Below the pieces are notes generated by a model. It was not told where the DNA came from. It saw only the letters and a list, made by a program, of their open reading frames with translations, and did no database searches. 64,000 bases of DNA, taken from the NCBI GenBank assembly GCA_963281255.1, contig OY725490.1, forward strand, positions 1,364,001 through 1,428,000, read 5' to 3'. The stretch comes from Aphrocallistes beatrix. Taxonomy: Eukaryota > Porifera > Hexactinellida > Sceptrulophora > Aphrocallistidae. The stretch's first letter is position 1; each line of letters starts with the position of its first letter. This document shows, in pieces, positions 1 to 64,000 of this stretch. The position numbers and the translations under genes are program-made.

Positions 1-299
1 TGGCATGGCGTAATTTGAATGCCAGTCAATTCGTACCACGTACCAACTCGTACCAAGTCAAATTGTACCGAATCAACAGAAAATCCTGCTTTCATTGTGT
101 TCTTACAAAGATCTCATCCAAAATGCAATAGAAATCGTACATTTCATTTTGGTAGTGGTACTAGTTGAATTTACTATCTGGCACGAGTTGACTTAGTGCT
201 TTAGGACGAGTTGGTAGTTCGTGTAAGTTGACTGATTCCCCGTAAGATTATTATGGACAAAGTTACAACGTACAATTAATAAAACTAGTTATGGCTTAC

Positions 300-575
300 T
301 TTGATCATAATCAATGTTAACAGAGCTGATAGTAGAGTTACCAGCACAGCTCATAGCTGTTACAGAGTACTGATAGTCAGTGTTGATATTCAGAATAGTG
401 GAGTGAATGTAACTGTTAGAATTAGTAGTAGCTAGTGGAGATCCATCAAGATACAGGAAATACATATCTACAGTTCTGTTGCTAGGAGGAGTATTCCATG
501 ATAGAGATATGTTAGCTGAGCGAGAAAATGTAAAGTTAGATAGAGAGCTCTGCAGATTGGGAGCAGAAGGAGGAG
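300..575 (-). CDS. Receptor A FN3 exon
   Basis: Acceptor TTTAATAG|CTCC, donor CAAA|GTAAGC, phase 1 to 1, 276 nt. It encodes an FN3 domain beginning APPSAPNLQSS with ISLSWNTPPSN (B-strand Trp) and DYQYSVTAMSCAG (F-strand Tyr). It is closely related to the two FN3 exons of receptor B. Confidence 0.8.
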
Positions 576-3500
576 CTATTAAATACATATGAAGGGAAAA
601 TGGCGTAATAAATCCATAATGTATCTACATTTTCGTCTGAGATACAGTTGCACTTTCAAATATAAGTCACCCAATTTAGTCTAAGTGAAATTAGTCATAC
701 CAAGTCCCAACTACCAAAAAGTCAACTCGTAACAAGTGGGAGCTTTTTATTCAATATAAAGCTAACTAATCTAAGAATGTGATGTCAATTTGAATCTACA
801 AAATTCACAATATAAAGATTATTATATTTGAACAACTCAAACAACTTCATTCGAGTAACCTTAAGAACAATCGAGTCCGGCCGTATTCACTAAGAACTTA
901 AGATCGATATTAGTGCTTAAGTCTTAAGTTCGATCTTAAGTCGTATTCACTAAGATTTGAGTTCGATCTTAAGACCGAACTTTAAGCAACCTAGGGAGGT
1001 GTCTTGAGTATTGTAATTGATTCGATTTTCACTAATTACTCCATAAATGTTGTTCAAACTTACTTCTGTCGAACATTGAATCTATCTTGATTGATATTAG
1101 ACTTCAAATAAAATTTAAATATTTTTTAAACATTTCTCTTATTGTGTGTAACATCGCAACATGTATCACATGCTATAATTCGTGGCAAATTCTTCTTGGG
1201 TTTGTATGAATAAACAAACATACATTCTTTGATTATATAATCTTACACTAATTTTAACATGCATAATTATAGAGACAGGCTTTATATATTGATTCACATG
1301 ACTGATAATAATCACTTTGATCCTATTTTCCTATTTACAATGATTTTTCCAGCTGTCTCTGACTTTTCAATCGATAATAGTCACTCTGTTCTTCTATTAA
1401 CTGCAGCTGTGCTGAGAATACAGCCATCTGTTGAAACAAAACTTCCTGCTGTAATGGAAGTAGGTCTGCAGCCTTCAAGAATTCGACCGAATCATCTTGC
1501 TCATCAACAGTTCGCCTTCTCTTCCGACTTTTCTTTGATGCCTTTTATGTTGTCGATATTTCAATTCTGGAGACTCTAAAATCGGAGTATCTTCAGATTC
1601 ATCGGGACCTGTAGCCGATACTGTTGACGCTATTGCTGGTGCTTGAAAAAGATCAGCAACACCTGAAATTCCACTAAAAGCAGGGGTGTTTTGGAACATC
1701 TCTGTTACCCGATCTGCAGAGTCAGTAAAAATACTTCTATCTGCTGATAGGATTTGCATATCTTCATCCTCCACCTGTCCAGCACTGTTTGTACCCCCTC
1801 CAGTCTTTCTGGCTTCCCTAAAGCTTGCATCAACTTTGGACTTTGCATTTAGCTTTAGATTGGTCCATTTTTTCCTAATATCCTCTACAGCTCTGCTATT
1901 GCCATGTACCGAGTTGAGTTCGGTTGCAATGTCTCCAGATTTGTTTCCTCCTTTTGTTTTTGTCAGCTGAATTTCCTGACCCTCTCAAAATCTCACCTGC
2001 TGCCTCAATTCATTAATGAGACTGCACTCTTCTTCTCTGGTCCAATTTGCTTTGCGGGATTTGTCCATTTGGTTTGGTATTATTCATGCAAGTAGCAGCA
2101 ATTTATATACACGGGAGGACGCCGACTTACCATAACCACTAATGACACCAATTAATTTTCCTAACACCAAATGACGCAGAAATTTTAACGTCGATAGAGT
2201 TCAATTTATTGTTCTTCTCATATCCAGTGTTTATATTTTGTCTTAGAGAGGTTTTTATGTTACAATATATAAAGACACGTCGTTTATATGTTTTGTTTAA
2301 TATAATATTATGAATTCATGAGATACAACTTATGCTCTTTGATAGCTCTTCCTTTGATATTGACTAGTGTAGAATAATTATAGATTACATACATAAAACA
2401 TTGAATTTCATAATAGAAACACTGAAGACTACGAACTGTGTCACGCTATGTATAAGTGTGAATACTTTGAGCAACAGCACACTGGCTACAATATTAAGCA
2501 GGCTATTGAATCAATTCTGTCCGAATTGAGCCTAAATATCTATGACACTCCATGTACTACTGACAAAGGCGCCAATATCATAGCAGCTACTAGTGATAAA
2601 ACTCATGTTGATTGTCTTTGTCACAGGTTAAATACCGTTATAGATTCAGCATGGAAAGCAATTCTTCAACAGGACGAGGAGTTAATGCATCTCGATCAAT
2701 TTTGTCACGAATTGATTAGGTTTGTCAACCACTCTTCTGGAATACAGAGTAATCTTCCTACCACTCTGAAGCATGGTGGATTGACGCGTCCTTGGAGAAG
2801 CCTATCAAGTATGTTTGTCTCAATTTTGAAAAGTCATGATGCATTAGTGATTGAATTGCGTAACCGGAAAAAGGAACATATCATTTCTCGTATACAGATT
2901 GATTTGCTACGTGATGTGGTAGACTTTTTGGAACCTCTTTCTACCTTCTTTGATATGTTGGAATTTGCCAATGTACCAACACTTCAAAACGGTTTGCCTG
3001 TTTATTACACACTTTATGAAACATGAAAGCCAATTATTTCAGAGTCTTCAGACACCACCATAATCGAAACTTTGAAGGTCAAGTTTTTAAAGTTTCTAAC
3101 TGAAAAATTTTGGTCGAGTTTGGGAATGTTACACTTTGTAGCCAGTTATTTGGACCCTTCCTTGCGATCTTTTGCATTTGTGACATCTGGCGAAGAGAGA
3201 AAATTGTTTCTACATCAAGTAATTGAAAGTATTTATGTTTTGTTGGAGGATACCACTCAGATGTGGGTAGTGATTGTCCAGGAGAACGTACAGATACTAA
3301 TGAACCTGAAATAGAATGTGTTGACAAAGCTGTTCCTACGAAAAAGATCAAGACAAATCCGTTCAGTTGGTTTCATACTAGTGAGTTACCCCAAAATCAA
3401 CGAGTGAAATAGAATGCCCTAAATAATTGAGAAGTACAATTGATGCTGAACTACTTCAGTATAATTTAGAAAAGGTGCCACAGCCTCGGGCCGGGTACAA

Positions 3501-6500
3501 TCCTCTCGAGTGGTGGAAACAACAACAGACACAGTATCGTATCCTCCCTCAGTTGGCGAAACGAGTGTTCGTAATACCAGCGTCGTCTGCTGAAAGTGAA
3601 CGCCATTATAGTGCTTTTAATGCCAACATTATTTCTCCCTTGCGAAACCAACTATACCCAGAGACCGTGCAGGCGATCTCTGTAGTTTTAGAAGGTTATA
3701 AGAATAAATTAATTGATTAACATCATTTACTTGTATGTGTTGTGTTAAACTAGTCGGGTCACTGTGTCACGTACTGGGTCAGATGGGTCATGGGTCACTG
3801 TAAGTGACCCATGGTCCACTCTGGTGGCAATTACGTCATAATTCCATGATGAGTCGACATTTTCTACTCAAGTTGTCATGACTTCGTTTTAACTCATCTG
3901 ATACATTCAAAAGTTGGTATTTAGGTAGAAAGTATATCGTTGAAGAAGTTTCAACCGTAAATATTTAATTTGAGAGCATCTACTACATAGTCAAAATTTG
4001 AGTTGAATTTGATACTCGACCAATTTTATGAAATGTGCTATAACCCCTACGAGACCTGTTGGAAAATGAATTTAGTGCCCCTATTTTTATAGCTTTAGGG
4101 GACCTCTTAGTACAATTAAAAAATAGAGTTTTCATTAGTCCCCTCTGAGTTATTGAGAATAATATCATTTTGCCCTCCATAGTATTTTAATATGAACTTC
4201 ATTTATTCAATTTTTTCTGTGTCTAAAGCTCGACTTGCACTGTTATCTCTCTTACTAAAGAGTTTGTTTTAGATTAAGTGACCTATAATAGATGTATCGC
4301 TTGAAACATTCACTTTCCGACTCCCCCCTTTTTTATACTACAATTCCAAATGCTTGGTTATTTCTATTTATTGTCAAAGCTATCTGGGAGCATAGATATC
4401 GTAAATGATATTATATAACGATAATCGATTTCCAATTATTTACTCAGTACAATACTCTAATCGCCAATCTTATTAACAGAATGCCCTAATTGACCAAATT
4501 GGGGTCTTCAAAGTTGCAGAGAACGAAATAGATATGATTTGTTGCTTTGACTTGTTTGGTTTTGTGAGGGCGGGAATTATCATGCAATAATTTCAACTTC
4601 TTTGCTCCAGTACTATGTCTTCGTTTGAATAGTCGTTGTTCAACTTCACGAAGACACTGGTTAGTATAGAAATTCTCTGTAATGGTTTGTCCTTTTGGAA
4701 CTATTATCTGAGCAACTGGGCCATATCCATCAAAGAATATACAGTACATCACCTTGGATGACCTGAAATCAGGCCTAGGGATCATTGGTGGATCTGAGTG
4801 ACTCTCCTTCCACACCTTGTTCGCTTCTTTAGATAGAGGTGTGCTATACTGTACCCAAGTTTCATCACCAGTCACTACTTCAAATAAACGGCGAGGGTCA
4901 GCTCCTTTATACAATTTGAAGAGGTTTCGAGAACATATAACCCTGATTGCCATTTGGGCCTGTAATAAGCAATGAGGGACCCATCGAGCACAAACCTTTG
5001 ATAGATTTAGTTTTGACTTTAGAATGTGATCAACACTTCCCGTTGAGATCCCAATAATATGAGCTAACTCTTTAACAGTGATATGAGGATCTGAATCAAC
5101 GAATTCCTTAATACCACTGGAATACTTGGGGACAACCGCCGTAATAGGTGCTCCAGCCCGAGGGTCATCTTCCACAGACTCTCTACCTACCCTAAAGCGC
5201 TGGGCCCATCGTCTGACTCCAGGATAAGATAGAGCACCTTTCATACCGTAGACTTGCACCAAGTTAACATGTATATCGTACGCAGATTTCCCGAGCAGAG
5301 TACGAATCTTAACGTATGATCTCTGCTCAATATTAGAATTCTTCTTTGATGACGCCATAATTGATTAGTATGCAAAATAGGTTTTACAAAATAATGTGTA
5401 AATCAAAAGGGCTGTCCCAAAACTCCCTTACCGAGTTGATATAAAACTAATACAAATAAACATACAGTAGAACTCGGATAAGACATACTCCTTTGGGGTG
5501 GAATTATTAGTATTTACTATCCGCAAGTACGTACTAACCGAGTTTATACTACATGGAAATCTATATTATAGATGGATTTTGGTTTAGAGAAATGAGTACG
5601 TACTAAACCGAAGTACGTATTGTCCGAGTTCTACTGTATTATACAAATTTGTTGCCAAAACGTTCAATATATTCCCCTTCAACTTTCTGCACCGATCCCA
5701 TTTCTCTGGCGATTTATCTATGCCTGTGGCGAAGAAATTTGGAGGGATACCTCTGACCCAGTGATTACCGCCCGCTCCAAGTCTTTAAATTCGCTAAACC
5801 TTTTGCCACGCAGCGGTTTTTTCATTTCTCCGAATAGCCAATAATCGCTCGGTGCTAGGTCTGGGCTATAAGGTGGGTGTGGAAGGCATTCAAAGTCTAA
5901 GCGCCGAATAGCATCATTTGTTTTACTACTGACATGGGGCCTCGTGTCATCTCGCTTTATCACTTCTCTCAATTATTCTAGTTCCCTTACGTAGTAGCCA
6001 CTATTGATGGTACTTTTTCAGGAAGCCAGTCAATTTGTTGCGAAAAAATTGTTCGGCCGGACAGATTTTTCGAAATATATTATACTTCTTCGTAATAACT
6101 GTCCGGCCTAATATTAAAACTTGGGAAGCCATAATATTAGTCGTAAAATCATCATCTTATTTTCGTTTGCTCATCAAAGATGACATTTATAAAAGTATTA
6201 TGTTTCTCATATGAAATATTTTTATACATATTGAGATTTTATTCAATATAGTACACCTGTGCAACCTCTTTTAACACTGAGCTACATTGTGAAACGTCAT
6301 TTATCTTCGGACCTACGGGTAATCATGAATTGTCAAACGATTTAATCCTGAATGTAATATCAATTTGAACCACAGAGAAAATTTACATTTCAAAAATTAC
6401 TATACGTATTTGAACGACTGAAACAACTTCAGTCGGATAACGTTAACTACAATCGAGGTATGTTTTGTATTATCATCAATCAATTTGATCATCGAAAAAC

Positions 6501-9500
6501 AATGAAATTAGTCTAAATATTTAGAAAATAAAGCAGAACGGCTAACCGATCCAAAATTTTCTTAACCGTTAACCGTGATTGACGGCGGTTAGCCGGTTAG
6601 CCGGTTAACCGAATCCAGCCTTGCAAAGAATAACAAACCAGTTTTTGGAAGGAAAACAATAATTATTAGTTGTTGTACCTGTCTCAGTTCTCTAATGCTG
6701 TGCCATAGCATTCTAATACACTAAGGCAATGGCGCAGACCTTTTTTTCTGGACCATGGATTGGTTAAACGAGCTAAGTGAATTTTTCTGAAAATGGTTAG
6801 ATTATGCTGGTATATAACTTCGTATATTATATAATGATCCTTTTCATTAATTCTGCATCGATTTTCTTCAAATTGGTTCGAGGATGGCATTTGTGGTTAA
6901 ACTAATTTTAAGCAACCATATTACTTATATATTAATGTTGCAGTGTAAATGCGAAACCGGTGGATTCGCGAATACACTGAATAGTTGGTGGATTCGCGAA
7001 TACACCGGTGCAAATGCGAAACCTTTTTATCTTAAATCTTATGGTTGGTTAATTATATAATTAACCAACCATAAGATTTAAGATAAAAAGGTTTCAAAGG
7101 ACTCAAAGGAAATACGTAGTATTTGCACTATTATTAGTAATACTCAGCTGTTTCATAACTAAAAATTTGACAGTAAGATGATGTAAACAACAGGTTTTCA
7201 AAGCTACTATACAACTACATTTTTGGCGCGAGAAAGTAAAGTTTCTAAAACTTAAAACATACCAAAAAGCAAATAATATAGCATAGCATGAGGAGTGATG
7301 TATGTAATGTAAGAATAATTTATCATGCTTGAAGATTACATGAAAACGATTTAGAATGGTTTTACATTCATTGATCTTGATTAAAAGTTTTGTTGTAATC
7401 TAGTTGTTCTTATGAGAGATATAAATCAACCTTAATATTTAAGATAAAATGGTTTCGCATTTGCACCGGTGTATTCGCGAATCCACCAACTATCCAGTGT
7501 ATTCGCAAATCCGCCAACTATATTCAGTGTATTCGCGAATCCACCAGTTTCGCATTTACACTGCAACATTAACATACTATTTACAAAAAAAAATTTCTGC
7601 TACAGTAAAAACGAAAATAATTAATTGAAAAACATGAAGGAAAACCCTGAGGGATCGAACTTTGAGTATATTGAAGTACATTCGAGCACTAAAATAATAA
7701 ATAAAATGAATTCTTTGAATTTCACGAGACGAGATTAATAAAATCTAAATTGAAATACTGAAATCTCAAAGTGACTTATGAGATTTGGAAGCACACTTCC
7801 ATCCCGTCTGTGGTTTTTTTTAATATTAGAAATTTCAATTTTTCGACCATAACTCAGCCATTTTAGGTGATAGAAGGCTGAAATTTTAACAGAATGTGTA
7901 CATTAATATACCTCACATATGATGCAACTATCATCAAAGAATGATGACTCATCACTTTGTTATGACGTTATCATTACGGATCAAAATTTTTAAAATTGAC
8001 AAATTTGGTGATTTTTCGTGCGATATCGATTATAACAGTAGAGCAGACGTATTTAGAGATGTTATCTCCCATGTAATTAATCAATGGTGACCACAGGCGT
8101 TTAAAGCCGCGTAGCGCAAGCAAGCGAAGCGCGGTTGTACATATAAACATACATACATACAGGCAGCCCTCGCCGTTCGCGGTTTCGACTATTTGCGGAA
8201 ATTTTTTTGAGTCTTGTTTTGCTATTCGTGGTTTTCATTACTCTCTTCAGTAGTTTGATGGGAAGTCCATAACCTTATACGTATCTACATATTATCCTGG
8301 CAGTGTCGTAGCTAGGGGGGGCGAGGGGGGCGGACCGCCCCGGGCGGCGCTTAATAGGGGGCGGCACTTGACCTTGTGTTTCATAAAATATATATTGGTA
8401 AACTCAGAATTTTTCCAGAAATATGTGTTGTGGGGTGCGGCATGAAATACAGTCGACTCCGCTTAATAGGGCCACTGTTTAATCGGGTCAGCCGCTTAAT
8501 CGGGCCACTTTTGGCAGGACCGAAATAGCTCTCACACATAGAAGCTAATACAAAATATTTTCGGTTAATAGGGTTCTCCGCTTAATCGGGGCAAAATGTC
8601 CTCGGACCGATGTGACCCTATTAAGCGGAGTCGACTGTACTTAGGTTTGCTACTAGGGGATCTATATCTTTAATTTATCACTTTATTTATTACTACCATT
8701 TCACTTGTGCCAGTGTTTGTATCAGTATTACACCTTAACTATTGAATCAATAACGTATTTAGCGTCGTTTTTATAATTTAGGAACGTCACCCTACTATTC
8801 TCATTGAACTAACGTCTTGCCGTTCGCGACAATTCTCAGGAACGTAACCCCAGGCGAAGATCATCCAAAACGTCCTGGACAAAAACAGTCACAGAAAAAT
8901 GGGTTCGATTGTAACCTGTAAACGTATGTACGTTACACACCATTAATGTTACTATATAAGAGCGTTTCCTAAACGAGAAACTGAACAAAAAACAGGATAC
9001 TGGGCTAAAAATGTCGGAATGCAAAGAAAGTATGTACATACCAGCTTGATTCAGTTGGAGAGTCTCAATCACATTCATTATAGGAGATGATCCATTAACA
9101 AAGTAGTCAACGTAACACCCGAGACGTAGTCTTTCATCAGAGGTGGAATAAGAGATTAGAGTAATCGTCCCTGACACTCTCACAGTAGTTCCACCAGGTG
9201 GCGTGGCAGCTGTCAGTCTAGATAGATCTACACCAGGATGTGCCATGTTGGAATTGATGGCGGCAGCTGTAAGCGCTGTATCAGAATCTCCAATGATAAA
9301 TAAGGGTACAACACCTGTGAACGTATCACCATCATTAGGGGAAGTCAGTACACAAGCAACTGTGATGCTGTCTCCTACACATGCATCAGATGGTGTCTGA
9401 GTTACTGTACCTAGAATATAAATTAACGTACAAAATAGTACAAGTATAAGTGCAGACGCTAAGTGGGTGGTAGCTAGGGATTTCAACCCCAGGATTGAAC

Positions 9501-9671
9501 AAGATGCTTATTATAATTTTTTTCAGATTTACAATTAAAAACATATGAATGACACATGTCATACATGCGATGAGTAAAAATAACGAATATGGACTTACCT
9601 TGGCATAATAGATAACAGCTGAAGAAATACATTAGTAAGATACAATTTCCGAAGACATTCATCTTACACAT
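300..9671 (-). CDS. Receptor A, 5' part: signal peptide, Ig-like domain and one FN3 domain
   Basis: Exons on the minus strand are 9599-9671, 9042-9410 and 300-575; the gene then runs off the left edge. Joining exons 1 and 2 across GTAAGT...TTCTAG keeps the frame (phase 1). The product starts with a hydrophobic signal peptide, then a domain with two Cys in Ig B/F-strand-like contexts (ITVAC and RLGCYVDYF), then an FN3 domain. Exons 1 and 2 are almost identical to those of receptor B on the other strand (two visible residue changes in exon 2). Intron 2 is about 8.5 kb and full of transposons, so further exons could be hidden there. I infer a membrane receptor by analogy with B; TM and tail are not in the window. 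Confidence 0.75.
590..1470. repeat. Intron of receptor A with an inverted-repeat terminus
   Basis: No coding signal. At 876-995 repeated AAGTTCGATCTTAAG-type blocks and TATTCACTAAG form direct and inverted repeats, probably one end of the transposon carrying the SANT-like ORF that follows. Confidence 0.4.
1475..2068 (-). pseudogene. Myb/SANT-like DNA-binding protein, transposon-type, with one in-frame stop
   Basis: From ATG at 2068 the frame reads MDKSRKANWTREEECSLINE, then a TGA at 1985-1987, then continues open to 1475. The N-terminus (ANWTREEE, later GDIATELNSVHGNSRAVEDI and KKWTNLK) has the Trp/helix pattern of the Myb/SANT-like domain found in NAIF1/MSANTD proteins and in the second ORF of Harbinger transposons. 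The C-terminal part is low-complexity and ends in a basic RQHKRHQRK stretch. The TGA falls next to CAG|GTGAGA, which resembles a donor, but the nearest acceptor would make a 30-nt intron, so a nonsense mutation is likelier. It lies inside intron 2 of receptor A. No transposase partner seen. Confidence 0.5.
2430..3720 (+). pseudogene. hAT transposase, decayed
   Basis: Three open stretches in different frames (2448-3026, 3072-3314, 3427-3720) make up one hAT transposase. The first contains TTDKGANIIAATS and CHRLNTVIDSAW, the RNase-H-like core region around the second catalytic Asp and the CxxH motif. The last is the C-terminal dimerisation (hATC) domain with EWWKQQ, RVFVIPASSAESERHYSAF and ISPLRNQLYPE. 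The N-terminal BED finger is missing and frameshifts separate the parts. Terminal inverted repeats were not found. Inactive. Confidence 0.7.
3721..4485. other. No gene seen; short GGGTCA-type repeats
   Basis: Around 3760-3815 there are inverted GGGTCACTG / CAGTGACCC blocks, possibly the hAT terminus. Similar GGATCATGG / TCATGGGTCA blocks recur near 42.8 and 62.1 kb. The rest is AT-rich intron sequence. Confidence 0.35.
4486..5358 (-). pseudogene. Mariner-type transposase, C-terminally truncated
   Basis: ATG at 5358, 290 codons. The N-terminal half is a helix-turn-helix DNA-binding region (YPGVRRWAQRFRVGRESVED, then DPRAGAP). The catalytic core has the first Asp in VVTGDETWVQYSTP and the second in LLHDNSRPHKT. 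After that the frame runs into unrelated residues and stops before the third Asp motif (normally in PYSPDLAPxD), so it cannot be active. Length is short of the roughly 345 aa usual for mariner. Confidence 0.75.
5465..5636. mobile_element. Pogo-type MITE, TA target duplication
   Basis: 172 bp. Begins CAGTAGAACTCGGATAAGAC and ends GTCCGAGTTCTACTG, flanked by TA on both sides. No coding capacity. Confidence 0.75.
5640..5972 (-). pseudogene. Mariner transposase fragment, C-terminal half
   Basis: Contains DDTRPHVSSKT and HPPYSPDLAPSDYWLF, giving 34 residues between the second and third catalytic Asp (DD34D). A frame change near 5720 leads to PPNFFATGIDKSPEKWDRC, the usual mariner C-terminus. It is a different copy from the neighbouring 4486-5358 fragment because the two halves are in the wrong order. 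Confidence 0.7.
5973..6930. repeat. No gene; fragments of inverted-repeat elements
   Basis: A TTCGGCCGGACAG / CTGTCCGGCC pair at 6050-6105 looks like a MITE. A fragment at 6540-6625 with repeated GGTTAGCCGGTTAACC is a truncated relative of the element at 29730-30084. Confidence 0.5.
6936..7568. mobile_element. MITE with TTAA target duplication
   Basis: 633 bp with TIRs of over 100 bp starting TGTTGCAGTGTAAATGCGAA, containing repeated GGATTCGCGAATACAC blocks. Flanked by TTAA (6932-6935 and 7569-7572). An internal palindrome lies at about 7036-7091. A second copy is at 52269-52804, flanked by TATA. The TTAA site recalls piggyBac, but TATA at the other copy argues for a looser 4-bp target. Confidence 0.75.
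7836..8139 (+). mobile_element. Helitron-like short element, partial copy
   Basis: Shares GACGTATTTAGAGATGTTAT and the terminal GCGCAAGCAAGCGAAGCGCG hairpin segment with at least 13 other copies in the window. Lies in receptor A intron 2. Confidence 0.6.
8450..8637. mobile_element. Pogo-type MITE (family with GCTTAATAGGG repeats), copy 1
   Basis: 188 bp. CAGTCGACTCCGCTTAATAG at the left, its inverse at the right, TA on both sides. Copy 2 of the same length is at 38412-38599. Confidence 0.8.
8640..9035. other. Receptor A intron, nothing recognised
   Basis: AT-rich sequence with no splice-supported ORF and no clear repeat ends. Confidence 0.4.
9042..9410 (-). CDS. Receptor A exon 2, Ig-like domain
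   Basis: Acceptor TTCTAG|GT, donor GCTG|GTATGT, phase 1 at both ends, 369 nt. Residues run from GTVTQTPSDACVGDS to ETLQLNQA. Two conserved Cys about 80 residues apart suggest an Ig-like fold, but the usual C-strand Trp is absent. Confidence 0.8.
9599..9671 (-). CDS. Receptor A exon 1, signal peptide
   Basis: ATG at 9671. The 24 codons encode MCKMNVFGNCILLMYFFSCY and a few more residues, a hydrophobic leader. The exon ends at CAAG|GTAAGT in phase 1. It is 73 nt, the same as exon 1 of receptor B. Confidence 0.75.
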
Positions 9672-10489
9672 ATAAGGAGAATAAAATCTTGAAATATATT
9701 AGAAGTTGATAGCTAAGAATGAAAAGAAAATATAATTTTATATCAAAAGGTAGATTAATAGGTTCCAAGTTTGAAGTGGCACAATGTGGCTCACCCTACA
9801 CTAGGTATTAAAACAGCCAAGTTTATGATTCTGGGGTTCGGGCCAATTCGGCCCTAGAAATGGTATTATTTCCAAAACTTTGCCCCTTATCTTGAACTGT
9901 TCGCATCGGATACTTGAGAAGGAAACTAGGGAATCCTGGCGATGGTCCGAAAAAAAATTGTTTTTCTCACTGAAATACTATTCCCTGAAATATGAGACTA
10001 TTTAGAAGCAAATTTTTTGATACTTCTAAAAAATGAAAGACATAAGACTTAAAACTGCTTTCAAAAATAATGTGATATACCATGACCCACTCAAATCAGG
10101 CTTCACAGTAGAATAGTAAATTTGGACCAGGGATGCGGTCGATGCCGATTGAATAAATACAGGATAAGCCTAAAATCGCTAAGTATGCAGAATAGACTTT
10201 AAGAATTGTATTACCAGCATATATAAATATGGTATTAAAGTACTCATATCCATTGACAAATTTTTGATTAGTCATCCATCATCTTGCGCAATAAGCAATA
10301 TTCATAAGGAATTTAAGTTTGGCCTTTCCTATGGGCATTTTTGTTTTTACCAAAAAATTGCCAAATGTCCTTTTTTGTCATTTTAGATCCTTGAAGTGGT
10401 TCTAAACATTAATCTCGATTTTCAGAAATTCAATGTCAATATTTCGCCACTTAGAGCCACGTGTACCACTTGGTTTCACTATAAAAGAG

Positions 10490-10690
10490 TAAATGGACAC
10501 TTCGTCGCATGGACATTTCGTCGCCAGATATTTCGTGGCCGGACATTTCGTGCTCTGAACATTAGTTACTGGACAATGTGTAGCGGAATTTTCGTCTCTA
10601 TTATACTGGAATTTCGGACGAAATGTCCATGTGACGAAATGGCGATGCGACGAAATGTCCGTGGTGAAAAGTCCATGTGATGTGTCTGCC
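10490..10690. repeat. Palindromic repeat with GACGAAATGTCC blocks
   Basis: TGGACATTTCGTCG and its inverse alternate over 200 bp, forming a fold-back. Likely a MITE; ends not resolved. Confidence 0.5.
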
Positions 10691-11165
10691 ATTCGACCAA
10701 TATAATTAATTGTCCCATAATTCGAAAATTATTGAGTTTAGAAGTACAAATTATATTATTCCTAATAGGAAGTAGCATATTTTCTATCAAATGCGATCAA
10801 TATGAATGCCTTAGTTACTACGTTTTTAAGATATGGCTCCAACTGGCCAAAATGCATTTTCATAGCAACGCTGAATGTACCAACTTTCCAAGAAAAAAAT
10901 CCAGTATCAACACATTCATATTCTGATTATGTGCGGAAAATCTTGTATTTTAAAACGCAATGTTTTTGTGTTTTTTTGTGCAGAATTGATTGAGGAACTG
11001 GGAGGTACTAGAAATGTGAAATTTGGCACACAGGTAAGTAATAATGAGTCTACGATTAATTTCGAAGATCAAAGCGAAATCTTCACACCTCGCCGAGATA
11101 GGTGACAAATTGTGCTGACCAATCAAATTCGTTTCTTTTATAATGCAAATACATTGGGATCAAAC

Positions 11166-11350
11166 CAGGGTTGCCGTGGGAAAGAAATTTCCATTCCCAT
11201 TCCCATCCCATTCCCACGAGATTTCCCGTGGGAATTCCCATGGGTTTCCCACGTCGGAATTCCCATGGGTTTTCCCACGTGGAAAAATCATTTCCCATTC
11301 CCATTCCCATGGGAATTCCCATGGGAAAACCCATTCCCACGGCAACCCTG
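11166..11350. mobile_element. hAT-type MITE made of GGGAATTCCC-rich palindromes
   Basis: 185 bp. Starts CAGGGTTGCCGTGGGAA, ends with its inverse, and is flanked by the 8-bp duplication GATCAAAC. The related sequence at 18296-18310 has the same flank without the insert. Confidence 0.85.
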
Positions 11351-12194
11351 GATCAAACAGTAGTGACTTATGTATACAATCAAAAGGACTATTTGTGATT
11401 GAAATTCATTAGCTCATGTGAGAACCAATCAAATATCAGACTTTTATAATGCGATTTACGCGATTCTATTTCATATAAATGATTGAATACAGTTATTTTG
11501 AGTCTATAATTTGATTGTTAAAAGTTATTTTATGATCGAATTGATTGATTATACATATAACACACTTTAATTGTTGTTAACGACATGGACTGAAATTGGT
11601 TGATCATTCAAGTATTATAATCTTGAGTAATGTGAACTTTGTTGATTCAAATTGACCTTACATTCAGGATTAGTTGACTTAATACGAACTAATTCTATTT
11701 ATCACAAACCTAAATTTTCTGCTACAGTTCTGATTTCATTAATGTAACCGTAGACAGATGACAATTCAGCATACTTACAGTATAAAACAAGAAAGCGAAG
11801 TATTGTTTCTCTAACATCCCCAAGCGCCCACTTGGTAAGTCTGCGGACACACATTGTCCGCAAGCCGCGCAGCGAAAGTAAGCGAAGCGCGCTTGTCGCT
11901 TATTAAAAGCGCTTGGAGCGTGCTTAAAACGGGTCTGAAAATCACTAAATTCCTCATGAATATTGCTTATTCCGCAAGTAGATGATGACTAATCAAAAAT
12001 TTATCAACGATGATAGGTACTTTAATACCATATTTATATATGCTGGTAATACAATTCTTAAAGTCTAGTCTGCATACTTAACGATTTTAGGCTTATCCTG
12101 TATTTATTCAATCGGCTTCGACCGCATCACTGGTCCAAATTTACTATTCTACTGTGCTGTGAGGCCTGAATTGACTTCCTATCTAAATTAAATT

Positions 12195-13078
12195 ACAACC
12201 TAAATTTGAAGTAGGAATTTGACCATGGGCATAGCCATGGGGGGGCTTGGGGGGGCCTGGCCCCCCAAAAATAAATAAATCACTTTGAAATTTGAAATTT
12301 GATCTGAATAATGGCCCCCCCAAATAATATTTGGTCGCTACGCCCATGAATTTGACCTAAAGAATTTGGTAAGAATTTGACCTAAAAACGAAATAGGAAT
12401 TTGACCCAAAGAAATGTGGCAAGTAGTAAAATGACCTAAAATGTAAGAAGTAGGAATTTGACCTAAAATAATTTCGAAGTAAGAATAAGACTTGAAAACT
12501 GCTACGTTGGATTAGGCCTAAAATGCCACACAGTACCCTTACGAATAAAAATGCCACTCAAACTCAATTGAACACTATTTCAAGCCTAAAGTGCTCACTT
12601 TCTCTCTCTCTCTCTCTCCAATTTTCAGGCCCGGCAGAAGCGGTCGAGCCGGTCGGGGCAATCGGGCCCGGGCCCGACCAAAAATTGAGCTCGAATGTTA
12701 ATGTCGATTACGATTTTTCTGTATCTAGCGCATACTGTTTACATTGGAGCTCGGCGAACACAACACGAATCGTATTCGTGTTCGTATAATTATACCCGTT
12801 GTCTCTAGTGTCATGTGTATAATATGCATTAAATATTTCCTATCTGAATCAGGAAATACTGTTAAAAAGAAAATAATAATAATTTTAGCTTTGGGCCCGA
12901 CCAAATGAAAAGTGCTTCCATCGGGCCTGATTTTAGGTCCATTCCTACTTCACACGTTTTAGGTCTTATTCCTATTTCGATATTAGGTTATTTTCCTAGT
13001 TTGGCAATTTCCTTAGGTTAAATTCCTACTTCAATTTTAGGTCATTTTCCTACATCAGTCTTAGGTCAAATTCCGATT
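12195..13078. repeat. Inverted arrays of a short TAGGAATTTGACCTAAAA-type repeat
   Basis: Copies of a roughly 20-40 nt unit at 12195-12500 are repeated in inverse at 12935-13078. A 123-bp MITE (12225-12347, starting ATGGGCATAGCC) sits in the left array. A (CT)n tract is at 12600-12620. The array ends just before the promoter region shared by receptors A and B. Confidence 0.55.
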
Positions 13079-13256
13079 TGATTGGCCCGAACCCCAGAAT
13101 CATAAACTTGGCTGTTTTAATACCTAGTGTAGGGTGAGCCACATTGTGCCACTTCAAACTTGGAACCTATTAATCTACCTTTTGATATAAAATTATATTT
13201 TCTTTTCATTCTTAGCTATCAACTTCTAATATATTTCAAGATTTTATTCTCCTTAT

Positions 13257-13329
13257 ATGTGTAAGATGAATGTCTTCGGAAATTGTATCTTACTAATGTA
13301 TTTCTTCAGCTGTTATCTATTATGCCAAG
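13257..13329 (+). CDS. Receptor B exon 1, signal peptide
   Basis: ATG at 13257 (a second in-frame ATG lies at 13266). Hydrophobic leader NCILLMYFFSCYLLCQ. Donor CAAG|GTAAGT, phase 1. It is matched by receptor A exon 1 on the other strand. Confidence 0.75.
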
Positions 13330-16300
13330 GTAAGTCCATATTCGTTATTTTTACTCATCGCATGTATGACATGTGTCATTCATATGTTTTTAATTGTAAA
13401 TCTGAAAAGAAATCTGTGTTCTTCCCAGATATTTTGAAAAAAATTGGTTGTTAGTGCACCATTTTCAGTATTTTGGTCAATATAGCTAAGAAGGCGTATT
13501 GGACAATTACAACAAAAGTTCTGGACTTAAACCCAGTGGATGATGTGTTAATTTAAACAAGCGCGCTTCGCTTGCTTGCGCTGCGCGGCTTGCAGACACT
13601 GCGTGTCTGCAGATTTACCCAGTGGGCGCTTGCGGATATTAGAAAAACAATACGTCGCTTTCTTGTTTATACTAAGTACGCTGGATTGTCATTTGTCTAC
13701 GGTTACATTAATTAAATCAGAACTGTAGCAGAAATTTTGTTTCGTGACAAATATAATTTACTTCGTATTAAGTCAACTAATCCTGAATGTAAGCTCAATT
13801 TGAATACACAAAGTTCACATTGCTAAAGATTATTATACTTAAATAATCAATTCCAGTCCATATCGTTAAAAGTTATTTTATGATCGAATTGATTGATCGT
13901 AGCATATAACACACTTTAATTGTTGTTAACAATCAAATTATAGACTCAAAATAGCAGTATTCAATCATTTATATGGAATAGAATAGTGTGAATGGCATTA
14001 TAAAAGGCTGATAATTGATTGGTTCACATAAACCAATGAATTTCAATCAAAAATAGTTCTTTGGATTGTATGCATAAGTCAATACTATTTTATTCCAATG
14101 TATTTGCATTATAAAATAATCGAATTTGATTGGTCAGCACATTTTGTCACCTATCTCGGCGAGGTGTGAAAATTTCGCTTAGATCTCCGAACTTAATCCT
14201 AGATTCACCATTTGACACGTACATGCCAATTTTCGTATCTCTACGAATTGCCAATTCTTCAATCAATTCGGACAAACGACAAAAAAAAAACAAAAAAAAA
14301 AACACACATGCATGAGTGATGCAATTGTGATTGTTTATTGGTTATTACTTCATCAAATACTCCTTTTTCTCTCTAAATTTATTTATCACTTAACAATCCT
14401 GGTTTTCTCTAGCTTGTCAGGTTTAACCGAAATGATTATAACAGACCTACAAGATCATTGGAAACAACTTCCAATCGGTGCGACCGTAAGAATGATTATA
14501 GCAAAGTGCGTATAACCGCCAGAAATGGGATACCAGGGGTGTGTTTTAGTTTGAGCCAGTTAAAATGATGATAGTTTACATCTCTGAGAGATGGAAAATG
14601 CAATGAATATTATTTCTAGAATTCATGGAAACCATTGACTTTCCATTTTTATCATTTATTTATGATCATTATCGTTCGTACCTGAGTAAAATTATTCTTT
14701 TTTGTTGTCCTAGTATAATAAAGAATCAATCAAAATCCCCGCACCTTACAACATTTAAACTATTATTCAAAAAGGGAATTATCACTTTTAGGACCTTTTA
14801 TGATGGCTATTTGAGGAAGGGTTTGCTACTGCATTAACCTTTAGTCACCCGTTTGCGGCAATATTCAGCAATGTAACCTTTGTGAGCGACAAAGGATTCC
14901 TGTATCAAAACTATTTAATTTTTATAGCAAGAAAATGTCACCTCATCATTACATTCTAATTGATTGATCCTGGTAATACAACCGCCTCCCAATCAGGGCT
15001 ACCACTAGGGATTCCAATCTCAGAACATTTTCTCCCGGGATTAATTGAATATATTCCAACGAATAATACATTTTCTAACCACACCAATAATTCCCTTCAA
15101 TTGAATAGAAACCCTTAATTTTTATAAATATTTCCTCATTGAATTAATTATCATTATTTGTTTTGAACCAATACACAAACTTAACAGTCTTATTAGTGAT
15201 TTTGATCACACTCGACTATTTTATCTACTCCCTCACTATTCTACTAGATAATTTCAAGGTTTTCTCATTCATATTTTCATCAGTACAAGCGCCCTTCGCT
15301 TGCTTGCGCTGCGCGGCTGGCGGACAGTTTGTATCCGCCGGAGGCGCCCTTTGGGCGCCTCGGCTCACATTGATTAATCATAAGTTAGATAACATCTCTA
15401 AATACGTCCGTCTTGCTCGATATCGATAATCGATATCGAAAAATCACAAAATTTGCCAATTTTAAAATTTTTTATACACGTAATGATGACAATGCAAATT
15501 GCTCGGAGGTCCTATGTCCGATGGATCTAGGAATGAAATAGGTTTTAGAGGGCCTCATATTTCACAGTGTTACCAATCTCAAGCTTCTAGCTCTTCTAGT
15601 TTTTGTGCAATAAGCAAAAGAATGGAATCACAAAATGCTACGTAATGATGATGATTTAGCATATATTGAAAATCGTATGATTAGGTGCACATCTACATAT
15701 ATGTCCGTAGCTTCACTAAAGATTTCAGGGCGATATCTTTTAAACTCTGGTCTGTGCACCACTTACGGCCGGCCCTACACCAGCACTCATTTTAGTACTG
15801 TGCTACTATACTATTATATTATTTACCCTTCGTTGCCCCTGGAATGTGTCGCGTCATTTCCGTTTTAAGCCATTTTGGACGGGGAAGCCATAAAAATTTG
15901 GAGTATTTACTATAAATAGAAAATACCCCAAAGCAACCGAGGGTAAATCATAGATCCAATATAATAATATAGGAAGCACGTTAAAAAAAGGTGACAATGG
16001 CATCATAATTCTATGATGAGTCGACATTTTATTCTTTTATAGCAAGAAAATGTCACCTCATCATTACCTTCGATTTGATTGATCCTGGTAATTTTAGGTC
16101 AGAACTTGGTGGCGTCATAGCCAAAATACTCTCACATGCCAAAATCAGCTATCTATGCCTGGCAGTTTCTTCATTTAATCCGTTACAGGTTTATCAGTTC
16201 TGATTTCATTATGTAACTGTAGACAAATGGCGATTCAGTGTACTTAGTAGAGAGCAAGAAAGCGACGTATTGTTTCTCTAATATCATCGAGCGCCCACCG

Positions 16301-19300
16301 GGTAGCTCTGCGGACACTCAGTGTCCGCAAGCCGCACAGCGCAAGCAAGCGAAGCGCGCTTGTACTATTAAATGCTGTAATTCATCCTTACTATTAAAAC
16401 TCGATTAATGTTTGTGAAAAATTGACAAATTTGGTGATTTTTCGTGCGATATCGATTATATAACAGTAGGACAGACGTATTTAGAGATGTTCTCTGCCTT
16501 ATAATTAATCAATGTGACCCCAGGCTCCCAAAGGCGCCTCCAGCGGACACAAAGTGTCCGCCAGCCGCGCAGAGCAAGCAAGCGAAGTTCGCTTGTAATA
16601 ATAATAACCTAAATACTTGTAATAACCTTTAATAATATAAATAAAAATTATAATAAGCATCTTGTTCAATCCTGGGGTTGAAATCCCTAGCTACCACCCA
16701 CTTAGCGTCTGCACTTATACTTGTACTATTTTGTACGTTAATTTATATTCTAGGTACAGTAACTCAGACACCATCTGATGCATGTGTAGGAGACAGCATC
16801 ACAGTTGCTTGTGTACTGACTCCCCCTAATGATGGTGATACGTTCACAGGTGTTGTACCCTTATTTATCATTGGAGATTCTGATACAGCGCTTACAGCTG
16901 CCGCCATCAATTCCAACATGACACATCCTGGTGTAGATCTATCTAGACTTACAGCTGCCACGCCACCTGGTGGAACTACTGTGAGAGTGTCAGGGACGAT
17001 TACTCTAATCTCTTATTCCACCTCTGATGAAAGACTACGTCTCGGGTGTTACGTTGACTACTTTGTTAATGGATCATCTCCTATAATGAATGTGATTGAG
17101 ACTCTCCAACTGAATCAAGCTGGTATGTCTATAGATATTGTTTGTGCTTTAAATTTTTATATCAATGTCTAATATCTTTTTCACGCACTTATATTCCTTT
17201 TTTCGCTCGAAAAAAATTATTTTGCTTTTTCTAGAACTTTTGTTTTATTTTTTCTTTCTCAATTATTTTGCATTAGCTTATACCCCAGTTTTAGTACTTG
17301 CTTGGCATCGCTGTCTATGACACTCACCCTAGCTCCTTTCCAGAAGAGCTCGATTAATAATCCCATTAACCTCAACAGATTTTGTTACCACACTTTTGTC
17401 TAGGTATTCATCACCCTGCATAAAGGATATTTGTTTCGAACCTTTAGATTCGGTATTTTCGATTACCTTACATCGATATGCACTGTGCCCACGATGGCCA
17501 CATTTACTACAGGTTCTTTCAGGACATTATCTCCAGAGGTGATCCGTCCGGTCGCATGTACATATAACACTTGCTAGTTTGTCTAGAGCGGGTATTTTGG
17601 AAAATATGGCCTGCTTGTTGTTTACCTTGTGAATTTACCTGATAGAAATACCTCTCCTTCGCCTTCCTTTTCACCCTTCTGTTCATGTTTGCCTTGCGAA
17701 GTGGAACTATAGTCCTGAACTGTCCGTATCTCGACTGTAATGTCGAAATATGAATAATTGTTCCATTTAAGGCAAGGATTTTAAACCAGTGGGTCGCGGG
17801 AAAAATTTCTAAACATCTACAAGGTGTCTCAGAAGTTTTGCAAATATTTATCTCAGTAAAAAATTCCCATCTTCCATTTACATCTTATGGCTGTACTTTA
17901 GAAATGTCTTTTGCGTGATAAGTTTGCTCATTTCTATGCTAGAAAGGTGCTAGATCTCATTTATTCAGGCTAATTTGAAGCCATAGACAGTCCTAAGTAA
18001 GGACTGTAGGCGTTCAATCTCGGGTACTGGAACTTGGCTCATTGTGTATTATTGATATCTCGTAATCCGCTCAAGTTAGACATGGGAAATCTTATATATT
18101 AAACCGCTTTTCTTTTTGTGCAGAATTGATTGAGGAACTGGGAGGTGCTAGAAATGTGAAATTTAGCACACAGGTAAATAATAATGAGTCTACGATTAAT
18201 TTCGAAGATCTAAGCGGAATCTTCACACCTCGCTGAGATAGGTGACACATTGTGCTGACCAATCAAATTTATTTCTTTTATAATGCAAATACATTAGGAT
18301 CAAACAGTAGTGACTTATGCATACAATCAAAAGGACTATTTGTGATTGAAATTCATTGGCTCATGTGAGAACCAATAAATTATCAGATATTTACAATGCG
18401 ATTCACACGATTCTATTCTACAGCGATTCTACAGCAGAGGAAGTTTGTTCCAGAGGTTTGAAGGCAGAATAAGTTGCTAGGATACTGTCAAATTATAATC
18501 AGTCAATATAGTCAATGTATTCAGGATTCTCGCCAGGATTTTTCGAAGGGGGCAGTGGCGTATCCAGAATTTGTTTACCTTATTGAACTATTGGAAATAA
18601 AAATGAACAAATAATTAATCTCATGAACACGATAATATGATATTCGAAATCTACACCCCTGAAAACCTCATGATATCCGTTGGAAGACAGCCTCTAACCT
18701 ATTTTTGTAATTTGTCTACTTTATGTATCTAAAGTAAACAAAAGTAAACAAATAATTTATCATATTGATCTGAAAATGTAATATTCGAAATCTACACCCC
18801 TGAAAACCCCTTGTCAACCGTTCAAAGCAAGTTTCTAGCATATTTTTGAGATTTGTTTACTTTATGTATCTATTGAAAACAAAAGTAAACAAATTAATTA
18901 TCAAATTTACTCGAAAATATGATATTCGAAATCTACACCCCTGAAAACCCATTGTTAACCGTTGGAAGCTAGTCGCTAGCATATTTTTTCAAAATTCTTC
19001 AAATACGACTTGCAACGACTTGCCAATTCTTCAATCAATTCGGACAAACAAAAACAAAAACAAAAAAAATCCTAGCGTTTTAATATATAAGATATGTGTC
19101 CAAAAATATAATATTCTAAATCTAAACCCCATGTCAACCGTCGGAAGCGAGTATCTAGCATATATATTTTATTTAGCTCCTCCTTCTGCTCCCAGTCTAC
19201 AGAGCTCTGAATCTAACTTCAACACAGCTACTTGCTCAGCTGACATATCTCTATCATGGAATACTCCTCCTAGCAACAGAACTGTAGATAGGTATTTCCT

Positions 19301-22300
19301 GTATCTTGATGGATCTCCACTAACTACTACTAATTCTAACCTTTACATTCACTCCACTATTCTGAATATCAACACTGACTATCAGTACTCTGTAACAGCT
19401 ATGAGCTGTGCTGGAAACTCTACTACCAGCTCGACTATTGTTAATTATGTTGCAAGTGAGTCTTTACTATATTTATAGTATTATACAAGCGCGCTTCGCT
19501 TGCTTGCGCTGCGCGGCTTGCAGACACTGTGTGTCCGCAGAGTCACCCTACGGGCGCCTGGAGTTACTCAATATAACCTATTTTGGGGATTTTTATTTAA
19601 TAATAATATTGTAAACGAAAGTTAACGAAAAATTTCTCAAATGGATCCAAAAATATGATATTCGAAATCTACACCCCTGAAAACCTCATGTCAACCGTTG
19701 AAAGCTAGTTTCTAGCATATTTTTGAGATTTGTTTACTTTATGCATCTATTGTAAACAAAAGTAAACAAATTAATTATCAAACTTACTCGAAAATATGAT
19801 ATTTGAAATCTACATCCCTGAAAACCCCTTGTCACCCGTTGGAAGCTAGTCTCTAGCATTATTTAAAGATTATGCGCGTATTTTCACACCTTTATATACA
19901 TATTTTCACACCATTTGAAGAATTTTGAAAAATATGCTAGAGACTAGCTTCCAACGGGTGATATGGGGTTTTCAGGGGTGTAGATTTCGAATATAATATT
20001 GAAAGTGAAAATGAAAGTTAATTGAAAGTGAAAATGAATTGGGATCAACCCTATTTATACTTTTCAAGCTAAGTCGTTCTAGGGATTCAAGGATTTTTTT
20101 GTGTGTGTTTGTCCGAATTGATTGAGGAATTGGGAAGTCATAGAGATGTGAAAATTGGCATGTAGGTGTCAAATGATATGACTACGATTAAGTTCTAAGA
20201 TCTAAGCAAAATTTTCACATCTCTGCAAAAAAAATGGAAAACAATTTTTCACACCTTTCCTATACAAAATAAATGACTGCACTATCACAATAGAAATCAT
20301 CGTACAAGTACGACACTACAATAAATAGATCGTCATTCTTATTAATACTTCAAAACCACAACTTATGTTTGATATCTTAAATGTATAATAGTGTATGGCA
20401 ATAAAAAAGATTATCTGCATATTTTCACACCTTTATATACATATTTTCACACCATTTGATGAATTTTGAAAATAATGCTAGAGACTAACTTCCAACGGGT
20501 GACATGGGGTTTTCAGGGGTGTATATTTCGAATATCATATTTTCAGATCTATATGATAAATATTTCTTTACCCATAGCCTGCTCTAATAATGCCTCACAG
20601 AAAATAACCAAGGATGCGGTAATAGCCGAATAGATTAATACACGATTAGCTTAAAATCGTTAACCATGTAGGATAGGCATTAAGAATGTATTACCAGCAC
20701 ATATAAACATGGTATCAAAGTACATATATCCGTTGTCAAAATTTCGATTAGTCATCATATCATTCCGCAACAGGTCATTTTAAGGACAATTTTGGCAATT
20801 TTCTAAGCTGTTTTAACCTTATTTCTAAATGGTATTAAGGTAGTATTTTTTGAAAAATTTAGAATTTTTCAATGGAATGTTGTTACATTCCTACGTTCCT
20901 ATGGTAAAGCATTTTGATCAGTTTGAGCCATATCCTGCAAACTATAAGAACTAGGTCTTCAAATTTGATCGTATTCAACGGCAATTGGCTACTTCCTATT
21001 AGGTAATAATACAATTTAAACTCTAAATTCAAAGACTATAGAGTTATGCGACAATTTGGTGTTATGGTTACATTCTTAAAATCAACTCATAACTCAAAAC
21101 TCGTTGAATTTAGAAGTTCAAGTTGTATAATCACCTAATAGGAAATAGTCCATTGCCTATCAAACACGATCAAATTTGAAGATCTAGTTACTACAGTTTT
21201 CACGAAATGGCCCAAACTGACCAAAATGCTTTACCATAGCAACGCAGGAATGTAAGAACATTCCATTGAAAAATTCTAAATTTTTCAAATCTACTCGTAC
21301 TAATCTTGGTTCAACACAAAAATCACACCTTAATACCATTTAGAAATAGGGTTAAACAGCTTAGAAAATCGCTAAAATTGTCCTTAGAATGACCTGTTGC
21401 GCAATGATATGATGACTAATCGAAATTTTGACGAATATATGTACTTTGAAACCATGTTTATATATGCTGGCAATACATTCTTAATGCCTATTCTGCATGG
21501 TTAACGAATTTAGGGTAATCGTGTATTAATCCATTCGGCTACTACTTTATCCCTAGTCCATAATTCATTGCTAAAGATTATTATAATTAAATAATCAATT
21601 CCAGTCCATGTCGTTAAAAGTTATTTTATGATCGAATTGATTGATCGTAGCATATAACACACTTTAATTGTTAACAATCAAATTATAGACTCAAAATAGC
21701 AGTATTCAATCATTTATATGAAATAGAATCGTGTGAATGGCATTATAAAAGGCTGATAATTGATTGGTTCACATAAACCAATGAATTTCAATCACAATTA
21801 GTTCTTTTGATTGTATGCATAAGTCAATACTATTTTATTCCAATGTATTTGCATTATAAAATAATCGAATTTGATTGGTCAGCACATTTTGTCACCTATC
21901 TCGGCGAGGTGTGAACATTTCGCTTAGATCTTCGAACTTAATCCTAGATTCACCATTTGACACGTACATACCAATTTTCGTATCTCTACGACTTGCCAAT
22001 TCTTCAATCAATTCGGACAAACAAACAAACAAACAAAAAAAAATCCTAGCAATTTTAATATATCAGATATACTTGTAGTTAGCTCCGTAAAGTGTATGAT
22101 ATATAGTATATTGATCCCAGGAAATTGTTCGGCCAAAACAGATCACTTATATGGCCTCTAGATTAATAGTAATGACGTCATCATATAATTACTGAACGTA
22201 TAATAATAAACTGATGTTCATATCACCCTGACTGCAGTATTCTATTGGAAGCAACCTGAGATTTATTTTCACTTTAAAATTTTCTAGCTCCTCCTTCTGC

Positions 22301-25300
22301 TCCTATCAGTCTACAGAGCTCTGTATCTAACTTCAACACAGCTACTTGCTCAGCTGACATATCTCTATCATGGAATACTCCTCCTAGCGACATAGCGGTA
22401 GATAGGTATTTCCTGTATTTTGATGGATCTCCACTAGCTACTACTAATTCTAACAGTTACATTCACTCCACTATTCTGAATATCAACACTGACTATCAGT
22501 ACTCTGTAACAGCTATGAGCTGTGCTGGTAACTCGACTACCAGCTCTTTGAGTAACCCAATCAATATCGCAGGTTAGTACAGTGAAGATTGGATATAACG
22601 ACGTACCATCGGGCAAGAGAAAAATGTCGTTATTTGCGATCTGTCACTATATCCGATCTTAGAGTCACACACACAATATACGCTTAGTAGTTCGCTCTGG
22701 GCATGGAAAAATGGTCGCTATTTGCGATTTGTCGTTATATCCAATCTTCACTGTATATATGTTATGGACTAAAGTGTAAATCGGCCAAGATTTGAGAGAA
22801 TCTTGACTGAGCCAAACTTTTGGTTGAGCCAAATGTTTCGCTGAGCCAAAAGTTTGGCTCAGTCAAGATTCTCTCAAATCTTGGCCGATTTACACTTTGG
22901 TCCATAGCATATATAGATATACGTATAACTTAGCTTTTGTCCTTCTTTGTATATCTTTTTATTTTCTTATCCTTTGTTCATTATTAAAGGTTATTCTCTA
23001 ATGAAAAGTTCACAGTTTGCTTGTCTCTCTTATAACAACGATACTGGAGTATTGAACATTAGTTGGGTGAGTTTAATTCTTGAATGTGTGAATGTGTGAA
23101 TGAAGAGACATTAATTAGAGTAAAATTGGTAAAATATTGAGAATTTTTCCTCAAAATATTCTAGTAATTTTTCAAATATCCCCTATACTGCCATTGAGAT
23201 CTCATTAATACCTCTAAATACAGCAATAGTTCCCAACCTTTTTGTATCGTTACAATATGCATATGATTTTGTACCATTAATTTCGATTCGCGATCGATAC
23301 AGACGATTTGATTCACTGACAATTTATTACACGATAGGTCGATATGTTGTCCAGAGTAAACATCAATTATTATTCATCATTCAAATATGTGCAAGTAAAT
23401 AGGACAATACTCGTGTAAACCTATCTTAACTTTCTGAGTGAAAGCGCAAATAACTTAAACATCAAAATTTTGACAACATCATTATGCAATACTTAACAAG
23501 ATATCAGGATCTCAACTGTTTTGACAGAAATGGTCCCCCCTGCAGAAATGGTCCGGGGGGACCATTTCTGACAAATATCCATGGTTCATGACAGAAATTG
23601 TCCCCTCTGCAGATTTGGTCCCCCCTCTTTTGCTATATTGTCGAGTCATCCCTGCTAGCATGATAGTCTTTATTTTACGCTATTATTTTCTTACATATTT
23701 CTTCAAAATTTCGCATCGTCATTCGGTTTGTTTGGAATTTAGTTCCATTTAGCTGAAACTTGGTTGTGAATATGCATTGGTTTTCTCTTACCTATAAACA
23801 ACTATATTTATAAATAAACACATCTCATTTGAACCTGCTACATTTTATCGTTGGCATACTCCTCAAAATATGGAATCTTCAGAGTACGAATGTTTATTAT
23901 CTTACTTGTCGACCGATTCTTATCCTCATGGGGTGACGAAAGGGCAGAAAAGAAGTTTGCGTAGGAAAGCTTCCAAATACCTTGCTATGAATGACAATCT
24001 CTTCAAGCTTTCTGAAGGCAAGAAGCTTCTTGTCATCAGAGCCTACTGGATTCTCTGCATTCGAATTAATGCATGGGTCACGTAAGCCGCGCCTCCCCAC
24101 TGAGGCAGAGAGTCTTGCTCGTCTCTATCCTGATGTAACTGTAGAAGAAGCACAATCCCATTTGAATGACTTCAATGAAGTTGAAACAACAGAACTGATT
24201 GAGTCTATGCAAGTTGCGCAAACTAGCGATCATGTTGCAGCTGGAAAATCTCTAACTCGTTCTAAGGAATTAATGAAAAGACAGTACGATAAGAAAATTA
24301 ACCCGATCAAATTCAATGACCTTAAAGAAACAGATGAAGTACTCATTGAAAATGTTTATCAAAAGAAAAAAGGAGGTAAATTTCATGATAAATGGCTTGG
24401 ACAATATCCAATTGCTGATGTGACCCGTAACACAGTTAAAGTACATCGGAACAAATCACTTCAACGCGTATAAAGATCTAAAGTCAAGCTCTTGAAAAGA
24501 CCTTCAACTACTAATTCCACTGACCAAGAAGAAAGACCAACTAAATGTCAGAGATTAGCTGTCGATATCGAAAAATCCACAATCGAATCATTGCTAATTA
24601 AAGATTCACCACCTATTGGTGCAGAAGAAACCGTATTTGCGACTTCTCTTCCTGAACCATCGCATCAGGAAATGATTAACAAACTCACTTCAATGAAGAG
24701 TCAAATTATGCACTCAATCCGAACGAATGTCCCGCTCTCTGATCTCCATCGAGAGCTCAACTTGCGACGAGATATGAAATTCATTGACTTATTCAATTGG
24801 CGAACTGACCATTACCCATCCACCTATCCAGTTAATAGTAATGACAGTCAGTTAGAAACCTCCTACGAAATGTCTAATTTGTTGGCTCAGTGGTATTTAG
24901 ATAGTTTTGAAGTAAAATACCAGAACACCAATACACAGATGAAGATTTCCAGTTTTCTTCTCACTGGGCAAGGGAGAGCATGGATTATTCTACCAAGATT
25001 CTGCTCCCTGTGGTTCAACAGCTGCTATTTACCTCACACACTTTGTCCAAAAGTGATTGTATTATGCTACCTACGCCTGCTTCAACTGACCTAGAAGATC
25101 TGTGTGTAACTTGGGGTGGTCAATTCGAAGGAATTGAATTAATCAACACTTGTCCTGTTGATAATTTCATAACTCTGCTAAGTTTACATTCTTATCAAAT
25201 ATCTGAAGCTCTTCGCTTATCTGATGTTTCTCCAACAACCAGTTTGCAAACTATGTTATCTCATATTGAACACCGTGAATTCGACGAATTGAGGATATGG

Positions 25301-28300
25301 CTAGCACCTCAACTGGGAGTTCAAAATGTAAACATGCGATATGACTTTCTTGGTTACGAGGGGGCTGTGGTTCAACTGTTGACTAAACTCTCCCTCAACT
25401 CCGATTGCTACAAAGTCATTTTCCAGTGCTGGAGTTGCTGCTGTCAATCGGAGAAGAAACTTAACTTGACATCTGTGTTAAGATTTGAAGGAAATTGTCG
25501 AAATACTATTGATAACCAAATACAATCAAGCTTTAAATGCTTGAAATGTCGCGATTCAAATGCCAATTTAGAATCCATTACCCAGGAATATGTTCAAGTT
25601 TCCCTTCTTATCATTCTTGAGGTTGGTCATCTTACTGATGCTTCTCTGATTCGTGAAATCAACATTGAAAATCAGATCTACGTTCCTCACGATAAAGATA
25701 TCTTACATTACTCACTACTGGGGTACACTATACATCATGGCTTACATTTCTCACTAATAACCAAACTACAAGATGATTGGTATGCATACGATGGTATAGA
25801 ACGCCCGAAACTCAAGAGAGTAGAATCAAATCCTACTGGGCCTTCGCTTGGACGGATAAATTGCATTGTCTATGTGTTATCTTCTCGTTCTTCTCAAAGT
25901 TCTTAGTTGCTCATTATTTTATTCTCTGTGTAGTTCTGTCGAAAGACTAACATTATTTTCCCAAAATTCACTTAATTAATAGCAAGTTAAAACGATAGAG
26001 TAATTGCGTAACAGCCAAGGAAATATTATCATGCTAGCAGGGATGACTCGACAATATAGCAAAAGAGGGGGGACCAAATCTGCAGAGGGGACAATTTCTG
26101 TCATGAACCATGGATATTTGTCAGAAATGGTCCCCCCGGACCATTTCTGTCAAAACAGTTCGCTTATTAGCAAGATTCGCTTATTAGCAAGTTTTTTCAG
26201 TGCACAGAGCAAAGGTATAGAGATTTATGTATAAACAATTTCGCTTAATAGCAAGTTCGCTTATTAGCAAGATTTGCTTATTAGCAAGTTTTTTTAAGGT
26301 CCCAATGGACCAAAATGTATTAATTATGTTCGCTTATTAGCAAGTTCGCCTATAAGCAAGTTTTTAGAAAAACTTGCAAATACGCGAACTTTTAGTTCGT
26401 TTATTAGCAAGAAAACTTGCTAATACGCGAACTTTTAGTTCGTTTATTAGCAAGAAAACTTGCTAATACGCGAACTTTTAGTATGTTTATTAGCAAGAAA
26501 ACTTGCTAATAAACGAACTTTTAGTTCGTTTATTAGGAAGAACTTGCTAATAGAGATTATTCTGTACATATTATGTATTAATTAATTTACATTCTTCAAT
26601 TTGGAGAAAATTGTGGTTGCTTTTGAATAGAGTAGAAAGTTTCGTAAGTATTATACAGTAGAGTTCGCTTATTAGCAAGTTTTCTCGAGCAAAACCCGAC
26701 TTGCTAATAAGCGAACTCTACTGTATTCTGATTGATGAATAATTTTAATTGTGTGGGCAGCTTGTAATTGAACAACACAACAATGTTACAATTATATTTA
26801 CATATGTAACAATAAATTCTCCTTCAGTGCCCCCTTCTCAACGCTCCCCACAACGCCCCCTTCCTCTCCAGCGCCCCCCTTAGGCAAGCAAGCGCCGGTA
26901 GAGCCCCCGTTGGGAACCACTGATTTAGACTGATAAATCAAGTGGGAGCGTGCATAAAGTAAGCTTGCATAAAATCCTGATAGTTGATTAGTTCTCACAT
27001 GAACCAATGATTTTCAACCGCAAATAGTCCCTTTGATTGCATGCATTATAAATGTAGTATCACTTCTGTTTAGATCCCAATGTATTTGCATTATAAAATA
27101 ATCTAATTTCATTGGTCTGCACAATTTGTCACCAAATTGTGCTGGTCAATCAATCTCGGCGAGGTGTGAAGATTTCGCTTCGAACTCCTTTGTAGACTCA
27201 TTATTATTTACTAGTGTGCCAAAGTTCACATTTCTAGCACCTCCCAGTTCCTCAATCAACTTGCACAAGCAAACAAAAACTGTCAGTCGACAGACTGATA
27301 GTGCAGCTCCATAAGTAACTTGATTTGTAGGGTATTTGCATAATATACATCCTTACTTGTATTTTAAGCAATTTTCTCCATGTCAACCAATCAGATTTAA
27401 GTTTAGAAAGTTATTGTAATTCATTTATATGCATTGAGTCAGGTATAATCTATATCTTATATATTAAGATGCCCTTATGGCATGGATGGAGTATCTCGTC
27501 CGTCCGTATGTATGTATGTATGTATGTCCGTACGCACGCTACTGCGAAATCTAACAGTCCGATATTTACCAAATTTCGCATGTAGGACCTCATTATGGTG
27601 TAGATGTGCACCGTCAACATTTTTTCGCAAAATCTCATCACTTCCGGTTTTTATAAGTATATATTCATATTTTAATACCCCCACTGCAAAGTTTTTGTTA
27701 GTCGATAAAATGAAAGCCAACTGTAATGTGAGATTCTGATTGGCCATACATTTTGACCTTTTGTGAAAATTTTCCAGAATTTGAACCGTTTAAATCTCTA
27801 TTATATAAGGCATAGGCACCAAGTTTTGGAAAATAAAGTAAACCTGGGGAGGGGCAAGAGCGAGTGACGGTAAGAGGGCCTGAGGGGCTTGTCCCCCTAA
27901 ATTTTTTAAAAATCTTAGACGCTCAAACAAAAATTTGATGCAATTTGGTCCAATATAATTTCCAAGAGCGAGCAGACGGACGGACGAACGTGGGTACGTA
28001 CTTATGTGTGGACGGACGTCGCACGCCGATCATGACATAAGGAGCTTCACTAAAAACATTGAGTTTTGATATATAAGAATATACTTTATATCACTATCAA
28101 ACTTTCATGTATCGAATTGTAGTCTATCAAATGTCGTCGGATTCCACCACTACCCCACATTAGAATAATATAGCAAATAACTCCACATATTATGGGTCAT
28201 TATTCCACTGGATTATTTTAAAGTATTCCTCAATATGTAACACAAGTATCTATAAGTCGATCTTTGAATTCAAAAACATTGAAATATTTCTGGGCAAGCA

Positions 28301-31300
28301 CCCTAGCCTCCGAACACCTTAGACATCACTCGCCGCTTGTTCTTATCCATCGATTTTTTTCTAATTTGGAACCCTATTTTTAAACTTCTAGCTACACCCC
28401 TGTCGGTGCATATAGGGTGATGCTCGAATGTTTCTGAATATAAACACAATTACTTATATCCAAGTCTGAGACTTTTATCCGTTTCTACATTTAGGATTTG
28501 GACTCATCACCAGGAAGAGAATTAGACATAACGTATTCTCTTCAACTTTTTTACACTCACAGGAGACAGAACATAGAACAAACATACAACGACAATGCTA
28601 ACTTCACTCTACTATCCTCTCAATCCCGATATAGTACAAATATAACTGTTGCAAACTTTACTCAACAAGATGGAATAGCGACAAACATTACAGCTAACTT
28701 GGCTATAGAACAACAGTGTGGACAGTCATTCAGTGGAATGACAATGAACTGTTTCTTCGACTCTAGTAAGTTAACTGTTTTAGATGCATATTTACAATAT
28801 TAATGATATAAGAAAGACACTCAAGCGATTATTTTGTACTCTCGTTTTTTAATAGCTTTCGACCAATACGAAATCTACATAATTAAGTATTTATGTCCAA
28901 AAGTTTTCCCATCACAAATCATTTTTGATTTTGCAAAAGCTAATATCAATATACCTTTGGAGAATACTTTCTTTACATAACAATCAAAGAGTTTTTAATC
29001 TGACCATTTGGCATAAGATGTAATAATTTGTCCTACGCTCACAATATAATTCATTTTCTATCTATTTATTCTATTCATTCATTTTATGTCTATTCATTCA
29101 TTTCATATATTTTATCCAGTCATATATCACATGTATTAAATGGTTATAAGTAATTGTGATTCCTAATTAACACATGGGTTTTCCGACCTACTTCTTACGT
29201 TTTCGAACTTATTCCTACTTCAACTTTCGAACTTATTCCGCATCTCCCCGAAATTGGCGATAGTTCTACTTTTTGGATATGTAGACGTTATTTCTGTTCC
29301 CACAATTGTACTGTCCAGCATTTCAATGAGATATCCGTAAGAAGAAAGCGAACTAATGCCGCGGCCCCCTCAAAATTCAATGCGTCTCAAAATTCTATGC
29401 AATCCCTGGTTCAATAACACTATGTCTCAAAATTATACGCAACAACCCTAATGTTAGAGACATCACTGGTTTAGGCGATCTAGTTTATGATAGGCATCAA
29501 TAGTGCACTGAAAAGGATTTTAAATAATATCTGTTTATATATCCTGTACAATAATTTTACAATCTATTTATAGATAATCCTCCTACTCCACCTACTCCAC
29601 CTACTCCTACAGATCCAGGTATTTTTACATACCGTATTAGCATGAACATAGCCTACTCTAATAATGCCTCACAGTAGACTGAAAATTATGGACTAGGGAT
29701 GAAGTAGTAGCCGAATGGATTAATACAGACAAGGCTGGATTCGGTTAACCGCCGTCAATCACGGTTAACGGTTAAGAAAATATTGGATCGGTTAGCCGAT
29801 CTGCTTTATTTTCTAAATATTTAGACTAATTTCATTGTTTTTCGATGAAGATTCATGAATATTATACTTCTAAAATTTTGTTATTACAATATTATTACAA
29901 TTTTTCTAACCATATAGTATATTTCGAGACCACTGAAGATTGTAAATTTTTCAATATCAGGTTCAATATTTGTCGACAAATCCATATTTATACTAATTAA
30001 TATTGACATCGGTTAACCGGTTAACCGCCCTGGAGGAAACCAAAATAACCGACCCCGAATATCGGTTAACCAACCCCAGCCCTGATACAGATTAGCCTAA
30101 AATCGTTAACCATGCAGAATAGGCATTAAGAATGTATTACCTGCATATATAAACATGGTATCAAAGTACATATATCCGTTGGAAAAATTTCGATTAGTCA
30201 TCATATCATTGCGCAACAGGTCATTCTAAGGACATTTTTAGCGATTTTCTAAGCTGTTTTATCTCTATTTCTAAATGGTATTATGATGTGATTTTTGTGT
30301 TGAACCAAGATTAGTACGAGTTGATTTGAAAAATTTAGAATTTTTCAATGGAATGTTGTTACATTCCTGCGTTGCTATGGCATTTTGGTCAATTTGGGCC
30401 ATTTCGTGCAAACTGTAGTAACTAAGTCTTCAAATTTGATCGTGTTTGATAGGCAATGGACTATTTCCTATTAGGTGATTATACAACTTGAACTTCTAAA
30501 TTCAACGAGTTTTGAGTTATGGGTTGATTTTAAGAATGTAACCAAAACACTAAATTGTCGCATAACTCTATAGTCTGTTAATTTAGAGTTTGAATTGTAT
30601 TATTACCTAATAGGAAGTAGCCAATTGCCTATCAAATACAATCAGATTTGAAGACCTAGTTATTACAGTTTGCAGGATATGGCTAAAACTGATCAAAATG
30701 CTTGACCATAGCAACATAGGAATTTAACAACATTCCATTAAAAATTCTAAATTTTTCAAATCAACTCGTACCAATCTTAGTTCTACACAAAAATTATATC
30801 TTAATAACATTTAGAAGTAGCCTTAAAACAGCTTAGAAAATTGGCAAAATAGTGCTTAAAATGACCTGTTGCGCAATGATATGATGACTAATCGTGTATT
30901 AATCCATTCGGCTATTACCGCATCCTTGGTTATTTTCCTGTGAGGCATTATTAGAGTATGCTATGTCATGAATAATGCACCCATTGACTCTTAGATTATG
31001 GTTTATACTAATTATAACTATCTTTGTAAGTTATTTTCTACAAGCGCGCTTCGCTTGCTTGCGCTGCGCGCGGCATAAGAACACTGCGTGTCCGCAGAGT
31101 ATCACTGTAAGTCCTAGGGATATTCAAGAAGCGACGATTGCTTTTCTAATTCTCTACTAAAAATGTCATTTATCTACAGTTAATAATGAATTCAGAACTA
31201 ATATACTCAAAATAGCTGTATTCAATCATTTATATGAAATAGAATCAGTGTGAATCGTATTATAAAAGTCTGATCATTGATTGGTTCTGACATGAACCAA

Positions 31301-34300
31301 AGAATTTCAATCGCAAACAAGCGCGCTTCACTTGCTTGCGCTGCGCGGCTGGCGGACACTTTGTGTCCGCCGGAGGCACCCTTAGGGCGCCTGGGGTCAC
31401 ATTGATTAATTATAGGGAGATAACATCCCTAAATACGCCTGTCCTACAGTTATAATCGATATCGCACGAAAAATCACCAAATTTGTCAATTTTTAAAATT
31501 TTGATGCGTAATAATGACGTCATAACAAAGTGATGAGTAATCATTTTTTGATGATAGTTGCATCATATGTGAGGTATGTTAGTATACAGATTCTATTAAA
31601 ATCTCAGCCTTCTATCTCCTATAATGGCTGAGATATGCTCGAATAACTGTATTGCTTAACTTTTAAAAATGTGACAATGACTTCATAATTCCATTATGAA
31701 GTCATTGAGTCGACATTTTCGTCTGAGCTCAGAACTTAGTGGAGCCATAGCCAAAAGACTCCCACATGCCAAAAATCAGCTTTCTGCGCCTAAACTTCAA
31801 TCATATATATATATATACATTAATCGAGTTTTAATAGTAAGGATAAGGATAGAAAAGGTGTGAAAAACTGTTTCCATTTTTTTGCAGAGATGTGAAAGTT
31901 TCGCTTAGATCGAACTTAATCGTAGTCATATCATTTGACAATTTTCTCACAACTCTATGACTTTCCAATTCTTCAATCAATTCGGACAAACACGAAAAAA
32001 TATCGGTCGACAGACCGATAGTGCAGCTCCAGGAAGTGACTCGAAGGATAATGTAATATAAATATCGGATTACATCGTGAATTACTAATCTTACGGCATT
32101 CTAAGTGTTAAATTTGGAATCTACATATTAAAATACCTTATATTTACCATTTAGAGCTAGCTTTTAGCTCGAAATAAGTTTTTTAAAAAAGGTGTGAAAA
32201 TACGTATATATACATATGTTAGAAACTCATAAAATATTCATATTATTACTTTCAAAGTGTTAAAATCGGAATCTACACATCAAAATATCCTATATTTTCC
32301 GTTGAGAACTCGCTTTTAGCTCAATATAAGATTTTTTCGAAAGGTGTGAAAATAATCTCATCACTTCCGGTTTTTATAGGTATATTTTTCTATTTTAACA
32401 CCTCCACTGCAAAGCTTTGTTTAAGATATAAGCAAGATCTCAACAACTAATATAGGGTATTTCACCATGCAGGATCTGATTTTCGCGGTTTGAAAGCAAT
32501 AACATGAATATTTTATGAGTTATTAACATATATACATATTTTCACACCTTTTGAGAAAAAAACTTATTTTGAGCTAAAAGCGAGTTCTCAACAGCTAATA
32601 TAGGGTATTTTAATAAGTAGATTCCGATTTTCGCACTTTGAAAGAAATAATGTTAAAATTTTATAAGCTATTAAATATTGATATATACATATTTTCACAC
32701 CTTTTTAAAAAAAGTTATATTTTGAGCTAAAAGCGAGTTCTCAACGGCTAATATAGGATATTTTAATATGTAGATTCCGATTTTCACACTTTTAAAGAGG
32801 TAATCTAAGTATTTTATGAGTTTCTAACATTTATATATTTACATATTTCCACACCTTTTGAAAAAAAAATTATTTTGAGCTAGATGCGAGTTCTCAACGT
32901 CTAATATAGGATATTTCAATATGTAGATTCCGATTTTCACACAGAATTCCCTAAAATGAGTATTTCCCAATGTATTCCAATATTCACTTTTCATGTTCCT
33001 TCGGATCACTTCCTGGAGCTGCACTATCGGTCTGTCGACCGACATTTTTTTCAAAGGTGAGAAAATATGTATATATACATATGTTAGAAACTCATAAAAT
33101 ATTCATATTATTACTTTCAAAGTGTTAAAATCGGAATCTACACATCAAAATATTCTATATTAGCCGTTGAAAACTCGCTTTTAACTCAAAATAAGATTTT
33201 TTCGAAAGGTGTGAAAATATGTATATATACATCTAAGTTGACAATTCATAATTCAAGTATGAATTAGTCAATCATGTGTGATAAAAAGGAAAGTAACAAT
33301 TACTAACTAATAAAGATTATAGAAAGTGTTCCAATCATAGCATTGATCCATCAACCCTCGACAACAATGTTTCCACTTCCTGAATTAAAAATTATTCGAA
33401 TAATTTATCCCTACAATTTATGACTTTTTCTTGACTAAAACAAATATTTTTCAATAATTCTTCTCAGGTTTAATGAATTATTCGAATTATTCATTAATTC
33501 ATGAATTAGTCAACTTAGATATACATATGTTAGGAACTCATAAAATATTCATGTTATTACTTTCAAAGTGCGAAAATCGGATCCTACGTGGTGAAATACC
33601 CTACATTAGTCGTTGAGATCTTACTTATATCTTTAAACAAAGCTTTGCAGTGGAGGTGTTAAAATATGAATATATACTCCTAAAAACTGGAAGTGATGAT
33701 ATTTTGCGAAAAAATGTTGACGGTGCACATCTACACCATAAAGAGATCCTACGTGCGAAATTTGGTAAAATTCGGACTGTTAGATTTCGCAGTAGCGCCC
33801 GTACGGACATACATACATACAATTAGTCACAGGTTAATTTTTCTAATTAATCATTCATTCCTAACTTTTTGTAATTATCAATCAGTGCCACTATGCCACA
33901 TACACCCATTTTGACCACTATACATGATGGCAATGAATTACCTATGGTGGCTCAGGCTGATAATATTGTTCATTGAGTTGAGTAATTTATTAGTTATGTT
34001 CAACTATGACTAATTCGAATGTGTAGATTTCGAATCTGAAATCAGATTTTTAGTATCTCTTTGAATTTGAACGTATTGCCCTTCATGAAATAATCCGATT
34101 TAGTATTACAGTGCACCCTCGCTAATCCGAACACTTTATTCTTAAAATCCGAACACCCAAAATATAATTTTATTCGCCTCTATGATTTGAATAAACGTTT
34201 ATAAACTTGAATTTATCATTAAGATTGAGAAACCTCATTAAATAAGCAATAATAGCGAAATAATATCCTTAATATTCTAACAATATAAATTTATTATAAT

Positions 34301-37300
34301 TAATGCCCTTTTGAATTAATGTTATTTCACTAATCGGAACAAATTCACTAATCCGAACGATTTTTTCGAACATTGGAACAGAGCTGTTCGGATTAGCGAG
34401 GGTATGCGAAAGAATCAAGTGTTGAAATACTTTTGTCCGCTTAGTGTACATACATACATTTTGTCACCTATCTCGGCGAGGTGTGAACATTCGCTTAATT
34501 ACCCGTGTGCCAAATTTCACGTTTCTAGCACCTCCCAGTTCCTCAATCAATTTGCACACAAAAACCGATTTCGTTTTATTATATAAGATTGGTTCAGTGA
34601 GGGTATAAAGGTTGGGCCAAGTGCATTCTACACTATATTCTACTTTGGTTCTGTAATATATTGTAATCCTGCATATTAGTCACAAAATTACTTCATCAAT
34701 CTACTATATCTAGGTTTGACTGACATATTTGGGTTCGCACTGCATATAGTATAAAATACTCGATGCTGATTAGTCAAATTTAAAAGTGCCATTTTGGTAA
34801 TGAAAATGTAAAATATCGCTTCAAAATTGAAAACTCAGCAATACCCTTCTGTAACCCCAAATTATGTGATTAAACCTTGCCATGTATTCCAGACTAGGAA
34901 ATTTTCGATTGAATGTTGTTTCATTCCAGCGTCACTATGAAAATCCATTTTTATCGATTGGGACTATCTTGAAACTATTACAGCTACTAGATGTTTCATT
35001 ATATGTAGATAACCACCTACCTCCTATTTTTTGTCATTTTATAAATCAAATACTCGAATGATTATTTAAAGTTGGTCTTTATTAGTAAGGTTCAAATAAA
35101 CTGCATTTAAATTTTGGCAAAATGAAAATTCATCTCTAAAGTATTTAAATACAGCATAATAAAGATATATTTATATTAATTTTTTATAGGTCCAGAAATG
35201 CCAATCGTTCCTGCAGCTGGTAAGTTGATTTTAATAATGTTAATTTTTTTCACATTCAAATTAACCTCTTTACTGGGGGTGAAGTGCTAAGGGAGTGGTT
35301 TTATTGACACAATTTTCAGCTTTTCATATGGTTGGTTCTTCTGACTTGGACTAGAAAATATTTTTCAAATGATCTAGGCCAGTGGTTCCCAACCTGGGGT
35401 ACGCGAGCCATTTTGTTAGGGGTACGTGAACTGCTTAATTAACCCTTGAAAGCATTTGGGATTTTTCTATTTATAGTAGTAACCCCAAACTTATATGGCT
35501 TCCCCATTGAAAATGGCTTAAACCGGAAATGACGCAACACATTCCTGTGGCAAGCGTGGGTTTTAATTGAGATATCATAGTTTATTGGTAGCTATAATTT
35601 GTAGATTCAAGTTGACGAATAATAATAATAATATTGGCGTTAAAAACTTACTGTGATACAATGTATACTTACGTATGTATTCATTAGTGTTTTATATAAA
35701 CATCATATTTCAGTGATAAATATAAATAATAGTCTATACTTTGTTCTACATTATTATTCTGCAATATCGTACCCTTATTCTTAATGGCATCTGGAAAGAA
35801 AAGATGATTGTATTCCGACGAATATATTAAATATGATTTTACTTCGATCAATATCAATAACATTGAGCGTCCACAGTGCGTTATCTGCCTTAAAACACTT
35901 TCTGCTGACAGCATGAAACCAAGCCTTTTGAGTAGACATTTTGAAACATGTCATCCTGAACTTAAAGACAAAGATCCCTCGTATTTTCAACGAAAAGAAA
36001 GTCCGATTAGATACCACTGGGAAGTTTAATCAGCTTTCAGTTTCAGCAATTGAAGCATCTTACGTTATTTCCTTGAAAATAGCTCAACAAAAGAAACCAC
36101 ATACAATTGGGGAAACTTTAGTCCTTCCTTGCATCAAAGAAGCAGTTAGGTTAATGTTAGGTTAAGATAACGTTAAGAAATTAGCACCATTATCCATTTC
36201 CAATAACACAGTTCACCGTCGTATCGTAGATATGTCAGAAGATGTCAAGTTACAAGTTGTATCCGAGATGAAAACAGCACCGTTGGGTTTATTCAGTATC
36301 CAGTTAGATGAGTCGACAGATGTAGCTTCATGTGCTCAGCTAATTTGCTTTGCCAGATATATTCATGATGGGGATTTCAAAGAAGATTTTCTCTTTTTTC
36401 TACCATTAGAAACAACAAGAAGAGGAATTGACGTATTTGAAAAAGTTAACGGATTCTTTATCGATAACGGTTTGGTCTGGCAAAACCTATGTGGTGTCTG
36501 TACTGATGGGGCTCCAGCAATGTTAGGACGTCATTCAGGATTTCAAGCCCGAGTTAGAACTCAAGTTTCAGATGTTTTGTCACTTCATTGCATGATACAT
36601 AGACATGCACTTGCTGCTAAAACACTCCCACCTTTGCTTTTGGATGTTATGTCTGGGGTTATCAAATTGGTAAACTACATTAAGCGTAGTTCTTTGAATA
36701 CACGTCTATTTCGAGAGTTATGTTAAGATCTCGATGCGAGTTCAGAAACCCTTCTATTTCATACAGAAGTCCGCTGGCTAATCCAGAGGTAATGTTGTTA
36801 AGCGAGTGTTTAAATTACGAGCCGAAATTCAAGTTTATTTGCAAAAGAATCAACAAGACTTTATGTTGCATTTTAACATTGACGAGCAGAGCCTAAAACT
36901 TGCCTACCTTGTTGATATTTTTTCTCAACTGAATAGACTAAATTTATCCATGCAAGGAAGAGAAAACACAATACTTGACTTTGTGGATAAGGTCAATGCA
37001 TTTATAATGAAATTAGAGCTGTGGAGTGGTCAAATTAGCAAAAGAAAATTGGACCAGTTTCATACTTTGAATGCACTCACTACTGAGAAGAAGACAGTTT
37101 TAGATGTTGAAACGAAAGAGGTAATCCTGGAGCACTTGAGAGTACTACAGAAAGAATTTTGTCATATTTTGAAGATGTGAATGACAGAGACTTCAAATTT
37201 GTCAGAAATCCTTTCAAAGTTGATTTTAATTCAATCCCAGAAGCCGAACAGGAAGAATTAATTGAAATGATCAATGATAGCAATGCAAAATAATTGTTCA

Positions 37301-40277
37301 CTGAAGTTCATCTGATTAGTTTCTGGTGTAAGATGGTCAATGCGTACCTCGAAGTATCTAAACTGGCAATTAGACTGCTACTCCCATTTCCTTCCACTTA
37401 CTTGTGTGAATCCGGTTTTTCGACACTATTTCACATAAAAACCAAACACAGGAATCGATTGTCTGTTCAAGACGGCATACGATGTACAATTGCAAATACT
37501 TCGCCTGTTATTAAGAAGCTAGCTGCATTGAAGCAATCACAACCATCTCATTGAGACACGTAATTTATTATAATATAATTCTACTCCTCAAAGCAATTCT
37601 TTCTAGTAAAATAAACATTAATATAATAAACTCAACTATACTTTTTCACAGGGGTACGCGGGAAATTCTCCTATCTCGAAGGGGTACGTGAGTTAGGAAA
37701 GGTTGGGAACCAATGATCTAGGCTGACAACATTTTGATCACAATAGTCAGAAAATGAACTAAATAGAGTGTGTTGTTGTCCTAAAATGACTAAAAAGACT
37801 TGTAATTACTATCTTTGAATATAATCAAACCAGTTTGGGCAGAATTATTAATCATTCTATAATTCATAAAACAAATGCAAACTATATACTACTATTAAAA
37901 TGGTTTTTTAAGTGTTTATATTTCATTTTAATTAAACGGTAAAATAGTTGTAATATATGGAACAACAATATAATCATGATTAAAAAGTTGGTTGCAACGA
38001 TACATACGTGAGTATGTTAACAGTATTAATTTAGACCTTTTAAATTATCTCTATTTAGCTATTGCTGGTGGTATTATTGCAGGAGTTGTCCTTATTTCCA
38101 TAATTCTAATCATAATCTTCCTAATCCTGGCAATCTACATTTGTTACTTGAAGAAAAGAACAGATCAAAGTTAGTTTCAGCTTTCTCAGTCAGTGTTTAA
38201 ATTAATTGTATCTTCACTAACAGAATACTCTCATCCTCTAGGTCACAAGCCTCCACACATCGGAATGAAAGAGTAAGCTACTAAGAAAATAATTTGCCTA
38301 AATATTTGATACTGTATTACCATACTTTTGTTTATAGTTGATAGTCTGATTCCTTGATTTACAATGATAGTAAATATGCTACTGTTAAAACGTCAAATCA
38401 GTTATCTTATACAGTCGACTCCGCTTAATAGGGTTACTGTTTAATCGGGTCAACCGCTTAATCAGGCCACTTTTGGCAGGACGAGAATAGCTCTCACACA
38501 TAGAAGCTAATGCAAAATATTTTCGGTTAATAGGGTCATCCGCTTAATCGGTTCGAAATGTCCTCAGACCGATGTGACCCTAATAAGCGGAGTCGACTGT
38601 ATATTTAAACGCAATGTTTTTGTTTGTGCAAATTGATTGATTGATTTAGTAGAAAACAAGAAAGCGACGTATTGTTTCTCTAACATCCCCAAATGCCCAA
38701 TGAGTAACTCTGCCGCGCATCGCAAGCCTGGAAGTTCCAGGCATTTCCATCAGTTATTATGCATAATGCCTGAATTTTTCATCTATTTACATAATATCTG
38801 ATTTGACTTTTTAACGGTAACATATACAAGTATATTTATTTCAAATTTTCACAACATTTTACTCTGATGTCTAATTAATGATTTTGCTAATGAATTTTGC
38901 TATCAAGAGGATATTCATGTTCTGAATTGATCTCTTCTTCTATTAACTTATTTATAATATTTCTGCATAGGTTTGATTCCCCAACACATAATGAACCAGA
39001 ACAATACAGGACGATTGCCGAGAAAACTAATGCTAACGAGGTACTAACAGTATACAATCCATATACCTGGGATGTACTCGATTTATAAAATACAAAAATA
39101 AGAAGAGTATTTCATTTCAAATTCACCTTTCATTAACCTAACTTTTTGCTAAGTCAATTCAATTTTTCCCCTTTCTCTCTCTATGGCCATGATTTCTAGA
39201 AATCTTCTGATATTTACTCAATTTAACCATATTATTTAGTTAAATTCTATTCGATTAACAATATATACGCGTATATCCATTTTTACTTCTCAACGTTATA
39301 ACGTTGAATCTGACTACACTGTTAGTGTATACGGATTTTATACATCTCATTAAGTTGCAGAAGACACATTTACTCTATTGTGTTCATTCCATATAATTAA
39401 TGTTTACAATCCTTCACATTTGTCTTTCCAACTAAAGCAGCGTATTGATTATCTCACTTCTTCGTAGATAAGTTCTGAGTGATTATCTTGTTGCCATGTT
39501 TTGTCCCTTACTTGATTACTGTTTTACACTTCCTGGACAAAAGTATTCGTATACCCCAAAATTTACCATACAAATAGTTATAATACTAAGTTTTTAGCGA
39601 GTCAAGGGCATTTAATTTGTAAGAGATACGCTTAATTTAACTTCAAATTCGAATTCTCCATATTCGAATTACTCTTTTTATAATCTTTCCACTGGATTAA
39701 TCTTCCACAAGGTTAAATATTTTCAAACTGTGCCACCTCGTACCACTAATGCCATCATATACAATGGTGATATGTGCTATAGGGTAATGAATAAATTATT
39801 TAATTTTGAAGGAGAGTAATTAAGTTGACAGCTTATGAAGTGAGTAATTTGAATGTGAAGGAAACGAATTTAAGCTAGATTTAGTATATCCGTTACTGAT
39901 TAGATGTTAAGACTTCACACATTGATTAGTAATATACTTTTTGGGTGGAAAATAATGGGTGTACGTATACTTTTGTCCAGGGAGTGTATAAGTCTCTAAG
40001 ATATAAATACTATTTTATCCCAAAGGAAAACTTAAAAAGAAGAAGTGTTTAATAAATATTTCCTCCTAAATATACTTGTTATTTTTCACATTAACGTTTC
40101 CAACTCTCTCTATATTCTCTCTATCCGTAATAGGAAATGAACTACGCGCAGATTGACCATAGCATCGGCAAGGGATCTGCTGTGAGGCCTCCAGCTATGC
40201 CGCCTACTAACTATGCTGAACTATCTGAGTTGTCATCTCAGGCTACTCACTACTCCACTGTCAGCCAGCCTAATTGA
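13257..40277 (+). CDS. Receptor B: Ig-like/FN3 single-pass receptor with tyrosine-motif tail (12 exons)
   Basis: Exons: 13257-13329, 16754-17122, 19177-19455, 22288-22572, 22990-23066, 28495-28765, 29574-29618, 35190-35219, 38059-38169, 38242-38272, 38971-39040, 40134-40277. Together they total 1785 nt (594 aa plus stop) with every junction in frame and GT-AG. Order: signal peptide, Ig-like domain, FN3, FN3, third FN3 split by a phase-0 intron, Pro/Thr hinge, TM helix, basic KKR stop-transfer, cytoplasmic tail. The tail has QYRTI, MNYAQI, TNYAEL and THYSTV; the last fits the ITSM pattern TxYxxV/I. I infer a plasma-membrane receptor recruiting SH2 proteins. Ligand unknown. Introns carry many MITEs, an hAT element and a Ginger-like element. 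Exon choice is by eye; extra or alternative exons are possible. Confidence 0.8.
13408..16640. repeat. Composite insertion in receptor B intron 1
   Basis: Receptor A intron 1 reads straight from CTGAAAA to AATTATAATAAGC; in B these points lie 3.2 kb apart. The insert holds Helitron-like copies (13560-13720, 15289-15440, 16250-16360, 16385-16596), a repeat shared with 21560-22040 and 55545-55920 (13730-14270), and AT-rich DNA at 14280-15280 where I see no gene. Confidence 0.7.
16385..16596 (+). mobile_element. Helitron-like short element, internally deleted but with both ends
   Basis: Starts TCCTTACTATTAAAACTCGA after an A and ends in a hairpin near CAAGCGAAGTTCGCTTG followed by T. Compare full copies at 31316-31855 and 63419-63953. 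Confidence 0.6.
16754..17122 (+). CDS. Receptor B exon 2, Ig-like domain
   Basis: Acceptor TATATTCTAG|GT, donor GCTG|GTATGT, phase 1 to 1. Cys in ITVACVL and LRLGCYVDYF are the likely Ig disulphide pair. An N-glycosylation sequon (NGSS) lies near the end. Differs from receptor A at P/S and T/A positions. Confidence 0.8.
17123..19176. other. Receptor B intron 2
   Basis: 17129-18110 shows no recognisable repeat or gene. 18117-18425 is a partial copy of the repeat also at 10977-11700 and provides the empty site for the MITE at 11166. From 18641 the 141-bp tandem array begins. Confidence 0.5.
18641..19870. repeat. 141-bp tandem repeat array around FN3 exon 3
   Basis: The landmark TATTCGAAATCTACACCCC (or close variants) recurs at 18641, 18782 and 18923, then at 19659 and 19800, an exact 141-bp period. 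Units contain TAAACAAAAGTAAACAAATT. A partial unit runs into the acceptor of the FN3 exon at 19177. Inverse copies occur near 19925 and 20460, and fragments near 55.25 and 57.87 kb. Confidence 0.75.
19177..19455 (+). CDS. Receptor B exon 3, FN3 domain 1
   Basis: Acceptor TTTATTTAG|CTCC, donor GCAA|GTGAGT, phase 1 to 1, 279 nt. FN3 hallmarks ISLSWNTPPSN and DYQYSVTAMSCAG. The exon sits inside a 141-bp tandem repeat array that abuts its acceptor. Confidence 0.8.
20570..21563. mobile_element. Long-TIR fold-back element, copy 2
   Basis: Left end TCTAATAATGCCTCACAG. Both arms share AACATGGTATCAAAGTACAT and its inverse. The right end is truncated. Same family as 10091-12180 and 29641-30970. Confidence 0.65.
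21560..22040. repeat. Dispersed repeat also at 10977-11700, 13730-14270, 18117-18425, 27040-27265 and 55545-55920
   Basis: Recognised by TTGTCACCTATCTCGGCGAG at one side and TTCAATCATTTATATGAAAT within. Occurs in both orientations. No coding capacity. Element class unknown. Confidence 0.6.
22288..22572 (+). CDS. Receptor B exon 4, FN3 domain 2
   Basis: Acceptor TTTTCTAG|CTCC, donor CGCAG|GTTAGT, phase 1 to 1, 285 nt. Very similar to exon 3, so a recent exon duplication. A MITE starts at intron position +8 and its TA target lies inside the donor region. Confidence 0.8.
22580..22753. mobile_element. Pogo-type MITE at a splice donor
   Basis: 174 bp with ends CAGTGAAGATTGGATATAAC and its inverse, TA on both sides (22578-22579 and 22754-22755). 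The left TA is intron position +6/+7 of receptor B intron 4. Confidence 0.8.
22763..22906. mobile_element. 144-bp near-perfect palindromic MITE
   Basis: Ends TATGGACTAAAGTGTAAATC and inverse, with GCCAAACTTTTGG blocks near the centre. Would fold into one long hairpin. Confidence 0.65.
22990..23066 (+). CDS. Receptor B exon 5, first half of FN3 domain 3
   Basis: Acceptor ATTAAAG|GT (weak pyrimidine tract), donor TTGG|GTGAGT, entering phase 1 and leaving phase 0. Encodes SSQFACLSYNNDTGVLNISW, ending at the B-strand Trp of an FN3 domain. Continues in exon 6. Confidence 0.65.
23870..24473 (+). pseudogene. Integrase remnant (gypsy/Ginger type), catalytic core deleted
   Basis: Begins MESSEYECLLSYLSTDSY and LRRKASKYLAMNDNLFKL, resembling the region just before the zinc-binding part of such integrases. 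A frame change near 24010-24030 joins it to the post-catalytic region GFSAFELMHGSRKPRLP, then RQYDKKINP, then KFHDKWLGQYPIADV, which resembles the GPY/F module after the core. The DDE core is missing, so it is not functional. Confidence 0.55.
24492..25906 (+). pseudogene. Accessory ORF of the Ginger-like element, putative papain-fold cysteine peptidase
   Basis: A basic, low-complexity N-terminus (RPSTTNSTDQEERPTKCQRL) in the frame of 24492-25094 is followed, after a frame shift near 24935, by a frame open to 25906. The second part has INTCPVDNFITLLSLHSYQ (candidate catalytic Cys), two CxxC pairs (CWSCC and CLKCR) and a late HHGLHFSLITKLQDDWYAYD (candidate His with the W-x-YDG context seen in C19-like or OTU-like peptidases). 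Fold and activity are inference. It could also be spliced rather than frameshifted. Confidence 0.5.
26160..26723. repeat. TTCGCTTATTAGCAAG fold-back repeats and a 68-bp MITE
   Basis: 26160-26560 has many direct and inverted copies of CGCTTATTAGCAAG. At 26656-26723 a 68-bp palindrome starts CAGTAGAGTTCGCTTATTAG, ends with its inverse and is flanked by TA. The second looks like a minimal derivative of the first. Confidence 0.7.
26724..28494. repeat. Receptor B intron 5, right part: dispersed repeats
   Basis: 27040-27265 is a copy of the CTCGGCGAG repeat. 27285-27315 is a TIR piece of the fold-back element at 32001. 27480-27760 has (TGTA)n and a block repeated in inverse at 33600-33830. 27960-28060 has GACGGACGGACG repeats. 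No gene seen. Confidence 0.5.
28495..28765 (+). CDS. Receptor B exon 6, second half of FN3 domain 3
   Basis: Acceptor TACATTTAG|GATTTG (phase 0), donor CTCTA|GTAAGT (phase 1), 271 nt. Contains ITYSLQLFYTH and NCFF near the end, with several NxT/S sequons. It is split from exon 5 by a 5.4-kb intron holding the Ginger-like element. Confidence 0.72.
28766..29573. other. Receptor B intron 6
   Basis: AT-rich. A short CGAACTTATTCCTACTTC repeat at 29190-29250 resembles the array near 13.0 kb. No gene. Confidence 0.4.
29574..29618 (+). CDS. Receptor B exon 7, Pro/Thr hinge
   Basis: Acceptor TTTATAG|AT, donor CCAG|GTATTT, phase 1 to 1. Encodes NNPPTPPTPPTPTDP, a stiff stalk between the FN3 domains and the membrane. 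Short, so chosen mainly on frame and position. Confidence 0.6.
29641..30970. mobile_element. Long-TIR fold-back element, copy 3, with nested insertion
   Basis: Both ends carry TACTCTAATAATGCCTCACAG-type sequence in inverse orientation (up to 20 nt matching at a time). Inner arms match those of the copies at 10091 and 20570. Confidence 0.7.
29730..30084. mobile_element. hAT-like MITE nested in the fold-back element
   Basis: 355 bp. Starts CAAGGCTGGATTCGGTTAAC, ends CCCCAGCCCTG, with ATACAGA on both sides (7 bp visible). Rich in GGTTAACCG. Without it the host element reads as in copy 2. Confidence 0.7.
31316..31855 (-). mobile_element. Helitron-like short element, near full length
   Basis: About 540 bp. 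On the minus strand it begins TTATCCTTACTATTAAAAC and ends with the hairpin region GCAAGCAAGTGAAGCGCGCT then TG. Nearly the same along its whole length as 63419-63953. A shorter partial copy lies at 31041-31110. Confidence 0.65.
32001..33044. mobile_element. Fold-back element with ATCGGTCGACAGACCGAT ends
   Basis: TIRs of nearly 50 bp contain a perfect ATCGGTCGACAGACCGAT palindrome followed by AGTGCAGCTCC. The interior holds inverted and direct copies of a unit with GGTGTGAAAATA, CTCGCTTTTAGCTC and TACTTTCAAAGTG. More units of the array continue to 33235. Confidence 0.65.
33233..33518. mobile_element. MITE with 8-bp target duplication
   Basis: 286 bp. CTAAGTTGACAATTC at the left, GAATTAGTCAACTTAG at the right, flanked by ATATACAT. 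It interrupts a unit of the GGTGTGAAAATA array. A fragment recurs near 59.87 kb. Confidence 0.75.
34109..34404. mobile_element. Pogo/Tigger-type MITE, right end eroded
   Basis: Starts CAGTGCACCCTCGCTAATCC after TA. The inverse GGATTAGCGAGGG ends it, but the last bases are lost. The interior repeats AATCCGAAC. Confidence 0.65.
34405..35189. other. Receptor B intron 7, right part
   Basis: A short copy of the CTCGGCGAG repeat lies at 34460-34570. The rest is AT-rich with no gene. Confidence 0.4.
35190..35219 (+). CDS. Receptor B exon 8, juxtamembrane linker
   Basis: Acceptor TTTTTTATAG|GT, donor GCTG|GTAAGT, phase 1 to 1. Encodes GPEMPIVPAA. Micro-exon supported by strong splice sites and phase. 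Confidence 0.55.
35380..37715 (+). mobile_element. hAT transposon (BED-finger type) in receptor B intron 8
   Basis: 2336 bp. Starts CAGTGGTTCCCAACCTGGGG, ends AGGTTGGGAACCAATG, flanked by the perfect 8-bp duplication ATCTAGGC (35372-35379 and 37716-37723). Carries a decayed transposase in the same direction as the receptor. Confidence 0.9.
35783..37554 (+). pseudogene. hAT transposase with BED zinc finger (ZBED5-like), decayed
   Basis: ATG at 35783 (MASGKKR, then TGA at 35804-35806). A BED finger follows: CVICLKTLSADSMKP with HFETCH. After a frame change near 36005 come SAIEASYVISLKIAQQKKPH, QLDESTDVASCAQLICFARY (first Asp region), GVCTDGAPAMLGRHSGFQ (second Asp), and LHCMIHRHALAAKTLPP. The hATC dimerisation domain is PSTYLCESGFSTLFHIKTKH at the end. 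Stops near 36165 and 36723 and further frame changes make it inactive. Domain order matches the ZBED5/FAM200-type transposases of vertebrates. Confidence 0.8.
38059..38169 (+). CDS. Receptor B exon 9, transmembrane helix
   Basis: Acceptor CTATTTAG|CT, donor CAAA|GTTAGT, phase 1 to 1. Encodes about 27 hydrophobic residues (GGIIAGVVLISIILIIIFLI onwards) followed by CYLKKRTDQ, a positive stop-transfer that places the C-terminus in the cytoplasm. Confidence 0.8.
38242..38272 (+). CDS. Receptor B exon 10, cytoplasmic linker
   Basis: Acceptor CATCCTCTAG|GT, donor AAGA|GTAAGC, phase 1 to 2. Encodes SHKPPHIGMK. Small, supported by phase continuity with exons 9 and 11. Confidence 0.6.
38412..38599. 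mobile_element. Pogo-type MITE (GCTTAATAGGG family), copy 2
   Basis: 188 bp, same ends as 8450-8637, TA on both sides. In receptor B intron 10. Confidence 0.8.
38971..39040 (+). CDS. Receptor B exon 11, tail with YRTI motif
   Basis: Acceptor TTCTGCATAG|GT, phase 2 in, phase 0 out at CGAG|GTACTA. Encodes FDSPTHNEPEQYRTIAEK and NANE. The donor is weak. If it is not used, reading continues in frame to a stop at 39086-39088, ending VYNPYTWDVLDL, which gives a short-tail isoform. Confidence 0.65.
39527..39986. mobile_element. Tc1-type MITE in the last intron of receptor B
   Basis: 460 bp. CACTTCCTGGACAAAAGTAT at the left, ACTTTTGTCCAGGGAGTG at the right, TA on both sides. These ends resemble Tc1-family termini. 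No transposase. Confidence 0.75.
40134..40277 (+). CDS. Receptor B exon 12, tail with three YxxI/L/V motifs
   Basis: Acceptor TATCCGTAATAG|GAA, phase 0, 47 codons then TGA. Motifs are MNYAQI, TNYAEL and THYSTV. Colinear with the last exon of receptor C: each has Y-x-x-I-D-H first, P-T-x-Y-x-x-I/L second and Y-x-x-V/L near the stop. Confidence 0.8.
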   Translation, partial: EMNYAQIDHSIGKGSAVRPPAMPPTNYAELSELSSQATHYSTVSQPN

Positions 40278-41500
40278 TTGATAGATAGATAGACGGACAA
40301 AAAACTTTTTTGCTTGTATACGCTTTGTTTGATTTTATAGCTCTGTTTTCTATAACTATATGTATTGAACTATTTTATAGGAGTCTGGTTTGAAGCTTTA
40401 TACTTTCTTATTCCCTATTCTATTAGATGTGAGTATACTTTATAGTCATTAAACGATATATTCCCTTATAGAGTTGTAGCTACTGGGATGAGGCAATATT
40501 CTGACTGTTTATTAAATCCAACCGCGTACCCGCCTCTATAAATATGTTTTTTTTTAGTTTTAATAAACAAATTATATTTCGGATGCAAGGGGAGAGTTTA
40601 TAGAGTTGCTTATATATTATATTCCAATGAGCAGCATACAATGACTAACAAACAGTATCCAGATTACGATTACTTGTGTTAGAGGATCAATAATACGTAC
40701 AAGAAAATTGTTTATTTGTATGTATCTTGCTGAGAAATTTGCAATTCTTTCAATGTATAACCCATTATTTTTGGAATTAATTTTTAAAAAAAGTATGGTT
40801 CAAAGATCGAGGGCAGCTCTAGTTATAGTTAATGAGTGCTTAATGCTCTGCAGTACCATATCTCTCCGTCATAAATAGACAACCATGCGCAGTGCTATAT
40901 TGAGTTGTAGTATGTTCAGTATTCGAATACTAATTGTATGGTAAATATCATACAAAATAATGCACAAACTAAGAATACCAGCAGTGAATAATGTTTGGCA
41001 TAAACCTCCACCTCATAAGATTCCTCCAGCGATTGACATAGCCACATTGATAACTACCATGATAGGATCCTGCAACATCATTTTGATTCAGGATATACTC
41101 TATATAGAAGCGGGTTGACTAGAGATAAGTTAGTTATATCTTTCATAGAGGCGTTTAGCACTTGGATAAACAGAAGCCTTATTACAAAATAGGAATTGAT
41201 TTCAATCCTATTGTTAATATTTACACACTATGTTCCATAGTGTAGTATGTGATTCTTTGTTAGAACATACGTTATACAGTGTAGTCTAGAATAACGGACA
41301 CATTGGGGACATGGTTTTTCGTGTATTTTATAATCGAGAGTAAGGATTTAGATTGAAACTAATTGAGAGAACTTTATTTTACCCAACATCAACACAAGCA
41401 GAAAAACCTATGTAACAACAAGCCTAGCTAGAAGGAATGCATATAAACTACATACGTAATATAAAGTAACAGTACATCTTTTCATCAGTCATACTTTTCT
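40278..41500. other. Receptor B 3' region and downstream DNA
   Basis: Sequence at 40480-40620 (CTACTGGGATGAGG, then AGAGTTTATAGAGTTG) recurs at 45030-45250 and 52815-52950, so the duplicated block starts here. Near 41275 is a partial copy of the CAGTGGAGTCTCC MITE. No gene seen apart from the 3' UTR. Confidence 0.5.
40562..40567 (+). terminator. Candidate polyadenylation signal of receptor B
   Basis: AATAAA about 285 nt after the stop codon, in an AT-rich 3' region that is repeated downstream of the duplicated units near 45.1 kb. Confidence 0.4.
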
Positions 41501-41509
41501 CAATCCTCA

Positions 41510-41917
41510 TCACAGTTTAGTAATTTCAGCGATGTAGTCAGCAGTTGTACTGTGCTGGTACTTGGTGTACTGGAATGAATCCCTCGACGTAATATTAGTT
41601 TGGTCTTCGTAGTACTTGGAATAGATGCGCATGCTGCATTTATGAATGCCTAGTCCACTCACAGTGTGTTCATAGATTTTCTGGCTACAAATCGGACATT
41701 TTAGGTTATTTACCGCGGCATTGAGGTTACAACTTCCTCCGGAGTCTTCACAGAACCCTTTAGATATCCAAACGTCTTCATTATGCGCTTTACATGAGTG
41801 ATTTTGGCAGCGACCCTCAATATTCAAGCCATGAGACACAGTTCTCCAGTCCGGACCAGGAGTGGTGCTAAAAGACAGTTCTGCGAAAGATAATTTTGAA
41901 AACCAACTTCCACCCAT
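41510..41917 (-). CDS. Small Cys-rich zinc-ribbon-like protein 1
   Basis: ATG at 41917, 135 codons, apparently a single coding exon. Core: GLNIEGRCQNHSCKAHNEDV, then GSCNLNAAVNNLKCPICSQK, then GLGIHKCSMRIYSKYYEDQ. Cys pairs GRCxxxxC and CPIC, plus later CGL/KC positions in paralogues, suggest a zinc ribbon. The GLNxEGxCxNxxCxA core is known from uncharacterised proteins of many protists and invertebrates. No TM or signal peptide, so probably cytosolic. Function unknown. Candidate poly(A) signal AATAAA on the minus strand at 41373-41378. This copy has VSGLGIH where the paralogues have VCGLGI, losing one Cys. Confidence 0.75.
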   Translation of the reverse strand: MGGSWFSKLSFAELSFSTTPGPDWRTVSHGLNIEGRCQNHSCKAHNEDVWISKGFCEDSGGSCNLNAAVNNLKCPICSQKIYEHTVSGLGIHKCSMRIYSKYYEDQTNITSRDSFQYTKYQHSTTADYIAEITKL

Positions 41918-42494
41918 TTTTAAAGAATAAAAAATATCTTTCCAAAGATGCGAATTGTTAGTGTTCTATAATTTAACTCACGTACTTATACCTGCATAGA
42001 GATTGATTAATGCATATAGGATGAGTCATATTGTAAGACATTATTTTAAGAATTTATCATTCTGTAAGAAACTACATTAAGAATGAGTCATACTAGTTGC
42101 TTTATATTTTGCTACATAGCAATACTATAGGAACTCTCAGAGTATGTTGTGTATTGATAATAGGGCTGATAGCATTAAATTAGAAGTATCATCATAGCAT
42201 TGTTCTGTATCAGACTTAATTAGTGTTCTTAACTGGTAATGGGTTGGAATCGGGATTAAATTTCCCGAACTGAATTAGATTATGGAACTGAACTTGAGCC
42301 CGATCGGAAACAACAAATTTATATCCTAGACATGACTAAAGTGCTTAAATACACTAAAATATATTGCAAAATTGCAAAAAAATCTCTGTTTTTGGTGTTT
42401 GGTGCCGAATGAAGTATCTCTAGCATCAAAACAGTCTCCGGCGAAAATAGACTTCTGCGTTCATTAAGTGATTTATCCAGCTTAATCGAATAGT

Positions 42495-42630
42495 AGCTAT
42501 GAAACACAGATAATCCAGGACATTATGAGGAAGGAAAATCTCAAAATAATAATGCTTTCATTTGTACTAAATGCAGACACACGTGTCATCACCCTTGTCC
42601 TGAGAAAGAATGATCCATGTGTCGACGGGT
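42495..42630 (+). pseudogene. Fragment of the GTPase-like Cys-rich gene
   Basis: Shares a block coding for FICTKCRHTCHHPCPEKE with 48318-48440, then stops. Truncated copy carried by the segmental duplication. Confidence 0.55.
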
Positions 42631-42873
42631 CATTTAGATAAGTCATGACTCATCGACAATGGTTAATGCCATAATATATCAAAGTGTGTCGAATCAATCT
42701 CTACTGTGTTCAAACATTATAAAAGCAACCTCATTCAATAAAAATATAATTAGAATTTATTCTCATTAATTTATTTTCGCTCTGAAGGATCATGGAACCG
42801 AATTAGTAATTTAGTGGTGGATGTACCATGACACATTGGTCATTTGATGGATCATGGCTTCATGGGTTATTAC

Positions 42874-43326
42874 CAAGGTTGAAACCGATTGGACCGAATA
42901 TCAGTATTCATGAATAGTTCCTGAACCAAATACGAATCCTGCAGCAGATAATATTCGGTACTCTAACCGAATACGAATGCTGATAATATTCGGGTACTTC
43001 ATAAATTATAATACTGCGCACCTGAAATAAATAATCTTTAATAGAGGACTGTGAATGGTTATAGAACTGTATATGTTGACCTATTTTACAGATAGTGACT
43101 GGATATGATAGGTAAATTAGTTAGAAAATATATTATAACCAAGGTTGAAACCGATTGAACTCAATATAAATATTCATGAATATTCCCTAACCGAATACGA
43201 ATACTGATAATATTCGGTCACTCTAACCGAATGCGAATACTGATATTAGGTTCCCAACCGAATATCAACAATTTGTCAAATAGTATTTGGTCTAACCGAG
43301 TATTGAACTATTCAGTTGCAACCTTG
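42874..43326. mobile_element. hAT-like MITE with near-perfect 8-bp duplication
   Basis: 453 bp. CAAGGTTGAAACCGATT at the left, AGTTGCAACCTTG at the right, flanked by GTTATTAC and GTTATTAG. The paralogous sequence near 62.14 kb reads through without the insert. The interior repeats CCGAATACGAAT. Confidence 0.75.
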
Positions 43327-43442
43327 GTTATTAGCTTGATGGGATACATGGATCATGGGTCAATTATTATGACCAAGATATTATACAGCCCTCCAGAGAT
43401 ACGCTCCTAATCTCAATCCCATAAATTTTCAAACGTCTAAAC

Positions 43443-43998
43443 CAGGGTTGCCATCTCCTCATTCATAAAAAAAGGACACTCAGGGATAGATCGAAGATTT
43501 AGAAAAACGATGTAAAGAGAGAGCGTAGCGAACGACAATAATGGCTGTCTGGGTGCTAGCACCCCAAGGAATTGTTTTGAATGTTTTTAGTGTGCTTCTA
43601 TATCATTATATTGGATCTCTGATCCAATATAATGTTAGAGTAGCACAGTTCTAAAATGAGTGCTGGTGTCCGGCCGTATGTGGTGTACAGACCTGAGTTT
43701 AAGAGATATCGGTTTGAATTTTTTGTGAAGCTGCGGACATAAATGTAAATTCTCACCTAGGGTTTCGATTCCAAAATATGCTAAATCATTTATGATAGCC
43801 ATTCTAGTATATAATCTACAAGTAAAACGTAAAAGGACAAGAATGAGTTTATAAGAACAAAAAGGACAAAAAGCGAAAAAAAAGGACAATAAGGACAAAA
43901 AGCGAAAAAAAAGGACAAAAAGGACAGCATATTTTAAAAAGGACAGGTAGCAAAAAAGAAGGACTGTCCTTTCTAAAAAAGGACGTATGGTAACCCTG
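43443..43998. mobile_element. hAT-type MITE with AAAAAGGACA tract
   Basis: 556 bp. CAGGGTTGCCATCTCC at the left, ATGGTAACCCTG at the right, flanked by the perfect 8-bp duplication GTCTAAAC. Holds a tract of repeated AAAAAGGACA near 43860-43980 and an inner inverted repeat around 43600-43625. Confidence 0.8.
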
Positions 43999-44399
43999 GT
44001 CTAAACCTATAAATAACATTATAATATAGAGTAAATTGGATAATATTCTGAATTTCATGCTCCTAAACAGTTTCGGGCTTAAAATCATACGCCTAAAGGA
44101 GCGCTCCTAGATAATCCCTTGATTGTGACTCATTTGCAGTTCCATCCTGGATACCACTTTACCAATGTGTCTGATTGAAAATCAGATACCAAAGTGCACA
44201 ACTGAATAAAATTTAGAGTTTAACAATTCAATTATTAAACACATCAATGTAAAATGATCAATGTGGATTTTGCTATCTGATTTCCGGTTGAGTCTTTTTG
44301 GGCGGGGAAACCTAGAAATGTGGGGTATATGCTATAAATAGAATGGACACCAAGCCATTGGAGAGATTATTAATATCAAATAATATGAAGTAGATTTAT

Positions 44400-44612
44400 A
44401 TCTAACAACATCTATTGTACAGAAACAATGAATATAATTTCTTCATTAAAACAGACCCATAACCTGATTGTAGTGAAACTGTATTATAAGCTAGCGTATA
44501 CTAAACTCTGTGCTTATAAAACTACTTTACAAACTTCAAATAAAACTAAATACAGGTAAGTTGAGCTCTATGCTCTGGGTGTCTATCCGATGCCCTTATT
44601 CTAAAAATAAAA
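44400..44612 (+). promoter_or_regulatory. Candidate TATA promoter with 5' noncoding exon and splice donor, copy 1
   Basis: TATAAA at 44515 is followed about 35 nt later by AAATACAG|GTAAGT (donor at 44556). The whole block is conserved at 51790-52015 and 62340-62545. Reads as a core promoter, short leader exon and donor. The downstream exons are unclear. Confidence 0.45.
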
Positions 44613-44989
44613 GAGTGATTTTCTTATTTACAAACTAAATATAATTACTATCTCATCCTCACTATTATTAACGGGAAATACTTGGGGTCAAAGGTATAAA
44701 TAGCAATGACACAGCTTTCATTTTCAGTTTACTTTAATTCACTTTCACTTTCACTTCAACATTCCTGGACGTTCACGGGTTTTAATTGGGTTTTAATAAA
44801 AGCATTAATTTGTATCTGTATATATTTCTATCTGTCACGAATTGATAGAAGAAACTACCAAGTAGAAAAAGCTGAATTTTGGTATGTTGATGTGGAGTCT
44901 TTTGGCTATCGCTCCACTAAGTTCTGCTGACCTCAGGCAAAAATGTCGATTCATCATGGAAGTATGAATTCATTGTCACCTTTAGGACG

Positions 44990-45049
44990 TCCCCCCAAAG
45001 ATGGGACGGTTGGCATGTATGCATTTACTGGCAACTGGGATGAGGTAAT
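44990..45049 (+). other. Possible orphan exon RPPKDGTVGMYAFTGNWDE
   Basis: Flanked by CACCTTTAG at 5' and GATGAG|GTAATA at 3', open in one frame. A second copy at 52229 is split by the MITE 52269-52804. It may belong to a duplicated receptor-like 3' end, but I cannot link it to other exons. Confidence 0.3.
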
Positions 45050-45539
45050 ATTCTTATAAGTTCTATGCTGACTGTCTACCAAATCCACCGCACATCCGCC
45101 AATACAAATATGATTGTTAAGTTCAACCCTACTTGGACTTCAAAAATCCCACTTTCATTTTCACTTTCAATTCACTTTCACTTCAACATTCCGAGTCCAA
45201 GTAGGGTTAATTAACAAACAAGTTAGAATTAGGATGATAGGAAGAGTTTATAGAGTTGTTTATATACAAATATATATTATAGTATAGCATAAATATTATC
45301 TTAGTGAAGGTTCGTTTCATCACTTTTAATTAAATAGTGGTACTCAACCACATTATCAGTTCAATATAAATGATACTGACTACAGTTGAAGGGCACTTTC
45401 TGAATTCCAGTTTTTCGAATTTCAATTATCCGAATCCCACTAGTTCTAATATGTTCGGATAACTGGCGTTCTACTGTATACTTAGTATTTCCTAGTACGT
45501 AGAATTCAATTTTATTTTTTGCTGTTAGAACAAGTTATA

Positions 45540-45728
45540 CAGTGGAGTCTCCGAATAACGGACACATTGGAAACATGGCTCTTATGCGTTGAAGAGATAT
45601 GTTTGCTTCTCGGAGAGTGCTTAACTATCACATACGTAAATATGGTGGATTCATTCCGTTCTAAGAGGTTTGTCCATTGTAGAGAGTTGTCCGATTTTCA
45701 GAGTTCATTTTTGGGAGACTCCACTATT
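45540..45728. mobile_element. Pogo-type MITE (CAGTGGAGTCTCC family)
   Basis: CAGTGGAGTCTCCGAATAAC at the left, GGGAGACTCCACT at the right, TA flanks. The paralogous copy is at 53253-53435, in the same flanking context (GCTGTTAGAACAAGTTAT), so the insertion predates the duplication. Confidence 0.65.
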
Positions 45729-46570
45729 GTACTTACTTTATTATTTTTGGGTGGAATATTTATTATATTTGACTCCTTGATTACCTTATTGTAAGAAATT
45801 AATTTCTTCAATTCGCGTTAATTTCCTTAATTTCCTGTAATTTGTACTATTTACCATATTTATACATTGGATGGACAAACTCCCAATTTGCATATTTTCC
45901 GATTTGAGAAGATACTATGTCGACCAGGTAGACTGGAAAGCTATTTTGGGACAAGAAATACCTTATTATGTATGTTTAGGAAATTAATGTGAATTTCTCC
46001 AAATCGCGTTATTTCCTATAATAAGATATACTTAACATACGATATAATGGTGATGAGATAAACCTGTAAGGAATACTGTATTATCATTGGAAGGATGGAA
46101 TATTATTTTATTTGATTCTATTACACTTGTTTGAGATAACAGAAGTGGTAATGAAATCCTGTGAGCATTACACCAAAGACATTCATCTACTTCACTCGAG
46201 CACCAGATTGTATTCCTGAACTCATGCAGGAGAATATGACTGGGAGTTCTGATACATACGTAATGTGATTGTGACGTCATAGTGTACACTACAAGTTCAA
46301 CATAATCTCACAATTGCGGAAGTTTATATATTATAGATTGTATATGAGCAAACATATGCATATGGACTTAGTGTAGTGTGTGCTTTAGAATCGAGAATAA
46401 GTGTGTAGATTGAAACGAATTAAGAGAACTTTATTATTGCACAATATCAACACAAACAGAATAATCTATGTAGTAACAAGCCTAATAGCGATGCATAGAA
46501 ACTACATTCACACATAATAATATAAAGAATAAATACATCATTTCATCATGCACACTTTCCACAATGCTAA

Positions 46571-47307
46571 TCACAAAATCACACAACACCTCGTATCTGT
46601 TTGTAACGAGCTGATCGTAGCGATGTAGTTAGCAGTGTCACTGTGCTGATACGTGGCGTACTGGAATAAACTACTCGACATACTAGTGTAAGTTTGGTTT
46701 TCGTAGTTCTTGGAATAAATCTGCACAGGGGCGGATACAGGGTTTAGACTCAGGGGGGCCAAAAGCGAGCGGAGAGAGCGAATGTAATGGGGGGTCTGGG
46801 GGGTAACCCCTTTTTTAACTTTAGGTGGTCAAAGATTAATGTACAGCAATAGTAGCATACTCAAGTTTTCACCTCTATCGAATCTAAATGAAAACTCGAA
46901 GCTAATGTTGGAGTATTCCTCTCAAATAAAGGAATAATTGTTACACTTATGGGTTAATCTAAATCAGATCTGATGAAATCATTCAACACGGAATGATTGA
47001 ATTGAAGAAAGAAGTATCTTAGTAGATATCATTGTAATTGAGAAAATAAACTCATATAATTGAGGGCTAAAGTTCACAAATCTGGGGGGCTAGGCCCCAA
47101 TAGCTCCCCCGTAGATCAATTCGTAAAATTTGCAGGGGGGCCATGGCCCCTCTGGACCCCCCTGTATCCGCCCCTGAATCTGCATCTTACATTGATAAAT
47201 TCCTAGTCCACACACGGTGTTGCTATCGATTTTCTGACTACAAATGAGCAGGAGTGGTGCTAAAAGACTTCTGCGAAAGATAATTTTGAAGACAGATTTT
47301 CAGCCAT
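46571..47307 (-). pseudogene. Zinc-ribbon-like protein 2, disrupted
   Basis: Starts MAENLSSKLSFAE at 47307 and soon hits a stop. The central CQNHSC region is deleted, then KIDSNTVCGLGI is recognisable near 47215-47245. A 451-bp hAT-type MITE (46726-47176) splits the gene before IYSKNYENQTYTSM, and the 3' end resembles the copy at 53949. So both a deletion and an insertion broke it. A poly(A) signal is conserved at 46430-46435. Confidence 0.8.
46726..47176. mobile_element. hAT-type MITE inside a zinc-ribbon gene copy
   Basis: 451 bp. CAGGGGCGGATACAGGG at the left, its inverse at the right, flanked by the 8-bp duplication AATCTGCA (46718-46725 and 47177-47184). The intact paralogue at 53949-54401 lacks it. 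Confidence 0.85.
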
Positions 47308-47309
47308 TT

Positions 47310-48290
47310 TTATTAATATAAAAATGATCCTTGCAAAGATGCGAATTGTTAGTATTTTATAATTAAACGCACGTACTTATACCTGTATAGAGATTGATGA
47401 GTCATATTGTAAGACATTATTTTAAGGATGAGTCATCTTAGTTGCTTTATATTATCGCTACATAGCAATACTATAGGAACTCTCAGAGTATGTTGTGTAC
47501 TGATAATTGTGCTGATACAACCCTGCGTCCATGTCTTGACTCAAGAATCAGAGCAATTTCGCGTCGAAATTGTGGTCTTTAGGTAAAAAGGGTTGAGACT
47601 CCCTTCCCTTACTTAAAGTGGTTTCGAAGTGTAAAACGCGACAAATGGAGTTCAGCCTCTGTCCTCCCTGAAAAAAATCCTAGCTTTTCTTTTGATTTGG
47701 ACTGCTAGGGTAAGGGCAGAGGAAGAACGAAAAGAATATTTATAGCAGTTTACACATGCTGTGCTCCTACAATAAATGTCTAACAGTTAGTACAGGAGTA
47801 TTCAAAGTATAATTGAAACCTGGTCTAGAAATAAAATGTATTGTGAAACATATATTGAGTGACCTATAGCAGGATGTATTGATTACCACTCTACAGAATA
47901 TAATGTTCAGTAGGTAGAGAGTTCGCATGGCTATCTTTTACTTCATCCTCAAGTAAGGAGTTTGAAGCTAAGCGCTTCGCTAAGAATAGCTGTATGTTCA
48001 TAATTGATAATTCCCAGATTTGCATATGGTCACCAAAAGGAATAGGAAAGATATCTGAACACCTAGGTGAAGATGAGTATCTTTATCCATGAGGTGCTCA
48101 GCTTAGAGTTACAGATGTTAAAGAAGAGAATGGATTAACAAAAATTTAAAATTGATATGTAGAACTGAACCAAGACAATTCGTGCATATCGTTGGCATTA
48201 ATCTAGAAAAAAAGCGAATGAAGTAAAAGAATTGATGACAAATTCATTAAGAGAAGAAAAGAATTTGAGAACAGATATTTTCAATTACTC
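47310..48290. other. Upstream remnants of a decayed gene
   Basis: Short open stretches such as RTEPRQFVHIVGINLEKKRM (48158-48217) may be the eroded middle of the GTPase-like gene that follows. No P-loop seen. Otherwise no gene. Confidence 0.35.
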
Positions 48291-48920
48291 TTGCTACGCC
48301 GTGTAATTGAAGAAAATAGTAGCTATGAAACACAGATAACCCAAAATATTGTGAAGACGGAAAATCTCAAAACAAATAGTGCTTTTATTTGTACTAAATG
48401 CAGACACACGTGTCATTACCCTTGTCCTGAGAAAGACATGAATGGAGGAGGTTGCATAGTGAGTATACCTACCGACGAAAACAATTGCAAAAAATGCCCA
48501 AATAACTGTAATTTAGTCCATCATAGGAGAGTAAAGTATAGATATATAATCGTAGCAACGACGCAAACTAGAATAAACCAACATATGAGAAAAATATTTG
48601 AAAGAGCGAGAGAACAAGAACAAGCAGAAAGGATGCGAATATAAACTAAACAGCGTGAACTCAATGCTGCTATCCAGAGAATCGATACTATACTGGCTGA
48701 ATGGGATTAAATGACGAGTCAATTAAACGAAAAGCTAGAACAAGAACAAGCAGCAGCGAGAGCAGATTCAGTGAGAGTATATATGTACTACAAGTACTAT
48801 GCCTACAACAATAATGAACTCATGCAAACTCTCAGAAAACAATTGCAGCAGAACGAATTAATTAGGCATTCTAGTGTTTCCAGTAGAGAATCAGCTGATC
48901 CAGTGTGTATACTTAAGTAG
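48291..48920 (+). pseudogene. Cys-rich C-terminal region of a P-loop GTPase-like protein, two in-frame stops
   Basis: One frame runs from 48291 to 48920 with TAA at 48642-48644 and 48708-48710. It has FICTKCRHTCHYPCPEKDMN, then GGGCIVSI, then CKKCPNNCNLVHHRRVKYRY. This C-x2-C-x3-CHxPC ... C-x2-CPxxC-x(n)-H-x(n)-YR layout matches the zinc-binding tail of uncharacterised GTPase proteins known in fish and amoebae (family resemblance from memory). It ends in a charged coiled coil (FERAREQEQAERMRI, then EKLEQEQAAARADS). The GTPase domain upstream is not recognisable. Confidence 0.55.
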
Positions 48921-49894
48921 GTCCCCTCTTTTCTCACCCCTAGACATCTTAACATAGTACTCGTGTAGGTTCATAGGATAATTGTGTGTGCTACAATTAT
49001 TGATTAAACTCTTGTTCAGTCTGTGACATGATTATATTGTAGGCTATGCAACGCTATGTCTTGCTAGCATTAATTAAGACTGATGAGTCAATTGCTTTCT
49101 AATTCTGATTATATTATACGCGTATACAGTAAGGCAGTGGTTCCCAACCTGGGGTCCATGGACCCCTTAGTGGTCCACAGAAGATATCAGGGAGTCCACA
49201 GGATTAGAAATTTTGTGTTACGGTTAATAGGAGGGGGTCTACAGAATATAGAAAAATTGCAATAGGGGATCCATAGCCAAGAAAAGGTTGAAAACCGCTG
49301 CAGTAAGGAATAAGAGTAGGGATTACAATCCGGGGATTTTTTCGGGATTTCGGGATTAGAAGAAGCATAAGCAGTTTAGGTGAATCTTCGAAGAAAAAGT
49401 ACTAAATTAGTATTATATAATTTAAAGTTGTAGCAGCACATTTAATAATAGCTGAGTGTTTGAGATGGAACTACAATAATATTACTACTTTTCATTGTGT
49501 CTAAGTTATTCTAGAGAACTTACAAGTACGAAGCACTAAATATAGGAATATAAATTTCTGGGAATACCTTAAGAAAATTTCAGAATATCAGAATATTATC
49601 GCATATTTAAATTCTTCCATAGTTTGTCCTGTGCAGTGATGCAAATGGATCAATATTCCATGTGCCGACGGGTCCTTTTAGACAGGTCATGACTCAGTGG
49701 TTGTGGAAAAGATTTATTACCTGCTGTCCCAACCATGCCTGTTTTTCTTGAACGTAAATATGCTGCCAGATCCAAAGATCACATGGCCTTTATCCAAGAT
49801 GCCTAATTTAATTAGGTACAGTATCTAGATTTTCCGGGACGGTCCTGTCCCGTCCCGGAAATTAGGCATGCCCCTAAATAAATATTTCTGATTA
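48921..49894. other. Spacer with one MITE and short inverted repeats
   Basis: Apart from the MITE at 49135-49300 there is a GGGATTTCGGGATT block near 49340 and a CGGGACGG / CCGTCCCG pair near 49835-49855, perhaps ends of an old element. No gene. Confidence 0.4.
49135..49300. mobile_element. hAT MITE, 166 bp
   Basis: CAGTGGTTCCCAACCTGGGG at the left and AGGTTGAAAACCGCTG at the right, flanked by the perfect duplication CAGTAAGG. Left TIR equals that of the hAT at 35380, so it may be mobilised by the same transposase type. Confidence 0.85.
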
Positions 49895-50223
49895 CAGTCG
49901 ACTCTCTCGTTAATACGAACACGGATAAGGAGTACAATCGGATAAGAAGTACAAGTTTTGATTCCCCAACCTAATCTATGGCAAAATATATACAAACGAA
50001 CTCCGGTTAACACGAACACGGATAAGACGAAATATCGGATAATAAGTACGATTTGTGGGTCCCCTTCAGTGCGTTTTCAATACTAAATACATCGGTTAAT
50101 ACGAACACGGATAATACGAACAGGTGTGTGCCTACGAGCACTTTGAATATGGTACGTAGTATGTACGTAGATAGATACTAGACAGATATTTCTCAATGAA
50201 AATACAGTCGAATCTCGTTAATA

Positions 50224-51534
50224 CGTAGGGCACTCGAAAAGTTTTGACGTTTGCTATGAAACCATTAATCTAGAAGAAAGATTTATTGCTAATTCGTTTC
50301 ATTCTGCGGTTATTAGCATACACTGAAAATTTCATTCATTTATCTTTCATACTTTCAGAAATATTTGACTTGTTAGTCTGCATGGCTTCTAACTTGCTTG
50401 CATCATCCTCAGATTTCACAAGACGTGATTTTCGTGCAATGATTTTGATTTTATTCAAAATGAAGAAGACGAGGCAGGAGATCCATGAAACTTTACAGGA
50501 ACATTTCCTAGATGTTGCTCCTTCTTTGAGTACAATTGAGCGATGGTACAGAGAATTTACTCATGGGAACTTCGTTCTGGAGGATGCTCCTCGTGCAGGG
50601 AGGCCGAGTGTTTCCCACAATGAGCAAAATGTGGATCAAGTATTGGAACTAGTGATCCAGGATTCTCATGTTACATACGCTCAGATAGAGCATGAAACTG
50701 GCCTCTCATCGGGGACTATTAATACCATTATACATAAATAACTTTGTCTACGAAAGTTGTGTGCCCGCTGGATCCCCCATTCTTTGACTTTAGAGCAAAA
50801 ATCGGCCCGAGTTGACTTTCGCAAAATTATGCTCAAAAGATTTAATAATGGAACTTCAAGGGCTGTTTCGGATATTCTTACAGGGGATGAAACATGGATA
50901 TACCATTATGATCCGGAAACAAAACAACAATCGAAGGAGTGGGTGGAAGAAGATGCTCCACCCCCAACAAAAGTACGAAGGGCGAAATCTGTAGGGAAGC
51001 AAATGTGGGCAATTTTTTTCAGATCCAGTGGGTTTGTAGCAGCTGTGGCGCTTGAGGATAGAAAAACAGTTACTGCCGATTGGTACACCACAGTATGCCT
51101 CCCCAAAGTCATCACAGAAATAAATTCACAGCGTGAAAAGACGGGCGTCAGGGGAATTTTGCTCCATCATGATAACGCATCATCTCACACCGCACTCAGA
51201 ACTCGCGAGTTTTTGGAAGATTGTGGACTTAGAACACTGCCCCATCCTCCCTACAGTCCAGACCTAGCCCCTTGCGACTTCTGGCTGTTCCCTACGATAA
51301 AGAATGAGTTGCGTGGAAGGAGATTTTCATCGAATGAGGAGCTGGCGGGGGCACTTTTCAAGGTAATCGAAGCCATACCCAAAGATGAGTGGAAAATGTG
51401 TTTTCAGAAGTGGTTTGGTAGAATGAAAAAATGTATAGAGTCTCATGGAGAGTATTTTGAAAAAATGTAATATAAATCTTCATACTAACTATTTGATATG
51501 TAGGTGAACGTCAAAACTTTTCGAGTGCCCCTCG
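50224..51534 (+). mobile_element. Mariner transposon, nearly complete
   Basis: 1311 bp. TIRs of about 28 bp (left CGTAGGGCACTCGAAAAG, right inverse with CGAG end), flanked by TA at 50222-50223 and 51535-51536. Single transposase ORF inside with one nonsense codon. Confidence 0.9.
50382..51470 (+). pseudogene. Mariner transposase (DD34D) with a single in-frame stop
   Basis: ATG at 50382 (MASNLLASSSDFTRRDFR). The frame is open except TAA at 50739-50741. N-terminal helix-turn-helix domains include SLSTIERWYREFTHGN and DAPRAGRPS. Catalytic residues are DILTGDETWIYHYDPETKQQ (D1), LLHHDNASSHTA (D2) and HPPYSPDLAPCDFWLF (D3) with 34 residues between D2 and D3. At about 361 codons it is near the normal mariner length of 345. 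Young copy by its intact TIRs and frame, but inactive as read here unless the stop is an assembly error or is polymorphic. Confidence 0.88.
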
Positions 51535-51789
51535 TACAACATGGATAATGAGTTCTCTATTTTACAAGTACAATTTCATACTCTCACGTAGTTATAACTA
51601 TGTATATTAAGTATTTTGGACAAATGTGGCTATGTACGTACTTCGGTTAATACGTACTCCGGATAAGGAGTACAAATCTCCACGGTCCATTGGTGTACGT
51701 GTTAACGAGAGTCGACTGTATTTTCTTTTATGACTGTTCATTCGATAAGGACGATTTCACGATGACTTTATGTAACAAATAATATAAGG

Positions 51790-52015
51790 TAGATTTATAT
51801 CTTAACATCTATTGTAAAGAAACCATTAATGGTTATACTTTTTTCATTAAAACAGACCCATAACTTGATTGTAATGAAACTGTATTATAAGCTAGCGTAT
51901 TCTAAACTCAGTGCTTATAAAACTACTTTACAAACTTCAAACAAAACTAAATACAGGTAAGTTGAGCTCTATGCTCTGGGTGTCTATCCGATGCCCTTAT
52001 TCTAAAAATAAAACA
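51790..52015 (+). promoter_or_regulatory. Candidate TATA promoter and donor, copy 2
   Basis: TATAAA at 51916 and donor ATACAG|GTAAGT with GT at 51957. High similarity to copy 1 over about 210 nt. Confidence 0.45.
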
Positions 52016-52268
52016 GTGATTTCTTATTTTATTAACTGAATATAGTTAGTATCTCGTTTATGGGAATTTATATATACGTATATCTATAACGAATTGAAAT
52101 AAAAAATTACCAGGCACAAATAGCTGACTTTTGTTATGCTGATGTTGAGTTTTGGATATGGCTCCAATAAGTTCTGACCTTAAACAAAAATGTTGACTAA
52201 TCATGGAATTATAACGTTATTGTCACCTCTAGGACGTCCCACCAAAAACGGGATGGTTGGCATGTATA

Positions 52269-52804
52269 TGTTGCAGTGTAAATGCGAAACTGGTGGATTC
52301 GCGAATACACTGAATAGTTGGTGGATTCGCGAAAACTCCGGTGCAAATGCGAAACCTTTTTATCTTAAATCTTATGGTTGGTTAATTATATAACTCAAAG
52401 GAAATACGTAGTATTTACACTATTATTAGTAATACTCAGCTGTTTCATAACTAAAAATTTGACAGTAAGATGATGTAAACAACATGTTTTCAAAGCTACT
52501 ATACAACTACATTTTTGGCGTGAGAAAGTAAAGTTTCTAAAACTTAAAACATACCAAAAAGCAAATAATATAGCATAGCATGAGGAGTGATGTATGTAAT
52601 GTAAGAATAATTTGTCAAGCTTGAAGATTACATGAAAACGATTTAGAATAAGGTTTTACATTCATTGATCTTGATTAAAAGTTTTGTTGTAATCTAGTTG
52701 TTCCTATGAGAAATATAAATCAACCATAAGATTTAAGATAAAAAGGTTTCGCATTTGCACCGGTGTATTCGCGAATACACCAGTTTCGCATTTACACTGC
52801 AACA
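52269..52804. mobile_element. MITE, second copy of the TGTTGCAGTG family
   Basis: 536 bp, flanked by TATA. It splits the paralogue of the possible exon at 44990; the copy near 45.01 kb is the empty site. Confidence 0.8.
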
Positions 52805-53948
52805 TATACATTTACTGGGATGAGGCGATATTCTTATAAGTTCTATGCTGACTGTCTACCAAATGCACCAATACAAATATGATCGTTAAGTTTGATAAAC
52901 AAGTTAGAATTAGGATGATAGAGTTTATAGAGTTGCTTATATACAAATATATCCTTTCGATTAAAACTCGATTAATGTGTATGCAGCGCATGCAAGCGAA
53001 GCGCGCTTGTATTATACTATAGCATAAAGTTTATCTTTGCGAAGGTTCTTTTCATCACTTTTAATTAAATAGTGGTACTCAACCACGTTATCAGTTCAAT
53101 ATAAATGATACTAACTACAGTTGAAGGGCATTTTCTGAATTCAATTTTTCGAACTTCAGTTAGCCGAACCCCATTAATCCCAATATGTTCGGATAACTGG
53201 CATTCTACTGTATATTTCCTTGTTTCATTTTTTGCTGTTAGAACAAGTTATTCAGTGAGTCTCCAAATAACGGACACATTGGGGATATGGTTTTAGTTCG
53301 TTGTAGAGATATGTTTGCTTCTCGGAGAGTGTTTAACTCTCACATACGTATATGGTAGATTCATTCAGTTCTACGAGATTTGTCCGTTGTAGAGTTGTCC
53401 GAATTTCAGAGTGTCCATTTTGGGGGACTCCACTGTAGTGCCTACTGTATTATTTTTGGAAGGATGGAAAATTATTTATATTTGATTCTATTGCACCTGT
53501 TTGAGATAACAGAAGTGGTAATGAAATCCTGTGAGCATTACACTGAAGACATTCATCTTACTCGAGCACCAGACTGTATTCCTGAACTCATGCAGGAAAT
53601 ATTTATTTTGAGAGTTCTGATACATATGTAATGTAACTGTGACGTCAGTGTACACTACAAATTCAACACAATCTCACAATTGTGGAAGTTTATGCTTGTT
53701 ATATATTATAGATTCTATATGAGCAAACTTATGTATATGGACTTAGTGTAGTGCGTGTTTCAGAATTGAGAATATGTGTGTAGATTGAAACAAATTGAGA
53801 GAACTTTATTTTTACACAATATCAACACAAGCAGAATAATCTATGTAGTAACAAGCCTAATAGTAATGCATAGGAACTACATTCACACATAATACCTATA
53901 GAGAAATACAAACATCATTTCACCATGTCACACTTTTCACAATGTTAA
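52805..53948. repeat. Duplicated spacer without genes
   Basis: Matches 45025-46560 (GAGTTTATAGAGTTG, then a MITE at 53253-53435, then GAAATCCTGTGAGCATTACAC). A short Helitron-like copy lies at 52955-53011. The right end is the 3' UTR of the next gene, with AATAAA on the minus strand at 53805-53810. Confidence 0.5.
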
Positions 53949-54401
53949 TCACAAAATCACACACCCCGCATCTGTAGTGGTTGCATTTGTTTGTAACGAA
54001 CTGATCGTAGCCGTGTAGTTAGCAGTGTCACTGTGCTGGTATTTGGCGTACTGGAATGAACCACTCGACATACTAATGTAAGTTTGGTTTTCGTAGTTCT
54101 CGGAATAAATGCGAATCTTACATTGATTAATGCCTAGTCCACACACGGTGTTGCTATCGATTTTCTGGCTACAAATCGGACATTTTAGGTTATTTACTTG
54201 GGCATTGAGGGTACAACGTCCTCCGGAATCTTGGAAGAATCCTTTAGCTATCCAAACGTCTTCATTATGCGCTTTACAAGAGTAATTCTGACAGCGACCC
54301 TCAATGTTCAAGCCACGAGACACTTTTCTCCAGTCAGGAGCAGGAGTGGTGCTAAAAGACAGTTCTGCGAAAGATACTTTTGAAGACAAATTTTCAGCCA
54401 T
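53949..54401 (-). CDS. Small Cys-rich zinc-ribbon-like protein 3
   Basis: ATG at 54401 (MAENLSSKVSFAELSFS), 150 codons, the longest copy. Core GLNIEGRCQNYSCKAHNEDV, GRCTLNAQVNNLKCPICSQ, DSNTVCGLGINQCKIRIYS. Six or more conserved Cys positions in three pairs (CxxxxC, CPIC, CGLxxxxC) suggest metal binding. C-terminus ends TTTDAGCVIL. The ending CVIL resembles a CaaX-type prenylation box (C-aliphatic-aliphatic-L, geranylgeranylation type), which the pseudogene copy at 46571 also has. Function unknown. Confidence 0.78.
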   Translation of the reverse strand: MAENLSSKVSFAELSFSTTPAPDWRKVSRGLNIEGRCQNYSCKAHNEDVWIAKGFFQDSGGRCTLNAQVNNLKCPICSQKIDSNTVCGLGINQCKIRIYSENYENQTYISMSSGSFQYAKYQHSDTANYTATISSLQTNATTTDAGCVIL

Positions 54402-56389
54402 TTTTATTAGTGTAAAATTTATCTTTGCGAAAGTTGCGAATTGTTAGTATTCTACATTAAACTCACGTACTTATACCTGTATAGAGATTGATTAATGCAT
54501 ATAGAATGAGTCATATTGTAAGAAACTACATTAAGAATGAGTCATACTAGTTGCTTTATATTTTGCTACATAGCAATACTATAGGAACTCTCAGAGTATG
54601 TTGTGTATTGCTAATAGGGCTGATAGCATTAAATTAGAAGTATCAGAATAACATTGTTCTATATCAGACTTAATTAGTGTCCTTTACTGGTAATGGGTTG
54701 GAATCGGGATTAAATTCCCTGAACCCGAGTATGATTATGGAACTGAACCCGACTCGAGTCACCCGATCGGAAACAATAATTTATATTTTAGACATAACTA
54801 AAGTGCTTAAATTGCACTAAAACAATCTCTGTTTTTGTGTTTGGCGCTGAATGGAATATCTCTAGTGCTAAGACAGTCTCCGGCGAAAGTAGACTTCTGC
54901 GTTCATTAACCATTGTCCACCTTAATCACTAACTCGAACCTGAACCCAATTCCAACTCTGCTGGATACTCTCTCATACAAATAACCAGCTGCAGGACGAT
55001 GAACAAATCACAACCCTCTGATTTATTCGTTCAAGCAGATAAAAGGTGTTATGATTTATTCTCTTGCATATGATTGTTTCATTCAGTACATAGACGCCCC
55101 AGCCAACATAGAATGAGATTATAAAGGTGGTTAATATTATGGTAAATAATAGAAGAGAAAGAAAGCGATGGGATTTGGGTCAATTGAGTATAATCCCATA
55201 TAAGTAAAAGTTTAATTAAGCATTATTATATCCTTTTTCTGATAGAGACTAGCTTCCAAAGGTTGACATGGGATTTTCAGGGGTGTAGATTTCGAATTCT
55301 TTTTATTATGGACCTAACCTTTTTTCTCCAGTTATGAATTCATTATTCACTGTAGATGAATGACGTTTTTAGTGTGCTTCCTATAGTATTAGTATAGTAG
55401 CATAGCTACCATACTAATAGTATAGGATGCACAGTACTAAAATGAGGATGTTCCGGCCGGCCGGCCGTCCGAAATTCGTGTCCTGACCGGAGTTTAAGAG
55501 ATATCGTCTTGAAATTTTTACAGTAGGTGCAAAGTGATATGGAGATGTGCACCTCGGTGTTCACACCTCGCCGAGTTCACACCTCGCCGAGATAGGTGAC
55601 AAAATGTGCTGGCCAATCAAATTCTATTATTTTATAATGCAAATACATTGGAATAAAATAGTATTGACTTATGCATACAATCAAAAGAACTATTTGTGAT
55701 TGAAATTCATTGGTTTATGTGAGAACCAATCAATTATCAGCCTTTTATAATGCCATTCACACGATTCTATTTCATATAAATGATTGAATACTGCTATTTT
55801 GAGTCTATAATTTGATTGTTAACAACAATTAAAGTGTGTTATATGCTACGATCAATCAATTCGATCATAAAATAACTTTTAACGACATGGACTGGAATTG
55901 ATTATTTAAGTATAATAAAGGTGACTTATGAGATTTGGAAGCACACTTCCATCCCGTCTGTGGGGGTTTTTTTATTAGTAGTGAATTATAAAACAATCAA
56001 CCTTCTCTGATAGAACGCAGAGTGACTCTGCGGACATCTAGTGCCCATAAGCAAGCGAAGCGTGCTTGTTTATTGTAAATAAGCAAACTTCCTACAGCAG
56101 GACCTCATTAAAACGAACATATAGAGGAAGGTCGAAATTTGCTCGTATTTTCTTGAATTCGTATTAACCAGAGTGACTTATTTTCCTCTCTGTACACTTT
56201 ATAATTGAAGATAAGGATTTAGATTGAAACAAATTGAGAGAACTTTACAATACACAACATCAATACAAACAGAATAATCTAAGGTAAAATTTACCAACAT
56301 TAAGCCTAGCTGTATCAATGCATAGCTACTACATCCACACATAATATAAAGAAATACAAACAGCATTTCATCCTGCCACACAATGCTAA
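54402..56389. repeat. Duplicated upstream region
   Basis: The 5' flank (TGAGTCATATTGTAAGA, then TTGCTTTATATT and GGTAATGGGTTGGAATCGGG) is shared by all zinc-ribbon copies. 55372-55974 is an insertion absent from the next copy. It includes a (GGCC)n palindrome at 55453-55465 and the CTCGGCGAG repeat at 55545-55920. No other gene. Confidence 0.5.
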
Positions 56390-56767
56390 TCACAGTGGAC
56401 TGATGTTAGCGATGTAACCAGCAGTGTCAGTGTGCTGGTATTCAGTGTACTGGAATGAATCAGTGGACGATGCGGAAATCTCTATCTTGCACTCAAAAAT
56501 GCCTAGTCCACACACGGTGTTACTATCGATTTTCTGATTGCAAATCGGACATTTGAGATTCTTTACCTCAGTATTGAACGTACAACGTCCTCCGGTATGT
56601 TCAAGGAACCTTTTAGCTATCCAAACCTTTTCATTATACGCTTTACATGAGTGATTCTGACAGCGACCCTCAATATTCAAGCCTTGAGACACACTTCTCC
56701 AGTCAGGACCAGTGGAGTCAAAAGTCTTTTTGGCAAAAGATAATTTTGAAAATAAATTTTCAGCCAT
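56390..56767 (-). CDS. Small Cys-rich zinc-ribbon-like protein 4
   Basis: ATG at 56767 (MAENLFSKLSFAKKTFDS), 125 codons. Core GLNIEGRCQNHSCKAYNEKV, GRCTFNTEVKNLKCPICNQ, NTVCGLGIFECKIEIS. Ends YIANISPL, without the CVIL tail of copies 2 and 3. Forms a close pair with the next copy, 2127 bp away. Confidence 0.78.
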   Translation of the reverse strand: MAENLFSKLSFAKKTFDSTGPDWRSVSQGLNIEGRCQNHSCKAYNEKVWIAKRFLEHTGGRCTFNTEVKNLKCPICNQKIDSNTVCGLGIFECKIEISASSTDSFQYTEYQHTDTAGYIANISPL

Positions 56768-58516
56768 TTAATCGCACAGACAAATAGCGAAGATGTGAAT
56801 TGTTAGTATTCTATAATTAAACTCACGTACTTATACCTGCATAGAGATTGATTGATGCATATAGAATGAGTCATATTGTAAGACATTATTTTAAGAATGA
56901 ATCATTCTGTGAGAAACTACATTATGAATGAGTCATACTAGTTGCTTTATATTATCGCTACATAGCAATACTTTAGGAACTCTCCGAGTATGTTGTGTAC
57001 TGATAATAGGGCTGATATCATTATGAATTAGAAATATCATCATAACATTGTTCTGTATCAGACTTAATTAGTGTCCTTTACTGGTAATGGGTTGGAATCG
57101 GGATTAAATTCCCTGAACCCGAGTATGGTTATGGAACTGAACTCAACTCGAGTCACCCGATCGGAAACAACAATTTATATTTTAGACATGACTAAAGTGC
57201 ATAAATTGCACTAAAACAAACTCTGTTTTGGTATTTGGCGCTGAATGGAATATCTCTAGTACCAAGACAGTCCCGGCGAAAGTAGACTTCTGCGTTCATT
57301 AAGCGTTATCCACCTTAATCACTAACTCGAAACAGAACCCAATTCAAATTCTGCTGGACACTTCCTCATCCAAATAACCAGGACGTTTAACAAATCACTC
57401 GGATTATTTTATTCGGTTAAGCAGATGGAAGGTATTATGATTTATTCTATTGCATATGATTGCTTCATTCAGTACATAGAAGCCCCAGCCAACATAGAAT
57501 GATATTATAAAGGTGGTTAATATGATAGTAAATAATAGAAGAGAAAGAAAACGATGGATTTGGGTCAATTGAGTATAATCCCATTTAAGTAAGTTTAATT
57601 AATCATTATTATATTTTTCTGTCTAAATTGTAACTAATTATCTTGAAAATGTGAATCATCTAGCTATTCCAATGAAATAAAACATTGTGTAATAGCGCAT
57701 CCTAATACACACATAAACTTGTCATAGTAGTTACTACAAATCATAAACATTACTTAATATCACTACGTACTAGATAGATAAGTAGCTTGAGTTAGTTTAT
57801 AGATTTGACATAAGTTATCAATAAATTCTAAAATGACTGGCCTATACTGGCTTCCAACCTTTGACATGGAGTTATTAGGAGTATAGAGTTCGAATATCGC
57901 ATTTTCGAATCTATAAAATAAATTTCTCGTTTACTTTTGTTTGCAATATATACATAAAGTAAACAAATTCTGAAAATAAGCTAGAGACTAGCTTCCAACA
58001 GTTTTTTAGGGTGTATATTTCAAATTCCTTCTATTATGGACCTAACCTTTTTTCATCCAGTTCTGAATTCATTGTTCACTGTAGATGAATGACGTTTTTT
58101 AGTGAATTATAAAACAATCAACCAGATAGAACGCAGGGTGACTCTGCGACACGAAGTACCCGCAAGCCGCGCAGCGCAAGCAAGCGAAGCGCGCTTTTTT
58201 ATTGTAAATGAGCAAACTTCCTACAGCAGAACCTCATTAAAACGAACATATAGAGGAAGGTCGAAATTTGCTCGTATTTTCCCGAATTCGTATTAACCGG
58301 AGTGACTTATTTTCCTCTCTGTACTTTATAATCGAGGATAAGGAGTTAGATTGAAACAAATTGAGAGAACTTTACAATACACAACATCAATACAAACAGA
58401 ATAATCTAAGGTAAAATTTACCAACATTAAGCCTAGCTGTATCAATGCATAGCTACTACATCCACACATAATATAAAGAAATACAAACAGCATTTCATCC
58501 TGCCACACAATGATAA

Positions 58517-58894
58517 TCACAGTGGACTGATATTAGCGATGTAGCCGGTAGTGTCAGTGTGTTTGTATTCAGTATACTTGAATGAATCAGTGGACGATGC
58601 GGAAATCTCTATCTTGCACTCAAAAATGCCTAGCCCACACACGGTGTTACTATCGATTTTCTGACTGCAAATCGGACACTTGAGATTCTTTACCTCAGTA
58701 TTGAACGTACAACGTCCTCCGGTATCTTCAAGGATCCCTTTAGGTATCCAAACGTCTTGGTTATATGCTTTACAGGAGTGATTCTGACAGCGACCCTCAA
58801 TATTCAAGCCTTGAGACACACTTCTCCAGTCCGGACCAGTGGAGTCAAAAGTCTTTTTGGCAAAAGATAATTTTGAAAATAAATTTTCAGCCAT
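58517..58894 (-). CDS. Small Cys-rich zinc-ribbon-like protein 5
   Basis: ATG at 58894, 125 codons, differing from the copy at 56390 at about ten positions (for example NQDVWIPKGILEDTGGRC against NEKVWIAKRFLEHTGGRC). All Cys are kept. Differences spare the metal-binding core, which suggests selection. Same 3' UTR with TTGTAAAG instead of AATAAA. Confidence 0.78.
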   Translation of the reverse strand: MAENLFSKLSFAKKTFDSTGPDWRSVSQGLNIEGRCQNHSCKAYNQDVWIPKGILEDTGGRCTFNTEVKNLKCPICSQKIDSNTVCGLGIFECKIEISASSTDSFKYTEYKHTDTTGYIANISPL

Positions 58895-60375
58895 TTAATC
58901 GCACAGACAAATAGCGAGGATGTGAATTGTTAGTATTCTATAATTAAACTCACATACTTATACCTGTACAGCATTATTGATGAATATAGAATGAGTCACA
59001 TTGTAATAAACTAATATAAGAATGAATCATATTGTAAGACATTATTTTAAGAATGAATCATATTGTAAGACATTATTTTAAGAATGAATCATATTGTACG
59101 AAACTACATTAAGAATGAGTCATACTAGTTGCTGTATATTATCGCTACATAGCAATACTATAGGAACTCTCAATGTTGTGTATTGCTAGTCGGGCTGGTA
59201 GCACTAAATTATAAGTATCAGAATAACATTGTTCTATATCAGACTTAATTAGTGTTCTTTACTGGTAATGAGAATCGGGATCAAATTTCCCGAACCCGAA
59301 TATAATTATGGAACTGAACCCGAACCCTCTCGGAAACAACAATTTATAATTTAGACATGACTAAAGTGCCTAAATTGCACTAAAACAATTTCTGTTTTGG
59401 TGTTTGGCGCCGAATGGAATATCTCTAGCGCCAAGACAGTCTCCAGCGAAAGTAGACTTCTGCGTTCATTAAGCGATATCCACCTTAATCACGAACTCGA
59501 ACCAGAATCCGATTCAAACTCTGCTGGATACTCCCTCATCCAAATAACCAGGACATTGAACAAATCGCATCCCTCTGATTATTCCATTCGTTTAATTATA
59601 AAGAATGTTATGAATTATGTTATGGGAGAATATTGAAATTTCGCCCTTCTAGAGAAATTCTTGATAAAAATATAAATAAAATTTACTAAATCTGTTCAAA
59701 GAAAGATAATCGCTCTATGAAAATGGAATCGTCTCATGGTATATTCATTCATCAATTATATAAGACTTTATCACTATTGAAATGAGTGCCTAAAATTGGC
59801 CTCTAATGATTCGTTGCTATTGTTACATTTCTGCACTGTCCAAAGTGTAACCAGTTGTAACCTAAGTTGACTAATTCATTAAAAATGGCAAAGAATTATG
59901 AATTATTCGAATAATTCTGAGGTGATTATTAGTAATATAAAAATATTAATAATCGCCTTGGTAAGATTCAAGTTTAAAGGGTATTATAAATGGATGAATC
60001 GTACTTAACTGTCTATATTCACACATTTCCTACTAAAAAAGTTTATCATTTGTGAGCTTTGTCTAAAATGAAAATTTTGAGAAAACAGGAGATAAAATTT
60101 ACTGTTTATTTTACAAGATGTTATTAGATATATATAAAAGAGAATTGAAGAGAACTATTTTAATCCACTTACATATTTGTTTACATTCCTCGTTTATCAT
60201 TTATTGCTCCAGCATTTCACAACAGACAAACTGAAACCAATTAATCGATAAATAAACAAACCATAAATTGTAGAGATTCAAATATCACAAAATATGGCAA
60301 AATTAATAACAATAATAAAACATTCATATTCAAATTTATTTATTATCTACATTATTATCTATATTTACTTGCAAA
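58895..60375. other. 5' flank of zinc-ribbon copy 5 and AT-rich spacer
   Basis: 59040-59110 has three tandem AAGAATGAATCATATTGTA units. The open frame at 59397-59636 matches noncoding flanks of other copies and is not called. 59640-60375 shows no gene; a TATATAAAAG box lies near 60130. Confidence 0.45.
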
Positions 60376-60546
60376 ATGGGATGTTGCTACAGTCGTGGAA
60401 GCGAGCAGAAAAGAATGGAAACGAGAAGACTGTTGTCACCTGATGGAATACCGGAGGCAAGATACCGCTGTCCAAAATGTCCCAATAATACCTTTCCCTC
60501 TTTTATTGTATTACGTAATAGTTACTATCATAGATATTCTCAATAA
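60376..60546 (+). CDS. Small ORF with LAMTOR1-like lipidated N-terminus
   Basis: ATG at 60376, 56 codons, MGCCYSRGSEQKRMETRRLL followed by SPDGIPEARYRCPKCPNN and a short tail. The start MGCCYS plus an acidic/basic stretch and RRLL is the pattern of LAMTOR1 (p18), whose Gly2 is myristoylated and Cys3/4 palmitoylated to anchor Ragulator on lysosomes. After about 25 residues the resemblance ends and a CPKC pair appears. It may be exon 1 of a spliced gene, a truncated duplicate, or an unrelated lipidated protein. No downstream LAMTOR1 exons seen within about 230 bp. Confidence 0.4.
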   Translation: MGCCYSRGSEQKRMETRRLLSPDGIPEARYRCPKCPNNTFPSFIVLRNSYYHRYSQ

Positions 60547-60776
60547 ATTAAGATCTTTCTATAGAAATAAACATAAAAGGGGATAGGTACAATCTGTTTT
60601 GGTATTTCAATGAAATGATGTCTGTAAAATTCAAAAATCTAAGGATCAAGTGGTGTTTTGAAATTATCCATCTTCACGTAGTATTATATTTCAGAAAGGG
60701 ATTAAAAATTATCAACCATCTTACAAGATAGTATTACCTATCAAATTCAAAAAATCTCAGTAGAGAGACTTTGAAA

Positions 60777-61231
60777 CAGTGCCGGATTAAGCACGTGGCA
60801 GAAGTGGCATATGCCACGGGCCCCGCGCTTTCATTTACTTGTGCCTCCTGATCTCCAACTGTTCTGGTGAACGATCGTTCTCTAAACTCCAACTCATAAA
60901 AAATCAGTTACGATCGTGTATGACTCAGACACGCTTGAACAGCCTCACTCTGCTTAGCGTAGAACATGAACTTCTTCGTGACATTGATTTGTCGTCACTT
61001 ATTCGTGATTTTTCTCTTCTGAAATCCCGTAAGCATAATTTTTAAATGACTCTAAAGATTGAGATTAGTAACTTTCACACTTAAAATGTTATTACATTAT
61101 ATTATATATCATAGGCGCAGCACCCGGTCCGCCTGGTCCGGCCATCTGCTAGGCACAATACAAGCTTTTAGTAATAGCATGGTTTGCCCAGACCAGTACT
61201 ATGGGCCCCGCGTAACCTTAATCCGGCCCTG
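60777..61231 (+). mobile_element. hAT remnant with C-terminal dimerisation domain
   Basis: 455 bp. CAGTGCCGGATTAAGC at the left, CTTAATCCGGCCCTG at the right, flanked by CTTTGAAA / CATTGAAA (7 of 8). The frame at 60839-61045 encodes NCSGERSFSKLQLIKNQLRS and RLNSLTLLSVEHELLRDID, a hATC domain. Internally deleted, so non-autonomous. Confidence 0.8.
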
Positions 61232-62337
61232 CATTGAAAGTATACCAATTTGTTACGTACATAAATATCATATATTCCTTTTATAGCATATAAAATATAA
61301 CATTCTAGAGGTATTCATGCTATCAGTAAGACAATTATCATTGAATTTTGTCTTTCATATTTGTACAAATATAACATAAAGCTTTGAGAATGGATTTCTC
61401 AGAATTATCTTTTGGGGTAATAGACCATTCTGAATTTTTCAACGTCTTCAACCAAATTTGGGAACGATCACTAACTGTTTCAAATGAAGTTATATTAAAT
61501 TTTAATTAAGATATCCCTTGTATATTGACTATATTTGGAGAAAATATATTTAAGCAGTCCTTAGCAACGGCCTGGAATGTCACAACATTCCGATCTCCAT
61601 ATTTTTGACTGACTGCATCGAGTGACCCCTTGTTTCTTTCAGGAAACAAGGTTACTGACTACGAATGAGCTAATTTAAACTATCCAAAACATAAATTGTG
61701 GCAATAGTGGCCACATTTTAGGAAATAGCCATGGAAAAATGATGACTCATTATTTTAACACCTAGGTTTCAAATTTAAGTGGATTTCCTATCTATGCAGC
61801 GGATTTTTCAACTTATTCTCAAAATTTCGCAAAAATAAACGTAATAAAGAATACAACTTCGAGATTGAGGTGCTAAAAATAGAAATGCTTAGTCATCATG
61901 TATTATGGTTAACTTTGTTGCGAAAAAACAAAAATTTCCTATCATTAGAATATAAATATTTTTTTATTTTTTGCAAAAATTAAAAAATTAAAACTACATT
62001 CACACAGTACAAGTATATAGTATAATAAATAAGTAAATACATCATTCCATCATGTCACACTTTCCATAATACTCATCACAGTGGACTCTTTGGTCAATTG
62101 ATGGATCATGGCCTCATGGGTCAATTGATGGATCATGGCCTCATGGGTTATTCGCTTGATGATTCCGGTTACATAGGTCATGGGTCAATTATTATTACTC
62201 ATTTGCAGTTCCATCCTGGATACCACCCTACTAATGTGTCTGATTGAAATCAGATATCGGAGATGCACAACTCAATATAATTTAAAGTTTAACAATTCAG
62301 TTATTGCTATCAAAAATATTATTAGGCAAATTTATGT
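61232..62337. other. Spacer with a zinc-ribbon 3' remnant
   Basis: 61232-61984 shows nothing recognisable. 61985-62090 matches the 3' UTR of the zinc-ribbon genes (CATCATGTCACACTTTCC) without any coding part. 62090-62280 matches 42830-42880 plus 43340-44240, minus the two MITEs there. Confidence 0.5.
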
Positions 62338-62339
62338 CT

Positions 62340-62545
62340 CAATACCATCCATTGTACTGAAACAATGAACTTCACCATTAAAACAGACCCATAACGTGAT
62401 TGTAATGAAACTGTATTATAAGCTAGCGTATTCTAAACTTAGTGCTTATAAAACTACTTTACAAACTTCAAACAAAACTAAATACAGGTAAGTTGAGCTC
62501 TATGCTCTGGGTGTCTATCCGATGCCCTTATTCTAAAAATAAACG
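62340..62545 (+). promoter_or_regulatory. Candidate TATA promoter and donor, copy 3
   Basis: TATAAA at 62447, donor AATACAG|GTAAGT with GT at 62488. No gene follows on the plus strand before receptor C on the minus strand, so this copy is probably orphaned. Confidence 0.4.
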
Positions 62546-62589
62546 AATGATATTCCTATTTCACAAACTAAATGTGAGCTGTCAAAATT

Positions 62590-62752
62590 TTTAAAATTGA
62601 CAAATTTGGTGATTTTTCGTGCGACATTAATTATAACAGCAGGACGACGTATTTATAGATGTTATCTCCCTTATGATTAATCAATGTGACCCCAGGCGCC
62701 TCCGGTGTAGTGTCCGCCAGTCGCGCAGCGCAAGCAAGCGAAGCCGCTCTTG
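62590..62752 (+). mobile_element. Helitron-like short element, partial
   Basis: Contains ATTGACAAATTTGGTGATTT and ends GCGCAAGCAAGCGAAGC, then a slightly altered hairpin. Lies about 190 bp from the end of receptor C. Confidence 0.6.
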
Positions 62753-62937
62753 TAATAATAAAATGCTAAGATAATTCATCAAATATCTTTAATCACTAAA
62801 AGTATCCTAACATCCATGAAATAGAGAATACAATATAGCTTCGAATTAGGATATTTATCTCTTAGTTCAACCATAGCATTCTAGAAAATATATATAAAAT
62901 AGTTCATTTTAAAAGAAGTTTGTATTCACCAATCAGT

Positions 62938-63066
62938 TTACAGACTGGCATATTGATTAGTCTCAACGTGGTCTATATTACTATAGGGAGTAGGCGAGAT
63001 GTTTGGAGCCATCACTATTTTTCCAGCATGTGGGCCATGATCTATCTCCGAGTACTTGAGTTCGAT
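62938..63066 (-). CDS. Receptor C last exon
   Basis: 42 codons plus TAA, with three tyrosine motifs (KYSEI, PYSNI, QYASL). Strong acceptor CTTTCCACAG. Confidence 0.75.
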   Translation of the reverse strand: MELKYSEIDHGPHAGKIVMAPNISPTPYSNIDHVETNQYASL

Positions 63067-63318
63067 CTGTGGAAAGAAATTGATAGAAATAATTAGATAA
63101 AGGATGGATAGTTATTTGCATTTACCATTTAAATAGTAATATTGAAATGAATTGTATTGGGAATTAGAAGTGTTGGACTGATACCAGTAGTACCAAAGCT
63201 GTGTGTCGATTCGCTCATAAGTATATATTGACTTTTAGTTAGTACATATTGCTATTACCTTGTCTTCCACCACAGGTCCAGGTATCCTGGTTACGTTACT
63301 GTAAGGATTTTCTATTCC
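62938..63318 (-). CDS. Receptor C, 3' end: cytoplasmic tail exons with ITIM/ITSM/ITAM-type motifs
   Basis: Two minus-strand exons: 63259-63318 (acceptor CTCAG|GGA, donor AAG|GTAATA) and 62938-63066 (acceptor CTTTCCACAG|ATC, stop TAA at 62938-62940), joined in phase 0. The first encodes IENPYSNVTRIPGPVVEDK, the second IELKYSEIDHGPHAG onwards to NQYASL. The tail is homologous to exon 12 of receptor B. LKYSEI fits the ITIM pattern, TPYSNI fits ITSM, and YSNI plus seven residues plus YASL fits the ITAM spacing. The ectodomain and TM lie beyond the right edge. I infer a third member of the receptor family, convergent with B. Confidence 0.75.
63259..63318 (-). CDS. Receptor C penultimate exon
   Basis: 20 codons with NPYSNV. 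The exit phase matches the last exon. The start at 63318 is the first AG that leaves an open frame; an acceptor slightly upstream is possible. Confidence 0.55.
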
Positions 63319-63418
63319 CTGAGATCTACTCAAATAATTAGATTAAAATATAAATATCAGTTCAAAGCAATATACAGTAAATATTGGATAAGATATAATT
63401 TCCACACCAGTTATTGCT

Positions 63419-63953
63419 ACAAGCGCGCTTCGCGCTTGCTTGCGCTGCGCGGCTGGCGAACACTTCGCGTCCGCCGGAGGCTCCCTTCGGTCACCTGGAG
63501 TCACATTGGTTAATTATAAGGGAAATACATCTCTAAATATGTCTATTCTACTGTGCTAATCGATATCACTCGAAAAATCACCAAATTTGTGAATTTAAAA
63601 ATTTTTGATGCGTAATGATGACGTCATAACAAAGTGATGAGTCATCATTTTTTATGATAGTCGTATCATATGTGAGACATGTTAGTATACAGATTCTATT
63701 AAAATTTCAGCCTTCTATCTCCTATAATGGCTGAGTTATGCCCGAATAACTGTGTTGCTTAACTTTTAAAAATGTGACAATGACGTCATAATTCCATGAT
63801 GAGTCGACATTTTGCTCTGAGCTCAGAACTTACTGGAGCCATAGCCAAAATACTCCCACATGCCAAAAATTAGCTTTCTATGACCGGCAGTTTCTTCAAT
63901 CAATTCGTTACAGATATATATACACAATAATCGAGTTTTAATAGTAAGGATAG
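63419..63953 (-). mobile_element. Helitron-like short element, near full length, in receptor C intron
   Basis: About 535 bp. Minus-strand start ATCCTTACTATTAAAACTCG, end hairpin region GCGCAAGCAAGCGCGAAGCG then CTTG. Aligns along its length with 31316-31855. Confidence 0.65.
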
Positions 63954-64000
63954 TGAGATATTGGTTATAGTAGTAATTTGGCCAAAAATTATCTGACCCG

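Follow-up and report, generated by a model that had tools for sequence, protein, structure and literature searches.

Paired ITIM- and ITSM-type tyrosine motifs in the predicted tails of a clustered receptor family from a glass sponge

Two exons at the right end of the stretch of 64,000 nucleotides analysed here (the window, C3:1364001–1428000 in an assembly of 100.5 Mb and 28 contigs) appear to code for the intracellular tail of a type I receptor, one member of a large, tandemly arranged family in a glass sponge. The tail carries an ITIM-type and an ITSM-type motif, and the comparison with its paralogues supports the view that both patterns are real and under constraint. The predicted gene very probably codes for a membrane receptor with such a constrained tail. 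The full mechanism that we propose for the family, with a phosphatase docking to the paired tyrosines, seems to us reasonably likely.

Gene structure and tail motifs

The last exon of the focal receptor (exon 10, 62938–63066, minus strand) follows an acceptor CAG and encodes IELKYSEIDHGPHAGKIVMAPNISPTPYSNIDHVETNQYASL and a stop codon (62938–62940, minus strand). The preliminary description had recognized an ITIM, an ITSM and an ITAM consensus pattern in this tail, and the minus-strand reading of the exon bears out all three. LKYSEI (63043–63060, minus strand) fits [SIVL]xYxx[ILV]; TPYSNI in the same exon (62974–62991, minus strand) fits TxYxx[VI], its tyrosine being located 23 residues past the tyrosine of LKYSEI; and seven residues separate YSNI from the terminal YASL (62941–62952, minus strand), which is the ITAM-like spacing that had been claimed. 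The penultimate exon (exon 9, 63259–63325, minus strand) encodes the membrane-proximal part of the tail. It is entered in phase 2, left in phase 0 through the donor GTAATA and carries PYSNV (63292–63306, minus strand), and motifs of the same type, YSxV, are also present in the paralogues 1150k, 1216k, and 1285k (tails are named here by their approximate position on contig C3 in kb). Both tail exons are flanked by GT/AG splice sites. The motifs had been assigned to the interval 62938–63318 and are real within it, although exon 9 starts at 63325 and not at 63318 and an intron of 192 bases lies between the two exons.

In 20,000 shuffles of the focal 83-residue tail an ITIM appeared in 22% of the sequences, TxYxx[VI] in 3.6%, the ITAM spacing in 0.7%, and all three together in 0.02%. 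For a version of 81 residues that lacks two residues at the junction, the figures are 22%, 3.8%, 0.8%, and 0.05%, respectively. A lone ITIM therefore means little, but the combination, and above all its conservation, is not a matter of chance.

Using splice signals and reading phase, a gene of 10 exons on the minus strand can be predicted that runs past the right edge of the window, with its upstream exons at C3:1428583–1435224. Nine of nine introns are GT–AG, and the joined 1,473 bases translate into 490 residues with a single stop at the end. The predicted order is signal peptide, Ig-like domain, two FN3-like domains of which the second is split over two exons, a stalk rich in proline, threonine and serine, membrane span, mini-exon, and the two tail exons. 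The signal peptide exon was chosen by hydrophobicity and phase and is uncertain. The mini-exon of 31–34 bases is required because the phases of its neighbours mismatch: splicing the membrane-span exon straight to the PYSNV exon was considered and fails, as the former ends in phase 1 and the latter needs phase 2. Mutually similar candidates of 34 bases with the donor GTAAGT lie 59–68 bases past the membrane-span exon in 1225k, 1246k, 1150k, 1285k, and 1216k. The focal candidate has 31 bases, lies 292 bases past the membrane-span exon and shows weak likeness to the others; the candidates of 1606k and 1456k match poorly. In this in-frame predicted model the tail belongs, as had been proposed, to a protein with a membrane span.

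Conservation of the tyrosine motifs

Every paralogous tail found in searches at the DNA and protein level with the focal and the sister tails lies on C3. Ten copies of the focal type (type A), including the focal tail itself, are readable in that the frame is open through both motifs. The tails of 1156k, 1159k, and 1455k (C3:1156895, 1159455, and 1455510) are disrupted or degenerate, and the statistics on the ten copies exclude them; two of these copies share one lesion and thus were copied after it arose. The tail 1456k, whose frame reads on beyond the usual end of the family, was trimmed at this end and kept. Three type A-like tails postdate the statistics and were not added.

Among the ten readable copies identities fall to 31%, and distant pairs have dN values of 0.3 to 0.9. 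In the alignment Y5, I8, H10, V18, P21, T26, and Y28 are invariant in all ten, and with both core tyrosines present throughout, the expectation that the tyrosine positions would be conserved across the family was borne out. In the first motif the tyrosine and the isoleucine at +3 are found in every tail, and position −2 is leucine in eight and phenylalanine or methionine in the other two. In the second motif threonine and tyrosine are likewise found in every tail, followed at +3 by isoleucine (eight tails), methionine (one), or leucine (one). Mean pairwise identity is 0.87 in the six motif columns versus 0.50 elsewhere (p = 0.0018), and 0.91 versus 0.52 (p = 0.006) when only the tyrosines and the +3 positions, i.e., four columns, are considered; both p-values come from 20,000 column draws and are indicative only, because the paralogues are related and not independent. 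For the tail exon as a whole the median pairwise dN/dS, 0.69, is only moderately below 1, and 9 of the 42 usable pairs have values above 1; the constraint thus acts on the positions of the motifs and not on the tail in general. At the first tyrosine all ten copies use the codon TAC, so that silent change cannot be demonstrated at this position; the second tyrosine is encoded by TAT in eight copies and by TAC in two.

The spacing of the two motifs was scanned with [SIVLMF]xYxx[ILV] and TxYxx[ILVM] in 4,334 six-frame open reading frames from 264 kb including the window. Pairs with tyrosines 23 residues apart occurred 13 times (12 family tails and one unrelated frame), compared to 0.465 on average over 200 shuffled sets, and the other spacings from 14 to 45 occurred 0 to 3 times each in the same reading frames. 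Four tails examined after the scan all contain both motifs; the three type A-like ones among them (LLYADL...THYADL, VMYAEL...TRYAEI, and VLYAEL...TRYAEI) have the spacing 23, and the fourth has 22. Since similarity to known tails led to these later ones, they are not a blind sample.

Of the proposed grammar of ITIM, ITSM and ITAM, the first two elements are thus kept across the paralogues, whereas the third is kept in four of the ten readable tails. These four (focal, 1150k, 1216k, and 1285k) end in Y[AV]SL, and the last three of them fit YxDI-x8-YVSL. At the position of the terminal tyrosine codon 1225k, 1246k, and 1606k have TAA and 1044k has TGA; the remaining two tails differ. With Yxx[IL]-x(6-8)-Yxx[IL] in this minority of tails we rejected the ITAM as the main, family-wide reading; as a reading of the tail family it would be weak. 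Matching of patterns would not by itself have revealed this difference, given that shuffled focal tails contain an ITIM in 22% of cases.

Two more types of tail were found. Type B, with three copies that are all on C3, reads VMYAEL...TKYSEI and has a tyrosine spacing of 23 in two copies and of 22 in one. In type C the membrane span and the tail share one exon, and the tail carries YEYI or YECI, YVPM, and a terminal YANLK. There are at least 31 type C matches in the genome, 30 of them on C3 (949337–1611931) and one on C6 (1344541), and they lie mostly outside the window. Six copies were seen whole, for example those at C3:1449819 and C3:1598520; five contain YVPM, in one copy as six repeats, and the sixth contains YVLM; of two copies seen in part, one has YVHM. 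By its sequence YVPM would be a PI3K-type motif, opposite in type to the ITIM and the ITSM.

LKYSEI, PYSNI, YASL, YVPM, and YANL all fit a tyrosine followed at +3 by a bulky hydrophobic residue, and could therefore be YxxΦ endocytic sorting signals for clathrin adaptors in recycling adhesion or scavenger receptors. Such signals, however, depend neither on a threonine or leucine at −2 nor on a fixed distance from a second signal, whereas in the type A tails the threonine is invariant, the leucine is present in eight of ten and the spacing is nearly constant. We therefore regard a role in sorting as unlikely and favour the reading as phosphotyrosine docking sites for SH2 domains.

The receptor cluster

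Domains were mapped with profiles built from the exons over the 264 kb that include the window. Genome-wide, the N-terminal domain has at least 94 matches, 80 on C3:0.52–1.83 Mb and 14 elsewhere, and the FN3b exon has at least 70, of which 70 of 70 are on C3; all genome-wide counts are lower bounds from a first-look filter, in which split exons are counted twice in places. The cluster thus spans 1.3 Mb of C3. Split tyrosine phosphatase exons were also observed inside the cluster interval (C3:1014690–1016085). Three N-terminal-domain matches at C3:1686738–1695306 have equal scores, in inverse order, to three at C4:2024449–2033017; this may reflect either a segment that was duplicated recently or a haplotype retained in the assembly.

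The preliminary description spoke of an FN3/Ig receptor family. A large clustered family is indeed present, but the names of the domains need qualification. The FN3 matches (E 5e-5 to 0.0018, 19 to 24 bits) stay below the Pfam fn3 cut-off of 25 bits, and for this reason we use the term FN3-like; the FN3b half domain has no match in Pfam. The N-terminal domain has three invariant cysteines in nine aligned copies and no Ig match in a Pfam search. Its predicted structure contains strands at low confidence (pLDDT 53) with a best fold match at E 0.11, which is not significant. We call this domain Ig-like, the Ig fold being unproved.

The outer, N-terminal domain shows divergence (median identity 41%, dN 0.56, dS 1.18 over 20 copies) and the FN3a exon is alike among copies (21 copies, median identity 84%, dN 0.09, dS 0.13). 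These values suggest that the stalk has been homogenized, for example by gene conversion, while the outer domain was free to vary. Among usable pairs the ratio dN/dS exceeds 1 in 6 of 139 for the outer domain and, for FN3a, in 28 of 205, which does not demonstrate positive selection.

It is conceivable that SH2 docking is the right reading of the tails and that the genes nevertheless are ordinary adhesion or developmental receptors whose tandem cluster arose by neutral expansion. The few outer-domain pairs with dN/dS above 1 would agree with this, and FN3-like stalks are typical of adhesion receptors. On the other hand, about 80 copies of the N-terminal domain on one contig, a diverged outer domain on a stalk that is alike among copies, and the presence of two opposite classes of tail are more reminiscent of recognition complexes than of adhesion genes in single copy, and for this reason we consider this reading improbable.

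The window itself contains parts of two more members. The second member is on the plus strand. Its tail exon has a coding stretch at 40134–40274 (plus strand) that reads EMNYAQIDHSIGKGSAVRPPAMPPTNYAELSELSSQATHYSTVSQPN; it is 31% identical to the focal tail and keeps both tyrosines and their 23-residue spacing. The matched stretch of its membrane-span exon (38061–38156, plus strand) is followed by the donor A|GTTAGT, which the focal gene also has. An N-terminal Ig-like domain exon (16756–17121), two FN3-like exons of the FN3a type (19182–19451 and 22293–22547) and a stretch of the FN3b type that forms the second half of an FN3-like domain (28510–28716), all on the plus strand, are assigned to this member by order and strand only. 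To a third member on the minus strand, whose other exons run to the left, belongs an Ig-like domain exon at 9043–9408 and possibly an FN3-like domain exon at 310–570 (minus strand). At the two N-terminal-domain exons, which are on opposite strands, there are inverted repeats (9031–9521/16643–17133, 491 nt, 99%; 9517–9847/13081–13411, 331 nt, 100%) that point to a recent inverted duplication of receptor exons.

Several other elements were observed in the window. The G+C-rich interspersed repeat CGCGCAGCGCAAGCAAGCG has 12 sites between 8108 and 63451 with at most two mismatches, where none are expected by chance, and one copy (63433–63451) lies directly upstream of the focal tail exons. Three related small open reading frames (MAENL...) with cysteine pairs are located at 53949–54443, 56390–56767, and 58517–58894 (minus strand), and in the one that was scanned the zinc-ribbon matches were weak and below cut-off. 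A transposase frame in two pieces lies at 50274–51470 (plus strand), its second piece matching Pfam DDE_3 and Transposase_1.

The mitochondrial code fits the earlier suggestion that the organism is probably a sponge and, more precisely, fits a glass sponge (Hexactinellida). In COX1 on the mitochondrial contig C28, AGA aligns with serine in five cases, alanine in three, glycine in three, asparagine in one, and arginine in none of 12; ATA aligns with isoleucine in 18 of 37 cases and with methionine in two, and TGA with tryptophan in 11 of 12. The alignments would thus have AGR read as serine, AUA as isoleucine, and UGA as tryptophan. For glass sponges, PMC2267718 describes AGR read as serine and AUA favoured for isoleucine, the AGR change being given there as absent in demosponges and other lower metazoans and present in some bilaterians.

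Candidate signalling partners

Profile searches of the genome gave at least 62 matches for SH2 and at least 155 for tyrosine phosphatases. At C8:160.3–163.2 kb two SH2 exons are followed by two tyrosine phosphatase exons, which is the order of an SHP-type gene. The best match of the first SH2 exon is PTPN11 (247 bits versus 186 for PTPN6). The phosphatase exon holding HCSAGIGRTG matches receptor-type phosphatases at the top (262–281 bits, two stretches each) and then PTPN11 (241 bits, one stretch). The SHP-type phosphatase that had been named as a possible partner hence has a candidate in this genome, an SHP-2-like gene. At C12:2.71 Mb an SH2–iSH2–SH2 reading frame is p85-like, with the p85 inter-SH2 model matching at E 7e-5, below the cut-off of the model. 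One SH2 domain is joined to a tyrosine kinase in a single gene at C16:488.6–490.6 kb, which looks Src-type by its kinase sequence; an SH3 domain was not seen in the stretch examined.

The Syk-type kinase, also named as a possible partner, fared differently. Among the SH2 and kinase matches listed, both of them lower bounds, no gene with tandem SH2 domains followed by a kinase was seen, and no group of SH2 domains spaced at most 3.5 kb apart has a tyrosine kinase within 20 kb downstream on the same strand; the kinase at C16:490182 has two SH2 matches upstream among them, 12.6 kb apart. Three loci were considered as Syk and discarded: C17:544–549 kb contains two SH3–SH2–SH3 genes, which are Grb2-like, the frame at C12:2.71 Mb is p85-like, and a frame at C11:1.649 Mb (C11:1648601–1651300) has three SH2 domains and no kinase match, making it an unusual adaptor. 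A mixed or activating tail, in which YSNI and YASL would together act as an ITAM and attract a Syk-type kinase, agrees with the YxxI-x7-YxxL of the focal tail, with the YxDI-x8-YVSL of three paralogues and with the Syk-family kinase reported for the demosponge Amphimedon (PMC9601881), but the final YxSL in only four of ten readable tails and the lack of a tandem SH2 plus kinase gene among the matches listed make it very unlikely.

Dense tandem arrays of open frames, mostly of about 600–900 residues and many with two tyrosine phosphatase domains, were seen at C15:65–277 kb and C2:51–87 kb. Large open kinase and phosphatase frames are consistent with the many single-exon transcripts of a glass sponge, for which PMC10282587 gives 12,409 beside 19,578 genes.

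Discussion

The two SH2 domains that SHP-2 has in tandem bind paired phosphotyrosines, and YxxM is a binding site for p85. Starting from these activities we suggest the following scheme. The receptor would meet a ligand on another cell, and Src-type kinases would phosphorylate both core tyrosines. In type A and type B tails the phosphotyrosine pair, 23 residues apart, would then hold a phosphatase of the SHP-2 type by both of its SH2 domains, and the docked phosphatase would dampen or redirect signalling. The sister tails with YVPM might recruit PI3K, so that the cluster would pit opposing signals against each other. Based on the tail sequences and the SHP-2-like gene we consider SHP-2 docking probable. 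The role of the cluster would most plausibly be cell or self recognition, although for self recognition itself we put this forward tentatively. More tentative still is the idea of a complex like that of the NK receptors or of histocompatibility, with dozens of recognition domains mounted on ITIM/ITSM tails for SHP-2 or on YVPM tails for PI3K. If it were true, balanced inhibitory and activating tyrosine signalling in self recognition would already have existed in the last ancestor that sponges share with the other animals, or the same balance would have re-evolved from a shared SH2 toolkit.

The aggregation factor is the usual candidate for recognition in sponges, and the cluster offers a concrete candidate for cell recognition that is distinct from it. 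In this one assembly the receptor genes are clustered and diversified as in polymorphic allorecognition complexes. In the literature searched, which took in few subscription journals, no title or abstract reports such receptors in a sponge, and a search on allogeneic fusion of glass sponges returned nothing useful. Sponge receptors with Ig-like domains are said in PMC2248247 to increase after grafting; the present family differs from the receptors described there in being without a kinase domain, in being clustered and in having tyrosine-motif tails.

Among vertebrate receptors PD-1, the Siglecs and PECAM-1 have one ITIM followed about 23–25 residues on by one TxYxx[VI], with SHP-2 as partner. 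The layout of the sponge tail is alike, whereas searches of Pfam and of solved structures revealed no relation of the ectodomain to vertebrate ITIM/ITSM receptors. The YVPM of the sister tails, with six repeats in one copy, resembles the co-receptors CD28, DAP10, and CD19, which bind PI3K p85 by YxxM; in contrast to these the sponge YVPM tails share a cluster with ITIM/ITSM tails and end in YANLK.

Two receptor systems of invertebrates, both likened here by description, come closest. In Hydractinia 40 Alr or Alr-like genes are reported on chromosome 3 (PMC11876637), and ITIM and ITAM motifs are reported for candidate alr genes (PMC12065747). As in the sponge, the genes are clustered on one chromosome or contig and ITIM motifs occur in the family; the Alr receptors belong to the immunoglobulin superfamily, which the Ig-like domain of the sponge receptors may resemble. 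Hydractinia belongs to another phylum, however, and the sponge family has FN3-like domains, a fixed ITIM-23-ITSM pair and YVPM tails. The FcoR proteins of Botryllus are described as clustered type I receptors of 520–610 residues with Ig domains and with ITIM, hemITAM or YxxI/L/V tails (PMC12065747). Clustering, a predicted type I topology and tyrosine-motif tails recur in the sponge, and the Ig-like domain may be a further likeness, but FcoR combines V-type Ig, sushi and C2-type Ig domains, whereas the predicted sponge receptor has one Ig-like and two FN3-like domains and joins the ITIM with an ITSM on one tail.

By analogy the sponge receptors would work like the vertebrate ITIM/ITSM receptors, Alr and FcoR; we do not count them as members of any of these classes, because the make-up of the ectodomain differs, the Ig fold is unproved and the comparison with Alr and FcoR is by description. 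Sponges have been the missing point for this signalling scheme, and the cluster described here has ITIM/ITSM tails and PI3K-type tails in a genome with an SHP-2-like gene. The tyrosine-motif grammar may, as had been suggested, be old or else have arisen independently. Paired tyrosine motifs are brakes in vertebrate immune cells, and the sponge cluster hints that this scheme either is of greater age than has been assumed or evolved more than once.
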